A stretch of DNA of 64,000 nucleotides, from positions 2,494,001-2,558,000 of the forward strand of contig NZ_LS483370.1 in the NCBI RefSeq assembly GCF_900475285.1, read 5' to 3'. The position numbers and the translations under genes were made by a program. Origin of the DNA: Pseudomonas taetrolens (GTDB lineage Bacteria > Pseudomonadota > Gammaproteobacteria > Pseudomonadales > Pseudomonadaceae). Below the pieces are notes generated by a model, which searched no databases, was not told where the DNA came from, and worked only from the letters and a program-made list of their open reading frames with translations. Shown one piece after another: positions 1-64,000 of this stretch; positions within the stretch are counted from its first letter, which is position 1, and every line of letters begins with the position of its first letter.

Positions 1-592
1 GCTCTGCGCCCAAAGTCATGCTCATGCCGCAGCGCACCAGATCCAGCCGCGACAGCTGCACCGGACGAGTGCCCAGCACAAACAGGCCTGAGGAGGCATT
101 ATCGGCAATGGTGTCGACCAGCTGGATATCCCACTGGGCGATCCGGCTGCCGACCACTTCGATGGCAGGCAAGGCGAATGCGGTCGCGCGAATCAGATCG
201 GCGACGGTATGGCGCTCGTGGCACAGGTCGTGTTCCAGCACCAGGGCGATTTCCGCCTCGACCTTTGGTTGCCGGGTGTCGCTCCAGGCAATCGGCTGAT
301 CGTCACCACGGGCCATACTGGCGAACAATTGGCCAAAGTCCGGTTGATCGACGCCCAACTGTTGCTGGACCGCACGTGAAGTCAGGCCGACTTTGCGCCC
401 GACCGGACGCTGGCCAGCCTCGATGGCGGCCGTATTGTTGTACTGCTGCACGGCGTAGGCGAGGGCGACCGGATCGATTGAAGGGTCTGCGGCGAGGGCG
501 CTGGCGATCAGTTCGCGCACCGGAGCGCACGGTTTCCCGTCGCGTTCGGCCTGGCGCAGCCGACGGGCCGCTTCTATAAGAGCTGCATGCAT
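1..592 (-). CDS. 2-keto-4-pentenoate hydratase family protein (3' part cut by window edge)
   Basis: The reverse strand reads [20 protein letters not shown] from an ATG at 592 and stays open to the window edge, so the C-terminus is missing (about 197 residues are visible). The GRKVGLTS segment followed by [14 protein letters not shown], then [13 protein letters not shown], is typical of MhpD/DmpE-type hydratases and of the related 4-oxalocrotonate decarboxylases, which share the fumarylacetoacetase-like fold and bind a divalent metal through the acidic cluster. The hydratase adds water to 2-oxopent-4-enoate to give 4-hydroxy-2-oxovalerate in meta-cleavage degradation of catechols or aminophenols. 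It starts 17 bp after the dehydrogenase stop, so the two are co-transcribed. Hydratase is favoured over decarboxylase, but the missing end prevents certainty. Confidence 0.85.
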
Positions 593-609
593 GGGCGAAA
601 CTCCGAGGC

Positions 610-2076
610 TCAAGGGTTGACGCAGATGGTGGTGATTTGCGAGTAGAAATCCAGCGAATGGCGGCCGCCTTCACGGCCCAGGCCTGACAGGCGCGTACCG
701 CCAAACGGGGTGCGCAGATCGCGCAGGAACCAGGTGTTGACCCACACCATGCCGACCTTGAACCGCCGCGAGACCGTATGCGCGCGCTTCAAGTCGCGGG
801 TCCACAAGGCAGTGGCCAGGCCGTAAGGCGAATCGTTGACGCGTCGCACGACTTCATCGTCCGCGTCGAACGGGGCAATGTGGCAAACCGGACCGAATAC
901 CTCTTCACGCACACACCGCGCGTCATCGTTGAGGCCCGTCCAGATGGTCGGTTGCACGTAGGCACCGTTATCGCGCTCGTCACCAAAACACGGCACGCCG
1001 CCACCAGTGACGACGGTTGCACCTTCGTTGCGGGCCAATTCGAAGTAACCCAATACCTTGTCGCGATGCTTATGCGAAATCAGCGACCCCATGTTCACGC
1101 CATCTTCATCCGGGTAGCCGATTTTCAATGCTTCGGCACCGGCTTTCATGGCCGCCACAAAGCGCTCATAGATCGGCCGCTCGACATACACCCGCTCCGA
1201 GCACAGGCACACCTGACCGGCATTGGTGAAGCTGGAGCGCAAAACACCGGCCACCGCGGCGTCGAAATCACAGTCGGCAAACACGACGGCTGCGTTCTTG
1301 CCGCCCAGTTCGAACGACACATCACGCACGCCTTCGGCGGCGACCTTCATGATGGTTTCGCCGGTGCGCGACTCGCCGGTAAAGGTGATGGCATCCACAT
1401 CCGGGTTACGGATCAGAAACTCGCCGGCCGACCCCGGCCCGAAGCCGTGCACCAGGTTAAACACGCCTGCAGGCAACCCCGCTTCGTGCATGACTTCGGC
1501 GAGCAGGGTCGCGGTGGACGGTGAGTCCTCCGACGGTTTGATCACCACTGAGTTGCCACACGCCAATGCCGGGGCCACTTTCCAGGTCATCAACAGCATC
1601 GGCAGATTCCACGGCGAGATGATTGCCACCACACCGTGGGGCTTGCGCACCGAGTAACTGAACACATCACTGCCATCGGCAGTTCGCATCTCAAAACATT
1701 CACTGCCGGCCTGATTGATCAGCTCGGCGAAAGTGCGAAAGTTGTGAATCCCGCGGGCGATATCCAGGGTGCGCGCCTGTTGCACCGGGCGTCCGGTATC
1801 GGACACTTCGGCGGCGACAAACTCTTCGAAACGGCGCTCGATAATATCGGCAATACGCTGTAACAGCGCAGCCCGTTGACTGGCGCTGTACTCACTCCAA
1901 GGCCCGTACTGTGCGGCTTTTGCAGCCGCGACAGCACGGTCGACCAGCGCGTTGTCGGCTTCGCAGACATGGCTGAGCGTACGGCCATCAATGGGCGAAA
2001 TATTGGGGAAGGTCTGCTCGCAAGCGACGAATTCGCCCGAGATGTAATTACGCAGCAACGGCAAGGGTGCAGACAC
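610..2076 (-). CDS. 2-hydroxymuconic (or 2-aminomuconic) semialdehyde dehydrogenase
   Basis: A 488-residue NAD-dependent aldehyde dehydrogenase. Visible motifs are SPWNLP and VIKPSED in the cofactor fold, the general-base Glu in SFELGGKN (about residue 255), the nucleophilic Cys in NAGQVC (about residue 290), and a C-terminal [18 protein letters not shown] block followed by [13 protein letters not shown]. That C-terminal block is characteristic of the hydroxymuconic/aminomuconic semialdehyde dehydrogenase branch (DmpC/XylG, AmnC). It would oxidise the ring-fission semialdehyde to the muconate. The start is GTG at 2076 behind GGAGG; an overlapping ATG at 2078 is in another frame. It lies between a LysR regulator upstream and the hydratase downstream, all on the same strand. 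Choice between hydroxy- and amino-substrate cannot be made from sequence alone. Confidence 0.85.
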
Positions 2077-2189
2077 ATCAGCCTCCGGAAAATTGGGGTA
2101 GTCGGAGGAAGTGTAGGGAGAACGGATATTAGTGAATAATAAAAAAGTCGCGCCTTGCTATGCTGAATCGGAATACCTGAATGGGCACC

Positions 2190-3158
2190 TCAAGCCTTGG
2201 AGGGAAGGCGTTCACTGGACTCGCAGCGGGCCTGATTCAGGCACTCGCGAAATAATCGTGCCGCAGGCCCCAACGCCCGCGTATTGGAGAAGAAGCAGCC
2301 AATATCGCCAAACTGCAGCGGCTTACCGAGGTCAAACGCCTTGAGCAAACCGGCGCTGACAAACTGTTGCGCGGCTTCGAACGGCATCAGCGCAACGGTT
2401 TGCTGATCTTGCATCAGGGTGATGTTGGTAAGGATCGACAGCGACTCGACCACATTGCCCGGCGGGGCAAGATCAGCCTCGGCGAACAGTTCGTCGGCAG
2501 TACGCCGCAGCAGCGAATCACGGGTCGGCAGCACCCACGGGTACTCAAGCAAATCGGCGAGACTGATCGGCGAGCGCCCGTGTAATGGATGACCGGCTCC
2601 AGCAACCACGCTCAACTCTTCGGCATACAACACCTCGACATCGAGCATGGGTGACTCATTGCGCCAGCGCCAATCGTCAGGCACGCGGCCCACCACCAGA
2701 TCGACTTCACCGACTGCCAGTGCCGGAAACAGTTGGTCCATCTGCCCGACTCGCAGCGACACCAGCACACCGGGGGCTTGTTGCTTGAGCAACTGCATGG
2801 CCCTTGGCAGCAACGAGGTTGAAGCTGAAATCAAGGTGCCCACCATGACATGCCCGGAAGTACCTTCCTGAAAGGCATTGACCTCGTCCGTCAGCGAGCG
2901 CAACTCCGCCAACAATGACTTGGCCCGCCGAACCACCAATTCCCCCAGCTCAGTGGCCGTCACGCCGCGATTGCCACGAATCAGCAAAGGCGCATCGAAG
3001 TACGACTCCAGCTCATGAATAATCTTCGTCACCGCTGGCTGAGTCAGGTTGAGTGCATGCGCAGCACGCACCAGCGAGCCACTTTGCAGCACCTGATCGA
3101 ACACTACCAATTGGTAAAACTTGAGCTTTCGCGCAACAGAAATCGTGGTGAACTTCAT
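2190..3158 (-). CDS. LysR-family transcriptional regulator
   Basis: A 322-residue LysR protein: an N-terminal winged helix-turn-helix (about residues 10-70, with SGSLVRAAHALNLTQPAVTK and ELESYFDAPLL) and a periplasmic-binding-protein-like effector domain (about 95-300). The ATG at 3158 is chosen over an in-frame TTG at 3170 because LysR proteins begin a few residues before the helix-turn-helix. The N-terminus resembles the GbpR/PcaQ branch that controls aromatic and sugar-acid catabolism. Unusually for LysR regulators it is not divergent from its likely targets; it lies immediately upstream of the semialdehyde dehydrogenase and hydratase in the same direction, with 113 bp between. Control of those two genes is inferred from position only. 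Confidence 0.9.
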   Translation of the reverse strand: MKFTTISVARKLKFYQLVVFDQVLQSGSLVRAAHALNLTQPAVTKIIHELESYFDAPLLIRGNRGVTATELGELVVRRAKSLLAELRSLTDEVNAFQEGTSGHVMVGTLISASTSLLPRAMQLLKQQAPGVLVSLRVGQMDQLFPALAVGEVDLVVGRVPDDWRWRNESPMLDVEVLYAEELSVVAGAGHPLHGRSPISLADLLEYPWVLPTRDSLLRRTADELFAEADLAPPGNVVESLSILTNITLMQDQQTVALMPFEAAQQFVSAGLLKAFDLGKPLQFGDIGCFFSNTRALGPAARLFRECLNQARCESSERLPSKA

Positions 3159-3266
3159 TCGGAGTCTCAACTCAGGCTCGGGTACAGCGGGCTTTCTGAA
3201 CCCTGGGCGGTGGACGCTATAGTAATCACGATCTGGAGGGAAGAGGGGGGTATGACGGTGGATTCA

Positions 3267-3292
3267 GGGCATTTCTACTTTTAGAAATGCCC
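3267..3292 (-). terminator. Hairpin after the MFS gene
   Basis: An 11-bp perfect stem (GGGCATTTCTA with its complement) and a 4-base loop lie 10 bases after the stop of the MFS transporter and upstream of the LysR gene. There is no strong T-run on either strand, so it is a probable but not canonical intrinsic terminator. Confidence 0.5.
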
Positions 3293-3301
3293 CTCATCGG
3301 T

Positions 3302-4591
3302 TTAATTCAGCGGCGCAGGCTCTCCACTCAACGCATCGACCATGGCCGGATGATCCTGAGCCGCCTGGCGCAAATCCTCGGTAACCCGCAGCTCGGCGCC
3401 GGTCGGGGAGAAGGTGGCGGCTGCCGCAAAAGGCGCGGGATTGGCCGGTACCGGGCGCTTGCCACGGCGCCAGAAGAAGAACGTGACCATGCACAGGTTA
3501 ACCAACGCGAAGACCCAGAACAGGCCGTTTGCGCCGAACGAATTCATCACCGGCGAGATCATCATCGGACTGATCGCCGAGCCCAGCGAGTTGATCAGCA
3601 GCAGGCCCTGGATCATTGGGACCAACGCTTCGGCAGGGGCGCGGTCGGCGGCATGGCTGACGGCAACCGGGTATAGCGCAAACACCGCGCCGCCGAGCAG
3701 GAACAGCAGCGCGGCCAGCAGTGTCGAAGACAAGGGCAGCAGCACGATCAGCAGCGACAATACGGTGCAAGCCACTGCCAGAAGGGTCAGCACCTGCAAG
3801 CGATCCTTGTGGTCGGACCAGCGTCCAACGGGGTATTGCAGGAGCATGGCGCCGAGGATCGTCCAGGCCATCATGCTGCCGACTTCACCGACGTCCAGGC
3901 CCGCGCGTTGCAGGTACAGCGGCAGCAAAGTGTAAATCGCGGCGATGCTGACACCCGAGCCGAAACACCCGATCAGCCCGGTGGGCGTCACGCCCAGCAG
4001 TTGCCGGGGCTTGTGTGGCTCAACCTGGTCCAGCAGTGGCGACACCCGTGGCAGGATCACAATCGGCAGGACCGACAACGAAGCGAGCATGCCGGCCACC
4101 ATGAAGGGCGCACTGTCGCTCAAGCCAGTGATTGTTCCCAACGCTGCCTGACCCAGCACTCCGGCGCCATACAGCACGATCATGTACAGCGCGAGCAAGC
4201 GCCCGCGAATCTTGGCGTCGCCTGCCAGCAGCAACCAGCTTTCGATCACCAGGAATACGCCGACCGTGGCCCAGCCGTTGATCAGACGCAGCACGAACCA
4301 GCCCCATGTGTCGTAGATCAGGCCCTGGAGCAGAATGGTCACGGCGATCAGCGAGGCAAAACTGCCGTAGGCGCGGATATGACCGATGCGCAGAATCAAG
4401 CGATCATTAAAGACGGCGCCCAGGGTCAACCCGATGAAATAGGCTGATGAAACGACCCCGATCATCGTGGCCGACGTGCCGGCAGCATCCAGGCGCAGGG
4501 TAGTCAGGGATGAAAGAAAGCCGTTGCCCAATGCAACAATGAACAGCCCGAGCAGGGGCGCCAGCGCCAGGGCCAGCAAACGCGGAGACAT
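3302..4591 (-). CDS. MFS transporter, YcaD-like
   Basis: About 429 residues with twelve predicted hydrophobic segments and no soluble domain until a roughly 40-residue hydrophilic tail. The start MSPRLLALALAPLLGLF at 4591 is preceded by AGAGG at a good distance; a longer frame back to 4705 adds a charged stretch with no membrane character and is rejected. Segments such as GVVSSAYFIGLTLG, RIGHIRAYG, VIESWLL and RGRLLALYMIVLYGAG match the YcaD/UMF-like group of major facilitator proteins, whose substrates are mostly unknown. It is probably monocistronic, with a hairpin after its stop. Substrate is unassigned. Confidence 0.85.
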   Translation of the reverse strand: MSPRLLALALAPLLGLFIVALGNGFLSSLTTLRLDAAGTSATMIGVVSSAYFIGLTLGAVFNDRLILRIGHIRAYGSFASLIAVTILLQGLIYDTWGWFVLRLINGWATVGVFLVIESWLLLAGDAKIRGRLLALYMIVLYGAGVLGQAALGTITGLSDSAPFMVAGMLASLSVLPIVILPRVSPLLDQVEPHKPRQLLGVTPTGLIGCFGSGVSIAAIYTLLPLYLQRAGLDVGEVGSMMAWTILGAMLLQYPVGRWSDHKDRLQVLTLLAVACTVLSLLIVLLPLSSTLLAALLFLLGGAVFALYPVAVSHAADRAPAEALVPMIQGLLLINSLGSAISPMMISPVMNSFGANGLFWVFALVNLCMVTFFFWRRGKRPVPANPAPFAAAATFSPTGAELRVTEDLRQAAQDHPAMVDALSGEPAPLN

Positions 4592-4971
4592 ATAAACCTC
4601 TGGAAATCGAACAGCGGACCGTGCGCCTCTGCGCATGCGATTGCCAAGCCGAAGAGTGTGTTGTGCTAATGCCCACCGTACGGGCAGGGCGGTTGAGTCG
4701 GGCACACGTCGACGAGGTGTGGCCAGCCATTGAGCGACGCGCTTGGGTCACTGCCGCGCCCACTCAGGGCTCAGGCGGTTGCAAATGAGCGCGGGATTCT
4801 AAGGCTTGTGCAGGATTTTCCAATAGCTGTCTGCTGCGACGTTACGACGCAGGCGAGCCCTGGCCCCTCACATAACGACAGGTCATCGTTAGCTCACTGA
4901 AAATATCGCTTTATCCCGCCTCTCCCGCTGGTTAGCCTGCGCGGTCGAGTTACCATTTTGAACATGGGGTC
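4592..4971. other. Intergenic region between divergent MFS and YddG-type transporter genes
   Basis: This 380-bp divergent gap must contain both promoters. Apart from a KOPS octamer at 4682-4689, no clear -35/-10 pair, operator or RNA element could be assigned by eye. Confidence 0.5.
4682..4689 (+). other. KOPS octamer (FtsK orienting sequence)
   Basis: GGGCAGGG on the + strand, left of dif and pointing toward it, as expected for the GGGNAGGG motif that directs the FtsK translocase to dif. Confidence 0.6.
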
Positions 4972-5913
4972 ATGATGCAGATCAGGGGTGAGCGGGCGGC
5001 CACAGCGTGTGGTCTGGTAGCGATTGTGTTGTGGAGCACTGCCGCCGGATTGATCAGGGGTGTCAGCGAACATTTCGGCCCGCTGGGTGGCGCCGCGCTG
5101 ATTTATTCGTTGGGTGCCCTGATGCTGCTCGTGTTGCTGGGGCGCCCGCGAATCCGCTCGACATCAACGCTCTACCTGCTGCTCGGCAGCGCCTTGTTTG
5201 TCGCTTACGAAGTGTGCCTGTCGTTGGCGCTGGGGTTTGCCAGTGATCGTCAGCAAGCCATCGAACTGGGCGTGGTGAATTACCTGTGGCCTTGCCTGAC
5301 CGTGGTGCTGGCGATTTTCATGAATGGTCAGAAAACCCGCTGGTTCATCGTTCCGGGCTCCGCCCTCGCGCTGTTCGGCATCTTGTGGGTGGTCAGTGGT
5401 GACGGCTTATCCCTGCCGGGCATTGTGCGCAACGTGCAGTCGAATCCGCTCAGCTACAGCCTGGCACTGACCTGTGCGATCACGTTTGCGCTGTATTGCA
5501 ATGTCACCCGCCGCTATGCGGGCGGGCAGAATCTGGTGGTCCTGTTTTTTGTACTGGCGGCCGCGGTGCTGTGGCTGAAGTGGTTTGTGAGCGACGAACA
5601 GTTCCCGGCCTTCAGGTGGGCCAACTCCCTTGAGCTATTGGCTGCCGGAGTCGCCATGGCGGGTGGTTACGCACTATGGAATATCGGCATCCTGCGGGGG
5701 AATCTGACGCTGCTGGCGACCTCATCCTATTCAGCCCCCGTGCTGTCATCGGCGTTCGCTGCGGCATGGCTGGGCGTCAGTCTGCAGGCACAGTTCTGGC
5801 AAGGTGCAGTGCTTGTGACGGCGGGATCGCTGCTGTGTTGGCACGCAACCCGGCAGCGGGCGGCTCTTGAGCCGCTACCGATACAGGTCTGTGCTGACGA
5901 AAACCCGCGCTGA
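4972..5913 (+). CDS. yddG: YddG-type aromatic amino acid exporter (EamA/DMT family)
   Basis: A 313-residue inner-membrane protein with ten hydrophobic segments in two EamA repeats. Recognisable stretches include ATACGLVAIVLWSTAAGLIR at the start, FASDRQQAIELGVVNYLWPC in the first repeat and GGYALWNIGILRGNLTLLAT in the second, all characteristic of the YddG subgroup, which exports aromatic amino acids and some xenobiotics such as paraquat. Two consecutive ATG codons (4972, 4975) follow TGGGGT; either may be used. It is transcribed alone or with the TetR gene 82 bp downstream. Confidence 0.85.
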   Translation: MMQIRGERAATACGLVAIVLWSTAAGLIRGVSEHFGPLGGAALIYSLGALMLLVLLGRPRIRSTSTLYLLLGSALFVAYEVCLSLALGFASDRQQAIELGVVNYLWPCLTVVLAIFMNGQKTRWFIVPGSALALFGILWVVSGDGLSLPGIVRNVQSNPLSYSLALTCAITFALYCNVTRRYAGGQNLVVLFFVLAAAVLWLKWFVSDEQFPAFRWANSLELLAAGVAMAGGYALWNIGILRGNLTLLATSSYSAPVLSSAFAAAWLGVSLQAQFWQGAVLVTAGSLLCWHATRQRAALEPLPIQVCADENPR

Positions 5914-5995
5914 ACAGGCTACAGACGTAAATACACGACGGTATCTCCGGTGGTCACACGTTGTCAGTTGTCGCCAGGGTGAGTAAGCTGATCCG

Positions 5996-6622
5996 ATGAG
6001 TCAGTCATCCCTATTTTCATCTTCAACCAGCGCCCGTGGTCCAGCCGATCACGACATTCGAGATCAGATTGTCGCGGCTGCCAACCAGCACTTTAGCCAG
6101 TACGGCTACGGTAAAACCACGGTTTCCGAACTGGCCAGGGCCATTGGATTTTCCAAGGCTTACATTTACAAGTTTTTTGATTCCAAACAGGCGATAGGTG
6201 AGGCCATCTGCGCAAACTGTCTGGCTCAAATCGTCGCGGCAGTGGATCAAGCGATCAATGTTGCAAACCTGTCGCCTACCGAGCGCTTTCGACGTTTGGT
6301 CAAGACCTTGATCTCGACCGGTGTTGACCTGTTCTTCAACGATAGAAAGCTCTATGACATCGCAGCATTTGCAGCGTCGGAAAGCTGGCCCGTCTCCCAG
6401 GCGTATGAGGCACAGATCAAGCGCTTCGTGCTGCAAATAGTACGGGAAGGGCGAGAGGCAGGTGAGTTTGAGCGCAAGACACCCTTGGACGAGACTGTCG
6501 ACGCTATACACTTAGCGCTGCGGCCATTCGTTAACCCTTTGCAGTTGCAGTACAACCTCGATTTTGTCGACGAAGCCCCCACCCTGACCACCAATCTGAT
6601 CTTGCGCAGCCTTATGCCCTGA
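5996..6622 (+). CDS. TetR/AcrR-family regulator of the adjacent RND efflux genes
   Basis: A 208-residue TetR-type repressor. The N-terminal helix-turn-helix spans about residues 20-65 (IVAAANQHFSQYGYGKTTVSELARAIG, then SKAYIYKFFDSKQAIG, with the TetR FFDSK signature), followed by an all-helical ligand domain. It lies 357 bp upstream of an RND adaptor and pump on the same strand, the usual position of a local drug-responsive repressor, and a palindrome overlaps the -35 box of that promoter. Its likely role is ligand-released repression of the pump; the ligand is unknown. The ribosome site is weak. Confidence 0.88.
   Translation: MSQSSLFSSSTSARGPADHDIRDQIVAAANQHFSQYGYGKTTVSELARAIGFSKAYIYKFFDSKQAIGEAICANCLAQIVAAVDQAINVANLSPTERFRRLVKTLISTGVDLFFNDRKLYDIAAFAASESWPVSQAYEAQIKRFVLQIVREGREAGEFERKTPLDETVDAIHLALRPFVNPLQLQYNLDFVDEAPTLTTNLILRSLMP
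6444..6451 (+). other. KOPS octamer
   Basis: GGGAAGGG on the + strand, inside the TetR gene, oriented toward dif. Confidence 0.6.
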
Positions 6623-6769
6623 CTGTTGGGCTGCGTTTTTTCTTCTTCCATTATCCGCCCGGCCCGCGTCTGGGCGTCGCGTCATGATGCTGTGCGACAG
6701 AACGCTGCCCCCAGTCACGATCCGCAAGCGGAGCCTCTGGACGATGGTCGTCCGGGCCGATAAAAGCGA

Positions 6770-6777
6770 GGGAAGGG
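6770..6777 (+). other. KOPS octamer
   Basis: GGGAAGGG on the + strand, in the TetR-RND gap, oriented toward dif. Confidence 0.6.
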
Positions 6778-6909
6778 CGGAGACATTGCGTGTCCTTCGG
6801 CAGGCGCACACGTGACCATATCAAGCATAAGTCACACCCTCTCAACCGCCATAACTTGAGCATTTATTGCTTTTTAGTCGATACCGAGAAGCTGAACGTT
6901 TTACGACTG

Positions 6910-6945
6910 GTGACCATTGACACAATTGGTCACTATGCTGAGAAT
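6910..6945 (+). promoter_or_regulatory. Promoter with palindromic operator for the RND efflux genes
   Basis: A consensus -35 TTGACA at 6917-6922 with GAGAAT 17 bases downstream forms a plausible sigma-70 promoter 35 bp before the adaptor start. The palindrome with arms GTGACCA and TGGTCAC (6910-6933) encloses the -35 box, the usual geometry for TetR-type repression. The TetR protein encoded just upstream is the obvious candidate; this is inferred. Confidence 0.65.
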
Positions 6946-6979
6946 ATGGCGCTCGTCCTATATTTCAGTAAGGGAACCT

Positions 6980-8089
6980 ATGCGCCGGCTTCGACCTTTC
7001 CCCATTGCCGCTTGCTTGCTGCCTCTTGTCCTGACGGCATGTGGCGACTCATCCAGCGTTGATGATCCGCGCACGCATGCTCCCCTGGTCAGGTCCGCGG
7101 CTGTTCAGGGAGCCTCCGACGTCTCACGTTCTTTCACCGGAGTGGTGGCTGCCCGTGTCCAGGGCGATCTGGGTTTTCGTGTATCAGGCAAAGTGCTCGA
7201 GCGTCTGGTTGACACCGGCCAGAGCGTTGAACGGGGTCAGCCCCTCATGCGCCTGGACCCCATCGACCTGAGGTTGCAGGCGCAAGCGCAGCACGCGTCA
7301 GTCATCGCCATCAGGGCCCGAGCCAAACAGACAGCGGATGACGAGGCCCGATATCGCAATCTGGTCGCCGCAGGTGCTATTTCTGCATCGACCTATGACC
7401 AGATCAAAGCCGCAGCGGATACCGCCAAGGCGCAGCTTAGCGCCGCACAAGCGCAGGCCGATGTAGCGAGCAATGCTTCTGGTTATGCGGTGCTGTTGGC
7501 GGATGCCGATGGCGTTGTGGTGGAGACGCTCGCCGAGCCCGGACAAGTCGTCAGCCCCGGGCAGCCCGTGCTGCGTCTGGCACGTGCAGGCCAGCGCGAA
7601 GCCATCGTGCACTTGCCCGAGACATTGCGTCCCGCAGCAGGCTCCACCGCGCAGGCGACGCTTTATGGCAATACGACCGGGGCTGTTACCGCGAAGCTGA
7701 GGCTGCTGTCCGATTCGGCCGACCGAATGACCCGCACCTTCGAGGCGCGGTATGTGCTTGAGGGGGCGCTGGCCAATGCACCCATAGGCTCGACCGTTAC
7801 CCTCCGGATCGCTGAAGGCGCCGTGCAACGGCCAACGATGCAAGTGTCGATCACCGCTGTTTATGACCCCGGCCAGGGCACTGGCCTGTGGGTTATCGCC
7901 GGAACACCGGCGAAAGTGAGCTGGAGACCCGTTCAGGTGTTGGGCCTGAGCGACGACGTTGCGCAAGTCGCGGGTGATCTCAAGGTGGGTGAGCAGATCG
8001 TTGCGCTGGGCGCACATCTGCTGCACGAGGGGGAGGCGGTGAGAGTGCCTCAACAAGAACACGCCAACGCTGCCGGGAGTCGTCCATGA
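6980..8089 (+). CDS. RND efflux periplasmic adaptor (membrane fusion lipoprotein)
   Basis: A 369-residue adaptor beginning MRRLRPFPIAACLLPLVLTAC, a lipoprotein signal with the acylated Cys at about residue 21. The ATG at 6980 follows AAGGGA; a longer frame from 6917 would bury the signal peptide. Domains in order: beta-barrel/lipoyl half (ARVQGDLGFRVSGKVLERLVDTGQSVERGQPLMRLDP), an alpha-hairpin (about residues 95-150), the second lipoyl half (DGVVVETLAEPGQVVSPGQPVLRLA) and a membrane-proximal domain. It would bridge the pump to an outer-membrane channel not encoded here. It overlaps the pump gene by four bases (ATGA). Confidence 0.92.
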   Translation: MRRLRPFPIAACLLPLVLTACGDSSSVDDPRTHAPLVRSAAVQGASDVSRSFTGVVAARVQGDLGFRVSGKVLERLVDTGQSVERGQPLMRLDPIDLRLQAQAQHASVIAIRARAKQTADDEARYRNLVAAGAISASTYDQIKAAADTAKAQLSAAQAQADVASNASGYAVLLADADGVVVETLAEPGQVVSPGQPVLRLARAGQREAIVHLPETLRPAAGSTAQATLYGNTTGAVTAKLRLLSDSADRMTRTFEARYVLEGALANAPIGSTVTLRIAEGAVQRPTMQVSITAVYDPGQGTGLWVIAGTPAKVSWRPVQVLGLSDDVAQVAGDLKVGEQIVALGAHLLHEGEAVRVPQQEHANAAGSRP

Positions 8090-11000
8090 GCGAGGGGCGT
8101 TTTAATCTGTCCGCGATTGCCGTTCGCGAGCGCTCAATCACGGTATTTCTGATCTTCCTGATTGCCGTTGCAGGGATCCTGTCGTTCTTCCAGCTGGGTA
8201 GAGCAGAAGACCCTCCGTTTACGGTCAAGCAGATGACGGTCATTACTGCCTGGCCGGGGGCTACTGCGCAGGAAATGCAGGATCAGGTCGCCGAGCCACT
8301 GGAAAAACGCCTGCAAGAATTGAAGTGGTACGACCGCTCGGAAACCTACACCCGTCCCGGTCTTGCCTTCACGATGCTGTCACTGCTCGATAGCACGCCA
8401 CCGGCTGAGGTGCAGGAAGAGTTCTATCAGGCGCGCAAAAAGCTCGACGATGAAGCCAAAAAGCTACCGCCGGGTGTTATCGGGCCAATGGTCAACGACG
8501 AGTTTTCGGACGTGACATTTGCGCTTCTTGCCCTGAAAGCCAAGGGCGAGCCGCAGCGGCTGCTGGTGCGTGATGCCGAGTTGCTACGCCAGCGCCTTTT
8601 GCATGTCCCGGGGGTGAAGAAGGTCAATATCATAGGGGAGCAACCCGAGCGTATCTTTGTATCCTTTGCCCATGACCGGCTGGCCACCCTGGGCGTATCC
8701 CCTCAGGCTATCTTTGCTGCTCTGAATGACCAGAACGTGCTCACACCTGCCGGTTCGATCGATACCGCAGGGCCGCAGGTGTTCCTTCGACTGGATGGCG
8801 CCTTCGACACACTGCAAAAAATCCGGGACACCGCCATTACGGTTCAGGGGCGGACGCTCAAGCTCTCTGATGTGGCGACCATCGAACGCGGCTATGAGGA
8901 CCCCGCAACCTTCCTCGTGCGTAACAACGGTGAAGACGCGCTGCTGCTGGGGATTGTGATGCGTGAGGGCTGGAATGGCCTTGACCTCGGCAAGGCACTG
9001 GACGCGCAAACGCTCAAGATCAACCAAGACATGCCTTTGGGCATGACGCTCTCCAAGGTCACCGACCAATCTGTGAATATTGATTCGGCTGTCGGCGAGT
9101 TCATGGTCAAGTTCTTCGTTGCGCTGCTGGTGGTGATGCTGGTGTGCTTCCTCAGCATGGGCTGGCGTGTGGGTTTTGTGGTCGCGGCGGCTGTTCCGCT
9201 AACGCTGGCCGTGGTGTTTGTGGTGATGGCCGCCACCGGCAAGAACTTTGACCGTATCACCCTCGGCTCGCTGATTCTGGCACTTGGCCTGCTGGTCGAT
9301 GACGCCATTATTGCCATCGAAATGATGGTAGTAAAAATGGAGGAGGGCTACGACCGCCTCAAGGCTTGCGCGTACGCCTGGAGTCACACGGCCGCGCCGA
9401 TGTTGTCCGGTACGCTGGTGACGGCAATTGGCTTTATGCCCAACGGCTTCGCGCAATCAACCGCGGGCGAATACACCAGCAACATGTTCTGGATCGTAGG
9501 CATCGCCCTGATTGCCTCCTGGGTGGTTGCGGTCGTGTTTACCCCCTATCTGGGGGTGAAGATGTTGCCGGATATCAAGAAGGTCGAGGGCGGTCACGCG
9601 GCCATCTACAACACCCCTAACTACAATCGATTTCGCCAGGTATTGGCGCAGGTTATCGCGCGCAAATGGCTGGTAGCCGGGGCTGTTGTTGTGTCTTTTG
9701 TCGCAGCGGTCCTGGGCATGAGCCTGGTTAAAAAGCAGTTCTTCCCGACCTCTGACCGTCCAGAAGTCTTGGTTGAAGTGCAAATGCCGTATGGGACCGC
9801 CATCGAGCAGACCAGCGCGACCGCTGCGACCCTGGAGGCCTGGCTGCAAAAGCAGGATGAGGCAAAAATCATCACGTCTTACATCGGCCAGGGCGCCCCC
9901 CGCTTCTATCTGGCGATGGCTCCGGAACTGCCTGATCCATCGTTCGCCAAAATTGTGGTGCTGACCGATAGCCAAGAGCAGCGCGAGGCACTCAAGGTGC
10001 GTCTTCGAGAGGCTGCCGCTGAAGGGCTTGCCCCGCAAGCGCGGATCAGGGTGACGCAACTGGTGTTTGGTCCCTATTCACCATTTCCTGTTGCCTACCG
10101 GGTAATGGGGCCAGATCCTTCAAAACTGCGTGAAATAGCGGGGCAGGTGCAGGATGTATTGCAGTCGAGCCCGCTGATGAGAACCGTCAATACCGACTGG
10201 GGACCGCTGACGCCGACGCTGCATTTCACTCTCGATCAAGATCGCCTGCAGGCGGTGGGCCTAACGTCTGCTTCAGTTGCACAGCAACTGCAGTTCCTGC
10301 TGACCGGCGTACCGATCACCACCGTGCGTGAGGACATTCGCGCAGTGCAGGTGGTGGGGCGCGCAGCGGGTTCTGTCAGGCTCGATCCCGCCAAGATAGA
10401 AGGTTTTACGTTGGCAGGCACGGCGGGGCAGCGGATTCCGCTGTCCCAGGTGGGAGAGGTCGATGTGCGAATGGAGGATCCGCTCCTGAGGCGTCGTGAC
10501 CGTACGCCGACCATCACCGTGCGCGGCGACATCGCCGAAGGCCTGCAGCCACCAGACGTATCGAGCGTGATCATCAAGGCATTGCAGCCGGTGATCGATC
10601 AATTGCCTGACGGATACCGGATCGAGCAGGCGGGGGCCATCGAGGAGTCGGGCAAGGCTGGCAAAGCGATGTTGCCACTCTTCCCGATCATGATTGCCTT
10701 GACGCTGCTGATCATCATTGTGCAGGTCCGCTCTATTTCGGCGATGGTCATGGTCTTTCTCACCTCGCCACTGGGCTTGATTGGCGTGGTGCCGACGCTG
10801 CTGATCTTCCAGCAGCCGTTTGGCATCAATGCGCTGGTCGGGCTGATCGCGCTATCGGGCATTTTGATGCGCAATACGCTGATTCTGATCGGGCAAATCC
10901 ATCAAAACGCACAACAAGGGCTGGATCCGTTTCACGCAGTGGTCGAGGCCACGGTACAGCGGGCCCGCCCGGTACTGCTGACAGCGCTGGCGGCCATCCT

Positions 11001-11163
11001 GGCGTTCATCCCCCTGACGCACTCCGTGTTCTGGGGGACGCTGGCCTACACCCTGATCGGGGGAACGTTCGTGGGGACCATCATGACATTGGTGTTCCTG
11101 CCGGCGATGTACGCCATCTGGTTCAGGATCCGCCCTGACACCGCGGGCAACACGTCAACCTGA
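8086..11163 (+). CDS. RND-family efflux pump (inner-membrane transporter)
   Basis: 1025 residues, normal for AcrB/MexB relatives, with the first membrane helix at about 14-34, a large periplasmic loop, helices 2-6 at about 335-500, a second loop, and helices 8-12 near the C-terminus. Motif LILALGLLVDDAIIAIEMM in helix 4 holds the adjacent Asp pair of the proton relay. The periplasmic start ITAWPGATAQEMQDQVAEPL and the central sequence resemble the AcrB/MexF-like relatives often annotated simply as efflux RND permease. It is translationally coupled to the adaptor, and no outer-membrane factor gene follows, so the complex probably borrows a channel. Substrates are not predictable. Confidence 0.93.
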   Translation: MSEGRFNLSAIAVRERSITVFLIFLIAVAGILSFFQLGRAEDPPFTVKQMTVITAWPGATAQEMQDQVAEPLEKRLQELKWYDRSETYTRPGLAFTMLSLLDSTPPAEVQEEFYQARKKLDDEAKKLPPGVIGPMVNDEFSDVTFALLALKAKGEPQRLLVRDAELLRQRLLHVPGVKKVNIIGEQPERIFVSFAHDRLATLGVSPQAIFAALNDQNVLTPAGSIDTAGPQVFLRLDGAFDTLQKIRDTAITVQGRTLKLSDVATIERGYEDPATFLVRNNGEDALLLGIVMREGWNGLDLGKALDAQTLKINQDMPLGMTLSKVTDQSVNIDSAVGEFMVKFFVALLVVMLVCFLSMGWRVGFVVAAAVPLTLAVVFVVMAATGKNFDRITLGSLILALGLLVDDAIIAIEMMVVKMEEGYDRLKACAYAWSHTAAPMLSGTLVTAIGFMPNGFAQSTAGEYTSNMFWIVGIALIASWVVAVVFTPYLGVKMLPDIKKVEGGHAAIYNTPNYNRFRQVLAQVIARKWLVAGAVVVSFVAAVLGMSLVKKQFFPTSDRPEVLVEVQMPYGTAIEQTSATAATLEAWLQKQDEAKIITSYIGQGAPRFYLAMAPELPDPSFAKIVVLTDSQEQREALKVRLREAAAEGLAPQARIRVTQLVFGPYSPFPVAYRVMGPDPSKLREIAGQVQDVLQSSPLMRTVNTDWGPLTPTLHFTLDQDRLQAVGLTSASVAQQLQFLLTGVPITTVREDIRAVQVVGRAAGSVRLDPAKIEGFTLAGTAGQRIPLSQVGEVDVRMEDPLLRRRDRTPTITVRGDIAEGLQPPDVSSVIIKALQPVIDQLPDGYRIEQAGAIEESGKAGKAMLPLFPIMIALTLLIIIVQVRSISAMVMVFLTSPLGLIGVVPTLLIFQQPFGINALVGLIALSGILMRNTLILIGQIHQNAQQGLDPFHAVVEATVQRARPVLLTALAAILAFIPLTHSVFWGTLAYTLIGGTFVGTIMTLVFLPAMYAIWFRIRPDTAGNTST

Positions 11164-11274
11164 TCACACGAACCTGGTGGAGAGGGCGCCTGCGTCCTCT
11201 CGCCATAAAGGTATGGCCCCGGGTTTAAGTACGCTGCTTTTCAGGGGCGTCGATTGATAAATGAAGAGGTTCCA

Positions 11275-12561
11275 ATGATTAATCTTGAAGGTCAAAAGCG
11301 AATCGTAGTGACAGGCGTCGGAATAGTCGGGCCTCTGGGATGCGGAGCAGAAGAAGTCTGGAACAGATTGCTGTCTGGACGTTCCGGCATCCGTCACTTG
11401 CCAGGCGATATCACCCAGGACACAGGGGTTAGCGCAGGAGGTCAAGTGCCGTCTCTGGAGGAGGACGCCATTGCCGGCTACGATCCGGAACGCGTCATTT
11501 CGGCCAAGGACCGCAAGAAGATGGACCGCTTCATCGAGTTTGCGCTGGTGGCCGCCCATGAAGCGCTGGAGCAGGCTGGCTGGCGGCCAACAACCGCCGC
11601 AGAGCAGGAGCGAACCGCAACGGTCATCGCCTCGGGCGTGGGCGGGTTTGGCGCAATTGCCGATGCGGTACGAACCACTGACACACGCGGCCCCCGTCGG
11701 TTGTCGCCGTTCACTGCGCCGTCTTTCCTCGCCAATATGGCGGCAGGGCACCTATCCCTCCGCTACGGCTTCAAAGGCCCGCTCGGCGCACCGGTAACCG
11801 CCTGTGCCGCTGGCGTGCAGGCCATCGGTGATGCGGCGCGAATCATCCGAAGCGGTGAGGCAGACATCGCCATCTGCGGCGGGACCGAAGCGGCGATAGA
11901 TCGAGTGACTCTGGGCTGCTTTGCGGCGGCCCGCGCGCTGTCGACCGGGTTTGCCGAGCACCCGCAGCAGGCCTCACGCCCTTTTGATCGTGATCGCGAC
12001 GGTTTTGTGATGTCCGAAGGTGCCGGGTTGCTGGTGATCGAGACACTCGAGCACGCCCTCGCGCGGGGAGCCAAGCCTCTGGCGGAACTGGTCGGCTATG
12101 GCACCAGCGCCGATGCTTACCACCTGACCGCGGGGCCTGCGGACGGCAGCGGTGCACGACGCGCCATGGAACTGGCGTTGCGCCAGGCGGCTGTGAGCCC
12201 CGCCGACGTGCAGCATATCAACGCCCACGCCACCTCCACCCCGGTCGGTGACAGAGGAGAGCTGGCAGCCATTCACTCGTTGTTCGGGGCTGACTCCGGC
12301 GTAGCGATCAGCGCCACCAAATCCGCCACCGGGCATCTTCTGGGAGCCGCCGGAGGCGTCGAGGCCATCTTCACGGTACTGGCGCTTCGTGACCAGATCG
12401 CGCCCCCGACCCTCAACCTGATGAACCCCGATGAAGCGGCCAGCGGGCTTAGCCTCGTTGCTCTGCAGCCACGCAACCTGCCAATTGACTACGCACTTTC
12501 CAATGGCTTCGGCTTCGGTGGCGTTAACGCCAGCCTTCTATTCAGACGCTGGCATGATTAA
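11275..12561 (+). CDS. Beta-ketoacyl-ACP synthase II-like enzyme (stand-alone FabF homologue)
   Basis: A 428-residue thiolase-fold condensing enzyme. The start at 11275 follows GAAGAGG; an in-frame TTG at 11254 is rejected. The catalytic triad is complete: Cys177 in VTACAAGVQ, His318 in NAHATSTPVGD and His354 in ATGHLLGAAGG. It would condense malonyl-ACP with an acyl-ACP. The N-terminal GVGIVGPLGCGAEEVWNRLL is FabF-like. No ACP, ketoreductase or transacylase lies nearby, so this is an extra FabF copy rather than the housekeeping fabF (normally beside acpP). It follows the RND pump by 111 bp on the same strand and may be co-expressed; an intrinsic hairpin follows its stop. Confidence 0.9.
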   Translation: MINLEGQKRIVVTGVGIVGPLGCGAEEVWNRLLSGRSGIRHLPGDITQDTGVSAGGQVPSLEEDAIAGYDPERVISAKDRKKMDRFIEFALVAAHEALEQAGWRPTTAAEQERTATVIASGVGGFGAIADAVRTTDTRGPRRLSPFTAPSFLANMAAGHLSLRYGFKGPLGAPVTACAAGVQAIGDAARIIRSGEADIAICGGTEAAIDRVTLGCFAAARALSTGFAEHPQQASRPFDRDRDGFVMSEGAGLLVIETLEHALARGAKPLAELVGYGTSADAYHLTAGPADGSGARRAMELALRQAAVSPADVQHINAHATSTPVGDRGELAAIHSLFGADSGVAISATKSATGHLLGAAGGVEAIFTVLALRDQIAPPTLNLMNPDEAASGLSLVALQPRNLPIDYALSNGFGFGGVNASLLFRRWHD

Positions 12562-12583
12562 TCCCGTGTGCAGCCTTGAGCAC

Positions 12584-12615
12584 CCATGAGCCAGGACCGT
12601 CGCCCTGGCTCATGG
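12584..12615 (+). terminator. 12-bp perfect hairpin after the FabF-like gene
   Basis: CCATGAGCCAGG pairs perfectly with its complement across an 8-base loop, beginning 22 bases after the stop codon. There is no T-run, so this is a probable transcription-ending or RNA-stabilising stem rather than a textbook terminator. Confidence 0.5.
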
Positions 12616-12986
12616 CGTGACCGTCAGGCTGCGGTAACGAGCACGGTCCGGCCGAACGTTGATGATGTGGATCTCAAAGCGCCGTTCAATGACGTCGGCG
12701 ACATCTTGTAAATACAACTTCGATGTTAGCCAGGGTGGTTGAATTTTGACGAGCGCGCGGGATGTATCGGGTGACACACCAGGAGTTGAACGTAGATGAA
12801 TGGAACAAGCATGGGCAATGGCGCCGCATCTCCAGTCAGCACGAGCAGCGGTACACGCTGACCTGAAGAGAAACGGCACTGAATCAGCTTCATCGGCAGC
12901 CACCTCATTCAATGACGCGCCATGAACACGAAGGACATGGCCCGTTGAGAGATTGGACGCCAGATGAGTCTCTGACCTAGCACATG

Positions 12987-13014
12987 ATTTAACATAATAT
13001 ACATTATGCGAACC
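12987..13014 (-). other. dif site (XerC/XerD chromosome-dimer resolution site)
   Basis: Read on the - strand, the 28 bases consist of the XerC arm GGTTCGCATAA, the 6-bp centre TGTATA and the XerD arm TTATGTTAAAT. As I recall the E. coli dif sequence, this differs only at the fourth base (T instead of G), and all positions of the central region and XerD arm are identical. It lies in a gene-free gap, and all KOPS octamers found on both sides point toward it. It therefore marks the replication terminus where XerC/XerD, activated by FtsK, resolve dimeric chromosomes. Only one copy is present, so there is no sign of an integrated Xer-dependent element. Confidence 0.96.
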
Positions 13015-13358
13015 TTCGTATTGGAGTGTCAGGGTCAGTGGAGGTCAGATTTCAAGCTCCACATGAAGGCATTTTACACCGCAGTCACCAGGTACCGGCC
13101 TTGGCCCCCACAACGGAGACAATCTACTGGCGACTGTTCGTCCACATCACGCTGCGGTCTGCAGGTTTTCATTTTCTGTGCGCTGCGATGCTTTACGCGC
13201 AACAATTTCATCTGGTGCATCGTGTATGGGTCATCACAGATTGGAGATGCTGTCTCTGAAATCAAACGCTGCCGGGTTTCAGCCACGGGTTTGATGCAAT
13301 GCTGATGGCGACTCATTACACTCGCAGCGCTTGCCTCTGATCAAGGATCGATCTTCAG

Positions 13359-13880
13359 ATGCCCATATCTGTTTTGCCTCGCGCTTTACTCACTGCGGTT
13401 GATGCGATTTATCTGCCTGCCGGTTTGAAAAGCCCGAGCGATATTTCGCCACACGCTGAGGCTCGCGAATACGGAGGCTGCCAATTCAATCTGGCGGGTC
13501 GTCGAGTACTGTTCCGTGTTGCCAAAACGACGCCGACCAAGGTTGGACAGTTCGTTACATTATGGAAACGCCCCTGTATCGACAGTGTTATTGCGCCTCT
13601 GGATCACGCAGATGGCATCGACTTTGTGGTGGTCAATGTGGCCAGCGCCTCGCAGAGTGGCCAATTTGTTTTTGACCGTGATGCACTGTTGGCCCACGGC
13701 GTGACGTCCATAAACGGTGTCGGCGGTAAGCGTGCCATGCGTGTTTACCCTCCGTGGAGCCAGCCTGCATCCAGGCCAGCGTTACAGACTCAACGCTGGC
13801 AAATGGCGTATTTTCTGGCGATTGAGCCCTTTGACGAGGCCTCAGTACTGCGCGCCAAGGTGTTATTCAAGTGCGGGTGA
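13359..13880 (+). CDS. MepB-family protein
   Basis: A 173-residue cytosolic protein without signal peptide or membrane segment. Its EYGGCQFNL, FRVAKTTPTKVGQFVTLWKRP, GQFVFDRDALLAHGV, GKRAMRVYPPW and TQRWQMAYF blocks follow the order of the MepB family. MepB was named from the third gene of the S. aureus mepRAB multidrug-efflux operon, and its biochemical role is unknown. Here it stands alone, with no MATE transporter or MarR regulator nearby, 345 bp from dif on the right arm. The start ATG at 13359 has AAGGA 11 bases upstream. Its orientation is opposite to replication on this arm. Confidence 0.85.
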   Translation: MPISVLPRALLTAVDAIYLPAGLKSPSDISPHAEAREYGGCQFNLAGRRVLFRVAKTTPTKVGQFVTLWKRPCIDSVIAPLDHADGIDFVVVNVASASQSGQFVFDRDALLAHGVTSINGVGGKRAMRVYPPWSQPASRPALQTQRWQMAYFLAIEPFDEASVLRAKVLFKCG

Positions 13881-13926
13881 CAGTACTCGACTGACAGGCT
13901 AAAAAAAGCGGCTAATAACCTCAAGT

Positions 13927-13962
13927 TATAACTCAACTAAATGTCTGTTTAGTTGAGTTATA
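13927..13962. repeat. 15-bp perfect inverted repeat
   Basis: TATAACTCAACTAAA and its exact complement are separated by TGTCTG, between the convergent MepB and quinone reductase genes. It is AT-rich with no flanking T-run, so it could be a bidirectional terminator, a protein-binding palindrome or a remnant of a mobile element end. Confidence 0.6.
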
Positions 13963-14036
13963 GCAAAACAGATCCACAGTGAGGTTCGGCCACGCCGTTT
14001 CGACGCTGATACATCCCCCATCCCCACCGTTCTGCT

Positions 14037-14044
14037 CCCTGCCC
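14037..14044 (-). other. KOPS octamer
   Basis: GGGCAGGG on the - strand about 1 kb right of dif, pointing back toward it. Confidence 0.6.
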
Positions 14045-14085
14045 TCAGCCCGGTATAAATCGCCCGCCGCGGCCCGATCACCGGC

Positions 14086-14796
14086 TCAGCGATTCCCCGC
14101 CAACGGATAAAGCGCTTCATCGAACTGCGACAGGCAAGGAAACACTATGGGCTGATCGTCGGCGATATGAATGAGACGCTGCTGGTAACTGCGCAGAAAA
14201 TCCGCACGGGCCTCGTCAGTGATGTATGGCACATGCCAGGCCACAAACGGTTCCAGCACTTCGCAGCCGACATAAGCCAAAGTGCCACGCAGAATCGGCC
14301 GCAGCATGTCTTGCAGCGGGCCGTGAATGGCACCTTCACCGAACATGTGCTCGCGCCCGCCCAGGGTCACCGTCACCAACGCCTTCTTGCCGCTGAGTCC
14401 GCCCTGGTCGTAGAAGCGTTTGCCGCCGTAACAAATGCCGGATACCAATACCCGGTCAATCCAGCCTTTGAGTATCGCCGGTGCCGAGAACCAGAAAATC
14501 GGAAAATTCAGGATCAGCAAATCGGCCCACAGCAGCTTGTCCAGTTCTTGCTGGATATCCGCTGCCAGTGCTTGTTTTTTGACCCCCAGGCGCTGCTCCA
14601 GTGCATAAACCAGGTAGTCCGGGTTTTCACGCGCTGAGAAATCATTGGCACTGGCTACCGGGTTCCAGTTCATGGCATACAAATCACTGACTTGCACTTC
14701 ATGCCCTTGGGTTTTGAGGGTTTCAACCGCTTGGTCGCGCAAGGCTGCGGTGAAAGAGTTGGGTTCAGGATGTGCGTGGACGATCAATACGTTCAT
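14086..14796 (-). CDS. NAD(P)H dehydrogenase (quinone), NQO1/KefF-like flavoprotein
   Basis: A 236-residue flavodoxin-fold protein beginning MNVLIVHAHPEPNSFTAAL, with the flavin-binding ILNFPIFWFSAPAILKGWIDRVL and a VTLGGREHMFGEGAIHG loop, all typical of the NQO1-like quinone reductase family. It would reduce quinones by two electrons using NAD(P)H in the cytosol. The ATG is preceded by AGGGAATTACC. It is the last gene of the arginine transaminase block, 60 bp after the aldehyde dehydrogenase. From memory, P. aeruginosa PAO1 has a similar gene beside aruH, which supports synteny; its role in arginine use is not evident. Confidence 0.88.
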   Translation of the reverse strand: MNVLIVHAHPEPNSFTAALRDQAVETLKTQGHEVQVSDLYAMNWNPVASANDFSARENPDYLVYALEQRLGVKKQALAADIQQELDKLLWADLLILNFPIFWFSAPAILKGWIDRVLVSGICYGGKRFYDQGGLSGKKALVTVTLGGREHMFGEGAIHGPLQDMLRPILRGTLAYVGCEVLEPFVAWHVPYITDEARADFLRSYQQRLIHIADDQPIVFPCLSQFDEALYPLAGNR

Positions 14797-14856
14797 GGTA
14801 ATTCCCTGGATGCTTTCAAGTGTTTGAGGCGAAGAACGGACGGCGTCAGGTCAGGA

Positions 14857-16272
14857 TCACAGTTGCAACGCTTTCACTTCGACGAATTCGGCCAGCCCTT
14901 CTTCGCCCCACTCGCGGCCATTGCCGGACTGTTTGTAGCCGCCAAACGGAGCCTGGTAGTTGAACGCTCCGCCGTTGATAAAGCACTGGCCAGCACGGAG
15001 CTGCCGACCCAGGTCGACAGCCCGTTCTCGGCTACCGGCCCATACGCCACTGGACAGGCCGAACGGTGAGTCGTTGGCGATGTGTATGGCCTCGGCCTCG
15101 TGGGTATAGGGGATCAGGCACAACACCGGCCCGAAGATTTCCTCTTGAGCGATACGCATCCGGTTGTCGACATCGGCAAACAGCGTTGGCTTGACGTAGA
15201 AACCGCGCTCAAACTCCTCTGCCGTACCGCCGCCACATAACAGGCGAGCGCCCTCCTCCTGGCCGACGTTTATGTAGTCACGTACGGTACGCCGCTGCGC
15301 GGCCGAACACATCGGCCCCAAGAAACTCTGCGGGTCGAGCGGATCGCCCAGGCGCAGGCTTTGAGTCTCGGCCACGGCCAACTCCAGTGCTTCGGCATAG
15401 CGGTTGGCAGGCAATAGCATGCGCGTCAGCGCCGTGCAGGTCTGCCCGGAGTTGATCATCACGTCTTGCACGCCATAACGCACGGCGGCAGCCAGGTCGG
15501 CATCCTCACCGATCAGCAACGGGGATTTGCCACCCAGTTCAAGGCAGACCCGCTTGACCGACGGCGCTGCGGCCTGCGCCACACGAATGCCCGCACCGGT
15601 AGACCCCGTAAACGAGACCATGTCCACGTCACGGTGCCTGGCCAGTGCCTCACCGACCTTCGAGCCCGGCCCGCTGACCAGATTGAAGACCCCGGCAGGC
15701 AAACCGATGGCTTCGATCATTTCAGCCAGCAAGAACGCGTGAAGCGGGGTTTCCTGACTCGGTTTGACCACGACGGTACAACCTGCGGCCAGTGCCGGGG
15801 CCAATTTGCCTATCAACTGATGCAGCGGGTAATTCCAAGGGTTAATGAACGCGCAAACGCCAACCGGTTCACGGACCACTAATGAACTGCCGACCTCGCG
15901 CACTTCATCCATAAGCCCGGCGATTTCGATGTACTGCTCAAGCCCGGTAATCGGCCCTTCGACTTGTACCGAGCGGCACCATTGCACCGGCATGCCCAGT
16001 TCGGCCGTGATGACGCCCGCCATCTCGTCTGCTCTTGCACGCAGCTGTTCTGCCAAAGCCCGGATATAACCTGCGCGCTCGGCGGATGACGTTCGCGACC
16101 ACGGGCCAAAGGCCTGTCGCGCGGCGGCCACGGCCCGGTCGACATCACGTTCGTCGCCCATGGGCACTCGCCCTGCGACCTGCTCCGTTGCCGGATTGAT
16201 CACTTCAGCCATGCCCTGGCCGGCAGGTGCCTGCCACTTACCGTTGATGAATAAAGCCGTGTAGTTACGCAT
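14857..16272 (-). CDS. Aldehyde dehydrogenase, probably 4-guanidinobutanal dehydrogenase
   Basis: 471 residues with all core ALDH features: INPWNYPLHQL, VVKPSQETP, the general-base Glu in CLELGGKSP (about residue 246), the nucleophilic Cys in NSGQTCTALTRM (about 280) and EEIFGPVL. The start overlaps the aruH stop by 8 bp behind GGAGGAGC, so it is translated in the same operon. AruI releases 4-guanidinobutyraldehyde from 2-ketoarginine, and this enzyme is placed to oxidise it to 4-guanidinobutyrate. In PAO1 that step is usually credited to the unlinked KauB, so a dedicated linked enzyme would be a local variation. Family is certain; substrate is inferred from context. Confidence 0.85.
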   Translation of the reverse strand: MRNYTALFINGKWQAPAGQGMAEVINPATEQVAGRVPMGDERDVDRAVAAARQAFGPWSRTSSAERAGYIRALAEQLRARADEMAGVITAELGMPVQWCRSVQVEGPITGLEQYIEIAGLMDEVREVGSSLVVREPVGVCAFINPWNYPLHQLIGKLAPALAAGCTVVVKPSQETPLHAFLLAEMIEAIGLPAGVFNLVSGPGSKVGEALARHRDVDMVSFTGSTGAGIRVAQAAAPSVKRVCLELGGKSPLLIGEDADLAAAVRYGVQDVMINSGQTCTALTRMLLPANRYAEALELAVAETQSLRLGDPLDPQSFLGPMCSAAQRRTVRDYINVGQEEGARLLCGGGTAEEFERGFYVKPTLFADVDNRMRIAQEEIFGPVLCLIPYTHEAEAIHIANDSPFGLSSGVWAGSRERAVDLGRQLRAGQCFINGGAFNYQAPFGGYKQSGNGREWGEEGLAEFVEVKALQL

Positions 16273-17455
16273 CGACCCGCTCCTCCATCAGCTCATGGGC
16301 ACACCGGGCGATACGTTGGCAGGCATCACGCAACTGCGCCGCACCCAGCACCAGGCCCAGACGAATATGCCCGGCCGCGCTCGGGCCAAATGCTTCACCG
16401 GCCAGAACGGAAACACCATGCCTGTCCAGCAAACGGTCCGCGAAGGCCTGGGCGCTAAGCCCGGTTTCACGGATATCAACCATCACGAACATGCCGCCAT
16501 CCGGTCTCAAGGCACGCAGCCCCGGGCACGCAGACAGGCTTTCGCACACCAGATCCCTGCGCTGGCGATAGGCCTGACGCATGGCTTCAAGCTCCGGCAG
16601 CTCCGCTTCCAGCGCGACCACTGCCGCGTCCTGAATGAAATCCGGAGAGCCATAAAGCATGCACAACGCGAGGTTCTCCAAATGCCCGGCGAGTGCCTGC
16701 GGTGCAACCACCCAGCCAACACGCCAGCCCGTCATGGCGTGAGATTTCGAGAGGCTGTTCAGGGTCGCCGTGCGCTGCGCCATGCCAGGCAAACTGGCCG
16801 GGCTGATGTGCTCGCCCTCGAACAGCAATTCGCTGTAGACCTCATCGGAGATCAGCCATAGATCATGGGCAATGCACAGCTCGGCCAGCGCCTCCCAGGT
16901 GGAGCGGGACAAACTGGCACCGGAGGGGTTATGCGGGCTGTTAAGTGCAAGCGCCCGGGTGCGCGGTGTAATGCGCGCAGCGACGTCTTCGGGCAATACC
17001 CTAAAGCCATTTTCGGAGCGCACCGGCACCGGAATGACCACCGCACCACAGGCCCCGAACACAGCTTCATAGGTGACGTACATCGGCTCGGCGACAATCA
17101 CTTCATCACCCGGGTTGAGCACGCACTGCACAACGCTGAACAACGCACATTGCGCACCGGACAGCACCACGACGTGATCGGCATCGACCTGTTGGCCACT
17201 GCGTTGCTGATGGCGCCGGGCAATGCTTTCACGCAAGGCACGCTTGCCGCGGACTTCGGCGTAATGGGTATTGCCTGTGAGCAGGCTGTCGATTGCCGCT
17301 TGCACGATGGGGGCCGGGGTATCGAAATCCGGATCGCCTACCGATAGCAGCAGAATGTCGTGGCCCTGCTCCTGAAGTGCGATGGCGCGGTAGTGAATGT
17401 CCCAGGCTGCCGCGCCGTCACCGGCGATACGTTGAGTCAGATCGGAAAAACGCAT
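16265..17455 (-). CDS. aruH: Arginine:pyruvate transaminase AruH
   Basis: A 396-residue class I/II PLP aminotransferase. The N-terminus (MRFSDLTQRIAGDGAAAWDI) and the blocks LLLSVGDPDFDTP, NSPHNPSGASL, SDEVYSELLFEGEH, NSLSKSHAMTGWRVGW (PLP Lys in SLSKS) and GEAFGPSAAGHIRLGLVLG match P. aeruginosa AruH as I recall it almost residue for residue. AruH moves the alpha-amino group of arginine to pyruvate, giving 2-ketoarginine and alanine, the first step of the arginine transaminase pathway. It is followed by overlapping ALDH and preceded by aruI with a 24-bp gap. Confidence 0.95.
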   Translation of the reverse strand: MRFSDLTQRIAGDGAAAWDIHYRAIALQEQGHDILLLSVGDPDFDTPAPIVQAAIDSLLTGNTHYAEVRGKRALRESIARRHQQRSGQQVDADHVVVLSGAQCALFSVVQCVLNPGDEVIVAEPMYVTYEAVFGACGAVVIPVPVRSENGFRVLPEDVAARITPRTRALALNSPHNPSGASLSRSTWEALAELCIAHDLWLISDEVYSELLFEGEHISPASLPGMAQRTATLNSLSKSHAMTGWRVGWVVAPQALAGHLENLALCMLYGSPDFIQDAAVVALEAELPELEAMRQAYRQRRDLVCESLSACPGLRALRPDGGMFVMVDIRETGLSAQAFADRLLDRHGVSVLAGEAFGPSAAGHIRLGLVLGAAQLRDACQRIARCAHELMEERVDA

Positions 17456-17479
17456 GATGGTTTGTTCCTTATAGTGGGG

Positions 17480-19099
17480 TTAACCGACCAGCGCGCACGC
17501 GTGCTTGAGTTCGATCAGGGTGACGCCGTTTCGGCTAAATCCTGCACGCAGGTCCATTTGCAATTCATTCAGGTTCTGCGGCTGGGTCACGGTGCAACCA
17601 AAGGCACGGGCCAGCGCAGCGAAGTCGGGGTTGCGCGGCAGCACACCAATCGGCTCGATATCCAGGCCGATCATGTCATCACGGATCTGCCCCAACGCGT
17701 CATTGTTCCAGAGCAGAATCACCAATGGACTGTCCAACTCTTCTACCGCGGTTGCCAGCTCTTGTGCGGTGTAGAGAAAACCGCCGTCGCCGACCAGCAC
17801 CAACCCGGGCCGGTCCGGCGCGCCGAATTTGCCACCGATACCCGCCGGCAGACCGTAGCCCAGGGTGCCGTAGCCTGTCGGATGCAACCAGCTGCGCGGC
17901 GCATGACTGCTGAACGCGTAGTTACCGGTGTAGGCCAGCTGAGTCATGTCGCTGCTGACAAAGGCGTTGGCCGGCAGCTCTGCTGAAACCCGGTCGAGAA
18001 TCGCCTGGTGAATCGACTGCAAAGCGCCATGCCCGGCCTTGACGGCCTGACGCAACGTACTGACGGTTTGAATGGCCGCGCTGGCATCACGTGCCGCCTC
18101 GGGCAGGCGCGCCAACAACGCAGCCACGGTCTGCTGGGCATCGCCCTGCAACGCCACGGCACAGGGGTAGAAGTCATTGAACTTGCGCGGATCGATATCC
18201 ACCCGCAGCAGTTCGGCATTCAGTGGCAGACGCTCACGCCAATAATCGGTATCCGCCATCTCCGTGCCAACGGCCAGTACCACATCCGCTTCGGCAATCA
18301 GCTGCCAACCGGGCTCAATACACAACGTTGCGCCCGCATTCAATGGCGCGTTCGGCGGCAACAATCCCTTGCCGGCGACGCTACTGAAAAACGGTGCAGC
18401 CAGGCGCGTGCTCAGGGCTTGCAGCGTTTGAGCCGCCTGCAAGGCGCCACCGCCGGCAATGATCATCGGTCGTCGTGCAGCCTTCAGTTTCGCCACGGCC
18501 TGATCCAGCACCTCGCTCGACGGGACACCGCGTCCGGGACGGCGCACCACCTCATGACTCCAGTCGCGGGCCACTGGCGCAGCCAGCACATCCAGCGGCA
18601 GCGAAATGTGCACCGGACGCGGCCGCTCACTGTCGAACACCGCGTAAGCCCGGGCAATCAGCTGCGGGATGTCCTCGGCAGTCAATGCCACCGCTGAAAA
18701 CGCGGTGATGGGTGCGGTCATGGCACGTTGATCCTGGGTCTCGTGCAAGCACCCCCACCCTTTGCCAAGACTCTCCGTGTGGTTAACGCTGGAAATCACC
18801 AGCATCGGAATCGAGTCGGCGTACGCTTGGCCGATAGCCGTAGCCGCGTTGGTCACGCCGGGGCCGGTAATGATGAAGCACACGCCCGGTTTGCCGCTGA
18901 CGCGCGCATAGCCGTCCGCCATGAACCCGGCGCCCTGCTCGTGCCGGGTCAGGACATGGCGAATGCCGCTGCCAGGCAAGCCGCGATACAACTCCAGGGT
19001 ATGCACTCCGGGAATGCCGAACACGGTGTCGACGTTGTAATTTGCCAATAGACGCACCAACGCCTGGCCACCGGTCAAGGTTTTGCTTTGCATGCTCAT
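17480..19099 (-). CDS. aruI: 2-ketoarginine (5-guanidino-2-oxopentanoate) decarboxylase AruI
   Basis: A 539-residue thiamine-diphosphate enzyme of the acetolactate synthase/benzoylformate decarboxylase fold: N-terminal pyrimidine-binding domain with GIPGVHTLELYRGL and the catalytic Glu in TRHEQGAGFMADGYAR (about residue 54), a central domain, and the C-terminal TPP motif from GDGGFLYTAQE to LLWNN. AruI decarboxylates 2-ketoarginine to 4-guanidinobutyraldehyde. The adjacent aruH makes the assignment firm. ATG at 19099 is kept; the ATG at 19093 is better spaced from GAGGAC and may be the true start. It begins 4 bp after the acyl-CoA ligase stop. Confidence 0.93.
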   Translation of the reverse strand: MSMQSKTLTGGQALVRLLANYNVDTVFGIPGVHTLELYRGLPGSGIRHVLTRHEQGAGFMADGYARVSGKPGVCFIITGPGVTNAATAIGQAYADSIPMLVISSVNHTESLGKGWGCLHETQDQRAMTAPITAFSAVALTAEDIPQLIARAYAVFDSERPRPVHISLPLDVLAAPVARDWSHEVVRRPGRGVPSSEVLDQAVAKLKAARRPMIIAGGGALQAAQTLQALSTRLAAPFFSSVAGKGLLPPNAPLNAGATLCIEPGWQLIAEADVVLAVGTEMADTDYWRERLPLNAELLRVDIDPRKFNDFYPCAVALQGDAQQTVAALLARLPEAARDASAAIQTVSTLRQAVKAGHGALQSIHQAILDRVSAELPANAFVSSDMTQLAYTGNYAFSSHAPRSWLHPTGYGTLGYGLPAGIGGKFGAPDRPGLVLVGDGGFLYTAQELATAVEELDSPLVILLWNNDALGQIRDDMIGLDIEPIGVLPRNPDFAALARAFGCTVTQPQNLNELQMDLRAGFSRNGVTLIELKHACALVG

Positions 19100-19103
19100 G
19101 TCC

Positions 19104-21203
19104 TCAGGCGTGGCCGAGACGAATTAACGCATCGACCGCAGTCGTGCCTTGGGCACCGACCAATAATGGGTTTACATCAAGTTCGAGCAATTGCCCGGCG
19201 TTTTCGCAGGCGTAGTCCGCCACCGCCCGGATGGCGGCGACCAGCGCGTCCATGTCCGCGGCTTCGCGGCCGCGAAAACCTTGCAGCAACGGGGCACTGC
19301 GCAGGCTCAGCACTGCGCCGCGAATGGCGTTATCGGTGGTCGGCAGCAACAGGCTGCGGCTGTCCTTGAGCAATTCAACCAGAATCCCGCCGGTGCCAAT
19401 GACCAGCGCCAGGCCAAAGCCGGTTTCACGCTTGACCCCTACAATCAGCTCAGCCAGTGGTGGCGACGCCATGCTTTCCAGCAACACCTGGTCGAACGGC
19501 ACCCCCGGCGCGTAGTCGGCAATCCGCCCGCGCATCTGTTCCAGGGCGGCACTCAAGGCCTGGGCATCTCGCAGATTCAATGCCACCGCACCGGCTTCGG
19601 TCTTGTGCGGCAATCGGGCGCTGACCGCCTTGAGCGCCAAGGGATAACCCAGCGTGTTCGCCGCATCCAGAGCCTCGCTGGGTGTCGTCAATACCCCTCG
19701 CGGGGTCGGCAAGCCAAAGGCTTGCAGGGCCTGCTTCGACTGCCACTCATCCAGCAACTGCCCGTTGCCTTCCAGCGCGTGTGGCGCAAGCGGCAGCAAC
19801 GCAGACTCACCGAGTGCCAGCAATGCCTGGCGTCGTTGCTGGTAACCGGCAATGGCACCCCACGCGGCGAACCCATCCTCAACCCCTTGCAGCGCCGCTA
19901 CGCCGTGGGCATGCAGGCGCTCACGGGCACTGGCCGGCAGCAATTCAGGGAAGGCCGAGGAGACAAAACCGGTCTTGCCATGACGGCTCAGCGCCGAGCA
20001 GTACAGCTCCAGCAGCAGGTCGCATTCCTTGCGTTCTCCGGTCGCCTCAGAGGGGTAATCCAGTACCAGCACCGCGGCGTCTGCTTCGGTGCGCAGGGCA
20101 CTGTCGAGCATCTGTTCCAGAGCGTTGCGTTCCCCCCAAATCGCTGTGGTGAAGTCCAGAGGATTGACCAGGTTGGCGTAACTCGGCAGGACTTTATCCA
20201 GTTCGAGGCGCTGCCCCTCGTCCAGGGGTGGCAGGCTCAAATCATTGCGTTCGGCGTAGTCGGCAATCAGCCCGGCATCGCCACCCGAGCACGCCAGGGC
20301 GATCAGGCTCTTGCCCGCTGGCAAGTTGCCGCAGGCAGCGGCTTTGAGTGTTTCAACAAAACTCACCGGACCACTGACCCGAATGACCCCGAGGCGGTCG
20401 AACAAACTGTCGTACAGCGCATCGGAGCCGGCCAGCGAACTGGTGTGGCTCAGCGCCAGTTCTGCACCGATTTGCGACACACCGGTTTTCAGGGCAATGA
20501 TCGGAATCCCTTTCTCCAGCGCCTTGTGCGCAGCGCGGGCGAATCCCGGAACGTTCTTCAGCCCTTCAAGGTGCAAACCGATCGCCGTGACACGCGGCTC
20601 ATCGAGCAGCACATCCATCAATTCGGCGATGCCCAGTTGCGCCTGATTGCCGACTGAAACCATGTAGGCCACAGGCAGCGAGCGATCACTCATGGAAAGG
20701 TTATAGGCGAAGTTACCGCTCTGGGTCAGCACTGCCACGCCCTTCTCCACCGTCTTGCCGCCATGGGCGACCGGCCATAATGCGCAGCTGTGCAGGTAGT
20801 CGAGCACGCCGTAACAGTTGGGGCCGAGCAAGGCCATGTCGCCGGCGGCCTGAAGCAACTGATCTTGCAAGGCCTGGCCTTGCGGTCCGATCTCGGCAAA
20901 ACCGGAGGCATAGCAGATCGCGCCGCCTGCGCCTTTGGCCGCCAGCTCGGCGACGCAGATCAAGGTCAGATCACGATTGGTGGCAATGAATACCGCGTCC
21001 GGCCCACATGGCAGCTCTGCGACGCTGCGCACACATGGCACGCCTTCGAGGCTGTCATGCTGCGGATTGACCAGCCACATCTGCCCCAGGTAGCCGCCCT
21101 CTGCGCAACGCTGAAGCGCGCGGGCCATGCTGCGCCCGCCGATAAACGCCACATGGCGCGGTGCGAGCAGGCGCTTGAAGTTGTCACGAATGTGTTGAGA
21201 CAT
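19104..21203 (-). CDS. NDP-forming acyl-CoA synthetase (acetate-CoA ligase family)
   Basis: A 699-residue fusion of the CoA-binding/ligase alpha part (about 1-460, beginning LLAPRHVAFIGGRSM, with QSGNFAYN and the phosphohistidine loop LSHTSSLAGSD) and the ATP-grasp beta part (about 480-699, EWQSKQALQAFGLPTPRG and GGILVELLKDSR). It forms acyl-CoA with conversion of ATP to ADP and phosphate through a His phosphate. The ATG at 21203 with GGAGAACGCAC is chosen; the frame back to 21305 overlaps the acyl-CoA dehydrogenase. It lies 13 bp after that gene and 4 bp before aruI. Substrate unknown; 4-guanidinobutyrate or a related acid is a contextual guess. Confidence 0.9.
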   Translation of the reverse strand: MSQHIRDNFKRLLAPRHVAFIGGRSMARALQRCAEGGYLGQMWLVNPQHDSLEGVPCVRSVAELPCGPDAVFIATNRDLTLICVAELAAKGAGGAICYASGFAEIGPQGQALQDQLLQAAGDMALLGPNCYGVLDYLHSCALWPVAHGGKTVEKGVAVLTQSGNFAYNLSMSDRSLPVAYMVSVGNQAQLGIAELMDVLLDEPRVTAIGLHLEGLKNVPGFARAAHKALEKGIPIIALKTGVSQIGAELALSHTSSLAGSDALYDSLFDRLGVIRVSGPVSFVETLKAAACGNLPAGKSLIALACSGGDAGLIADYAERNDLSLPPLDEGQRLELDKVLPSYANLVNPLDFTTAIWGERNALEQMLDSALRTEADAAVLVLDYPSEATGERKECDLLLELYCSALSRHGKTGFVSSAFPELLPASARERLHAHGVAALQGVEDGFAAWGAIAGYQQRRQALLALGESALLPLAPHALEGNGQLLDEWQSKQALQAFGLPTPRGVLTTPSEALDAANTLGYPLALKAVSARLPHKTEAGAVALNLRDAQALSAALEQMRGRIADYAPGVPFDQVLLESMASPPLAELIVGVKRETGFGLALVIGTGGILVELLKDSRSLLLPTTDNAIRGAVLSLRSAPLLQGFRGREAADMDALVAAIRAVADYACENAGQLLELDVNPLLVGAQGTTAVDALIRLGHA

Positions 21204-21216
21204 GTGCGTTCTCCGG

Positions 21217-22377
21217 TCAGCGCAGCAGCGGCCGCAGCAGTTCGCGTGAAATGATGTGACGCTGGATTTCGGAGGTCCCCTCCCAGATCCGCTCGATCCG
21301 GGCATTGCGCCAAATGCGCTCCACCGGGCCTTCGTCCATCAAGCCCATGCCCCCGAAAATCTGCACCGCCTCATCCGCCACACGCCCCAGCACTTCACTG
21401 GCGAACAACTTGGCCATGCCGGCTTCGCCGTCAGTCATGCTGCCTTGATCCATTTTCCAGGCGGTGTGCAGGGTCATCAGTTCCGCCGCCCGGATTTGCG
21501 TGGCCATGTCGGCCAGCTTGAACGACACCCCCTGGAAGGTCCCGATGGGTTGACCGAACTGCTTGCGATCCGCCGCCCATTGCAGCGAAACGTCCAGCGC
21601 CCGCTGGGCCTGACCCACGCAGTTGGCAGCCACCATCACCCGCCCGGCCGTTAACCAGGCATTCGCCACGTCCCAACCCTTGCCGACTTCACCGAGCACT
21701 TTGGAGGCCGGCACACGGCAATCGTCGAAGAACATTTCGTAAGTGTGATAGCCGCGGTTGCTGACGCATTTCGGGCCACGGCGGATGGTCATGCCCGGCG
21801 TGTCGCGGTCGACCAGAAAGGCGGTCACGGCATTACGCGTGCGCCCGTTGTGTACGTAGGTATCGGTCACCGCGAACACAATGGCGAAGTCAGCGTGCCC
21901 GGCATGGCTGATAAAGTGCTTGCTGCCGTTCAGCACAAAGTCATCGCCCTCTCGTACCGCTCGGGTTTTGATCGCATTGGCATCAGACCCGGCGCCGGGC
22001 TCGGTGAGTGCGAAGCAGTCGGTTTTTTCACCCTGAATGCACGGCAGCAGGTAGTCCTGGATCTGCTGGCCGGTACAGGCCATGAGAATCTTCGACGGTC
22101 GTGCGACAAACACATGCAGAGCCCACGACACTTTGGACAGTTCGCGTTCGATCAGCGCCTGGGACAGGTAGTCGAGCCCGCCGCCGCCTACTTCTTCCGG
22201 CATATTGAAGGCATAGAAGCCTGCTGCCAGGGCCTTGCCACGAATCTGTGCGGCGAGTTCAGGGCAGACCTCATCGGCGCGATCTACCGCTTCTTCATGT
22301 GGCAGCAGTTCTTTGGCAACAAAACTGCGTACGGCATCCACCAACATTTCTTGTTCTTGGGTCAGCTGGAAATTCAT
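21217..22377 (-). CDS. Acyl-CoA dehydrogenase
   Basis: A 386-residue flavoenzyme of standard length: N-terminal helical domain (MNFQLTQEQEMLVDAVRSFV), middle FAD-binding strands with FALTEPGAGSDANAI and GSKHFISHAG, and the C-terminal helical domain with QIFGGMGLMDEGPVERIWRNARIERIWEGTSEI. The Glu of WEGTSEIQ is at the usual catalytic-base position of short/medium-chain enzymes. It introduces a trans-2,3 double bond into an acyl-CoA. It is 60 bp after the enoyl-CoA hydratase and 13 bp before the ligase, so the three form a CoA-activation/beta-oxidation cassette inside the arginine locus. Confidence 0.93.
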   Translation of the reverse strand: MNFQLTQEQEMLVDAVRSFVAKELLPHEEAVDRADEVCPELAAQIRGKALAAGFYAFNMPEEVGGGGLDYLSQALIERELSKVSWALHVFVARPSKILMACTGQQIQDYLLPCIQGEKTDCFALTEPGAGSDANAIKTRAVREGDDFVLNGSKHFISHAGHADFAIVFAVTDTYVHNGRTRNAVTAFLVDRDTPGMTIRRGPKCVSNRGYHTYEMFFDDCRVPASKVLGEVGKGWDVANAWLTAGRVMVAANCVGQAQRALDVSLQWAADRKQFGQPIGTFQGVSFKLADMATQIRAAELMTLHTAWKMDQGSMTDGEAGMAKLFASEVLGRVADEAVQIFGGMGLMDEGPVERIWRNARIERIWEGTSEIQRHIISRELLRPLLR

Positions 22378-22437
22378 TGCGCTACCTGCTCTTCGATAAC
22401 CGAGTGTTCTGGGGCTGTTGAGTCGTGGGTGCCGTGT

Positions 22438-23229
22438 TTAATTGCCTGAAAAGACCGGGGCGCGTTTCTCCATGGCCGCCCGCAAGGCTTCAGCGCCGTC
22501 TCGACTGCGCCCGCAGAGCAAACCGGCAGCCCGTTCTGCGTCCAGTTGTTCCGGCAAGCTGCGTTGAGCGCCTTCGCGCATCAGTTTTTTAGTTTGGGCA
22601 AAGGCGAACGTCGGGCCGCTAGCCAGGCGCGACGCCAGCTCAGCCGCCGCGGCCAACAGTTGCTCATCGGCACACACTTCGCTGACCAGACCGGCCGCCA
22701 GGGCCCGGTCGGCGCCCCAGAGCTCATCGAGAAACAGCAGACGCTTGGCCTGCTCGGTTCCTATCAGGCGCGGCAGATGCCAGCTGGCACCGGCATCAGG
22801 CGAGTACGCCATGCTGGTGTAACCGGCCTTGAATCGGGCGGACTGGGCCGCAAGGCGAAAATCGCAACACAGCGTCAAGTCCATACCGGCGCCCACGGCG
22901 GTGCCATTGATGGCCGCGACGGTCGGTTTATCAAAGTGGTACAGGCAGCTCATCAAGGCATGGGCGGTTTCGGTCCAGCCATAGGTTTCCAGCGCTCCGC
23001 GAGACTCGGCTTCGGCCCATTCGGCAAGGTCGGCACCCGCGCAAAAGCTGCGACCGGACCCAGTCAAAACCACAGCGCGCACAGAAGGATCGAGATTGAA
23101 CTGATCGAGCAACGCGTGAAGGTTTTTCAGGGTTGGGATATCCAGCGCATTACGCTGCGGCACGCGGTTAAGCGTGATCCATGCAACGCCTGCTTCAACC
23201 TGGCTGAGCAGAGACATTTGAGTAGTCAT
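22438..23229 (-). CDS. Enoyl-CoA hydratase/isomerase
   Basis: A 263-residue crotonase-fold protein starting MTTQMSLLSQVEAGVAWITL (ATG 23229 behind AGAGGACT; the longer frame to 23274 is rejected). The oxyanion-hole segments GSGRSFCAGADLAEW (about residue 60) and AINGTAVGAGMDLTLCCD (about 105-125) are intact, as is the AYSPDAGASW segment that carries the catalytic acids in many hydratases. It would hydrate the enoyl-CoA made by the adjacent dehydrogenase. It is the first gene of the block running to aruH and ALDH; the 318 bp before it carry the likely promoter and a palindrome. Confidence 0.92.
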   Translation of the reverse strand: MTTQMSLLSQVEAGVAWITLNRVPQRNALDIPTLKNLHALLDQFNLDPSVRAVVLTGSGRSFCAGADLAEWAEAESRGALETYGWTETAHALMSCLYHFDKPTVAAINGTAVGAGMDLTLCCDFRLAAQSARFKAGYTSMAYSPDAGASWHLPRLIGTEQAKRLLFLDELWGADRALAAGLVSEVCADEQLLAAAAELASRLASGPTFAFAQTKKLMREGAQRSLPEQLDAERAAGLLCGRSRDGAEALRAAMEKRAPVFSGN

Positions 23230-23547
23230 ATGAGTCCTCTGATTGTTGTGTTTGTCATGAGGTGGGACCGACATGGCGCCATACTAAACGACCGTTCAGT
23301 AAGGCGGCAATCCTGGGGCCGATCGCCTGTAACAGCGTTAAACTTTTTCTAATTGATTGATTTGTATGAAGAAAAAACAATGGCGCGCTTCATTCCCTGA
23401 AGCGCTGTTACATCTTTGAACAACTGACTACGAGCGTGTTTGTTTGTCCGGAAAAAGTCGCTGAAGCGTATTGACTCAAAGTGGTGACGGGCGAGTTCGC
23501 GATATGTGCGTGTCGCGAACCCGCCCGCGCCTGCTTTGGGTGAAGGG
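23230..23547 (-). promoter_or_regulatory. Promoter region of the catabolic arginine operon with TetR-like palindrome
   Basis: 318 non-coding bases between the permease stop and the enoyl-CoA hydratase start. At 23283-23300 is the 18-bp palindrome ACTAAACGACCGTTCAGT, with arms matching at 7 of 8 positions, about 55 bp before the start codon. This length and symmetry suit a TetR-family dimer. The AT-rich stretch just upstream (23340-23380) probably contains the promoter. AruR may also bind here, but no site was recognised. Confidence 0.55.
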
Positions 23548-24960
23548 TCAAACGGTCTGCAGCGCCTGCGCCAGATCCGCCTGACGTTTGCGATGGGTCA
23601 GGAAGTAAGCGCCGTAGCAAATGGCAATAAAACCAAAGCCCCAATACAGCGACGGACGCTGGGTCTCATCCAGGGCCAGAAACACGAAGAGTGAGCAGCA
23701 CATGGCGATGCATAGCAGCGGCAAGAACGGGTACCACGGGGCACGGTACTTGAGATCGCTGACCTTGCCGCCAGCCTTGATGTAGGCCCGACGGAATTTG
23801 TACTGCGCCAGGGCAATCACAATCCAGGTCACAGTGCCGGACATGCCGCTCACGGCCATTAACACCATAAACAGGGTGTCAGCGGCGATGAAGCTGGTCA
23901 TCAGCGACACCAGGGCAAAGCACAGCGTGATGCTCAAGGCGCGCAAGGGCACACCGCGAGAGCTCAGTGGCGACAGCACTTTCGGCGCCATCCCGGTTTT
24001 CGACATCGCCCACAGGATTCGCGTAGAGGCGTATAGACCCGAGTTACCGACCGAGAGAATCGCCGTCAGGATCACGAAGTTCATCAGGTCAGCGGCATAA
24101 GGAATGCCGACCATGTCAAACATCTGCACAAACGGGCTTTCCATCAACCCGGCCTGCTCCCAGGGCACGATGGCGGACAGCACCACAATCGCCAGCACAT
24201 AGAAGATCAATACGCGGAACACCACGTTGCGCACCGCCTTGGGGATGCTCTTCTCCGGCTGATCGGTTTCGCCAGCCGCCACGCCCATGATTTCGCAGCC
24301 CTGAAAGGCATACACGACGGTCATCATCATCGCGAACACTGCCGACAGGCCGTTGGGAAACAGGGAGTCGCCGATCAGGTTGCTCATCATGGGGGCAGGA
24401 TCGCCATTGGCCAGCGGCAATGCACCGAAGATCACCAGTACACCGACGATGATAAAGCCCAGGATCGCCGCCACCTTGATCCCGGAAAACCAGTACTCCG
24501 CCTCACCGAAGGCCCGGGTTGCCAAGGCGTTCAAACCAAACAGCACCACCACAAAGAGGGCTGACCAGTACCAGATCGGGACACTCGGGAACCAGCGCAC
24601 CATCAACATGCCGGCGGCGGTGAACTCAAGGCCGACAGTGGTCGCCCAGCTCATCCAGTAAACCCAGCCGATCATAAAGCCGGTGGCAGGCCCGATGTAT
24701 TTGGTTGCATGCGTCTGGAACGAGCCGGACACCGGCATTTCCACGGACAGCTCGCCCAGACAGACCATCACCAGGTACATCAGGAAACCGGCCACCAGAT
24801 AGGCCAAAACTGCCCCCAAAGGCCCTCCCTGGTTGATGGTGACCCCCGATCCCATGAACAGACCGGTGCCGATAACCCCGCCCAGCGACAGCATGAAAAT
24901 GTGCCGGCTTTTCAAGGCGCGGGTGAGGTGTATGCCTTTACGTTCGATTGATTCGCTCAT
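23548..24960 (-). CDS. Amino acid permease (APC family), probable arginine/basic amino acid uptake
   Basis: A 470-residue inner-membrane protein with twelve hydrophobic segments. RALKSRHIFMLSLGGVIGTG at about residues 14-33, the GLFMGSG helix break and GELSVEMPVSGSF are signatures of the AAT branch of APC permeases (LysP, RocE, MmuP relatives). ATG at 24960 is used because AGAGGTGC precedes it; the frame to 25014 adds an unlikely Cys-rich stretch. It lies between the AruS kinase gene and the catabolic operon on the same strand, suggesting arginine or a guanidino acid as substrate. Family is secure; substrate is inferred. Confidence 0.88.
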   Translation of the reverse strand: MSESIERKGIHLTRALKSRHIFMLSLGGVIGTGLFMGSGVTINQGGPLGAVLAYLVAGFLMYLVMVCLGELSVEMPVSGSFQTHATKYIGPATGFMIGWVYWMSWATTVGLEFTAAGMLMVRWFPSVPIWYWSALFVVVLFGLNALATRAFGEAEYWFSGIKVAAILGFIIVGVLVIFGALPLANGDPAPMMSNLIGDSLFPNGLSAVFAMMMTVVYAFQGCEIMGVAAGETDQPEKSIPKAVRNVVFRVLIFYVLAIVVLSAIVPWEQAGLMESPFVQMFDMVGIPYAADLMNFVILTAILSVGNSGLYASTRILWAMSKTGMAPKVLSPLSSRGVPLRALSITLCFALVSLMTSFIAADTLFMVLMAVSGMSGTVTWIVIALAQYKFRRAYIKAGGKVSDLKYRAPWYPFLPLLCIAMCCSLFVFLALDETQRPSLYWGFGFIAICYGAYFLTHRKRQADLAQALQTV

Positions 24961-25170
24961 GGCGCACCTCTTAGTATCGGGAGAGGTGCAGGACGGATAA
25001 CAGGATGTCATCACGCGGGGAAAGATCAGCTTTACGGCAGTTCATTATTATTATCTCCAATAAGCTTCGAAGACCGCGGCCAGCGCGGTTATCCCGATTA
25101 TTGGAAAGCCATGTAAGTTCGCGTTGTACACCAGGATCAAAGATGTACGAAGTCGTAACAAAGTTGTATG

Positions 25171-27435
25171 TCAGCTGCTCAGCGTGTCTTCCAGCACCGC
25201 CCGCGAACGCTGCAATACGCGCTGGAAGTGCGGTAATAACGCCTGTATTGCAGCGCTATCGTTGATCAGCGCTGCGGACTCAAAACCTCGCAAGGCTTCA
25301 GCCAGGGCGCTGAACCCCAGCGAGTCGCTGCTCCCGGCGAGGCGATGGGACAGATGACTGACTTCCGTATGGTCACCCGCTTCAATGGCTTCAATCAGCG
25401 CCGAATGGTGCTGAGCGATTGAGTCACGCAACACGCCAAGCAAACCTTTCAGCTTCTGCTCACCGAGCAAGGTGCGATGGGTGTGCAGCAATTGCCAGTC
25501 CATCAATTCATCTGTTCCGGCGGATCCAGGGATCGGCGATTGCCCGGCCAGAATCCGCCGCAGGCTGTCGAGCTTCAGCGGCTTGGCGAGAATACCTTGC
25601 ATGCCCGCGTCCAGATAAGTGCGGACCAACGCCGGTTGCACACTCGCGGTCAGGGCAAAAACACGGCTGTGTTGATTGGGCCCGGAGGTTTTACGGATCA
25701 GTCGACACAATTCGACGCCACTCATTCCCGGGAGGTACACATCGAGCAGTATCAAGTCAAAGGTTTGCCTGCGGCAGATCTCCATTGCCTGCTCAGCCTC
25801 TTCACAAAGGCAGACCTGATGCCCGTCGCGTTCAAGCAAGCCCCTGACCACTTCGCGATTCAACGCCACATCTTCGACCACCAGAACACTCAGCCCGTGG
25901 CCCGGCAAGCTGGCGATCGGGGCATTGGCAATAACGTGGGTGGCTGGCTTCAGGGTCAGTTCGAACCAGAAGCGGCTGCCCTGCCCCTCCTGACTGTCGA
26001 CGCCAATACACCCCCCAAGGACTTCCACCAGATGCTTGCTGATCGCCAAGCCGAGTCCCGTGCCCCCATAACGCTGCCTCACGTCTTCACTGGCTTGTGT
26101 GAAGCGTTCGAAAATCTTTGCCTGAACCGCCGGCGAGATACCGATGCCATTGTCGGTCACGCTGAACCGCAGGCGCTGCCCCGGGGGTTCGGCGTCAGTG
26201 GCCAACAGCGCGACTTCGACCGTGATCTGCCCCGCCTGGGTGAACTTGATGGCATTCGCCACCAGATTGCTCAACACCTGACGCAAAAACTGTTCGGCAC
26301 CCTGGCAGCGTTGTGCGATCTGCGGATCAATCCGGGCAAGCAGTTCATTACCATTGCTCAGGGCCAGGGGCTCCAGCAGCGTCAACACCTCATCGATCAG
26401 TTGCCTGACAGAGAAATCGACCTGCTCCGGATGGCTTTCACCTTCTTCCAGGCGTGCGAAATACAGGACTTCATTCAGAATCGTCAGCAAACCTTCGCCC
26501 GCCTTGTGCAACGCCTCCAGGCGCTTACCGTCGAGCGCTTCAAGGCGGGCGCCGCGTAGCAATTCGGCCATGCCCAGGATGCCGTTGAGTGGCGTACGCA
26601 GCTCATGACTCATGGTGGCCAGGAAGCGTGATTTGGCGAGGTTCGCTGCCTCAGCCTCCTCCTTGGCACGCAACAGGCTGGCCGTGCGCCGCTCGACCAT
26701 TTTTTGCAGTTCGTCACGATTGTCCTGCAATGCCAGGCGATCGACTTCGCGCCGGTCAATATCAGTGAGGATTGCCTCACGCATGTCATCCAGCGCATGG
26801 GCCACGGTATCGATTTCGTCCTCGGTGCCGCTGCGGTTTTTGTCCAGCCGCAGAGGCTCGTGCCAGTCACCGGCAGCCACTCGCCGGGCAAAATCGGCCA
26901 TGACCTGCAGATGTCGGGTCACCAGACGGTAGAACAACACTGAAAGCGTGACGGCAAGACCGCACAGGAACACGCTCATCCACAACACGCTGGCCAGCCC
27001 GGTGGCGTATAACCGCTGATGAACCGCCCCCAGATCGATACTGACCTCCAGCTCACCCAGATGTCGAAGCTCGCCACCGGGGGGTTGATACGTCAGCTCG
27101 AAGCGCTCGATACGTAAAGGTCCGAGCGGTGAGGGTTCACCTTGTATCAGTTCAAAGTCGGTACTGCTCAAGCGCACCCGGGCCACATCGGAAAAATCCA
27201 CCAGTCCGCGCAACTGCACATTCAGTTGCTCCTGGTTCAGGTCCCATAGGCTGCGCTCCAGACTTCCGAGAAACCCGGCACGAACCAGTTCCATCCGTGA
27301 GTCGATATCGCGCATTTCCCGGCGGTACTCGAAATACAACTGCACGCAACTGGCCAGTACGGTGAAACACAGGCTGAACAACAGAATGAACAGCAGCAAA
27401 CGGCGCACCAAACCATTGTGGCCCGCGCGTTTCAT
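25171..27435 (-). CDS. aruS: AruS-like hybrid sensor histidine kinase
   Basis: 754 residues: membrane helix at about 12-34, periplasmic domain to about 140, second helix at 143-168, HAMP linker (about 165-225), a coiled-coil, HisKA with the phosphorylated His in [18 protein letters not shown] (about residue 275), HATPase with [18 protein letters not shown], a receiver domain with Asp in [14 protein letters not shown] (about 562), and a C-terminal HPt domain with [15 protein letters not shown] (His about 697). It is a complete phosphorelay kinase. By synteny it is the counterpart of PAO1 AruS, which with AruR activates aruHI in response to arginine. It overlaps the upstream binding-protein gene by four bases. 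Confidence 0.88.
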
Positions 27436-28208
27436 CGGGTATTCACCGGCAGGTTGATCATGTCCCGGTAGGTGGCTTCGCTTTCGTTCAACCAGCGTTC
27501 AATCTCGCCGGCGTCGACCATGCGTTGCAGCTCGGTATCGATTTGCGGCATGCGCTCGGCCAGGGCCGAATGACGTGACACGGCAACGCGCAAGTAGTCC
27601 ACGCTCAACGAGCGAGGCAGCGCCGTAATACTGTCTGCCCCCGGGAGGTGCTCGACGTAAAGCTCCCCGGTGCGCCGCTCCTGAGTAATGAAATCGATAC
27701 GCCCACGGATCAGCTTGCCGAAGTTCTGTCGACTGTCAGACACCCACTCAATATTGTTGTGCTGAATAACGAAGCGATCGAAGTCCGGCCCATAACTCTC
27801 GCCGAACAACAGGCCGCCACGATAGTGGCCGAGGTCTTCAAGCTGCTCGAACTTCACGGGGTGCTTGCGATTGATGAACACGGCCACTTCTTCACGCAAC
27901 ACCGGCACGGTCGAAAAATGCATGCTCTGCTCACGCTGCGCCGTGCTGTAGGCCAGCACTACATCGACACGGCCTTCGGCGGCGTCCAGCAAACAGCGTT
28001 TCCAGTTGCCGAGCACGACAATATCGACCTCATACCCGAGACGGGCAAACAGGTGCTTCACCACGGTGGGTGCCAGGCCGCGCACCTGTTTTCCATCGCT
28101 CCAGGAGATCGGCGGGTAGACCGGATAATCGCAATAGCGAATGCGTTCGGCCGCCACGGTTCCAGTGCCGGCGGCCAGCGCCCATAACAGCCAGAGCAGC
28201 CGCAGCAT
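27432..28208 (-). CDS. Periplasmic solute-binding-like protein between aruR and aruS
   Basis: 258 residues with a signal peptide ([20 protein letters not shown]) and a single family-3 type substrate-binding domain ([31 protein letters not shown], later [19 protein letters not shown]). There is no permease or ATPase gene nearby. It starts 5 bp after the aruR stop and overlaps the aruS start by four bases, so it is translated stoichiometrically with the kinase. The likely role is a periplasmic receptor that binds the inducer and presents it to the AruS sensor domain; this is inferred from gene order. The ribosome site is weak, consistent with coupling. Confidence 0.85.
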
Positions 28209-28213
28209 GCCAA

Positions 28214-28933
28214 TCAGGCCGCTACGCTGGCGGTGAACAGATAACCGGCGCCATGGATGGTGATGATCAAGTGCGGCTTGGCGGGGTCGTCATGCAGCTT
28301 GCGCCGCAAGCGCCCGACCAGGACATCGATGGAACGGTCACTGGGCACCCATTCGCGATTGCGTATTTGATCCATCAACTGGTCGCGGCTCAAGGTATGG
28401 CCACTGTTGCGCAGAAACACATTGAGCAACTGGTACTCACCATGGGTCAGCAGCGTTTCGCCACCCGCCTGGTCGATCAGGCGCCGACGGTCGGTGTCCA
28501 GTGCCCAGTCTGCGAACTGTTTGACTTGCTGGCGGGGCAATGACGCTGTGGGCTCCTGCAAGGGCGCATGGCGAACCCGGCGCACCAGGTTTTTCGCCCG
28601 GGACACCAGCTCCCGTGGGCTCAGGGGCTTTATGACGTAATCATCGGCGCCGCACTCAAGGCCGACGATACGATCAATTTCGTCGTTGCGCCCGGTAATC
28701 AGAATAATGCCGACTTCCGAACGTACACGCAGTTCGCGAGTCAGGGTCAGACCGTCCTTGCCCGGAAGGCGGATGTCGAGCATCACCAGATCGACAGCCT
28801 GCGAAGCCAGGAAGGTTTCGGCCAGCTCCGCCGTGGCGGCGCAGTGCACTTCATAGCCTTCCTGCGAAAGATAAGCGTGTAGAAGTTCGCGAATCAGCGG
28901 ATCGTCATCGACGATCAGTACCCGAGGTGTCAT
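28214..28933 (-). CDS. aruR: AruR-like OmpR-family response regulator
   Basis: 239 residues: receiver domain (about 4-115) with the acidic pair DDD near residue 9, phospho-acceptor Asp in VMLDIRLPGKDG (about 53) and Lys in YVIKPLSPREL (about 104), then a winged-helix DNA-binding domain (about 145-235, HGEYQLLNVFLRNSGHTLSRDQLM, DVLVGRLRRKL, IHGAGYLF). The sequence is close to the TorR/ArcA side of the family, which fits a phosphorelay partner. The ATG follows AGGACATCAAGCG. It is the first gene of the aruR, binding-protein, aruS transcript. In P. aeruginosa AruR activates aruHI. Confidence 0.9.
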   Translation of the reverse strand: MTPRVLIVDDDPLIRELLHAYLSQEGYEVHCAATAELAETFLASQAVDLVMLDIRLPGKDGLTLTRELRVRSEVGIILITGRNDEIDRIVGLECGADDYVIKPLSPRELVSRAKNLVRRVRHAPLQEPTASLPRQQVKQFADWALDTDRRRLIDQAGGETLLTHGEYQLLNVFLRNSGHTLSRDQLMDQIRNREWVPSDRSIDVLVGRLRRKLHDDPAKPHLIITIHGAGYLFTASVAA

Positions 28934-29024
28934 CGCTTGATGTCCTGCATGTGCCCGAAGGCGCGTTTCTTATTAGAGTTATGGGTGCATCAGTGCCAGA
29001 GAGTATCCATCGCTGAACGATCGA

Positions 29025-29672
29025 TCAACAGCCCTCCGTCTGCAGCCGGAAACGACGGCGGCCGCCGGCTTGCAAGCCATCGACCCAGGCCTCGCAGATC
29101 TGGATGCCATTATCTGGCGTAAAGGTGCCCGGGTTGAGCCCTGACTCCAGCCACAAGCCGTCGAGCAAGGCGCTCAAGCCGATGGCGGCCAGATCGGCAT
29201 CAAATCCCTCCCAGCCCTCCTCTTGCGCCAACTGGTTGAGGATCTTGCGCAACTCGGCACGGTATTCGCCGTAAGAGTGCTCATGGGCAAGATTGATCGC
29301 CTCAGCGGTTTTCATCGCCCCCCAGAACGCTAGCCAGGCCTCCAGCAATTGCGGGTCAAGCATCTCAGGGGAAAACGATGCACGAAAAAACGCCGAAAAC
29401 CGTTCGCGGGCATTGGGTGCGGCCTGTTCCATTGCATCGCGCAGCAAGCTCATGACCCTGCCGGTGATCGCCATATAGGCTTCGGCGACCAGTTCATCCT
29501 TACCTGAGTAGTGATGGCTGATCAGCCCTACCGAAACCCCCGCCTCAGCCGATATTTTGCGAATCGAAGCGCCCTGAAAGCCATCGCGCTTGAGGCATAC
29601 CAGCGTCGCCTCGATCAAGTTGGCCTTACGCAACTCCGGCTCCATTCGGGAAAAACGGGTTTCCTGAGTCAT
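29025..29672 (-). CDS. TetR-family regulator, BetI-like
   Basis: 215 residues with an N-terminal helix-turn-helix (about 12-58: RKANLIEATLVCLKRDGFQGASIRKISAEAGVS, then LISHHYSGKDELV) and a BetI-type C-terminal domain (FRASFSPEMLDPQLLEAWLAFW). The ATG at 29672 with AGGAGATTG is preferred to the TTG at 29681. It stands between aruR and the aldolase gene on the same strand. A candidate target is the TetR-sized palindrome upstream of the enoyl-CoA hydratase operon at 23283-23300, or the neighbouring aldolase group. A TetR-type gene also follows aruR in PAO1, from memory. Confidence 0.88.
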   Translation of the reverse strand: MTQETRFSRMEPELRKANLIEATLVCLKRDGFQGASIRKISAEAGVSVGLISHHYSGKDELVAEAYMAITGRVMSLLRDAMEQAAPNARERFSAFFRASFSPEMLDPQLLEAWLAFWGAMKTAEAINLAHEHSYGEYRAELRKILNQLAQEEGWEGFDADLAAIGLSALLDGLWLESGLNPGTFTPDNGIQICEAWVDGLQAGGRRRFRLQTEGC

Positions 29673-29809
29673 TGCGGTCAATCTCCTGGATTCAGTCTTG
29701 GGGCTGAGCTCGCGACCTGTCTGGCAGCGCTGAACGACTGTACAACAAGAGCGCTGCCAGCGTCTTCAGCTCAATCTCCCGTCTCTGGACACAGATCGCG
29801 GCAAGCAAC

Positions 29810-30598
29810 TCAACTCCGGTAGTCAGGCGCCACGCGCTCCAGCAACCGGAGCAAGGCTGCCCACGCTAACTGCATGGCATCCGGGTCATTCAATTCACCC
29901 TCCTGCAACGGACGTCCGGGGTCGTTGAACTGTCGCTCGGTGTGCTCACAGACAGCTGCAGGTGGCAGAATGAGTTCACCGCAGGCTTGTGCAGCCAGTT
30001 GGATCTCACAGGCCTTTTCCAGGTAGTACATACGCATGAAAGCCTGCCCTGGAGTTTCACCGACAGTGAGCAAGCCGTGGTTGCGCAGCATTAATACTGA
30101 TTTGTCGCCAAAGTCGTGTACCAGCCGCTTCTGCTCGTCCAGATCCAGCGCAATACCTTCATAGTCGTGATAAGCAACCCTGCCATAGAACTCCAGGGAA
30201 ATCTGATTGACCGGTAACAACCCGCACTTCAATGCGGCCACTGCACAGCCAGCTTTCGTGTGGGTATGCAACACGCACTGCGCATCTTCACGAGCGCTGT
30301 GAATCGCGCTGTGAATCACAAACCCTGCCGGATTGACCGGGTGAGGCGACGACTCCACCTTGTGTCCCTCCAGGTTGATCTTGACCAGACTGGACGCCGT
30401 AATTTCATCAAACATCAGCCCGTACGGGTTGATCAGAAAATGATGCTCCGGTCCGGGCAGGCGCACCGAGATGTGGGTGAAAATCAGGTCGCTCATGCGA
30501 AAGTGCGCGATCAGTCGATAACAGGCGGCCAGCTCTTCACGCAGGCGCTGTTCCGTCATGGCCTGCTCGGCAGTGACCGGGGGTGCAATCTCATTCAT
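29810..30598 (-). CDS. Class II aldolase/adducin family protein
   Basis: A 262-residue protein of the family that includes fuculose-phosphate aldolase. The metal-binding HTHTKAG motif (His pair at about residues 110-112) and the second cluster LMLRNHGLLTVGET (His about 178) are intact, indicating an active zinc-dependent fold for retro-aldol, epimerase or decarboxylase chemistry. Family members without sugar-kinase neighbours act on varied small acids, so no substrate is proposed. The ATG follows AGGAGCCAAC. It is 44 bp downstream of the solute-binding protein on the same strand. Confidence 0.87.
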   Translation of the reverse strand: MNEIAPPVTAEQAMTEQRLREELAACYRLIAHFRMSDLIFTHISVRLPGPEHHFLINPYGLMFDEITASSLVKINLEGHKVESSPHPVNPAGFVIHSAIHSAREDAQCVLHTHTKAGCAVAALKCGLLPVNQISLEFYGRVAYHDYEGIALDLDEQKRLVHDFGDKSVLMLRNHGLLTVGETPGQAFMRMYYLEKACEIQLAAQACGELILPPAAVCEHTERQFNDPGRPLQEGELNDPDAMQLAWAALLRLLERVAPDYRS

Positions 30599-30642
30599 GG
30601 TGTTGGCTCCTATTGCTCAGGGGGTTGCGCGGACAATCGCGC

Positions 30643-31692
30643 CTACCTGGATGCCCACGCGTTGAAGCGCTCTTCGAGTTCTTCACCGTGATCAACCCAG
30701 AACGGCACATTCATCGGTAACGCACCCATCAGGTTCTGTGGCGAGGTCGGCACCCACCCGGCCAGTTTGGAGTCCAGTCGCGCTGCGGCCAGGGTATTGG
30801 TAGGGCCGTAAGGGATCTGCTCGACGTACTTTACTTGCGCATCGGGCTGGTTGGTAAAGGCAATGAAACGTTGCGCCTGATCGACATGCCTGGAGCCTCT
30901 GATGATTGCCCAATAGTCCATGCCATACAGGCTGCCCGGCCAGACCACTCCGAGACGACTGCCATTCTGCACCGCGGCGGCGATGCGGCCGCTGTAGGTT
31001 GAGGTCATGACCACATCACCTGACGCCAGCCATTGCGCCGGTTGCGCGCCTGCTTCCCACCACTGGATGTAAGGCTTGAGCTCCGTCAGTTTGGCGAACG
31101 CACGGTCGACACCCGCCGGTGTGCTCAATACCGAATACACGTCTTCGACTTTCACCCCATCCGCGAGCAAAGCAAATTCGAGGTTATACACCGCACGTTT
31201 GCGCAGCCCGCGCTTGCCGGGGATTTTTTTGACATCCCAAAAGTCTGCCCAGGAGGCAGGTGCCTGCGCGAGCTTATCGGTGTCATAAGCAATGGCCACG
31301 CTCCAGACCAGAGCTGCTGAACCACAGTCCTGAACCGCATCGGGAATCAGTTGATCCGCGTTGCCGATGGTCTTCCAGGCCAGTCGCTCGTACATGCCCT
31401 CATCGCACCCGCGCATCAGGTCCGGGCCTTCGATCTGGACCACATCCCAATCGACGCTGCCGGTGTCGACCATCACCTTGATCCGGGCCATCTCACCGTT
31501 GTATTCACTCTGGATCAACTTGCTGCCGTCTGCCGCACTGAACGGCTGAAAGAAGGCCACGTCCTGGGCTTTCTGACCGGCGCCACCATAGCCCACGACA
31601 ACCATGTCCGGCGCGGCTTGGGCGCCACCCGAGCCCAAGGCAAAGGTAAGGATCAATGGGAAAAAACCATGCTTGAGTGTATTCGACTTCAT
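30643..31692 (-). CDS. ABC transporter solute-binding protein (polyamine-type, PotD/PotF-like)
   Basis: 349 residues starting MKSNTLKHGFFPLILTFALG with a cleavable signal ending at AQA (about residue 26); GAGGAACC precedes the ATG at 31692, and the longer frame is rejected. The order of segments (VVGYGGAGQKAQDVAFFQPF, QSEYNGEMARIKVMVDTG, DVVQIEGPDLMRGCDEG, SWADFWDVKKIPGKRGLRK, WPGSLYGMDYWAIIRGS) is that of family-1/PotD-type extracellular binding proteins for polyamines and similar cations. No permease or ATPase genes accompany it, so it is an orphan. It is divergent from the oxidoreductase at 31906. Confidence 0.88.
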   Translation of the reverse strand: MKSNTLKHGFFPLILTFALGSGGAQAAPDMVVVGYGGAGQKAQDVAFFQPFSAADGSKLIQSEYNGEMARIKVMVDTGSVDWDVVQIEGPDLMRGCDEGMYERLAWKTIGNADQLIPDAVQDCGSAALVWSVAIAYDTDKLAQAPASWADFWDVKKIPGKRGLRKRAVYNLEFALLADGVKVEDVYSVLSTPAGVDRAFAKLTELKPYIQWWEAGAQPAQWLASGDVVMTSTYSGRIAAAVQNGSRLGVVWPGSLYGMDYWAIIRGSRHVDQAQRFIAFTNQPDAQVKYVEQIPYGPTNTLAAARLDSKLAGWVPTSPQNLMGALPMNVPFWVDHGEELEERFNAWASR

Positions 31693-31905
31693 CAGTGGTT
31701 CCTCATGCGGGTACTGATCAGCGGCCGCTGTCATGACCCTTTTTTATTGTTGGTGAGGTTAACCCGAGGGCCGGGTATGAACTGAAGCTACTCAAGCGAT
31801 ATTAAAAAAACAAGTTGATTTTTTACTGAGGGTAAATTTCTATAGGGTAATAATAACAACGCCGAACACCCTGTAAATGGCTCGGCCAGCCTGGAGTACC
31901 GCACC
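31693..31905. promoter_or_regulatory. Divergent promoter region between binding protein and oxidoreductase
   Basis: A 213-bp, unusually AT-rich gap (notably 31795-31860) between divergently transcribed genes. The AT-rich block close to the oxidoreductase probably holds promoter elements; no specific operator was identified. Confidence 0.4.
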
Positions 31906-33867
31906 ATGCCGACTTCAAACCACGGGTTTGCGAACCTCTTCGAGCCGCTGCAGATTCGTGGCAAGCGCCTCAAGAACCGCATCATGTCCAGCGGTCACGA
32001 CACGTCGATGCCCACCGACAATCTGGTCAATGAACAATTGATCGCCTATCACCGGGCGCGTGCCGAAGGGGGGGCGGGGCTGATCGTGCTGCAGGTGGCC
32101 GGGGTGCATGACAGCGCGCGGTATACCTCCCATGTGTTGATGGCCACCGACGACGCGTGCATCGAGGGCTACAGGAAACTGGCTGACACCTGTCATGCCC
32201 ACGGCACGCTGGTGCTTTCGCAGATTTTCCATCCCGGGCGGGAAATCATGGAGTCCAGCGATGGCCTGCTGGCGGTTGCCTACTCGTCTTCAGCCGTCCC
32301 CAACGAGCGCTTTCACGTCATGCCGCGCGCGCTGGATCAGGCCATGATCGACGACATCGTCGAAGGCTACGGCGCAGCCGCCAGGCGTTTGCATCAAGCC
32401 GGCCTGGACGGTGTGGAAGTGGTCGCCAGTCATGGTTATCTGCCCGCGCAGTTCATCAACCCGCGGATCAATCAACGCACCGACGGTTACAACGGTGACC
32501 TGGAACAGCGCCTGCGGTTTTTGCGTGAGGTCATCGCAGCAGTGCGTGCCAACACCGATGACCAGTTCATCATCGGCATGCGCATCTCCGCCGACGAACG
32601 CGATGCCGAAGGCCTGACTGAAGACGAGTCGCTGGCGGCGGTGAAATCATTGCAACAACAGCTGGATTACATCCACATCGTCGCGGGCACCTCGGCCTCC
32701 CTGGCCGGTGCCGTGCACATCGTACCGCCAATGGCCATCGAACCGGCTTATCTGGCCAAGGAAGCCGGAACCTTCAAGGCCAGCCTGTCGATTCCATTGT
32801 TTGTCACGGGACGGATCAACCAGCCACAGGAAGCCGAACTGATCATTGCCCGCGGTCAGGCCGATGTGTGCGGCATGACCCGCGCGCTGATCTGCGATCC
32901 GCAAATGCCGAACAAGACCGATGCCGGGCGCAGCGAAGATGTGCGGGCGTGTATTGCCTGCAATCAGGCGTGCATCGGGCATTTCCACAAAGGCCTGCCA
33001 ATCTCCTGTATCCAGCACCCGGAAACGGGTCGGGAGTTGATATTCGGCTCAGTACAGCCGACCGTACAGCGTAAACGCATCATGATCGCAGGTGGCGGGC
33101 CCGCCGGGATGAAGGCGGCAGCCATCGCCGCCGAACGCGGGCATGACGTCACACTCTACGAAGCCAGTTCGCAACTGGGTGGGCAAGTCTTGCTGGCACA
33201 ACTGCTGCCCCGGCGCAGTGAGTTCGGCGGAGCCAGCACCAATTTGCAGCGGGAAATGCAACTGGCCGGCGTACGTGTTGTGCGCAACACACGCGTGGAT
33301 CGCGCGCTGGTCGAGCGCGAAAGACCGGATCTGGTCATCGTGGCAACCGGTGCAGAGCCCTACTGGCCGGCCTTTGAACGCGGCGGCGAACTTCAAGTGG
33401 TGGATGCCTGGCAGGTACTGCGCGACGAGGTCAAACCCGGCCGCTCAGTGCTCGTGGTCGATTGGCGCTGTGACTGGATAGGCCCCGGCATCGCCGAACG
33501 CCTGATGCGCGCCGGCCATCAGGTGCAACTGGCCGTCAACGGCACCCATTGCGGGGAAAATCTGCCGCTGTACGTGCGTGATCAACTGGCGGGCGAGCTG
33601 CATCGACTGGGGATTCCAGTCACGCCTTATGCGCGTCTTTACGGTTGCGACGACAGCACGGTGTACATGCAACACACCGCCAGTGGCGAGCCGATGCTGT
33701 TTGAGCAAATCGACACGCTAGTCCTGTGCCAGGGCCACCAGCCCGTGGATACCCTGGGCGCGGAGCTGCAGGGGCTGGTGGAGTTTCGCCGCATCGGCGA
33801 CTGCCTCGCACCGCGTACCGTCGAAGAAGCCATTTATGAAGGATTGAAGGTTGCCTGGGAGCTTTGA
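31906..33867 (+). CDS. FMN/FAD/4Fe-4S oxidoreductase, 2,4-dienoyl-CoA reductase / amine demethylase-like
   Basis: 653 residues in three parts: an FMN TIM barrel of the Old Yellow Enzyme family (about 1-340, NLFEPLQIRGKRLKNRI, SHGYLPAQFINPRINQR), a 4Fe-4S cysteine cluster CIACNQACIGHFHKGLPISC (about 347-366), and an FAD/NAD(P)-binding region (about 385-650, MIAGGGPAGMKAAAIAAERG). This architecture is shared by 2,4-dienoyl-CoA reductase, trimethylamine/dimethylamine dehydrogenases and N-methylproline demethylases. The polyamine-type binding protein and cupin regulator around it favour an amine or methylated amino acid substrate, but this is inference. GGAG precedes the start. Confidence 0.88.
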   Translation: MPTSNHGFANLFEPLQIRGKRLKNRIMSSGHDTSMPTDNLVNEQLIAYHRARAEGGAGLIVLQVAGVHDSARYTSHVLMATDDACIEGYRKLADTCHAHGTLVLSQIFHPGREIMESSDGLLAVAYSSSAVPNERFHVMPRALDQAMIDDIVEGYGAAARRLHQAGLDGVEVVASHGYLPAQFINPRINQRTDGYNGDLEQRLRFLREVIAAVRANTDDQFIIGMRISADERDAEGLTEDESLAAVKSLQQQLDYIHIVAGTSASLAGAVHIVPPMAIEPAYLAKEAGTFKASLSIPLFVTGRINQPQEAELIIARGQADVCGMTRALICDPQMPNKTDAGRSEDVRACIACNQACIGHFHKGLPISCIQHPETGRELIFGSVQPTVQRKRIMIAGGGPAGMKAAAIAAERGHDVTLYEASSQLGGQVLLAQLLPRRSEFGGASTNLQREMQLAGVRVVRNTRVDRALVERERPDLVIVATGAEPYWPAFERGGELQVVDAWQVLRDEVKPGRSVLVVDWRCDWIGPGIAERLMRAGHQVQLAVNGTHCGENLPLYVRDQLAGELHRLGIPVTPYARLYGCDDSTVYMQHTASGEPMLFEQIDTLVLCQGHQPVDTLGAELQGLVEFRRIGDCLAPRTVEEAIYEGLKVAWEL

Positions 33868-33969
33868 CGCTGCTTTATACTCCGGGCCTTTGTCAGCATC
33901 GTCGCAGACATACCCTCTTCAGGCTGACCGCTTCAACGCGTTCAGCCCAGACTCGGTTCGGAGCACGCA

Positions 33970-34587
33970 ATGAGCAATAGCAGCAAACTGCCGCCGGGCT
34001 GCACCGCGCCCGTCAAACAGGGCGGCGCAACAGAGCCGCACTTCCTCGGCACGCGGATTCGCGGTTTGCGCAAGCGCAGGGGCATGACATTGACCGCCCT
34101 GGCAGAAATGAGCGAACTGACGGCGGGTTATATCAGCCAGCTTGAACGCAATCTGGCCTATCCCTCCATTCCGGCACTGTTCAATATCGCCCGAAGCCTG
34201 GGGGTCACCATTCAATGGTTTTTCGCCAGCGAAGCAGGCTCAGCGCCCGAGGACAGTGGCTACGTGGTGCGCAAGAACAGCCGCATGAGCGTGCATTACG
34301 AGGACGGTATCGTTGACCAGTTACTGACCCCGCAGCCCAATCGTCAGCTGGAAATCCTGCACTCGCGGTTCCCGCCCGGCACTTACAGTCAACAAAGCTA
34401 CAGCCATGAGGGTGAAGAAGCCGGGTACCTGCTCACTGGCAGTTTTGAACTGTGGGTCAGCGACCGTCATTTCCAGCTCAATGAAGGCGACAGTTTCAGT
34501 TTTTCCAGCCAGGAACCGCACCGTTACGGCAATCCCGGCGAGGTCGATGCCGTGGTGATCTGGATCATCACACCGCCGACCTTTTGA
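33970..34587 (+). CDS. XRE-family regulator with C-terminal cupin domain
   Basis: 205 residues: an N-terminal HTH_3 domain at about 25-85 (IRGLRKRRGMTLTALAEMSE, TAGYISQLERNLAYPSI) and a C-terminal cupin at about 125-200 with HEGEEAGYLLTGSFELWV and EPHRYGNPGE, giving His/Glu positions typical of a sensor beta-barrel. Regulators of this PuuR-like build commonly control polyamine, amino acid or fatty acid use. It lies 102 bp after the oxidoreductase on the same strand and 67 bp before an enoyl-CoA hydratase, and probably regulates this group. GGAGCACGCA precedes the ATG. Confidence 0.9.
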   Translation: MSNSSKLPPGCTAPVKQGGATEPHFLGTRIRGLRKRRGMTLTALAEMSELTAGYISQLERNLAYPSIPALFNIARSLGVTIQWFFASEAGSAPEDSGYVVRKNSRMSVHYEDGIVDQLLTPQPNRQLEILHSRFPPGTYSQQSYSHEGEEAGYLLTGSFELWVSDRHFQLNEGDSFSFSSQEPHRYGNPGEVDAVVIWIITPPTF

Positions 34588-34654
34588 CCTGCACAACAAT
34601 AAAAAAACTGCCGGAACCCGGTGTCCGGCCAGTGAATCCAGAAAAGGCAGCCCG

Positions 34655-35407
34655 ATGAACCCTGTGATCCTGAGCACTCAAAGCGACGCCGTGTTGACCC
34701 TGACCCTCAACCGCCCGGACAAGCTCAATGCCCTGAGCAACAGCATGTACACCCGTCTGGCCGACCTGCTGCTTGCCGCTGACGAAGATCCCGATGTCCG
34801 CGCGATCATCATCACCGGGGGCGAACAGTGCTTCACCAGTGGCAATGACCTGCAGGACTTTCTCCAGCACCCGCCGACCCATCTGGGCAGCCCGGCGTTC
34901 CGTCTCATGCAGGCGGTCATCCATCTGGAAAAACCGCTGATTGCAGCGGTCTGCGGCGCCGCCATTGGCATCGGCACCACCCTGCTGCTGCATTGCGATC
35001 AGGTGCTGATCACCCGTAATGCCAAGCTGCGCATGCCTTTCGTACACCTTGGATTGTGCCCGGAATTCGGTGCCAGTCTTCTGCTACCGCGCCTGCTGGG
35101 TCATGCCAGAGCGGCACGGTTGCTGCTGTGGGGCGACGCCCTGGACGGCACCCAAGCGGTGGCCCTGGGCTTGGCCAATGAAGTGCTGGACGACGGCGAA
35201 CAATGCCTGGCTGCCGCACAGCATATGGCCGAGCGACTGCTGGCCCTGCCGAATGAGGCCCTGTTGCAGACCAAGCGTTTGCTTAAACAGCCCGTGATGA
35301 AAGAGCTGGAAGACACCCTTCGCAGGGAAAACTTGCTGTTTATCGAGCGTCTGAACAGCCACGAGGCCAAAACGGCACTGAACGCCATGCTGCAACGTAT
35401 CCAGTGA
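34655..35407 (+). CDS. Enoyl-CoA hydratase/isomerase family protein
   Basis: 250 residues of the crotonase fold. Oxyanion-hole segments TGGEQCFTSGNDLQDFL (about 60) and VCGAAIGIGTTLLLHCD (about 100-118) are present. At the positions of the hydratase glutamates the sequence reads LGLCPEFGASLLLPRLLG, so only one acidic residue is obvious, which is more like isomerase (Eci/PaaG-type) members. It may isomerise or hydrate an unsaturated CoA ester. It follows the cupin regulator on the same strand and ends the 31.9-35.4 kb group. Confidence 0.88.
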   Translation: MNPVILSTQSDAVLTLTLNRPDKLNALSNSMYTRLADLLLAADEDPDVRAIIITGGEQCFTSGNDLQDFLQHPPTHLGSPAFRLMQAVIHLEKPLIAAVCGAAIGIGTTLLLHCDQVLITRNAKLRMPFVHLGLCPEFGASLLLPRLLGHARAARLLLWGDALDGTQAVALGLANEVLDDGEQCLAAAQHMAERLLALPNEALLQTKRLLKQPVMKELEDTLRRENLLFIERLNSHEAKTALNAMLQRIQ

Positions 35408-35808
35408 CGGGGCAGATATAGCCGGGCCGGACGCATGACTTCCAGGCCCGTCATTGCACTTGAGTCGCCCCTGCCGGCCTTCTCGATTCTCGCCATTCCC
35501 TTGTCCCGCTGATAAACCCGTCACGGGTTTGCAGTCTGGATTATTACGGCTGCCACAAAAGTCCTTCCTGCCCCCTGTCGGCGGACAATTTGTCGCAGCC
35601 GTTCTTTTTTTGATATTCTGGCAAAACTAACCATTTAGTTAACAATGTGACTGCGTGCTGACGATCATCCGTTTTCCCGTTAAGACGGACTCCAGCGACC
35701 CAGCCACCCTTCTCGTTCTGTCCGGGAAACAGCTATACCTGATTCAGGATCAAGTCTGTTTGCCTGCAACCTCCCCACAACGTTCATGCATCAGTAGGGT
35801 CACGCACC
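35408..35808 (+). promoter_or_regulatory. gcd upstream region with TetR-like palindrome
   Basis: 401 non-coding bases before the glucose dehydrogenase. It contains a small stem (AAACCCG/CGGGTTT, 35514-35530) that may end the preceding transcript, and at 35628-35641 the sequence TAACCATTTAGTTA, with symmetric TAAC/GTTA ends in an AT-rich context, a possible operator. Nothing else was assigned in the remaining ~170 bp leader. Confidence 0.4.
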
Positions 35809-38232
35809 ATGATTAACTCTCAACCTTCGGCATCTGCAAGCCGCTGGCCCGTTTGGGTCACCGCCTTGGGCGTGCTGGTATTCGGATTGCTCTTCACCGC
35901 TGGTGGCGGTTATCTGGCGACGCTCGGAGGCAGTCTGTACTTCCTGCTCGCGGGCCTGGCCATGATTGCCTCCGCCATACTGCTCTTCAAACAGCGCGTG
36001 TCGGGCGCCTGGCTATTTGCAGCCGTCATGCTTGCCTCCGTCCTCTGGGCCTTGGTCGATGCCGGCCTGGTCTTCTGGCCGCTGGTCTCTCGCCTGTTCG
36101 CCTTGGGCGTATTGAGTCTGCTGGTGGCGCTGGTTTATCCGACGCTGCGCAAGGCAAACGGCTTGAAGCCCGGCATGGGTGGATATGCCCTGAGCGCGGT
36201 GCTCGCCGTGGCGATGGCCGCGGGTGTCTGGGGCATGTTCCAGCCTCACGCCACCGTTTCGGCAACCGGTGATGGCCCTGGCCTGACCAAGGTTGATCCG
36301 GCTAATGCGCAGAAAGACTGGGCGCACTATGGCAATGACGAAGGTGGCAGCCGCTTTGCCGCGCTGGATCAAATCAACCGCGAAAACGTTTCCACGCTGG
36401 TGCCTGCCTGGACTTACCAGACCGGTGACATTGCCCTGAGCGACGGCAATGGCGCGGAAGACCAACTGACCCCGCTGCAAGTGGGCGATAAGGTCTTTAT
36501 CTGCACACCGCACAACAATCTCATCGCGCTGGACGCCGACACCGGCAAAGAGCTGTGGAAAAACCAGATCAACGCCAAATCTGCGGTATGGCAACGTTGC
36601 CGCGGCCTGGCCTACTTTGACGCCTCGGCGCCCATCGCTGCGCCCACTGATGGCAGCCTTCCTGCCGCAGCAGTGACGGTTGCACCCGGTGCTGCTTGCC
36701 AGCGTCGGCTGCTGACCAACACCATTGATGCCCGCCTGATTGCTGTCGATGCTGACACCGGCAAGTTCTGCGAAGACTTTGGCAACAACGGCCAGGTCGA
36801 CCTGAAAGCCGGTCTGGGCAATGTCCCAGACTCCTACTACCAGTTGTCGTCGGCACCGCTGATGGCGGGTACCACGGTCGTGGTGGGTGGCCGCGTCGCC
36901 GATAACGTTCAGAGCGATATGCCGGGTGGCGTGATCCGTGGTTTCGACGTGGTCACGGGTGCCATGCGCTGGGCCTTTGACCCGGGTAACCCGCAAGACA
37001 AACAAGCGCCAACCGGCGACAAGACCTACGTACGCAGCACGCCTAACAGCTGGGCACCGATGTCTTATGACCCGCTGATGAACACCGTGTTCTTGCCCAT
37101 GGGCAGCTCGTCCACGGACATCTACGGCGTAGACCGGACTGCACTCGACCACAAATACGGGGCTTCGATCCTGGCCCTGAACGCCACCACCGGTGAGGAA
37201 AAGTGGGTTTACCAGACCGTGCACAACGATCTGTGGGACTTCGACCTGCCGATGCAACCCAGCCTGATCGACTTCACCAAATCTGACGGCAACACCGTGC
37301 CTGCCATTGTTATCGGCACCAAGGCCGGGCAGATTTTTGTGCTCGATCGTCACACCGGCCAGCCATTGACCACCGTTGAAGAAGTGCCGGTCAAAGCGTC
37401 CAATATTCCCAATGAACCGTACTCGCCGACCCAGCCAAAATCTGTCGGCATGCCGCAGATCGGTGCGCAAACACTGACCGAATCGGACATGTGGGGCGCG
37501 ACGCCGTTCGACCAGATGCTGTGCCGCATCTCGTTCAAAAAAATGCGCTACGAAGGTTTGTACACCGCACCGGGCACTGACGTGTCCTTGAGCTTCCCTG
37601 GCTCGCTGGGCGGAATGAACTGGGGCAGCCTGTCGACGGATCCGGTCCACGGCTTCATCTTTGTCAACGACATGCGCCTGGGTCTGTGGGTCCAGATGGT
37701 GCCGCAGGAAAAAGATGCCAAGGCCTCTTCGGGTGGCGAAGCGCTGAACACGGGCATGGGCGCAGTACCGCTCAAAGGTACGCCGTATGCGGTCAACAAG
37801 AACCGCTTCCTGTCGATCGCCGGTATTCCGTGTCAGGCCCCGCCTTTCGGCACCTTGACCGCAATCGACATGAAAACCCAAAAAATCGCCTGGCAGGTTC
37901 CGGTCGGTACGGTCCAGGACACCGGCCCGCTGGGTGTCAAAATGCACCTGCCGTTGCCGATCGGCATGCCAACCCTGGGAGGCACGCTGTCGACACAAGG
38001 CGGGCTGGTGTTTATCGCCGGGACTCAGGACTACTACCTGCGTGCGTTCAACTCGGCCAACGGTGAAGAAGCCTGGAAAGCCCGTTTGCCTGTGGGCAGC
38101 CAAGGCGGTCCCATGACCTATGTTTCGCCTAAAACCGGCAAGCAATACGTGGTCATCACCGCCGGTGGTGCTCGCCAGTCCGCTGATCGGGGTGATTATG
38201 TGATTGCTTACGCGCTGCCTGACAGCCAGTAA
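35809..38232 (+). CDS. gcd: Membrane-bound PQQ-dependent glucose dehydrogenase
   Basis: 807 residues, the usual length. The first ~140 residues form five membrane helices (VTALGVLVFGLLFTAGGGYL onward), followed by a periplasmic PQQ beta-propeller starting WAHYGNDEGGSRFAALDQIN. Tryptophan-docking type repeats (ALDADTGKELWKNQ, ALNATTGEEKWVYQTVHNDLWDFD) and VITAGGARQSADRGDYVIAYALP close the protein. It oxidises glucose to gluconolactone at the periplasmic face and passes electrons to ubiquinone; in Pseudomonas it drives the gluconate route and mineral phosphate solubilisation. It is monocistronic with a strong terminator behind it. Confidence 0.96.
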   Translation: MINSQPSASASRWPVWVTALGVLVFGLLFTAGGGYLATLGGSLYFLLAGLAMIASAILLFKQRVSGAWLFAAVMLASVLWALVDAGLVFWPLVSRLFALGVLSLLVALVYPTLRKANGLKPGMGGYALSAVLAVAMAAGVWGMFQPHATVSATGDGPGLTKVDPANAQKDWAHYGNDEGGSRFAALDQINRENVSTLVPAWTYQTGDIALSDGNGAEDQLTPLQVGDKVFICTPHNNLIALDADTGKELWKNQINAKSAVWQRCRGLAYFDASAPIAAPTDGSLPAAAVTVAPGAACQRRLLTNTIDARLIAVDADTGKFCEDFGNNGQVDLKAGLGNVPDSYYQLSSAPLMAGTTVVVGGRVADNVQSDMPGGVIRGFDVVTGAMRWAFDPGNPQDKQAPTGDKTYVRSTPNSWAPMSYDPLMNTVFLPMGSSSTDIYGVDRTALDHKYGASILALNATTGEEKWVYQTVHNDLWDFDLPMQPSLIDFTKSDGNTVPAIVIGTKAGQIFVLDRHTGQPLTTVEEVPVKASNIPNEPYSPTQPKSVGMPQIGAQTLTESDMWGATPFDQMLCRISFKKMRYEGLYTAPGTDVSLSFPGSLGGMNWGSLSTDPVHGFIFVNDMRLGLWVQMVPQEKDAKASSGGEALNTGMGAVPLKGTPYAVNKNRFLSIAGIPCQAPPFGTLTAIDMKTQKIAWQVPVGTVQDTGPLGVKMHLPLPIGMPTLGGTLSTQGGLVFIAGTQDYYLRAFNSANGEEAWKARLPVGSQGGPMTYVSPKTGKQYVVITAGGARQSADRGDYVIAYALPDSQ

Positions 38233-38252
38233 CAGCCCTTAACACCTGCAAT

Positions 38253-38297
38253 AAAAAAGACCCGCTGTCACCTTTACGGTAACAGCGGGTCTTTTTT
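38253..38297. terminator. Bidirectional intrinsic terminator between gcd and the TerC gene
   Basis: GACCCGCTGT pairs with ACAGCGGGTC, extended by an inner ACC/GGT pair, and is flanked by A6 on the left and T7 on the right. It sits between convergent genes and should stop transcripts from both sides. Confidence 0.92.
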
Positions 38298-38317
38298 TGT
38301 CCTTCACTGCGCAGGGA

Positions 38318-39865
38318 TTACAACGCAGACAGCAGCACCCTCTTCACCCGACGCTCCTCGACTTCGGTCACTGTCAGGCGCCAGCCTTCCCAGATCAGCG
38401 TGTCACCAATGGTCGGCAGCCGATCCAGCAGGCTCATGACCATCCCGCCGAGGGTCTGGTAGTCATCCGTGGCCCTGGCCGGAAAATCGGTCTGCTGGCG
38501 CACCTGACTCAGGTTCAGGGCACCGCTTACCAGGTAGCCGTCTTCCCGGGACACAATGTTCGGGCCCTCGATCTCACTGGCATCCGGCAACTCGCCCGCG
38601 ATGGACTCCAGGATGTCGGTCATGGTCAGGACACCGATAAAGTCTCCAAACTCGTTGACCACGAACGCAATGTGCGTCGACTCCTTGCGCATCTGTTCCA
38701 GGGCATTGAGGATCGTGAAACTCTCCAGCAGGTTGAGAGGCTTGCGCGCCATGGCTTCCAGATCCGGTTCATGACCCGCCAACAGCTCTTTCAACAGTTC
38801 TTTTTTGTGAACAAAGCCCAGCGGTTCATCAATGCCCCCTTCCCGAATCAACGGCAATCTGGAATAGGAGGAATGCATCAGCTTCTCGCGAATCACCTCT
38901 GCAGGATCCGACAGGTCGATGTAGTCCACCTCGCCCCGCGGGGTCATGACACCGCGAATCGGCCGCTCCGCCAGTTGCAGAACACCGCTGATCATGATGC
39001 GTTCGCGGCGATGGAAAACCTGCTCCTCTTCGCCACCCTCCATCAGGTCGGCAATGTCTTCGCCGACTTCATCCGTATTCAACTGGCGACCGCCCAGCAA
39101 GCGCATGACCGCATGAGCCGTGCGTTCGCGCATCGGGCGCAGCCCCTGCAGGCTTTTCTTGCGGCGCAGGCGGGCAAGCTGGTTAAGCAACTCGATCAGG
39201 ATCGAGAAGCCGATGGCCGCATACAGGTAGCCCTTCGGAATATGGAAGCCCAGCCCCTCAGCCGTGAGGCTGAAGCCAATCATCATCAGGAAGCCCAGGC
39301 AAAGCATGATCACGGTCGGGTGACTGTTCACAAAGCGCGTCAACGGCTTGCTGGCCAGGATCATCAGGCCGATGGAGAACACCACCGCAATCATCATCAC
39401 CGACAGGTGTTCGACCATGCCCACGGCAGTAATGACCGCGTCCAGCGAAAACACTGCGTCCAGTACCACGATTTGCGCAACGATCGGCCAGAACATGGCA
39501 TAGCCCATCGAGCCCGTACGCTCGGTCACATGGCCTTCGAGTCGCTCATGCAGTTCCATGGTGGCTTTGAACAGCAAAAACAGACCACCGAAGAGCATGA
39601 TCAGGTCTCGTCCCGAGAACACCTTGTCAAACACCTCGATCAGAGGCTGAGTCAGGGTCACCATCCAGGAAATACTGGCCAGCAGGCCCAGACGCATGAT
39701 CAACGCCAGGGACAGACCAATGACGCGGGCACGGTCACGTTGCTCGGGCGGCAGTTTGTCCGCCAGGATGGCAATAAACACCAGGTTATCGATGCCGAGC
39801 ACCAGCTCCAGCACAATCAGGGTCAGCAGGCCAAGCCAGGCCGTGGGATCAGCAATCCATTCCAT
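38318..39865 (-). CDS. TerC-family integral membrane protein with CBS and CorC_HlyC domains
   Basis: 515 residues: seven TerC helices (about 1-235, with [30 protein letters not shown] and [17 protein letters not shown] carrying the paired membrane Asp residues), a tandem CBS module (about 300-420, [23 protein letters not shown]) and a C-terminal CorC_HlyC transporter-associated domain (about 435-515). This matches E. coli YoaE/YegH; TerC relatives, including YoaE, have been linked to manganese export. A Mn-export role here is by family only. Its 5' leader contains a short reading frame ending 6 bp before the start. Confidence 0.9.
38837..38844 (-). other. KOPS octamer
   Basis: GGGAAGGG on the - strand, right of dif and pointing toward it. 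Confidence 0.6.
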
Positions 39866-39871
39866 AGATAA

Positions 39872-40096
39872 TTATTCGCTCTCTCGCGGGTTCAGGCCGA
39901 ACGTTTGCCACGCGCAAGCGAACATTTCCCGACTCGAAGGCATTCGATTCAGGGGCATGGTATTCGGCGAAATGGACAAGGGTACGTCGGGGGATATCAG
40001 GCTTGGGAAGCGTGACACAGGCTCGATAACGGCGATCAAGCGAAGCGTGGCAACTGGTAGGTAGCCGCGACTGGGAGGTTCCAGGAGGGTGTTCAT
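39872..40096 (-). CDS. Possible leader peptide upstream of the TerC gene
   Basis: A 74-codon frame beginning MNTLLEPPSRGYLPVATLRL with AAAGG seven bases before its ATG, ending six bases before the TerC start codon. It is rich in Pro and Ser, has no membrane helix and matches no family that I recognise. The TerC ribosome site is poor, so translation of this frame could be coupled to TerC or act as an attenuating leader. It may equally be a chance frame in a long untranslated leader. Confidence 0.35.
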   Translation of the reverse strand: MNTLLEPPSRGYLPVATLRLIAVIEPVSRFPSLISPDVPLSISPNTMPLNRMPSSREMFACAWQTFGLNPRESE

Positions 40097-40315
40097 ACAA
40101 ACCTTTAGTAGATTGGGGATGCAATCCTACTTCGATTTTTACCCGGCTAAACAAGGATAGTTATTACAAGGTTTTACATCCACAAGGCCCCCTGCGATGA
40201 ATAGGCGCTTCGGCCAGCGGTCATGCCCGTGACCGCCACACCCGGGCGACGATCACTGCTGGGGCCTGTCATGAATACCTGGGAACTGCTTGCCCCGCAC
40301 AAGCGGGGCACTGGA
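40097..40315. other. Intergenic region between small membrane protein and TerC leader
   Basis: About 220 bp with no gene. It holds the likely TerC promoter near the AT-rich stretch 40125-40180 and a hairpin at 40291-40310 that follows the small membrane protein. Confidence 0.4.
40291..40310 (-). terminator. GC-rich hairpin after the small membrane protein gene
   Basis: An 8-bp stem TGCCCCGC/GCGGGGCA with an ACAA loop, six bases after the stop codon. No T-run follows, so termination strength is uncertain. Confidence 0.5.
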
Positions 40316-40513
40316 TCACGAGGTTTGAGTCTCGGGCTTGGGGCCTGCCACCCACCACGCCAGCATGCCGAACAGCGGCGCGAATATGATCACCGCCATC
40401 CACATGCAACGACTGTTCTTCGACGCACCGCTCCTGAGGACACTGCGGATGGCCCAGAATTCGGCCAGCAACAGAATGACTGCGAGTGCGATCCAGATGT
40501 ATTCGGTTTGCAT
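40316..40513 (-). CDS. Small PLDc_N-type inner-membrane protein
   Basis: 65 residues with two membrane helices, IWIALAVILLLAEFWAI (about 6-22) and WMAVIIFAPLFGMLAWWVAG (about 38-57), separated by RSVLRSGASKNSR. The second helix with its PLFG and WW features is typical of the phospholipase D nuclease N-terminal (PLDc_N) small proteins, which lack the catalytic domain. The ATG follows a perfect GGAGGTGAAG site. Function is unknown. Confidence 0.8.
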   Translation of the reverse strand: MQTEYIWIALAVILLLAEFWAIRSVLRSGASKNSRCMWMAVIIFAPLFGMLAWWVAGPKPETQTS

Positions 40514-40603
40514 GCTTCACCTCCAAAGTTGTAAAGCTTTAGGTGAGGTCATGGCGTGAGGGTTCAGTAAGTTTTGACCGGTAACCCGCCGGGCAGACAC
40601 CGA

Positions 40604-41566
40604 TCACAATATAAAACGATCAGTTGCATTGCGCCGCTCGTTGTCATCACGCATGTCATAGCTGACGGTGGTGGCGATGTTGGCGTGGTGCGCCAGCTTT
40701 TGTGCAATCGACACGTCGTACTCCTCGATCACCCGCGTAATGAACGAGCGCCGGAAGTCGTGGGGCATGATATTGACTCCGACCTGCTTGCCCCGCTGTT
40801 TGGCGATGTAGTAAATCGCATGCTTGGTGATGCGCTCACGGGTGATGTGATTGCCGCGGCGGATGCGATTGAACAAGAAGTCGTCATCGCTGACCCCTTG
40901 CGGGAGATTATCCCGGCGGAAGGTCAGCCACGCTTCGAGCTTCTCAAAGGCCCAGGCCGGGGCAAACTTGATCAGCTCCTTGTTGCCCTTGCCCAGCACT
41001 TGCAAGCTGCGTTCTGCAACATTGACCTGGCTCAGGTCCATGTTCACCGATTCGGACTTGCGCATCCCGGAGCCATACAGGATGGCAATGATCGCAGCAT
41101 CTCTGAGCCCCTGCGGCCGCGGGTCTGCGGCACAGACATCCATCAGTTCCCGAATCAGGGTGCGGCGCAGGTTGCGGCCCTTGGAAAGGCGCGTCCCGCC
41201 GCCCGCCTTCACCGCACGGATTTTCAGCAGGTGATCCTGGGTGATCAGGCTTTGCTGCCAGGCCTGATTCATCACACCGCGAATGGCGTTCACATACAAC
41301 GATGAGGTGTTGGGGGCGTAACCGTCAGTGCGCAGCGTAGCCACCAGGGCCGTGATATGCCCCGGCTGCAGTTCGTGCCAGGGAAACTCATCGATCGCCA
41401 CATCTTCGACGCCCAGTCGATCCGCTGCATCCTGGAGTACGTAGCGCATGGTCTGACGGCTTGAGGGCGCAAGTCGCTCAAGATAGAGCGCAACAGGTGC
41501 CTGGACCTGATGTAGCTGGACAGTTGAAGGCTGCGGGGCGACGGAGTGATGACTCGACAAAACCAA
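40604..41566 (-). CDS. Solitary tyrosine recombinase (integrase)
   Basis: 320 residues with a SAM-like core-binding domain (about 20-120) and a catalytic domain (about 135-315). Catalytic residues: Arg in GSGMRKSESV (about 177), Lys in LGKGNKELI, HDFRRSF (His/Arg about 267-270), His in AHHANIATTVSYD and the nucleophile Tyr of VSYD (about 302). It is not XerC or XerD by its context and N-terminus. No excisionase, tRNA or phage genes are beside it, and no attachment repeats were seen. The start is uncertain: a TTG at 41566 is the only start before the core-binding domain. Confidence 0.85.
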   Translation of the reverse strand: MVLSSHHSVAPQPSTVQLHQVQAPVALYLERLAPSSRQTMRYVLQDAADRLGVEDVAIDEFPWHELQPGHITALVATLRTDGYAPNTSSLYVNAIRGVMNQAWQQSLITQDHLLKIRAVKAGGGTRLSKGRNLRRTLIRELMDVCAADPRPQGLRDAAIIAILYGSGMRKSESVNMDLSQVNVAERSLQVLGKGNKELIKFAPAWAFEKLEAWLTFRRDNLPQGVSDDDFLFNRIRRGNHITRERITKHAIYYIAKQRGKQVGVNIMPHDFRRSFITRVIEEYDVSIAQKLAHHANIATTVSYDMRDDNERRNATDRFIL

Positions 41567-41580
41567 TCTCGATACGGGCA

Positions 41581-41617
41581 GAAACAGGTCTCAATATAAC
41601 CTATGACAGCCTGTTTC
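41581..41617. repeat. 8-bp inverted repeat upstream of the recombinase
   Basis: GAAACAGG and CCTGTTTC are separated by 21 bases, just upstream of the recombinase start and downstream of the LysE stop. It could be a regulatory or recombinase-binding site. Confidence 0.35.
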
Positions 41618-41650
41618 CCGTGCACTTAAAGCGTTTTGACTGAACCCCGA

Positions 41651-42283
41651 TCAAAATCCCCGCGCCAGCATCAACGCGACGCCCAGCAACATCACCGCTG
41701 TGGCCCTGCGCAATAACACCTGGCGGGCCGGGCTTTGCAGGACGCGGCGAATGCGCTGGCCGAAATAGCAGTAGAGGCAGCCACTGACAAATTGCAACAA
41801 CAGAAAGGCCAGTCCCAGCAGCGCCACATCCAGCGTCCGGGTATCCCCACCCTGCCCGGCAAACTGTGGAAACACCGCGCTGAACATGACGATGGTTTTC
41901 GGGTTGGAAAAACCGGTCAGCAAGCCTTTGCCAAAACGCCCCTTGAAACTGTCCTGGACTGCGGTAGCAGGGTTATCAAGCGCCAGACCCGGGCTGGTCC
42001 ACTGCCGGTAGGCCAGGTACAGCAGGTAAGCCACGCCGATGTACTGAATGGCCCGGCTGATCAGTGGATTGCCCTTCACCAGCTCAGCGAAACCGACAGC
42101 AAAAATCAGGATCGAAACCAGGTACGCCACGCTCGCGCCGAGTTGTACAGGCATCGAGCGCTTCAGACCCTCCTGCATGCCCAGCCCCATCAACAACAGG
42201 GTCATGGGGCCTGGACTAAAGGTCATCGTGGCGCAGAACAGCAAAAAGTAAGTAAACGAAGCAAGTGTCAGTTGGGTGGTCAT
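41651..42283 (-). CDS. LysE/RhtB-family exporter
   Basis: 210 residues with six hydrophobic segments and the family motif FSPGPMTLLLMGLGMQEGLKR near residue 23, followed by FSNPKTIVMFSAVFPQF in the middle. LysE/RhtB proteins export amino acids or related metabolites across the inner membrane. The ATG at 42283 is taken rather than the longer frame to 42319. It is divergent from a MocR-type regulator with 147 bp between, which contains an inverted repeat; the regulator probably controls export. Substrate unknown. Confidence 0.88.
   Translation of the reverse strand: MTTQLTLASFTYFLLFCATMTFSPGPMTLLLMGLGMQEGLKRSMPVQLGASVAYLVSILIFAVGFAELVKGNPLISRAIQYIGVAYLLYLAYRQWTSPGLALDNPATAVQDSFKGRFGKGLLTGFSNPKTIVMFSAVFPQFAGQGGDTRTLDVALLGLAFLLLQFVSGCLYCYFGQRIRRVLQSPARQVLLRRATAVMLLGVALMLARGF
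41850..41857 (-). other. KOPS octamer
   Basis: GGGCAGGG on the - strand within the LysE gene, pointing toward dif. Confidence 0.6.
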
Positions 42284-42380
42284 GGCGCGCCGTACATCCT
42301 GATCTGATCGCTCGAACACACGCGAGCGGTCACGCAGTCTAGCCAGCAGGTCTCAGCCTTGGCAGATCAAGCACACACCG

Positions 42381-42418
42381 ACTTGACCGACCTTTACTGG
42401 TAGCATGACCGGTCAAGT
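42381..42418. promoter_or_regulatory. Inverted repeat operator between lysE-like and mocR-like genes
   Basis: The 9-bp arms ACTTGACCG and CGGTCAAGT are perfectly inverted with 20 bases between them, 12 bases before the MocR start. Widely spaced symmetrical half-sites in a divergent promoter suit a dimeric MocR/GntR regulator controlling itself and the exporter. Confidence 0.65.
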
Positions 42419-42430
42419 ACGAGGTCCTGC

Positions 42431-43822
42431 ATGCACATACCCACCCTGCTGTTCCAGCCTGGCAAATCCAAGGTTCAACAGATTGTCGAATGCTTGAACG
42501 ATGCTATCGACCAAGGCCTGCTGGGCCCCGGCAGCAAACTGCCCTCCGCCCGGGAAATGACGCAGGCCTGGGGCGTGAGCAAATTCACCTTGATTGAAGC
42601 GCTGGACCGCCTGCGCGGACAAAATCGCATCACCTCGAGCCAGGGCCTTGGCTACTTTGTCGCGGCCAGGCCGGTGCAGCCGCAGACCACCGGACTTGAC
42701 CTGCTGCCGCAAGACCTGACCAGCATCTTGCGCCGTTCACTGATTGGCGCCAGCGGTGGCATGCGACCAGGTGGCGGGCATTTGCCTGAAAGCTGGCTGG
42801 AGTCCAGTTCCATGCGCGCCAGCGTGCGTCAAATTGCCGGCTCTGCCGCCTTGCAACTGACGGGTTATGGCGACCCGAGCGGTTACTTGCCCTTGCGCCA
42901 GGCCCTGCAACACAAGCTGGCAGGGCAAGGCATCGAAGTACCCGTGGAGCAGATCATCACCACCGCCAATACCGTGCATGCCCTGGACATGCTTCTGCGG
43001 TTGCGTCTGCGACCCGGGGATTGCGTGCTGCTCGATGCCCCCTGTTACTTCAACTTTCACGCCAATCTGGCATTACATGGTGCCCGTGTAGTCACCCTTG
43101 AGCGCAGCGCACAAGGGCTCGACCTGCAAGCGCTGGAACAGTTGCTGATTGCACAGCGCCCGTGCCTGTACGTAACCACCAGCCTGCTGCACAACCCGAC
43201 CGGGCACTCGTTCACCCCAAGCCAGGCCTACGGGCTGCTGGAGCTGCTCAAGCGCCATGACTGCCACATCATCGAAGATGACCTCTATGGCGACTTGCAC
43301 CCCAATCCGCCTCCGCGCCTCGCAGCCCTGGCCGGTACAGAACAGGTGACATACCTCAGCGGTTTCTCCAAAACCCTGAGTGCCAATCTGCGCCTGAGCT
43401 TTGTGGTCGCTGCACCGCAAGTGGCGGCCAACCTCACGCAAATGAAGCTGATGTGCGGTGGCATTACCTCGCAAATGCTTGAACAGGTGGTCACCTCGAT
43501 GCTCAACGATGGCAGTTATCACAAGCACCGCAAACGGGTGATGCAAGGCCTGCAGGCCGCCGGTCCGCGAGTGGCCGAATGGTTGCAGGGGCTGGGGTTC
43601 GAGTTGAGTGGCCCCTATCAGGGCGGGTTGTTTATCTGGGCCACGCTGCCCCCGGGGTTTGATGCAGAGGAGCTGGCTCGCAAAGCGCTGACCCGGGATG
43701 TGGTACTCGCCCCCGGCAGCCTGTTCGGCTTTGAGCCGGCGCTGCGGCAGTCGCTGCGCTTTAACGTGGCCTACACCGACAACCCACAGGTCATGGCTGC
43801 TGTAGAGGCCTTGCTCGCCTAA
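42431..43822 (+). CDS. MocR-type regulator (GntR wHTH fused to aminotransferase-like domain)
   Basis: 463 residues: GntR winged helix (about 10-80, VEC LNDAIDQGLLGPGSKLPS with REMTQAWGVSKFTLIEALDRL) and a class I aminotransferase-like PLP domain (about 110-460) with TTANTVHALDMLL, LLHNPTG, EDDLYGDLH and the PLP-binding Lys in SGFSKTLSANLRLSF. MocR proteins use PLP or an amino-acid adduct as signal. GAGGTCCTGC precedes the ATG. It is divergent from the LysE exporter; its stop overlaps the stop of the convergent response regulator by four bases. Confidence 0.92.
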   Translation: MHIPTLLFQPGKSKVQQIVECLNDAIDQGLLGPGSKLPSAREMTQAWGVSKFTLIEALDRLRGQNRITSSQGLGYFVAARPVQPQTTGLDLLPQDLTSILRRSLIGASGGMRPGGGHLPESWLESSSMRASVRQIAGSAALQLTGYGDPSGYLPLRQALQHKLAGQGIEVPVEQIITTANTVHALDMLLRLRLRPGDCVLLDAPCYFNFHANLALHGARVVTLERSAQGLDLQALEQLLIAQRPCLYVTTSLLHNPTGHSFTPSQAYGLLELLKRHDCHIIEDDLYGDLHPNPPPRLAALAGTEQVTYLSGFSKTLSANLRLSFVVAAPQVAANLTQMKLMCGGITSQMLEQVVTSMLNDGSYHKHRKRVMQGLQAAGPRVAEWLQGLGFELSGPYQGGLFIWATLPPGFDAEELARKALTRDVVLAPGSLFGFEPALRQSLRFNVAYTDNPQVMAAVEALLA

Positions 43823-44454
43823 CCCAGGTTGAGCGGATCGACAAGCCCTGCAGCGATTGCCATGCCCACCAGATCCGGCAAGTGCCGGGCCTGCATGCGG
43901 GTCATGACCCGGGCCCGGTACAGGTCGATGGTCTTGGGGCTTACCCCCAAAAGCTCAGCCATTTCACGGGTGGTGTAGCCCTTGACCAGCGGCAAGAGCA
44001 CGTCCCGCTCGCGGGGTGTCAGGCTGTGCAGGCGCGCGTCAAGCTCGGCGTGCTCCTGACCTGCAGACTGCCGGGCGTTACCGCCGCTCAGCGCCTGCTG
44101 CACGCTGTCGAGCAGTAACTGCTGGTTGTAGGGTTTTTCGATAAAGTCATAGGCACCCGTCTTGAAGGCGCGAACCACGATAGGCACATCGGCATGCCCG
44201 CTGACAAAAATCACCGGCATGGTGATGCCGCGCTCGCGCAAAGCCTGCTGCACATTCAGCCCGCCCATGCCCGGCATGCGGATATCCAGCACCACGCAGG
44301 CACTGCGTACCGGATCGCAGGCTTCCAGAAACGCCTGCCCGCTGGTGAATGGCTGCGCAGCCAGCCCCACAGATTCCAGCAGCCAGACGGTCGAGTCGAG
44401 CATGCCCTGATCGTCGTCGACCACATACACCACTGGTTGCATCGGGATTGCCAT
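43819..44454 (-). CDS. bfiR: FixJ/LuxR-type response regulator, BfiR-like
   Basis: 211 residues: receiver domain (about 8-120) with the DDD acidic patch, phospho-acceptor Asp in CVVLDIRMPGMGG (about 57) and Lys in DFIEKPYN, then a LuxR HTH (about 145-205, LTPRERDVLLPLVKGYTTRE, LLGVSPKTIDLYRARVM). It starts 3 bp after the kinase stop. As I recall PAO1, bfiR and bfiS lie next to an AMP-binding enzyme and an acyl-CoA dehydrogenase, the same order as here, so the pair is probably orthologous. BfiR/BfiS were described as controlling the start of biofilm formation. Confidence 0.8.
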   Translation of the reverse strand: MAIPMQPVVYVVDDDQGMLDSTVWLLESVGLAAQPFTSGQAFLEACDPVRSACVVLDIRMPGMGGLNVQQALRERGITMPVIFVSGHADVPIVVRAFKTGAYDFIEKPYNQQLLLDSVQQALSGGNARQSAGQEHAELDARLHSLTPRERDVLLPLVKGYTTREMAELLGVSPKTIDLYRARVMTRMQARHLPDLVGMAIAAGLVDPLNLG

Positions 44455-44457
44455 GGG

Positions 44458-46269
44458 TTAGAGACCTTCTTCCTGTGAGTTGAGTGAAATCATCAGCGGC
44501 AAGCTGCAGCACATCAACAAGCCGCCGGACTGTGGGCAGGCCTCGAGTTCGCCGCCAAAGCCTTCGATGATACTGCGGCTCATCGACAACCCCAGCCCCA
44601 GCCCTTGCGGTTTGCTGGTGTAAAACGGCGTGAAGAGTTGCTCAAGCTGGTCGGCACTGACGCCGGGGCCTTGATCCTGCACGCGGATCTGCAACCTGCC
44701 AGTGGCGAGTGGCTGGACCTGCAATGCAATACGCGAAGGTTGCCCGGGATGTTGCTCAGCGTTGGCGTCAATGGCATTGCGCAACAGGTTGAGCAACACC
44801 TGCTCTAGCAATACCCGATCGGCATACACCCGGGGCAGGTTTTCCGGCCATTGCAGGTCAATGCTGACCTGCTGCTCACGCGCCTCCCAGGCACACAGGT
44901 TCACGGCCTGGCGTGCCACCGCGCTGACATCCAGCGCTTGCAGATGACGGCGCCCCTTGCGCAGAAAACCACGCAGGCGCTTGATCACTTCCGAGGCATG
45001 GTTGGCATGCAGGTTAATCCTCGCCAACCCCTGGGCAACCCGCTCGACAGCGTCGGGATTACTGCCCAGAGTTTGCAAATAACGCTGACTGGCATTGGCG
45101 TAATTCACCACGGCTGCCAGCGGCTGATTGATTTCATGAGCAATTCCCGAGGCCAGCTCACCCAGGGTGACCAGCCGCGCTGTATGGGCCATTTCATCCT
45201 GATGATGACGCTGCTCGGCTTCACGTAACTCGCGCTCACGCATGTCACGGACCACCAGCGAGAAAAACCGTTCGCCTGCGGTGGAACGATGCGCCAGCAG
45301 CAGTAATGACACCGGTACGGAGGGCTCGCCGTTCAAGGGTTGCAGGCGCGTCTCGGTGGTCCACAGGCCTTCTTGTTCCGCGTGGCGCCAGCCGATGGTT
45401 TCCAGGCGAGCCAGGTCATGTGAATTCAAAAACGCCGCCAGCGCGGGCATGACGGCCGTCGCCGGTACCCCGAGCATGCGCCGGGCCGCCGGATTCAGGT
45501 AAGACACACCTCCTTCCGGGTCGATAAACAACACGGGATCCGGATTGGCCTCCACCACTTCGGCCAGGCGCCGCTTGTTCTCTTCGGCCTGAACCCGTGC
45601 GGTGATGTCACGCGACACGCTGATCACCTCGACCACTGCCCCGGTGTAGGTTTCACGGATCGCCCGGCTGGCCGTCTCAAACCACAGGTAATGCCCGGCC
45701 TGATGGCGAATGCGGTAAGTCATGGTGTGATAACCGTCGAGCTCCAGCGCATCCCGGGCCTGGCGCATCACGCAGGCCAGATCATTGCGATGGAACAGAC
45801 GTTGCGCCAGGGTGCCGCGCAGCGCTTCGGGCCAATACCCGAGAAGGGTCCAGGAGGCCGGGGACGCATCCAGAAAGCGCCCGTCAGGGGTGTGCCGCGA
45901 GATCAGATCCGTGGTGTTTTCGGTGATCAATCGATATAGACGCCGGGCTCTGACCGCCTCGCGCTCTGCCAGCAGTTCAGCACTTGCCTCACGCCCGCGA
46001 GCCACGACGCATTGATTGTCCAGGTCAGGGATCAATGTCCAGAGCCATACCTGATCGTTGTAGTGAGCTTCCACCTGCTCAATCGCCCGAGCCTGTTGCA
46101 GACACGCGCGTACCAGCGCCGACAAATTGCCCGGCAGCCATGCGCGGACACTGCTCAAGGGCCCGCCGGCCAGCAGGCGGGAAAAGGCAGGATTGGCCCC
46201 CCGCGGCGATGCGTCTGCGCCCAGCACAACAGACGGTTGAGGGTCGTGAGTCATCAGGGAAACAGGCAT
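44458..46269 (-). CDS. bfiS: PAS sensor histidine kinase, BfiS-like
   Basis: 603 residues without clear membrane helices, so probably cytosolic. It has two PAS domains (about 110-230, ENTTDLISRHTPDGRFLDASPAS; and about 240-345, ANPDPVLFIDPEGGVSYLNPAA), a FixL/DctB-type HisKA (LVTLGELASGIAHEINQPLAAVVNYANA, His about 385) and HATPase_c (LLRNAIDANAEQ, DQGPGVSADQLEQLFTPFYTSKPQGLGLGLSMS). The ATG at 46269 follows AGGAACGCGT; the frame to 46341 adds a poor leader. It is divergent from the acyl-CoA synthetase gene with about 180 bp between. Confidence 0.82.
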   Translation of the reverse strand: MPVSLMTHDPQPSVVLGADASPRGANPAFSRLLAGGPLSSVRAWLPGNLSALVRACLQQARAIEQVEAHYNDQVWLWTLIPDLDNQCVVARGREASAELLAEREAVRARRLYRLITENTTDLISRHTPDGRFLDASPASWTLLGYWPEALRGTLAQRLFHRNDLACVMRQARDALELDGYHTMTYRIRHQAGHYLWFETASRAIRETYTGAVVEVISVSRDITARVQAEENKRRLAEVVEANPDPVLFIDPEGGVSYLNPAARRMLGVPATAVMPALAAFLNSHDLARLETIGWRHAEQEGLWTTETRLQPLNGEPSVPVSLLLLAHRSTAGERFFSLVVRDMRERELREAEQRHHQDEMAHTARLVTLGELASGIAHEINQPLAAVVNYANASQRYLQTLGSNPDAVERVAQGLARINLHANHASEVIKRLRGFLRKGRRHLQALDVSAVARQAVNLCAWEAREQQVSIDLQWPENLPRVYADRVLLEQVLLNLLRNAIDANAEQHPGQPSRIALQVQPLATGRLQIRVQDQGPGVSADQLEQLFTPFYTSKPQGLGLGLSMSRSIIEGFGGELEACPQSGGLLMCCSLPLMISLNSQEEGL

Positions 46270-46448
46270 ACGCGTTCCTGGCGGGTGAACAAAGCATTGA
46301 GATATAGAACATATACTATATTGCTTAGGTATTACTTCCATATCAAACCCGGAGTGGGCTATAAATCAGACCGGACATCAAACTGCCCGTTCACCCCAGG
46401 TAGAACAGGCAGCCATAGAGCTAACAATCAGCCACCGGAATGACCATC
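46270..46448. promoter_or_regulatory. Divergent promoter region, bfiS-like / acyl-CoA synthetase
   Basis: A 179-bp, AT-rich gap between divergent genes. ATATAG and CTATAT (46302-46307, 46316-46321) form a small palindrome that could be a BfiR or RNA polymerase site; identity not established. Confidence 0.4.
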
Positions 46449-48071
46449 ATGTCGATTTTTGAGCAAGGCCTGGAGCCTTCTGCTGTCAACCATATTGCCC
46501 TTTCCCCCTTGAGTTTCATCGAGCGCACCGCCAGCGTCTACCCCGACTACCCCGCCGTGATCCACGGCTCCATCCGCCGGACCTGGGCCGAGACCTACAG
46601 CCGATGCCGGCGCCTGGCCTGCGCCCTGGCGGGACGCGGCATTGGCAAGAACGATACCGTGGCCGTCATGCTGCCCAATATCCCGGCCATGCTGGAAGCT
46701 CATTTTGCGGTGCCGATGATCGGTGCCGTGCTCAACGCCCTGAACGTACGCCTCGATGCCGAGGCGATTGCATTCATGCTGGCCCATGGCGAAGCCAAGG
46801 TACTGATCGCCGACCGCGAATTCCATGATGTGGTTCATGCCGCGGTGGCCATGCTTGATCATCCGCCGCTGATCATTGACGTCGATGACCCCGAATACGG
46901 CGAAGGCCTTCCTGTCAGCTCACTGGATTATGAAGCGCTACTGGCCGAGGGCGACCCGGAGTTTGACTGGCAATGGCCAGCGGATGAGTGGCAAGCCATT
47001 GCCCTCAACTACACCTCGGGCACCACAGGCAACCCCAAAGGCGTGGTCTATCACCATCGCGGGGCTTACCTGAACTCGCTGGGCAACCAGATGGTCTGGG
47101 CCATCGGTAACCACCCGGTGTATCTATGGACCTTGCCGATGTTTCACTGCAACGGCTGGTGTTACCCGTGGATCATCACCGCCCTGGCAGGGGTGCACGT
47201 GTTTCTGCGTCGGGTGGACCCGCAAAAAATCCTGACCCTGATTCGCGAACACCAGGTGACCCACCTGTGCGGTGCGCCGATTGTGCTCAATGCGCTGGTC
47301 AATATGCCGGAATCTGCCAAGGCCGCCATCGATCATCCGGTGCATGCCATGGTCGCCGGTGCGGCGCCTCCGGCCAAAGTGATCGGCGCGGTTGAAGAAA
47401 TGGGTATCAAGGTCACCCATGTGTACGGCCTTACCGAGGTCTATGGCCCGGTAACCATTTGTGCCTGGCACGACAAATGGAACGATCAACCGCTGGCCGA
47501 GCGTGCCCGGATCAAATCCCGCCAGGGCGTGCGCTACCCCACACTGGAAGGCGTCATGGTGGCTGACCCGAAAACCCTGCGCCCTACACCATGGGACGGC
47601 GAAACCATGGGCGAGATTTTCATGCGCGGCAACACCGTGATGAAAGGCTACTTGAAGAACCCCAGCGCCACCGCCGAGGCGTTCGAGGGCGGCTGGTTCC
47701 ATACCGGTGATCTGGCGGTGTGCCACCCCGACGGCTATGTTGAAATACGTGACCGCCTCAAAGACATCATTATTTCCGGCGGCGAGAATATCTCGACCAT
47801 TGAGGTCGAAGGCGTGCTGTATCGCCACCCCGGCGTCATGGAAGCCGCCGTGGTCGCCCGACCGGATGAAAAGTGGGGCGAAACCCCTTGTGCTTTCGTC
47901 ACCCTCAAAGCGGATCACCGGCAACTGCGCGAGAGTGAAATCATCGCCTTCTGTCGCGAGCATCTGGCCGGGTTCAAAGTCCCGCGTACGGTGGTGTTCA
48001 CCGTGCTACCCAAGACCTCGACGGGCAAGGTTCAGAAATACGTGCTGCGCGACATGGCCAAGGCCCTGTAA
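46449..48071 (+). CDS. Acyl-CoA synthetase (AMP-forming)
   Basis: About 540 residues of the ANL superfamily: phosphate loop YTSGTTGNPKGVVYHHRG (about 180), VYGLTEVYGP, HTGDLAVCHPDGYVEIRDR, DIIISGGENIS hinge region and the adenylation Lys in PKTSTGKVQK near the C-terminus. It activates a fatty or organic acid as acyl-AMP and then acyl-CoA. An ATG at 46440 is also in frame; 46449 is preferred because CGGAA is properly spaced. The acyl-CoA dehydrogenase follows by 47 bp. The divergent two-component system probably controls both. Confidence 0.92.
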   Translation: MSIFEQGLEPSAVNHIALSPLSFIERTASVYPDYPAVIHGSIRRTWAETYSRCRRLACALAGRGIGKNDTVAVMLPNIPAMLEAHFAVPMIGAVLNALNVRLDAEAIAFMLAHGEAKVLIADREFHDVVHAAVAMLDHPPLIIDVDDPEYGEGLPVSSLDYEALLAEGDPEFDWQWPADEWQAIALNYTSGTTGNPKGVVYHHRGAYLNSLGNQMVWAIGNHPVYLWTLPMFHCNGWCYPWIITALAGVHVFLRRVDPQKILTLIREHQVTHLCGAPIVLNALVNMPESAKAAIDHPVHAMVAGAAPPAKVIGAVEEMGIKVTHVYGLTEVYGPVTICAWHDKWNDQPLAERARIKSRQGVRYPTLEGVMVADPKTLRPTPWDGETMGEIFMRGNTVMKGYLKNPSATAEAFEGGWFHTGDLAVCHPDGYVEIRDRLKDIIISGGENISTIEVEGVLYRHPGVMEAAVVARPDEKWGETPCAFVTLKADHRQLRESEIIAFCREHLAGFKVPRTVVFTVLPKTSTGKVQKYVLRDMAKAL

Positions 48072-48118
48072 ATCATCGCGCACGATCCATGCACCTATAA
48101 CAACAATGAGGTTTTGTG

Positions 48119-49891
48119 ATGCCTGAATTCAATGCACCGCTGCGCGACATGCGTTTTGTACTGCACGAAGTGTTTGAAGCGCCAGCCCTGTGGGCGCGCT
48201 TGCCCGCCCTGGCCGGTCAGGTGGACGCCGACACCGCCGATGCGATTCTCGAAGAAGCCGCCAAAGTCACCGGCCAGCTGCTTGCACCGCTCAACCGCAG
48301 TGGCGACGAGGAAGGCGCGCAGTGGGAGGCCGGAAACGTCAGTACGCCCCGGGGCTTCAAGTCCGCCTATGACACGTACATTCAGGGCGGCTGGGTAGGC
48401 CTGTCGGGCAACCCCGAATTTGGCGGACTGGGCATGCCCAAGATGCTGGCCGTGCAGTTTGAAGAAATGCTCTATGCCGCCAACTCCAGCTTCGCACTGT
48501 ATTCGGCATTGACGTCCGGTGCCTGCCTGGCCATTGATGCCCACGCCAGCGAAGCACTCAAAAACACCTTCCTGCCGCCCATGTATGAAGGACGCTGGGC
48601 CGGATCCATGTGCTTGACCGAAGCCCATTCCGGCACCGATCTGGGGTTGATCCGTACCCGGGCCGAACCCCGGGCAGATGGCAGTTTCAGCATCAGCGGC
48701 AGCAAAATGTTCATTACCGGCGGCGAGCAGGACCTGACCGAGAACATCATTCATCTGGTGCTGGCCAAATTGCCCGATGCACCCGCCGGACCACGGGGCA
48801 TTTCATTGTTTCTGGTGCCGAAAATCCAGGTCAATGCCGATGGTTCGCTAGGTGCAAGCAATGCCGTGAGCTGTGGTTCGATTGAGCACAAGATGGGGAT
48901 AAAGGCTTCAGCCACCTGCGTGATGAACTTCGATGGCGCTTGCGGCTGGCTGATTGGCGAGCCGAACAAAGGGCTGGCGGCAATGTTCACTATGATGAAC
49001 TACGAGCGCTTGTCGATCGGCATCCAGGGTATCGGCAGCGCCGAGACCTCCTACCAGAATGCCCGTACCTATGCGCGCGAACGCCTGCAAAGTCGTGCGC
49101 CGACCGGCGCGGTCGCCATCGACAAGGTCGCTGACCCAATCATTGTTCATCCCGATGTGCGCCGCATGCTACTGAGCATGAAAGCCATGACCGAAGGCGG
49201 CCGGGCCTTCGCCAGCTTCGTCGGCCAGCAACTGGACCTGGCCAAGTTCTCCACCGACGCGCATGAACAACAAACCGCCAGCGAGCTGGTCGCCCTGCTC
49301 ACCCCTGTGGCCAAGGCGTTCTTCACCGACACCGGCTTTGACAGCTGCGTACTGGGCCAACAAGTGTTCGGGGGCCATGGATACATCCGGGAGTGGGGAC
49401 AGGAACAGTGGGTGCGGGATGTGCGGATTGCCCAGATCTATGAAGGCACCAACGGAATCCAGGCGCTGGATTTGCTGGGGCGCAAGGTCATCGCCAACCG
49501 CGGCGTGGCCTTGCGTCTATTCACATCCCAGATCCGCGCCTTTGCCGCCGAACCTGGCAAACCTTATGCCGGTGAACTGCTGAATGCCGTACAGCGTCTT
49601 GAAGACGTGAGTGACTGGCTGCAAGGGCAGGCGCGCCTCAACCCCAACGAGATCGGTGCCGCGTCAGTCGAATACCTGCATCTGTTTGGTTATGTCGCCT
49701 ACGCATGGCTGTGGGCACGCATGGCCGATGTCGCGCAAGATTCGCTGAACGCCGATCCTGACTTTTACCGCGCCAAGCTGGCAACGGCGCAGTTCTACTT
49801 CAGCCGTCTGCTACCGCGCACATTGAGCCTGGAACAATCGATCCGGGCCGGCAGTGAATCGCTGTACGGTCTTGAAACCGCCAGTTTTTAG
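48119..49891 (+). CDS. Acyl-CoA dehydrogenase, long DmdC-like subfamily
   Basis: 590 residues, longer than ordinary acyl-CoA dehydrogenases because of N- and C-terminal extensions characteristic of the 3-methylmercaptopropionyl-CoA dehydrogenase (DmdC) group. It begins MPEFNAPLRDMRFVLHEVFE; FAD-binding CLTEAHSGTDLGLIRT and GSKMFITGGEQDLTENI are present, and YEGTNGIQALDLLGRK carries the catalytic Glu. The ATG at 48119 lies just after a GTG, with GAGG at good distance. It would oxidise the acyl-CoA made by the adjacent synthetase; the substrate could be branched, aromatic or sulfur-containing. Confidence 0.92.
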   Translation: MPEFNAPLRDMRFVLHEVFEAPALWARLPALAGQVDADTADAILEEAAKVTGQLLAPLNRSGDEEGAQWEAGNVSTPRGFKSAYDTYIQGGWVGLSGNPEFGGLGMPKMLAVQFEEMLYAANSSFALYSALTSGACLAIDAHASEALKNTFLPPMYEGRWAGSMCLTEAHSGTDLGLIRTRAEPRADGSFSISGSKMFITGGEQDLTENIIHLVLAKLPDAPAGPRGISLFLVPKIQVNADGSLGASNAVSCGSIEHKMGIKASATCVMNFDGACGWLIGEPNKGLAAMFTMMNYERLSIGIQGIGSAETSYQNARTYARERLQSRAPTGAVAIDKVADPIIVHPDVRRMLLSMKAMTEGGRAFASFVGQQLDLAKFSTDAHEQQTASELVALLTPVAKAFFTDTGFDSCVLGQQVFGGHGYIREWGQEQWVRDVRIAQIYEGTNGIQALDLLGRKVIANRGVALRLFTSQIRAFAAEPGKPYAGELLNAVQRLEDVSDWLQGQARLNPNEIGAASVEYLHLFGYVAYAWLWARMADVAQDSLNADPDFYRAKLATAQFYFSRLLPRTLSLEQSIRAGSESLYGLETASF

Positions 49892-49956
49892 ACGCTGAAA
49901 CAAATGCGGCGGCCTGTTCAGGGCCGCCGCGTCATGCTGCACGGTTTAATTGACGC

Positions 49957-50253
49957 TCAAATGCTGACTTCATCCAGCAGCAATACTTCACGGTGCGCCA
50001 GCAGTTCGCCAACGGCCTGAACCATCGTCACATAGTGTGCAGTGGTCTTGTGCTGCTCTATGGCCTCCATGTCCGCCCAGCCTTCGATAAATACAAAGCG
50101 CTCAGGGTCGGTACGATCCACGTGCAAGTCGTAGAACAGGCAACCGGCTTCAGCGCGTGATCCCGGGACACAGGCACGCAAGGCCTGTTCGACGGTATGC
50201 CCGTGACCTGGCTTGGCACGCAACGTGGCGACAATTTTGATGACGTTGGACAT
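49957..50253 (-). CDS. Putative quinol monooxygenase (ABM domain)
   Basis: A 98-residue single-domain protein of the antibiotic biosynthesis monooxygenase fold, with IKIVATLRAKPGHGHTVEQALRA, GCLFYDLHVDRTDPERFVFIEGWAD and HKTTAHY in the order seen in YgiN-like proteins. Members are small dimeric barrels that oxidise quinols or act as stress-related accessory proteins. GGAAGTTGAA precedes the ATG. It is 26 bp after the YdcH-like gene on the same strand, probably in one transcript. Exact function unknown. Confidence 0.85.
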   Translation of the reverse strand: MSNVIKIVATLRAKPGHGHTVEQALRACVPGSRAEAGCLFYDLHVDRTDPERFVFIEGWADMEAIEQHKTTAHYVTMVQAVGELLAHREVLLLDEVSI

Positions 50254-50279
50254 TTCAACTTCCTGAATCTTGCGGTGAC

Positions 50280-50516
50280 TTAAACGCTCAAGCGTTGCGC
50301 GATTTTATCTTTGATCTGAAGCCGCTGCTCCTTGAGCTTGCGCAACACATCATCTGAAACACCGATAGCGTCATTCGCCTCAGCCTCAACCACTTCGGCA
50401 TCCTTCTCGTTGTACTGCACAAATAGCTTGTCGAGATGAGGATCTGCGCTACGAGACTGGCTGACAGCTTCCTTAGTGAGACCCAAATCCTGTAACAAGT
50501 CGTGCTTAACGGGCAT
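50280..50516 (-). CDS. YdcH-like small coiled-coil protein (DUF465)
   Basis: 78 residues starting MPVKHDLLQDLGLTKEAVSQ, then a helical hairpin (HLDKLFVQYNEKDAEVVEAEAN, then VSDDVLRKLKEQRLQIKDKIAQRL), the standard DUF465/YdcH arrangement. These are abundant cytosolic coiled-coil proteins of unknown function. GAGGTGCAGAT lies before the ATG. Confidence 0.85.
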   Translation of the reverse strand: MPVKHDLLQDLGLTKEAVSQSRSADPHLDKLFVQYNEKDAEVVEAEANDAIGVSDDVLRKLKEQRLQIKDKIAQRLSV

Positions 50517-51055
50517 ATCTGCACCTCATTCGTTAGGGTGAAGGGTCAGACTCCGAGGACGAGTCCGATCGGGGTACGCATGTCACACGTACACCCTACT
50601 AACCAATAGCATGCATTGGGTCACTCAGAAACCCATGCGTGAAGTTTACTCATCCACCCTCTTCTCTCCGGGCCGATTTAATCCCTGTTTATTGAATAAA
50701 CAGGCTGTTAAACAGCTGAATCGTTACCGCCTCAATAGGCATGTCAATTTAATGACCTCAATCATGTATATGATATTTTTTTGACATTTCCAGCTCAAAA
50801 TCATGGGCTGCCGGCATTTCCCGGTGATAGTATGTACAAATTCCGACATCCTTTTTACAAGCAGCTACGCTAATCGCAATCTGTCCGGATGCTAAACCTA
50901 AAGGATTCAGGTTAAGGCCAGCTGCACATCAAATTCAGCGTCACATTATTGACGCCATAAAAAGCTGCTGCCGCAAGGCAATACTCGATGCGTGCCAAGC
51001 GAACTTTTTTGCCTGCCCGTCTTTAGCGCCTGACCACATCAATTTCCCGGGGGGG
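50517..51055 (+). promoter_or_regulatory. Long cellulose operon upstream region
   Basis: 539 non-coding bases, much richer in A+T than the neighbouring genes, between the divergent YdcH-like gene and bcsE. It contains a 9-bp stem with a 3-base loop (CCTGTTTAT/ATAAACAGG, 50684-50704), a second smaller palindrome next to it, a FleQ-type box at 50743-50756, and a TTGACA at 50781-50786 without a good -10. About 270 bases lie between this TTGACA and bcsE, compatible with a long leader. Confidence 0.65.
50743..50756. promoter_or_regulatory. FleQ-type binding box
   Basis: GTCAATTTAATGAC is a near-perfect palindrome and fits the consensus for the c-di-GMP-responsive regulator FleQ as I recall it (GTCANTAAANTGAC, read on the other strand as GTCANTTTANTGAC) at every fixed position. 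FleQ regulates exopolysaccharide operons, including cellulose genes in Pseudomonas. It lies 300 bp upstream of bcsE. Confidence 0.75.
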
Positions 51056-52609
51056 ATGTATCGCTTGGCTCATATCAGCTTGGGTATCCAGGGATTGCTG
51101 GATCAACAGATTGCATTACGTACGGGCGGGATTTTTTGGGTAACGATCGATCAATCGGCCGATGCACGTCTGCTCGTCAGGCAGTTTCTTGAAGCCATAC
51201 CCGAACACGTACCCGCCACACTGGTCTGTGGTGCTGGCTCTGTGCAGCCTCTCATCAGCGATCTTGCCCCTGATCGTGGCCCCGACAAGCTCAGGTTGTT
51301 CGAGATCGCCCCAAAGGTCATCGAACAGGGGCTGGCGACACTGCCGCGAGATCTGGCCCGGACAGGCATTGAACAGGGCTGCCAGATAGCACTGGTGGCC
51401 CCCTCGAATAGCTGGGCCGACACTGTATCCGTCAGCCACTTGCAACGCTGGTGCGAACGCCTGCGCCCATGGTTGAAGGCTCGCGATGCAACATTGCTGG
51501 TGATCGCCCACGGCGAAGCCTCCCCATTGCATGCCAGCCTGTTGCAACTCAACGAAACCCTGTCCGGCTTGAGCCGGCTGTATCGCCACAATGGCGACAT
51601 TCGTTACCAGCTGCACTTCTGGCACAACGCTATGGGTGTCAGCGCCGGCCAGGAGTTCAAACTGTCGATTCAGGACAAGACCCTGACCCTGATTCCGCAA
51701 ACGGCTGTCGACACCCAGCCTCGCGTGGCCGACGACCAGCATGTCTACCTGGCTGAACGCGCCGTGCTGGAGGGCACGCCCTCGCTGTCCAGGCACTGGT
51801 ACCTGTTTGAAAGTCGTGAAGCGTTGCTTGAACAAGCCCGGACTGCACGCGCGGCGACCATCATCGTGGGTATAGACAATAGCCACCAATTACTCGAACT
51901 GGCGCAGCAACTGCACGACTTGCGAGAGCGCTGTGGACCTGCACTGAAAATTGTCGTGCGCGAAATGGAGCCCGCCGTGCGCTATCGCGATGAGCGTCTG
52001 CTGCTCGCCTGCGGCGCCAATATCATTGTTCCCGACGGCACTCTGCTCTCGCGGTTTCTGAGCCTGATCGAGAGCGTCCAGGGTCAGCGTTGGCAACATA
52101 CCCGCAACAGCGACTTCGCCACGCTGCTCGAACGCCAGCGCCCGCCGCAGATCCGTGGCCTGGTCAATCCCCGCGAGTTCTATGAGACCGTCGAACAGAT
52201 CTATGCCGACAGCCTGGGTGAAGTCACCCACCAGTTGGTCAAGTTCCAGCCCGTACAGGGCCTGGACGAAGACGTGTTCCTGAACCAGATGTGCCTTCGA
52301 CGCTTTGGCGACATCGCGTGCCTGCTGAACGGCGACTTGTACCTGTTCCTGTTCGCCTGCCGCGCCGATGGTCTGGACCCTGCCCTGGGCAATATCTGTC
52401 GCCTGCCCTGGCATGATCTGTTTGTTGAGCGACAGGTGCTGAGCGGTATCGCCGACCTGTCCGAAGACGCCCTCATGCAAGCTCCGCCGGGGGCTGCACA
52501 TTGGCATATTCCCGTCGAGAGCTTCGTCACTCCCTCCCCCGGGAGCAACAGCCGCACACCGCTCAAACCTCAACCCATCACTTTACCCCTGCGTGAGCCA
52601 CAGCCATGA
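51056..52609 (+). CDS. bcsE: Cellulose biosynthesis c-di-GMP-binding protein BcsE
   Basis: 517 residues, close to E. coli BcsE, with a degenerate receiver/NTPase-like N-terminal part and a C-terminal GIL domain. The c-di-GMP-binding RxGD motif is Arg416-Phe-Gly-Asp419 in CLRRFGDIACLLNGDLYLF, almost the same position as in E. coli (Arg415). BcsE binds c-di-GMP and, with BcsF and BcsQ/R, boosts the synthase complex. The start follows a run of seven G that touches the ATG, so Shine-Dalgarno spacing is abnormal. No other start is available nearby. It overlaps bcsF by four bases. Confidence 0.93.
   Translation: MYRLAHISLGIQGLLDQQIALRTGGIFWVTIDQSADARLLVRQFLEAIPEHVPATLVCGAGSVQPLISDLAPDRGPDKLRLFEIAPKVIEQGLATLPRDLARTGIEQGCQIALVAPSNSWADTVSVSHLQRWCERLRPWLKARDATLLVIAHGEASPLHASLLQLNETLSGLSRLYRHNGDIRYQLHFWHNAMGVSAGQEFKLSIQDKTLTLIPQTAVDTQPRVADDQHVYLAERAVLEGTPSLSRHWYLFESREALLEQARTARAATIIVGIDNSHQLLELAQQLHDLRERCGPALKIVVREMEPAVRYRDERLLLACGANIIVPDGTLLSRFLSLIESVQGQRWQHTRNSDFATLLERQRPPQIRGLVNPREFYETVEQIYADSLGEVTHQLVKFQPVQGLDEDVFLNQMCLRRFGDIACLLNGDLYLFLFACRADGLDPALGNICRLPWHDLFVERQVLSGIADLSEDALMQAPPGAAHWHIPVESFVTPSPGSNSRTPLKPQPITLPLREPQP
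52378..52385 (-). other. KOPS octamer
   Basis: GGGCAGGG on the - strand inside bcsE, pointing toward dif. Confidence 0.6.
52532..52539 (-). other. KOPS octamer
   Basis: GGGGAGGG on the - strand inside bcsE, pointing toward dif. Confidence 0.6.
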
Positions 52610-52806
52610 CGTTCCTGGAACTGATCGATGTCATCGTTTTGACTGGCGTCGTCACCGTACTGTTAACGCTGTTCTGGCAGCGCATACGGGCGTTTGTGAA
52701 AAGCCATCTGGAGCAATACCTGTCGCCCCGGTATCTGAAATCCTGCGGCGTGCGACGCCGTGCGCCTGCCAGTCCTTCATTGAGAGCGCCTGATGAGTCT
52801 GTTTAA
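52606..52806 (+). CDS. bcsF: Cellulose biosynthesis protein BcsF
   Basis: 66 residues with one membrane helix (LIDVIVLTGVVTVLLTLFW, about 5-23) followed by a basic cytosolic tail with VKSHLEQYLSPRYLKSCG. Length, topology and position between bcsE and bcsG match E. coli BcsF, which anchors BcsE to the membrane and links it to BcsG. It overlaps bcsE by four bases and bcsG by fourteen. Confidence 0.9.
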   Translation: MTFLELIDVIVLTGVVTVLLTLFWQRIRAFVKSHLEQYLSPRYLKSCGVRRRAPASPSLRAPDESV

Positions 52807-54436
52807 GCCCGCCTCACCGGCCTACAAAATTGCCGGTGCCTGGCAAGGCCTGGGCGCCTGGAACCTGTATTTTCTGGGCAAGTTCCTGCTGACCTGGACC
52901 GGCCACCTGAATTTCCAGGTACTGCCCAACCTGATCTTCGCCGTGGCGCTGCTGATTCCTCTCGGGCGTCCCGTCTGGTCCCGCCTTCGCACGCTGATCG
53001 CCATCCCTGTGGCGGTCGCGCTGTTGTACCAGGACACCTGGTTCCCGCCATTCAGCCGCTTGCTGGCACAGCCGGGGGTGCTGGATTTCTCGTTCGACTA
53101 CGTGGTTGAACTGCTGGGGCGTTTCATCGACTGGCAAGTGTGCGCCTTGCTGCTGTTGTTAATTGTTGGCTATGCCTTCGTCAATCAATGGCTGCGCCTG
53201 ACCACACTCACCGTTGTCGGTTTTGCCTGGCTCAGCATGGGCAACCTGCAATGGCTGCTGCCACCGGCAGCGGCCCCGCTGGTGGCCGGCACTCAAACCG
53301 GCGCGGTGACACAAGGCAATGCCGGTGAGCCGGACGACGCCACCCTCAATAGCTACCTTGAAACTTTTTACAAAACAGAGGCGCAACGTCAAGTCGAATT
53401 CAAGACGGCAGCTGTCACACCGCCACCCTTTGACTTGCTGGTGATCAACATCTGCTCCATGGCCTGGGATGACCTGGATGCCGTGGGCTTGCGTGAAAAC
53501 TCGCTGTTCAGCCAGATGGACGTGATCTTCGACAACTTCAACTCGGCCACGGCTTACAGCGGCCCGGCGGCCATCCGCCTGTTGCGCGCCAGCTGTGGCC
53601 AGACAGCCCACACACAGTTGTACAAGCCGGCGCCGGATCAGTGCTTCCTGTTTGACGACCTGCGCAAACTGGGCTTTTCGGACGAGCTAATGCTCAACCA
53701 CACCGGCGAGTTCGATGGCTTCCTCCAGGAAGTCCGTGATCAGGGCCAGTTGCCACCGCCTGCACTGGGCGTTGTGCCTTCGGCCCTGCCACGCACCTAT
53801 GTGGGCTTTGACGGTTCACCGATCTGGCGCGACCGCGACGTGCTGAGCAAGTGGTGGCAACACCGCCTGAGCGAAGACAAGCCCAACATGGCGCTGTTCT
53901 ATAACACCACCAGCCTGCATGACGGCAATCGCCAGGTGCAGCGCGATGGCGGCACCAAACCGGCTGATTACAGCAGCCGGGCGCAGGTGCTGCTCGATGA
54001 CCTCAACGCCTTCATCAAGGAACTGGAAAAGAGTGGCCGCCGAGTGGTCGTGGCGATCGTGCCCGAGCATGGCGCTGCACTGCACGGTGACCGGATGCAG
54101 ATTTCCGGCATGCGTGAAATCCCGAGCGAGTCCATCACCCATGTCCCGGTGGGCATCAAGCTGATCAACATGGGCGGCAACGGCCAGGCAGCACCGGTGC
54201 ATATCACCCAGCCCAGCAGCTATCTGGCTGTCGCAGAAATCATTGCGCGGCTGTATGCCGACCCGGCCTTGAGCGATGGCCAGAGCATGGATTGGTCGAA
54301 GCTGCTGACGGATCTGCCGCAAACACAAAAAGTTTCGGAGAACTCCGGAACCGTCGTGCTCGACTACAACGGCAAGCCTTACGTGCGAATCAAGGAGGAC
54401 GGTGGATGGCTACCTTACCCACAGCGTTTCAAATAA
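52793..54436 (+). CDS. bcsG: Cellulose phosphoethanolamine transferase BcsG
   Basis: 547 residues: N-terminal membrane helices (about 25-180) and a periplasmic alkaline-phosphatase-fold domain. The zinc ligand Cys221 (NICSMAWDD), nucleophile Ser256 (ATAYSGPAAIRLLRASCG) and Glu425-His426 (IVPEHGAAL) correspond to Cys243, Ser278, Glu442 and His443 of E. coli BcsG. It transfers phosphoethanolamine from lipid to glucose units of the nascent polymer, so the product should be pEtN-cellulose. It overlaps bcsF by 14 bp and bcsR by 31 bp. Confidence 0.94.
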   Translation: MSLFKPASPAYKIAGAWQGLGAWNLYFLGKFLLTWTGHLNFQVLPNLIFAVALLIPLGRPVWSRLRTLIAIPVAVALLYQDTWFPPFSRLLAQPGVLDFSFDYVVELLGRFIDWQVCALLLLLIVGYAFVNQWLRLTTLTVVGFAWLSMGNLQWLLPPAAAPLVAGTQTGAVTQGNAGEPDDATLNSYLETFYKTEAQRQVEFKTAAVTPPPFDLLVINICSMAWDDLDAVGLRENSLFSQMDVIFDNFNSATAYSGPAAIRLLRASCGQTAHTQLYKPAPDQCFLFDDLRKLGFSDELMLNHTGEFDGFLQEVRDQGQLPPPALGVVPSALPRTYVGFDGSPIWRDRDVLSKWWQHRLSEDKPNMALFYNTTSLHDGNRQVQRDGGTKPADYSSRAQVLLDDLNAFIKELEKSGRRVVVAIVPEHGAALHGDRMQISGMREIPSESITHVPVGIKLINMGGNGQAAPVHITQPSSYLAVAEIIARLYADPALSDGQSMDWSKLLTDLPQTQKVSENSGTVVLDYNGKPYVRIKEDGGWLPYPQRFK

Positions 54437-54645
54437 GTGCCGATATCCTTTCGCGCAATGAGCGGGCCGATGACATCGCACGACTCAAGTCGATGATGGA
54501 TTTACCCGAACTCGGGTACGTCGATGTCTCGGCACACATGGAGCTGTTACAGGCCTTTGAGCGCTGGCCGCTACTGGCGCACCTCAAGATGCAGTCGCGC
54601 CCGCCTCGGCCCGACGCGCAACAAAGCCTTGAGGAAGCCCCATGA
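54406..54645 (+). CDS. bcsR: Cellulose biosynthesis regulator BcsR (YhjR)
   Basis: 79 residues beginning MATLPTAFQISADILSRNER, with DDIARLKSMMDLPELGYVDV and AFERWPLLAHL, the order of the short BcsR/YhjR proteins. In E. coli BcsR binds BcsQ and the synthase and is essential for the complex. The ATG at 54406 follows GGAGGACGG, inside the bcsG 3' end. A longer frame from 54292 is rejected because it has no such site. Its stop overlaps the bcsQ start (ATGA). Confidence 0.88.
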   Translation: MATLPTAFQISADILSRNERADDIARLKSMMDLPELGYVDVSAHMELLQAFERWPLLAHLKMQSRPPRPDAQQSLEEAP

Positions 54646-55361
54646 TTGCGTTGAGTCTGCGGGGGGTACGCGGCGGTGTGGGAACCAGTTCAACCCTGGC
54701 CGGCCTGGCCTTTGCCCTGCATGCACTGGGTCAAAGAGTGCTGGTAGTCGACATGTGCCCGGAGAACGCCCTGGGCCTGCATTTCAATCTGGATTTTGCG
54801 CAACACGCGGGCTGGGCCCGCGCGACCCTCGATCAACAACCCTGGCATCAATCGGCCTGGAGCATCGAATCGGGACTGTGCGTGCTGCCTTACGGTGAAC
54901 TACATGCCCATGAGCAAGACCGGCTTGATGCGCTGCTGCTGACACAGCCGCAGCTGTGGAGCCAGCGTCAGGTGGCGCTGACCGAGGGGTTTGACTGGAT
55001 ACTGTTTGACCTGCCGCAACGCTTGCCCGGCCACGCCGCAAACCCGCGATGCGACTTTTCCATCACGGTGGTGAACGCGGATGCTGCTTGTCATGTGTTG
55101 CTGCAGCGCCAACCTGAACCGATGCCGCTGCTGATCAATCGCTACGACGTCGCCTGCCAGTTGCAACGGGATCTGGTGCTGATCTGGCAACATCGCTATG
55201 CGCAAACGCTGGTCCCCATCAGCCTGCATGCCGACGAAGCCATGAACGAAGCCCTGGCCCGACGCGAGCCCGTGGGCCGCTATGCACCGGGCAGCCTGAT
55301 TGCCCAGGATGTCATCAGCCTTGCCAGCTGGTGCCTGCTGCGCGGCAGGAGGCCTGAATGA
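54642..55361 (+). CDS. bcsQ: Cellulose synthase accessory ATPase BcsQ
   Basis: 239 residues of the ParA/MinD SIMIBI class. The deviant Walker A reads RGGVGTSSTLAGL (residues about 8-20), so the signature Lys of KGGVGK-type loops is Arg in the first position and the second Lys is Thr. VLVVDMCPENALGLHFNLDF follows as the Walker A' region. BcsQ forms a complex with BcsR at the inner membrane and localises the synthase. It overlaps bcsR and bcsA by four bases each. Confidence 0.92.
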   Translation: MIALSLRGVRGGVGTSSTLAGLAFALHALGQRVLVVDMCPENALGLHFNLDFAQHAGWARATLDQQPWHQSAWSIESGLCVLPYGELHAHEQDRLDALLLTQPQLWSQRQVALTEGFDWILFDLPQRLPGHAANPRCDFSITVVNADAACHVLLQRQPEPMPLLINRYDVACQLQRDLVLIWQHRYAQTLVPISLHADEAMNEALARREPVGRYAPGSLIAQDVISLASWCLLRGRRPE

Positions 55362-57961
55362 GCGAGCGCTGGTTCCCTTATACGTATTTGCGACGCGAGC
55401 AGAACTGCACCCGCTTTACGGCTTTCATCCTGGCAGTGATTCAAGCCCTGGGCTGGGTATGCCTGCGCCTCGAGTCACCCAACTGGAAAGCCTTGCGTGC
55501 ACAGCGGCGACGCTTGTATCCGCACCTGATCGACAAGCGTCCGACCATCGGCGACCCTCTGCGCTATGTGATCCAGACCGTCTGGCTACTGCTGGTCCGT
55601 CCGATCGAGGCTGATCCGACCCGCCGTTTGCGCAGGCGCCGACGCCTGCGCAGCCATGTGCAGGCCATGCTCAATGTGGTGCTGCGCCCGTGGGAGTTGC
55701 TGTCCAACTCCTTCGAGCACTTGCCCGCCGCCATCGGCCCGCAGGTCACCCAGGGTTCACGCTGGTGGAGCGCGGTGCAATGGCCTCTGCGCAAGGTCCT
55801 GTACATCGCCATCGGCGTGCTGGCCGCCGTGCTGATTTTCATCTGCGTGACCGAGCCGTTCGGCTATCTTGCACAGTTGGTGTTCGTGGTGCTGTTGTGG
55901 GCCATAGCAATGCTGGTCCGGCGCATGCCGGGGCGTTTTCCGACCTTGCTGCTGATCGCCCTGTCGGTCATCGTCTCGTGCCGTTATCTGTGGTGGCGCT
56001 ACACCTCAACCCTGAACTGGAACAACACCCTGGATCTGGTCTGCGGCCTGATTTTGCTGCTGGCCGAGACGTATTCCTGGATGGTGCTGATCCTGGGTTA
56101 TATCCAGACCTCCTGGCCATTGAACCGGCGTCCGGCCCAACTCCCCGCCGATACCCGCGAATGGCCGGTGGTCGACCTGCTGATTCCGACGTACAACGAG
56201 GAGCTCTCGGTAACCCGGGGCACGGTCTACGCTGCGCTGGGCATCGACTGGCCGAAAGACAAGCTGCGCATCCATTTGCTCGATGATGGCAACCGCCCCA
56301 GCTTCAAGACGTTCGCCGAGGAAGTGGGCATCAACTACATCGCCCGCACCGACAACCGCCACGCCAAGGCCGGCAACCTCAACCATGCGCTTACATTGAT
56401 TGACGGCGACCTGGTGGCGATTTTTGACTGCGACCACATGCCCGCGCGTTCTTTCCTGCAGTTGACAGTGGGCTGGTTCCTGCGTGACCCGAAGCTGGCC
56501 CTGGTGCAAACGCCGCACCATTTTCTGTCGCCGGACCCTTTCGAGCGCAATCTGGGTACCTTCCGCAATCGACCCAACGAAGGCGAGCTGTTCTACGGCC
56601 TGGTGCAGGACGGTAACGATATGTGGAACGCGGCGTTCTTCTGCGGCTCATGCGCCATCGTACGACGCAGCGCCATTGACGAAATTGGCGGGTTTGCCGT
56701 CGAAACCGTCACCGAGGACGCCCACACGGCACTGCGCTTGCACCGCAATGGCTGGAACTCGGCGTACCTGCGCATCCCGCAGGCCGCGGGCCTCGCCACG
56801 GAAAGCCTTTCTGCGCATATCGGCCAGCGCATCCGCTGGGCACGCGGCATGGTGCAGATCTTCCGCACCGACAACCCGTTGCTGGGCAAGGGACTGACCA
56901 TCTTTCAACGCATTTGCTACACCAACGCCATGATGCACTTTCTGGTGGGACTGCCTCGCCTGGTGTTCCTCACGGCGCCGCTGGCCTTCCTGCTGCTGCA
57001 CGCTTACATCATCTATGCCCCGGCCGTGATGATTCTGCTGTACGTGTTGCCGCACATGATCCATGCCAGCCTGACCAACTCACGGATGCAAGGCGCCTAC
57101 CGCCAGACATTCTGGGGCGAAGTGTATGAAACGGTACTGGCCTGGTACATCGCGCGCCCGACCACAGTGGCGCTGTTCAGCCCGTCACGGGGCAAATTCA
57201 ACGTGACGGCCAAAGGCGGCATGATGGAAGAAAACCAGTTCGACTGGCAGACAGCCAAACCGTACCTGGTGTTGTCGGTGCTCAATGTGCTCGGACTGGG
57301 TTTTGCTGTCTGGCGAATATTTACCGGGCCCAAGGATGAAATCATCACCATTCTGGTCAGCGTGCTATGGGTGATTTACAACCTGCTGATCATCGGTGCA
57401 GCCGTGGCGGTCGCGGCGGAAGTGCGCCAGGTTCGCCACACTCATCGCGTGCAGACCCGCTTGCCCGGCGCCATCAAATTGGCCAACGGGCACAGCTACC
57501 CCTGTGAACTGGTGGATTACTCCGATGGCGGGGTTGGCCTGCAAGTCAGCCAGGCGCTGCAGCTCTCCGTGGGGACACCGGTGTCGCTGATTCTCCAGCG
57601 CGGCACCCGCGAGTTTGTGTTCCCAGGGATCCTGACACGCTCCAATGAGCTGTTCATGGGCCTGAGCTTTGCCCAGTTGCCGCCAGAACAAAAAATCGAA
57701 TTCGTTCAATGCACCTTCGGTCGCGCCGATGCCTGGCTCGACCATAACAGCGGGTTCGAAGCCGACAAACCGATCCAGAGCCTGAAGGAAATTCTCGCGC
57801 TGGGGGTCAAGGGCTATTACCGCCTTTACGAATACTTGCCTGAATGGATACGCCAGATAGCGCATCCGATCGTTAGCGTCTTTCAGTGGCTGGGCAGCTA
57901 TTTGCCGCGCATGCCCAAAGCGTCCACCCCTCTTATCTCCCGGCCAGTGAGCAAGTCATGA
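55358..57961 (+). CDS. bcsA: Cellulose synthase catalytic subunit BcsA
   Basis: 867 residues: N-terminal helices, GT2 glycosyltransferase core, more membrane helices, and a PilZ domain. Catalytic elements are PTYNEE, LLDDGN, FDCD (356-359), TED (452-454) and the QRIRW product-binding motif (490-494). The PilZ c-di-GMP site is Arg693-xxx-Arg697 with Asp720-Tyr-Ser-Asp-Gly-Gly. It polymerises UDP-glucose into cellulose and extrudes it, activated by c-di-GMP. All active-site residues are present, so the enzyme should function. The start overlaps bcsQ and the stop overlaps bcsB. Confidence 0.97.
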   Translation: MSERWFPYTYLRREQNCTRFTAFILAVIQALGWVCLRLESPNWKALRAQRRRLYPHLIDKRPTIGDPLRYVIQTVWLLLVRPIEADPTRRLRRRRRLRSHVQAMLNVVLRPWELLSNSFEHLPAAIGPQVTQGSRWWSAVQWPLRKVLYIAIGVLAAVLIFICVTEPFGYLAQLVFVVLLWAIAMLVRRMPGRFPTLLLIALSVIVSCRYLWWRYTSTLNWNNTLDLVCGLILLLAETYSWMVLILGYIQTSWPLNRRPAQLPADTREWPVVDLLIPTYNEELSVTRGTVYAALGIDWPKDKLRIHLLDDGNRPSFKTFAEEVGINYIARTDNRHAKAGNLNHALTLIDGDLVAIFDCDHMPARSFLQLTVGWFLRDPKLALVQTPHHFLSPDPFERNLGTFRNRPNEGELFYGLVQDGNDMWNAAFFCGSCAIVRRSAIDEIGGFAVETVTEDAHTALRLHRNGWNSAYLRIPQAAGLATESLSAHIGQRIRWARGMVQIFRTDNPLLGKGLTIFQRICYTNAMMHFLVGLPRLVFLTAPLAFLLLHAYIIYAPAVMILLYVLPHMIHASLTNSRMQGAYRQTFWGEVYETVLAWYIARPTTVALFSPSRGKFNVTAKGGMMEENQFDWQTAKPYLVLSVLNVLGLGFAVWRIFTGPKDEIITILVSVLWVIYNLLIIGAAVAVAAEVRQVRHTHRVQTRLPGAIKLANGHSYPCELVDYSDGGVGLQVSQALQLSVGTPVSLILQRGTREFVFPGILTRSNELFMGLSFAQLPPEQKIEFVQCTFGRADAWLDHNSGFEADKPIQSLKEILALGVKGYYRLYEYLPEWIRQIAHPIVSVFQWLGSYLPRMPKASTPLISRPVSKS

Positions 57962-60279
57962 GTCGTTCATCGAAAAACAAAATATTCGCCAGCCTTGCGC
58001 TGATGACCTTCGCTTCACAGCTGATGTCGGCTCCGTTGCCTTTACCGGGCAGCACGTCTGCGCCACTGCCAAAACCTGCCCTTGAGCAAACGGAACAGGC
58101 ACTGCCCAGCTGGCCGGTGAATTACACGTTCAAACAACTGGGGCGCGACTCAGACACCCTGCTGCTGGGCATCAACAACACTGAGCAAGTGGAGTTCAAT
58201 CTGCGTCGCGACCGGATCGCCAGTGATGCCAGCCTGCAACTGTCGTATACCGCCTCGCCTTCGCTGACCCCGACCCTCTCTCATCTACGGGTTTACCTCA
58301 ATGATGTGCTGATGGGGGTGCTGCCCATCGAAAAAGACCAACTGGGGCGGACCACCACGCAAAAACTGGCGCTTGATCCACGGCTGATTTCTGACTTCAA
58401 CCGGGTTCGCCTGGAATTTATCGGGCATTACACCGATATCTGCGAAGACCCGGCCAACAGCACGTTGTGGGTCAATATCAGCCGCTCCAGCGGAATTACC
58501 GTGCAAGAGCAAGCCTTGAGCCTGCAAAACGACCTGGCGTTTTTCCCGCTGCCGTTTTTTGACCCGCGCAACAGCGGCAAGCTGGAGCTGCCGTTCGTGT
58601 TCGCCGCCAACCCGACCCTGGGAGAACAAAAAGCCGCGGCGATCCTGGCCTCGTACTTCGGCAGCCAGGCCAACTGGCGCGGAGCGAACTTCCCGGTGCT
58701 GTTCGATACCCTGCCGGCCGTGCAAAGCAAAGAAGCGATCCAGCCAACGGTGGTGTTCGCGACCAACGATCACCGTCCGGCCTTTATGAGCGACCTGGAG
58801 AAATTCCCCGCCGTGACTGCGCCCCTGGTCGAGATGATCGACCATCCGGATGCGCCTTACAGCAAGATCCTGCTGGTGATGGGCCGCAACGATGAAGACC
58901 TCGCCGTCGCAGCCAAGGCCCTTGCCCTGGGTGGACATCTGTTGCGTGGCTCGCGGGCAACCATCGACAAGGTTGAAACACTGCAACCGCGCAAGCCCTA
59001 CGATGCCCCGGCCTGGATGCGCACCGATCGCCCCGTGCGCTTTGCCGAGCTGATCGCCTACCCGCAGCAACTGCAGGTCAATGGCTTGCAACCACGTCCG
59101 ATCATCCTCGACGTGAACCTGCCGCCCGACCTGTTTGTCTGGCGCAACCAGGGCATTCCGCTGCGCACCCAGTTTCGCTACACCGCCCCGTCGAGCAACG
59201 ATGATTCCCGCCTGAACATCAGCCTCAACGACCAGTTCATGACCAGCCTGCCCTTGCTGCGCAAGGACACCAGCAGCCTGGAAGAACTGCGGCTCGCGGT
59301 GCTGTCCAACGACTCGGCAAACGCCAATGACAAACTGATCGTGCCCTCGCTGAAAATTGGCGACCGCAACCGTCTGCGCTTTGACTTCAACTTTGCCAGC
59401 ACCCTGAGCAGTGCCCAGCGCGATCGCTGCCAGACCATTCTGCCGGCCAACACCCAGGCGATCATTGACGAAGACTCCACCATTGATCTTTCCGGCTATC
59501 ACCACTACATCAGCATGCCCGACCTCAAGGCCTTTGCCCGCAGCGGTTTCCCGTTCAGCCGCATGGCCGACATGTCCGAATCCATCGTGGTGGTACCCGG
59601 CAAAAGCTCCCCGACTCAAATCAGCACCTTGCTCGAAGCGGTCGCCGGTATTTCCGCCCGCTCCGGCTATCCGGCCTTCGGCCTGCGCTTGAGCGACGAC
59701 TGGAAAACCGCCTCGCAAGAAGATGCCGACCTGCTGTTGCTGGGAGAGATGGCACCTGAGCTGCGCGACAACCCTGACCTCAGCGTCCTGTTGCAACGCC
59801 AGCGCGACATGTTGGTACAGCCCGTGGGCACTACCCGCATCGATGCCAACAATCGCCGCGGCCCGTCTGCTGATGGCCGCAACCTGCCGGCCAACCGTGT
59901 CGAAGTGACCGCTCAGGCTCCGATTGCCGCTATCGTCGGCATGCAGTCCCCCACCCATAATCAGCGCAGCATCGTGGCCCTGCTGGGCAATGACGATGCC
60001 GACTACAGCCTGCTGCGCGAAACGCTGGGCGACAGTGGCAAGCTGGAAGCGATTGCAGGCTCCGTGGCCTTGATTCGCAGCAGCGGTGTCTACAGCCAGC
60101 TGGTGGGCGATCAGTACTTCGTGGGCAACCTGCCGTGGTACTTGCTGTTGTGGTACCAACTATCAGAGCACCCGGTCCTGCTGGCCGTGCTGGCTGTGAT
60201 CAGCGTCCTGCTGACTGCGTTCCTGCTGTGGCGTGCCTTGAGCTGGGCAGCCAATCGTCGTCTGCACAAGGATGACTGA
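57958..60279 (+). CDS. bcsB: Cellulose synthase periplasmic subunit BcsB
   Basis: 773 residues with an N-terminal signal (KIFASLALMTFASQLMSAPLP), a large periplasmic region of alternating carbohydrate-binding-like and flavodoxin-like domains, and a C-terminal helix (HPVLLAVLAVISVLLTAFLLW) anchoring it next to BcsA. It guides the polymer across the periplasm. The true start at 57958 overlaps the bcsA stop; the frame upstream to 57886 is inside bcsA. Confidence 0.95.
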   Translation: MSRSSKNKIFASLALMTFASQLMSAPLPLPGSTSAPLPKPALEQTEQALPSWPVNYTFKQLGRDSDTLLLGINNTEQVEFNLRRDRIASDASLQLSYTASPSLTPTLSHLRVYLNDVLMGVLPIEKDQLGRTTTQKLALDPRLISDFNRVRLEFIGHYTDICEDPANSTLWVNISRSSGITVQEQALSLQNDLAFFPLPFFDPRNSGKLELPFVFAANPTLGEQKAAAILASYFGSQANWRGANFPVLFDTLPAVQSKEAIQPTVVFATNDHRPAFMSDLEKFPAVTAPLVEMIDHPDAPYSKILLVMGRNDEDLAVAAKALALGGHLLRGSRATIDKVETLQPRKPYDAPAWMRTDRPVRFAELIAYPQQLQVNGLQPRPIILDVNLPPDLFVWRNQGIPLRTQFRYTAPSSNDDSRLNISLNDQFMTSLPLLRKDTSSLEELRLAVLSNDSANANDKLIVPSLKIGDRNRLRFDFNFASTLSSAQRDRCQTILPANTQAIIDEDSTIDLSGYHHYISMPDLKAFARSGFPFSRMADMSESIVVVPGKSSPTQISTLLEAVAGISARSGYPAFGLRLSDDWKTASQEDADLLLLGEMAPELRDNPDLSVLLQRQRDMLVQPVGTTRIDANNRRGPSADGRNLPANRVEVTAQAPIAAIVGMQSPTHNQRSIVALLGNDDADYSLLRETLGDSGKLEAIAGSVALIRSSGVYSQLVGDQYFVGNLPWYLLLWYQLSEHPVLLAVLAVISVLLTAFLLWRALSWAANRRLHKDD

Positions 60280-60283
60280 CGCC

Positions 60284-61396
60284 ATGCGACGCCTTGCAGC
60301 ACTGACCTTGTCCTTGTCCCTTGGCAGCCTCCCCTTGCTGGCGAGCGCTGCCACCTGCAGCTGGCCCGCCTGGGACAGCTACAAGCAGGCAATGATGAGT
60401 GACGACGGGCGCATCATCGATCGCTCATCGCCAAAGCTGATCACCACTTCGGAGGGGCAGAGCTACGGACTGTTCTTTGCGCTGCTGGGCAATGACAAGC
60501 AAAGCTTCGCGCGGATTCTCGACTGGACCCGCAACAACCTGGCCGAAGGCAACCTTGAAGCGCATTTGCCCGCCTGGCTCTGGGGCCGTTCCGAATCGGG
60601 CAAATGGCAGGTGCTTGACACCAACAACGCCACCGACGCAGACCTGTGGATTGCCTACAGCCTGCTCGAGGCCGGACGGCTCTGGCAACAGCCGGCGTAT
60701 CTGGCACTGGGCCAAAACATGCTCTGGCGCAGTGCCGCGCAAAGCCTGCGCAAATTGCCCGGGCTGGGCCTGATGCTGTTGCCCGGCGATGTCGGGTTCG
60801 ACAGCCCTGAAGGCTGGCGCTTGAACCCCAGCTACCTGCCGCCTCAACTGCTGGCGCGTTTTGCCGGGATTTCACCGGTCTGGGCTGAACTGGCGGCCAA
60901 CCAGCAGCGCGTGTTGATCGAAGGTTCACCCAAAGGCTTTGCCCCTGACTGGCTGCTCTGGAAGTCCGCATCTGGCTGGGCCCCCGACACCCAGGACGGT
61001 AGCGCCGGAGACTATGACGCGATTCGTGTCTACCTGTGGGTTGGCATGTTGGCCAAAGAGGCGGTCAACGCCCAGTCGCTGCAGAAGCACTTTGCGCCGA
61101 TGGTCAGCCTCACCCAGACCCTGGGCCATCCGCCAGAAACCGTGGATGCACTGACCGGGAAGTACAGCGGCACCGGGCCTGCGGGCTTCTCCGCAGCCAT
61201 GCTGCCATTGCTCGCCAGTGCCGATTCACCCGCACTCGCCGTCCAGCAGGCGCGCGTGCAGCAGGAACCGCCTGCGGCCGATGCTTATTACAACCAGTCC
61301 CTGCTGCTGTTCGGCAAAGGCTGGGCTGACCAACGCTATCGCTTTGACAAGGATGGGCAACTGCTACCGGCGTGGGCAAACACATGCAAAAACTAA
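60284..61396 (+). CDS. bcsZ: Periplasmic endo-1,4-glucanase BcsZ (GH8)
   Basis: 370 residues with a signal peptide (MRRLAALTLSLSLGSLPLLA) and a GH8 alpha6/alpha6 barrel. Catalytic acid Glu57 (TSEGQSYGLFFAL) and Asp245 (AGDYDAIRVYLW) match E. coli BcsZ Glu55 and Asp243. It trims cellulose during secretion. AAGGA is spaced correctly for 60284; an earlier in-frame ATG at 60272 has no room for a site. It overlaps the bcsC start by 13 bases. Confidence 0.94.
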   Translation: MRRLAALTLSLSLGSLPLLASAATCSWPAWDSYKQAMMSDDGRIIDRSSPKLITTSEGQSYGLFFALLGNDKQSFARILDWTRNNLAEGNLEAHLPAWLWGRSESGKWQVLDTNNATDADLWIAYSLLEAGRLWQQPAYLALGQNMLWRSAAQSLRKLPGLGLMLLPGDVGFDSPEGWRLNPSYLPPQLLARFAGISPVWAELAANQQRVLIEGSPKGFAPDWLLWKSASGWAPDTQDGSAGDYDAIRVYLWVGMLAKEAVNAQSLQKHFAPMVSLTQTLGHPPETVDALTGKYSGTGPAGFSAAMLPLLASADSPALAVQQARVQQEPPAADAYYNQSLLLFGKGWADQRYRFDKDGQLLPAWANTCKN

Positions 61397-64000
61397 CGAC
61401 ATGGGCATTTTTGCTCGGCGGTTTGTCCTCGACGGCCATCGCACAACCCGTCAACGTGCAGGAGCAGCAACAGTGGCTGCTGGAGCAGGTGCGCATCGGT
61501 GAGGCCTTGTACCGCGAAGACCTGGTACGTGACTCGCTGGCACGCTTGCAGCTGATCGCACCGAATAACCCGCAAGCCCTCGCCGCATCGATTCGTCAGG
61601 CGTTACTGGAAAAAAAAACCTGAACTGGCGCAACAGCGTCTTGCCCAGCTTCAGACCCTGGCCCCTGATTCCGCCGCGCTGCGCCAGGCCCGCAGCCTGA
61701 TGAAGCTGCAAGACCCACAAAGTCAGAAAGACTTGCAGCAGGCCCGACTGCTTGCAGCCGCAGGCCGGCCCGAAGAGTCTGCGGTGATTTTTGAAAGGCT
61801 GTTCGGCAACGACGCTCCGGATTTCGCCACCGCCCTGGAATACCTGCGTATCCGCAGTAACATCCCCGGCCAGCGCCCCAAAGCGATCCAGCAGCTAAAA
61901 GCACTGGATGCCGAGTACCCCGGCAATATTGGTCTGCGCCAAACCCTGGCTGACTTGCTGTTCAGAGAGCAACGGGCACCTGAAGCCCTGGCGGTCTTGC
62001 AACAACTGGCGAGCGACCCGCAAGCCAGCAACGCGGCGGCCAACCGCGAATACGAGTACCTCAACACGTTGCCGGTGGATCGCCGCACAGAGCAAGCCTG
62101 GCAGGCGTTCATCAAACGCTACCCGGGTTCACCGACAACCATCGAAGCCAATAAAAATCTGCAAGCCCAGCAACGTCTGCTCAATGACCCGAGCTGGGTC
62201 GCGGGCGCTCGAGGCAAGCAGATGATCGAGCAGTCGCGCCATCCTGCCGCCGCCGAAGCCCTGTTGCGCCGCGCCATTACCCGTTACCCCGATGATGCGA
62301 GCCTGTACGGCGCACTGGGGCTGGCCCAAATGCGCCAGAGCCGCTATGACGCAGCCTATGCCTCGTTCAGCACCGCCCGTAGCAAAGAGCAGGACACCTC
62401 CTCCATCAGTCGCTGGCAAGACCTGATGGCGTCCAGTCATTACCGAATGCTGTTGGCCAAAGGCGACAAGGCACTGGAACGCAAGGAGCTTGCCGTTGCC
62501 CGCAGCGCCTATCAGCAGGCACGCAAAGCCAAACCGGGCGATGCCGATGCGCTGATCGGCCTGGCCAGCGTGGCCCGTGCCGAACACGATGACATCCAGG
62601 CCGAAGCCCTGCTGTTGCAGGCCCGCAGACTGGAGCCCGGCAATACCAGCGCCGTGCGCGCACTGGTGCGCCTATACACGGCGCAATCCCCGGACAAGGC
62701 CAAGGCGTTCCTCAATAACCTGCCCGCTTCCAGCCAAAAAGAGTTCGCCGGACTGCGCCAAAGCCTGGAGCTCGACAAATTGAATCAGCAGGCCGATGCG
62801 GCCAGTACCCGCAAGGACTGGCCACAGGTGGTGGCCCTGCTAAGCAAAATCCGCAGCCTGACCCCCGACGAGCCCTGGCTGACCTACCGCCTGGCCAATG
62901 CTCAACGCGAGATCAATCGGCCCGGCGCCGCCGACGACAGCTTCAAGCAACTGATGCAGCTCCAGGGACAGAATCCGCAAGCGCTGTATGCGTATGCGCT
63001 CTACCTGTCGGGCACCGATCGTGACGCCAGTGCCCTGGGCGTTCTGGAGCAACTGCCGGCGGCGCAATGGAGCGACGACATGCGCGAGCTCGATACGCGC
63101 CTGCAGCGCAACGTGCGGGTAGCACGGGCTGAAAGCTTGCGAAAAGCCGGTCAGGAACCCGAGGCCATTGCCGTGTTGTTGCAAAAAGCCACTCCTGAAG
63201 ATTGGCTGACCCTGGCCGGCTGGGCCCAGGAGCGTGATGACCACCGCGAAGCGCAGCGCCTGTATGACCTGGTGCTGCAAAGACAGCCCGACAACACGCA
63301 GGCCCAACTGGGGCACATCGAAACCCTGATCGCCTTGCAACAGCTTGAGGCCGCTCGCCAGGCCCTTGGCCGCTTCAAGCCTGGCAGCGACACACCACTG
63401 ACCGCATCCGATCAGCGCCGTGTCGCCAATGCCTGGGCAGCAGCAGGCGAACCGGAAAAAGCCACAGCCCTGTACTCCGAGTTGTTGAAAACGCCGCAGA
63501 CCGACCCGTTGATCTACCGCGATGCGGCGCGCCTGATGGCGCCCAAACAACCGCAGCAGGCGCTGGACACCTACGCCAAAAGCATGGCCGCCGCTGGTTT
63601 GCTCACGCCCGAACAGGCCGCGCCGCGGGACAACCGCGCCATGACCCTGGCCAGCCGCGAGAAGGACAACGACGACTGGCTCGCCAGCAGTCTGCGCAGC
63701 GACGTGGATGAGCTGTACCAACGCCAAAACCCGGCGCTGCACCTGTACACCGACTACGGGTGGCGCTCCGACAGCGCATCGCAAGGCACGTCTGATACCG
63801 ATACCCGGACCACGATCCTGCAGCTGGATTTGCCCGTTGCCGATGGCACGGGTTTCATCCGGGCCGAGCAAATCAACATGGATGCCGGGCACTTCGATGC
63901 CGACCCGGATGGCCTGGTGCGTGAGCAATACGGCACCTGTGCGGTTGCGGTCAATCGCAAGGGCACCGACGGCCCTGACTTCTCAGGTTGTGCCGACAGC
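61384..64000 (+). pseudogene. bcsC: bcsC, cellulose export outer-membrane protein: frameshifted at A9 and cut by window edge
   Basis: The gene starts MQKLTTWAFLLGGLSSTAIA (signal peptide) and is read for 79 codons to a TGA at 61621-61623. The stop comes just after nine consecutive A (61610-61618). If one A is removed, LEKKPELAQQRLAQLQTLAP follows and the frame remains open from 61619 to the end of the window, nearly 800 codons of TPR-type helical repeats, with the beginning of the C-terminal barrel-linked region (HLYTDYGWRSDSASQG) at the edge. BcsC normally threads cellulose through the outer membrane. The downstream frame has normal codon use, so decay is recent or absent. Sequencing error, mutation and slippage remain possible. 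Confidence 0.9.
61610..61618 (+). repeat. bcsC: A9 homopolymer at the bcsC frame break
   Basis: Nine A follow CTGG and precede CCTGA. Reading eight A keeps the BcsC frame; nine A leads straight to TGA. Runs of nine or more A are known sites of polymerase slippage. Confidence 0.9.

Follow-up and report, generated by a model that had tools for sequence, protein, structure and literature searches.

The 28-bp sequence at positions 12987-13014 of the window (the whole 64,000-nucleotide stretch of the Pseudomonas taetrolens chromosome analysed here, G000:C1:2494001-2558000) is identified from its sequence and setting as the dif site of this chromosome, with a predicted function in dimer resolution by XerCD and FtsK, the latter guided along KOPS. 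We consider it very probable that this single dif was also the landing site of a GInt-type island, since deleted to its left tip and three scraps of the gene ginA. Such an island would carry an operon, ginABCD, for two tyrosine recombinases, a large recombinase-related protein and a small protein, and would be inserted by its own recombinases, rather than by XerCD, inside the XerD arm of dif or of plasmid Xer sites, at GTTAAA. The left junction would rebuild a complete dif and the right junction would keep a stub, so that insertion would spare dimer resolution.

Results

The dif site and its position on the chromosome

The original prediction of a dif site in the window was borne out: the 28-mer GGTTCGCATAATGTATATTATGTTAAAT lies on the minus strand at exactly these positions with 0 mismatches, it is the sole match in the window at up to 3 mismatches, and none of 100 shuffled windows contained one. 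No second match at up to 3 mismatches exists in the whole 4,843,871-bp single contig, leaving one copy, at G000:C1:2506987-2507014, on this 4.84-Mb Pseudomonas chromosome. The further statement that the site is one base different from that of E. coli is correct for the usual E. coli dif, which we take as the reference, but the difference is not distinctive. Although 5,208 of the 5,517 E. coli records that match a 32-nt dif query do so at 95-99% identity, 118 have at least 99% identity over the aligned part of the query, and the identical 28-mer recurs in at least 117 records from other species. Their titles are gammaproteobacterial almost throughout, with two naming other phyla, and the matches listed include Pseudomonas, Proteus, Morganella, Halomonas, Pectobacterium and others; the one-base difference is therefore nothing special. 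Within the genus, RNTKCGCATAATGTATATTATGTTAAAT was matched within 2 mismatches in 115 of 149 genomes, at one site in each, and a 22-bp dif core was present within 3 mismatches in 30 of the remaining 34. The last four (G069, G072, G075 and G146), with no core at this threshold, have either missing sequence or a divergent site. The outer bases of the XerC arm differ among Pseudomonas species, and the base that departs from E. coli dif occupies such a variable position. As a dif, the window site is ordinary.

GC skew and KOPS (GGGNAGGG) were analysed over 418 contiguous kilobases (2,300,001-2,718,000) and in sampled 20-kb stretches, together about 0.84 of 4.84 Mb, and both agree with the predicted location. 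The cumulative skew of the contiguous region reaches its maximum at 2,506,197, 790 bp from dif, and the sampled stretches are positive before dif and negative after it, apart from values of -0.005 and -0.002 no more than 75 kb to its left. KOPS converge on the site, with 30 on the plus strand and 0 on the minus strand before dif, and 2 and 27, respectively, after it (418 kb; Fisher p 8e-15); the last plus-strand copy lies at 2,500,770 and the first minus-strand copy at 2,508,037. Exceptions in the sampled stretches occur mainly near the origin (0 plus and 3 minus in the first 20 kb; 1 plus and 0 minus at 4.00 Mb). Coordinate 1 is the start of an ORF readable by eye as DnaA, and the 370 bp upstream of it contain four DnaA boxes, which places dif 51.8% of the way round the chromosome, about 85 kb from the antipode. 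Skew, KOPS and the single dif thus support the claim that the window lies at the replication terminus, a wording that is fair here only because the two arms are nearly equal. In P. aeruginosa, as described in part of a published study (PMC6199493), segregation and GC skew track dif, and replication can end hundreds of kilobases away; since skew follows dif rather than the end of replication, the term needs care.

The genome encodes XerD (at 3.76 Mb) and XerC (at 60 kb), both scoring above NCBIfam cut-offs, and an FtsK-gamma gene at 1.59 Mb that matches solved FtsK structures (PDB 2ve8/2ve9). Two further recombinase-like sequences were noticed. One, on the minus strand of the window at 40604-41566, 28 kb from dif, encodes a 320-aa tyrosine recombinase that scores 113 bits against the XerC model, far under its cut-off; the other, at G000:C1:2666166-2666906, is a tyrosine-recombinase-like stretch with one internal TAG.

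Table 1. Coordinates of dif, the island remnants and neighbouring features of the window
Feature	Window position	Strand	Genome position	Remarks
Three KOPS left of dif	4682..6777 (4682, 6444, 6770)	+	2498682, 2500444, 2500770	Point to dif
Beta-ketoacyl-ACP synthase gene (PRK06333 / FabF type)	11254..12561	+		Nearest recognisable gene on the XerD-arm side
ginA remnant, residues 154-189	12610..12717	-		75% identical; one internal TGA
ginA remnant, residues 130-157	12707..12790	-		89% identical; residues 45-129 missing between it and the first piece
ginA remnant (first piece), residues 1-44 of L235 protein	12762..12893	-	G000:C1:2506762-2506893	75% identical
Degraded left tip of GInt-type island	12886..12986	-		Adjoins XerD arm of dif; nhmmer
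dif	12987..13014	-		XerC arm GGTTCGCATAA, 6-bp centre TGTATA, XerD arm TTATGTTAAAT (read on - strand)
MepB-like protein gene	13359..13880	+		Nearest recognisable gene on the XerC-arm side
Six KOPS right of dif	14037..52539 (14037, 25979, 38837, 41850, 52378, 52532)	-		Point to dif

Island remnants beside dif

Previously, dif was described as lying in a gene-free gap. It is true that 12562-13358 holds no recognisable intact gene, its single ORF (100 aa, 12610-12912, minus strand) having no Pfam match, but the half to the left of dif is mobile-element debris. Overlooked in the original prediction, the segment from 12610 to 12986, directly against the XerD arm, reads as the fossil of a GInt-type island, comprising a left tip and three scraps of ginA (Table 1). 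A 140-position left-end profile (nhmmer) recovers the tip with E 9e-24 over positions 25-140 and E 7e-24 over positions 58-140, and the three ginA pieces are collinear, on the same strand and matched at E 6.2e-14 to 6.5e-10. DNA matches at 12783-12964 and 12623-12784, adjacent in the window, are about 280 bp apart in relatives. One could suppose that only the dif is real and that the gap is random non-coding DNA resembling ginA by chance, as the want of an intact gene there would allow; given the E-value of the left-end match, and three pieces that are ordered, on one strand and beside dif as they are in relatives, we regard this as hardly credible.

The DNA of 12600-12985 was matched in 22 of 149 genus genomes, its own included, and lies beside dif in 19 of these; matches are solely away from dif in G007, G016 and G049, and G015 has a second, non-dif match. 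Only the ginA scraps represent the three large gin genes and the small gene in the window, where no later island parts were found, and no other ginA-like sequence was detected in this genome at E<=0.001. To the left of the scraps, no TGTTAAA that could mark a right end occurs on the minus strand within 12 kb. A phage origin of the gap was considered and rejected, the phage collection yielding no match by DNA or by GinA protein. The window had no Rfam or tRNA match, and none of six window proteins matched the defence-gene models. Elsewhere in the window we noted, between the MepB-like and flavodoxin-type genes (13927-13962), a perfect inverted repeat with 15-nt arms around a 6-nt loop, and also cellulose synthesis genes at 51056-60279 (BcsE, cellulose synthase with PilZ, BcsB).

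Intact islands and the census of left ends

In three relatives (G137, G002 and G107), three long overlapping ORFs lie side by side next to dif. At one such locus, L235, ORFs 1 and 2 match Phage_integrase, ORF 3 (705 aa) has no Pfam match, and an 82-aa ORF follows. Similarity between islands starts within 12 nt of the dif core, while the XerC-side flanks of these three genomes share no mutual match of 150 bp or more. Full-length ginA starts 131-133 nt from the dif core at L235, L238 and L414 (loci of G137, G002 and G375, L414 being that of G375), as it does from the Xer-type core of the plasmid p3860P. A search of 244 genomes of the order gave L414 as the sole match at E<=1e-30; G375 also has a second, broken ginA (L415, G375:C13:213798-214022), about 3.4 kb downstream of its full-length copy at dif. 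In P. aeruginosa plasmids, the window DNA falls within a gene annotated as a site-specific integrase, which is followed by a second recombinase gene and, beyond an IS30 element, by a long hypothetical gene. Pieces of ginA with at least 51% identity lie at dif in 16 of 19 genomes, the others being 119 kb away (G049), 26 kb away (G016) and on another contig (G087).

The left-end profile, built from seven left ends, was then applied to both sides of dif in 145 Pseudomonas genomes. On the XerD side, where up to 4 kb was searched (at least 1.5 kb in 145 of 145 genomes, 4 kb in 116), a left end was found in 30 genomes at E<=0.01, always in one direction and starting within 59 nt of the core (within 6 nt in 27). 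On the XerC side, where a median of 0.7 kb was searched (at least 0.6 kb in 143 genomes, 119 nt in the shortest), there was none in 145 genomes. Because six of the 30 are training genomes, the independent count is 24 of 139. Nine weaker matches (E 0.011-0.88) were left uncounted; six of these are in register, one is 9 nt off and two lie elsewhere on the other strand. Among the matches listed, records with exactly this dif have the left end in 9 of 41 cases when titled Pseudomonas and in 0 of 76 when titled otherwise, though some of these 117 named records are apparently the same assemblies as genomes of the genus set. On the XerC side of dif in G107 (L237 8352-9907) there is a stretch of about 1.5 kb, bounded by an apparent second half-dif, whose small ORFs resemble filamentous-phage genes by eye; different elements may colonise the XerC and XerD sides.

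A sequence held in register next to dif in many Pseudomonas could also be an accessory sequence of the host's own dif, used for example by FtsK or XerD and kept by selection. We think this extremely unlikely: the conserved DNA continues into recombinase genes, 115 of the 145 genomes have no match to it at the counting threshold, it is missing from all of the records under other titles mentioned above, and the same DNA occurs at a plasmid Xer site for which the empty form is known.

Empty and filled sites and the point of insertion

That plasmid is p3860P (NZ_CP151176), in which an island sits at a site that is found empty, as ATTTCGTATAA GAAATT TTATGTTAAATGATTG, in two other plasmids. The junctions, ...TTTTATGTTAAA|CGACAGG on the left and ...GACATCGCCCACTTGTTAAAT|GATTG on the right, are 21.6 kb apart. 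The carrier is a multi-resistance plasmid, in which the island (NZ_CP151176.1 439301-460900) is bordered by a replication-protein gene on one side and an mph(E)/msr(E) segment on the other, and an IS30 element separates its second and third recombinase-type genes.

The same right end was recognised in Pseudomonas remnants, 2.7 kb from dif in strain W4I3 and 3.5, 1.3 and 0.2 kb from dif in G062, G070 and G122, respectively, the core being lost in G122. With a right-end profile it was also located behind larger islands, at a distance from dif of 40.9 kb in G107 and 26.6 kb in G029; in the available DNA of G137, G002 and G038 no right end was found. In two genomes, G029 and G070, what follows the right end resembles DNA that other genomes have next to dif. 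In G029 it corresponds to the XerD-side near-dif flank of G090, G017, G005, G048, G073 and G026 (77-83% identity across about 600 bp, starting 35-159 nt into the compared stretch), and in G070 to the DNA directly after dif in G141 (87% over 127 bp, 0.45 kb extra in G070, then 97% over 0.9 kb). The 1.29-kb insert of G070 has the right end only, with no match to gin genes or to the left-end profile; on the XerC side, G070 and G141 have unlike flanks. At about 231430 of G107:C12 (L390) the right end is followed by a short left-tip-like sequence, by eye as if a second island stood behind the first. The island ends also carry an inverted repeat of about 20 nt near ATGTCAGA(GA)TGTTCATAAG; 0 of 2000 shuffles scored as high, for one pair picked by eye (left end of G047, right end of p3860P).

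These junctions, together with an E. coli pair described below, place insertion inside the XerD arm at its GTTAAA core, with dif rebuilt at the left junction and a stub kept at the right. When joining takes place within GTTAAA, the left side retains a complete XerC arm and centre, and a XerD arm short of its final base at most; the site would be rebuilt for this reason. We also weighed whether the islands might be XerCD-dependent passengers, IMEX-like elements put in at the dif centre by the host XerCD. Filamentous phages enter chromosomes in this way, the islands do lie at dif, and the G107 stretch described above may be a phage remnant. XerCD, however, cuts at the edges of the 6-bp centre, whereas the island junctions fall inside the XerD arm, and at the left junction both centre and XerC arm are unchanged from the empty site. 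To the right of the examined islands there was no sign of another Xer site, nor, for the Pseudomonas islands, of second dif copies or half sites within 8-28 kb. The islands, moreover, encode recombinases of their own. We consider host-driven insertion very unlikely, and because of where XerCD cuts, the island's own recombinases appear the likelier agents of integration.

A distant family in enteric bacteria

As a control, the DNA upstream of 20 chromosomal and 4 plasmid distant ginA relatives was compared with the dif core, and the best matches covered 12-15 of 22 bases with one exception. The exception, a plasmid island (L430) with 17 of 22 dif-core bases upstream, led to an enteric family located at dif, the GinA of which is about 25-26% identical to Pseudomonas GinA. 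At least 80% of the L430-type left region is present in 15 of 5,426 E. coli genomes. In three of five E. coli chromosome junctions (ECCHD184, 0-4 and LR-48) the island begins directly after dif; it lies beside hipA in ECCHD184 and LR-48, and the full junction query, with dif and flank, aligns to eight chromosomes. In the other two, 22AR0118 and N9 (L436, L437), just TAAGTTAAAT precedes the left end of the island. Since TAAGTTAAAT matches the island's own right end, we read these as one island behind another, which suggests tandem insertion. Eight of nine enteric plasmid junctions are at Xer-type sites, in which XerC-like arms and centres vary and TTATGTTAAAT is constant; the ninth lacks the left end.

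Comparison of ECCHD184 with the empty site of NZ_CP062908 gives attL TTATGTTAAAT|AACCTCC and attR CAACATAAGTTAAAT|CATGTC, 18.4 kb apart, with one dif retained; among the cargo genes are those for a DEAD/DEAH helicase and for a large ATP-binding protein. Both this island and that of p3860P are flanked by short imperfect direct att repeats (TTATGTTAAAT / ATAAGTTAAAT in ECCHD184, TTATGTTAAAC / ACTTGTTAAAT in p3860P). In a further group of E. coli chromosomes (H133-H143 and H145-H158), 137-168 nt at the start of the dif-island junction query were matched at 77-80% identity, possibly as additional left-tip fossils at E. coli dif.

Movement of the islands

Between G137 and G038 the island is 97.5% identical over 0.77 kb and xerD 87.2%, a contrast that indicates island transfer. 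In the other pairs compared, island (ginA) and xerD divergence are about alike, so that transfer is clear just for some pairs, and part of the island distribution may be old and vertical. The plasmid copies demonstrate movement between replicons.

Discussion

The sequences themselves establish the identity of dif, the remnants beside it, the island junctions and the empty and filled sites. By homology to GInts we infer that the Gin proteins perform the recombination, and we further infer that dif would work both before and after insertion and that the island in the window was lost by deletion. The surviving tips fit deletions that were barred from crossing dif: if deletions may run up to the site and not through it, the part of an island next to dif would be the part to persist.

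Beyond this one locus, we think it likely that islands with three recombinases, from at least two distant lineages, use the XerD arm as a general landing pad, on Pseudomonas and E. coli chromosomes and at plasmid Xer sites. Only TTATGTTAAA would be recognised, the XerC arm and centre being ignored, and the site would be rebuilt on insertion; together these properties would allow colonisation of a locus that a circular chromosome cannot lose. Were this so, repeated arrival and decay of islands would drive much of the gene turnover at the side of dif, in the window included. dif is among the best conserved sites of bacterial chromosomes, and islands that appear to target it with their own enzymes, keep it whole and carry cargo offer a testable reason for the turnover of dif-adjacent DNA, as well as a route that may connect chromosomal dif with plasmid Xer modules.

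The dif itself belongs to an already known system. Like the canonical gammaproteobacterial sites of E. coli and Pseudomonas, it is a single-copy 28-bp sequence with an XerC arm, a 6-bp centre and an XerD arm, located where GC skew switches and KOPS converge, in a host with XerC, XerD and FtsK-gamma genes; it differs by one base from the usual E. coli dif. Filamentous phages and other passengers at dif rely on XerCD, and the islands resemble them in using dif as a landing site. What sets the islands apart is their three recombinase-type genes and a junction inside the XerD arm. Identity with IMEX, defined by crossover at the dif centre and an Xer site at both ends, was rejected from the examined junctions.

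SE elements (PMC10214605), with the gene order intA-tfp-intB-srap, likewise have a recombinase trio with a small gene, defined ends and conserved insertion sites. Their gene order is not that of the dif islands, which have integrase domains in genes 1 and 2 and none in gene 3, and we rejected this identity as well.

GInts are themselves known, and what is new here is GInt-type islands that target dif, which we did not find in print in the open-licence literature. This judgement rests on the main texts of PMC5385486, PMC10214605, PMC10121019 and PMC8865565, where the word dif does not occur, and on a full-text search of that literature, supplements outside it, which returned nothing on gin genes together with dif; a prior description is possible. 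A survey of E. coli defence islands names GInts at hotspots, and its main text mentions neither hipA, ydeT nor the terminus.

GInts were described in 2017 (PMC5385486) as having the gene order A-B-C-D with an integrase domain in A and B, all four gin genes being needed for excision and integration. The link of the dif islands to this family is by target and gene order. Of 20 distant ginA loci, 16 have A-B-C in order at E<=1e-3 and four have A alone; ettA, an ABC-type gene like a published GInt target, adjoins three of the 16 trios (two by NCBIfam, one by eye), and ssb adjoins two distant plasmid ginA loci. It is these loci beside ettA and ssb that tie the dif islands to the GInt family. L235 has three large consecutive recombinase-type genes with a small gene at one end; the islands of p3860P and ECCHD184 have imperfect direct repeats of the GInt kind (10-17 nt); and islands of 18.4-40.9 kb, operon included (18.4 kb in ECCHD184, 21.6 kb in p3860P, 26.6 kb in G029 and 40.9 kb in G107), fall within the 2.5-70 kb of GInt cargo. 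As to the AT-rich 3' end of GInts, the AT content of the last 400 nt is 49.5% in the one island considered, that of p3860P. The dif islands have in common with the published GInts (PMC5385486) their A-B-C-D order, the integrase domains of A and B, the presence of cargo and the short, imperfect direct att repeats, and like them they leave a conserved target intact. The difference lies in the target: those published there are genes (an ABC transporter gene, ssb and a ribonucleotide reductase gene), whereas the islands described here target dif or a plasmid Xer site.
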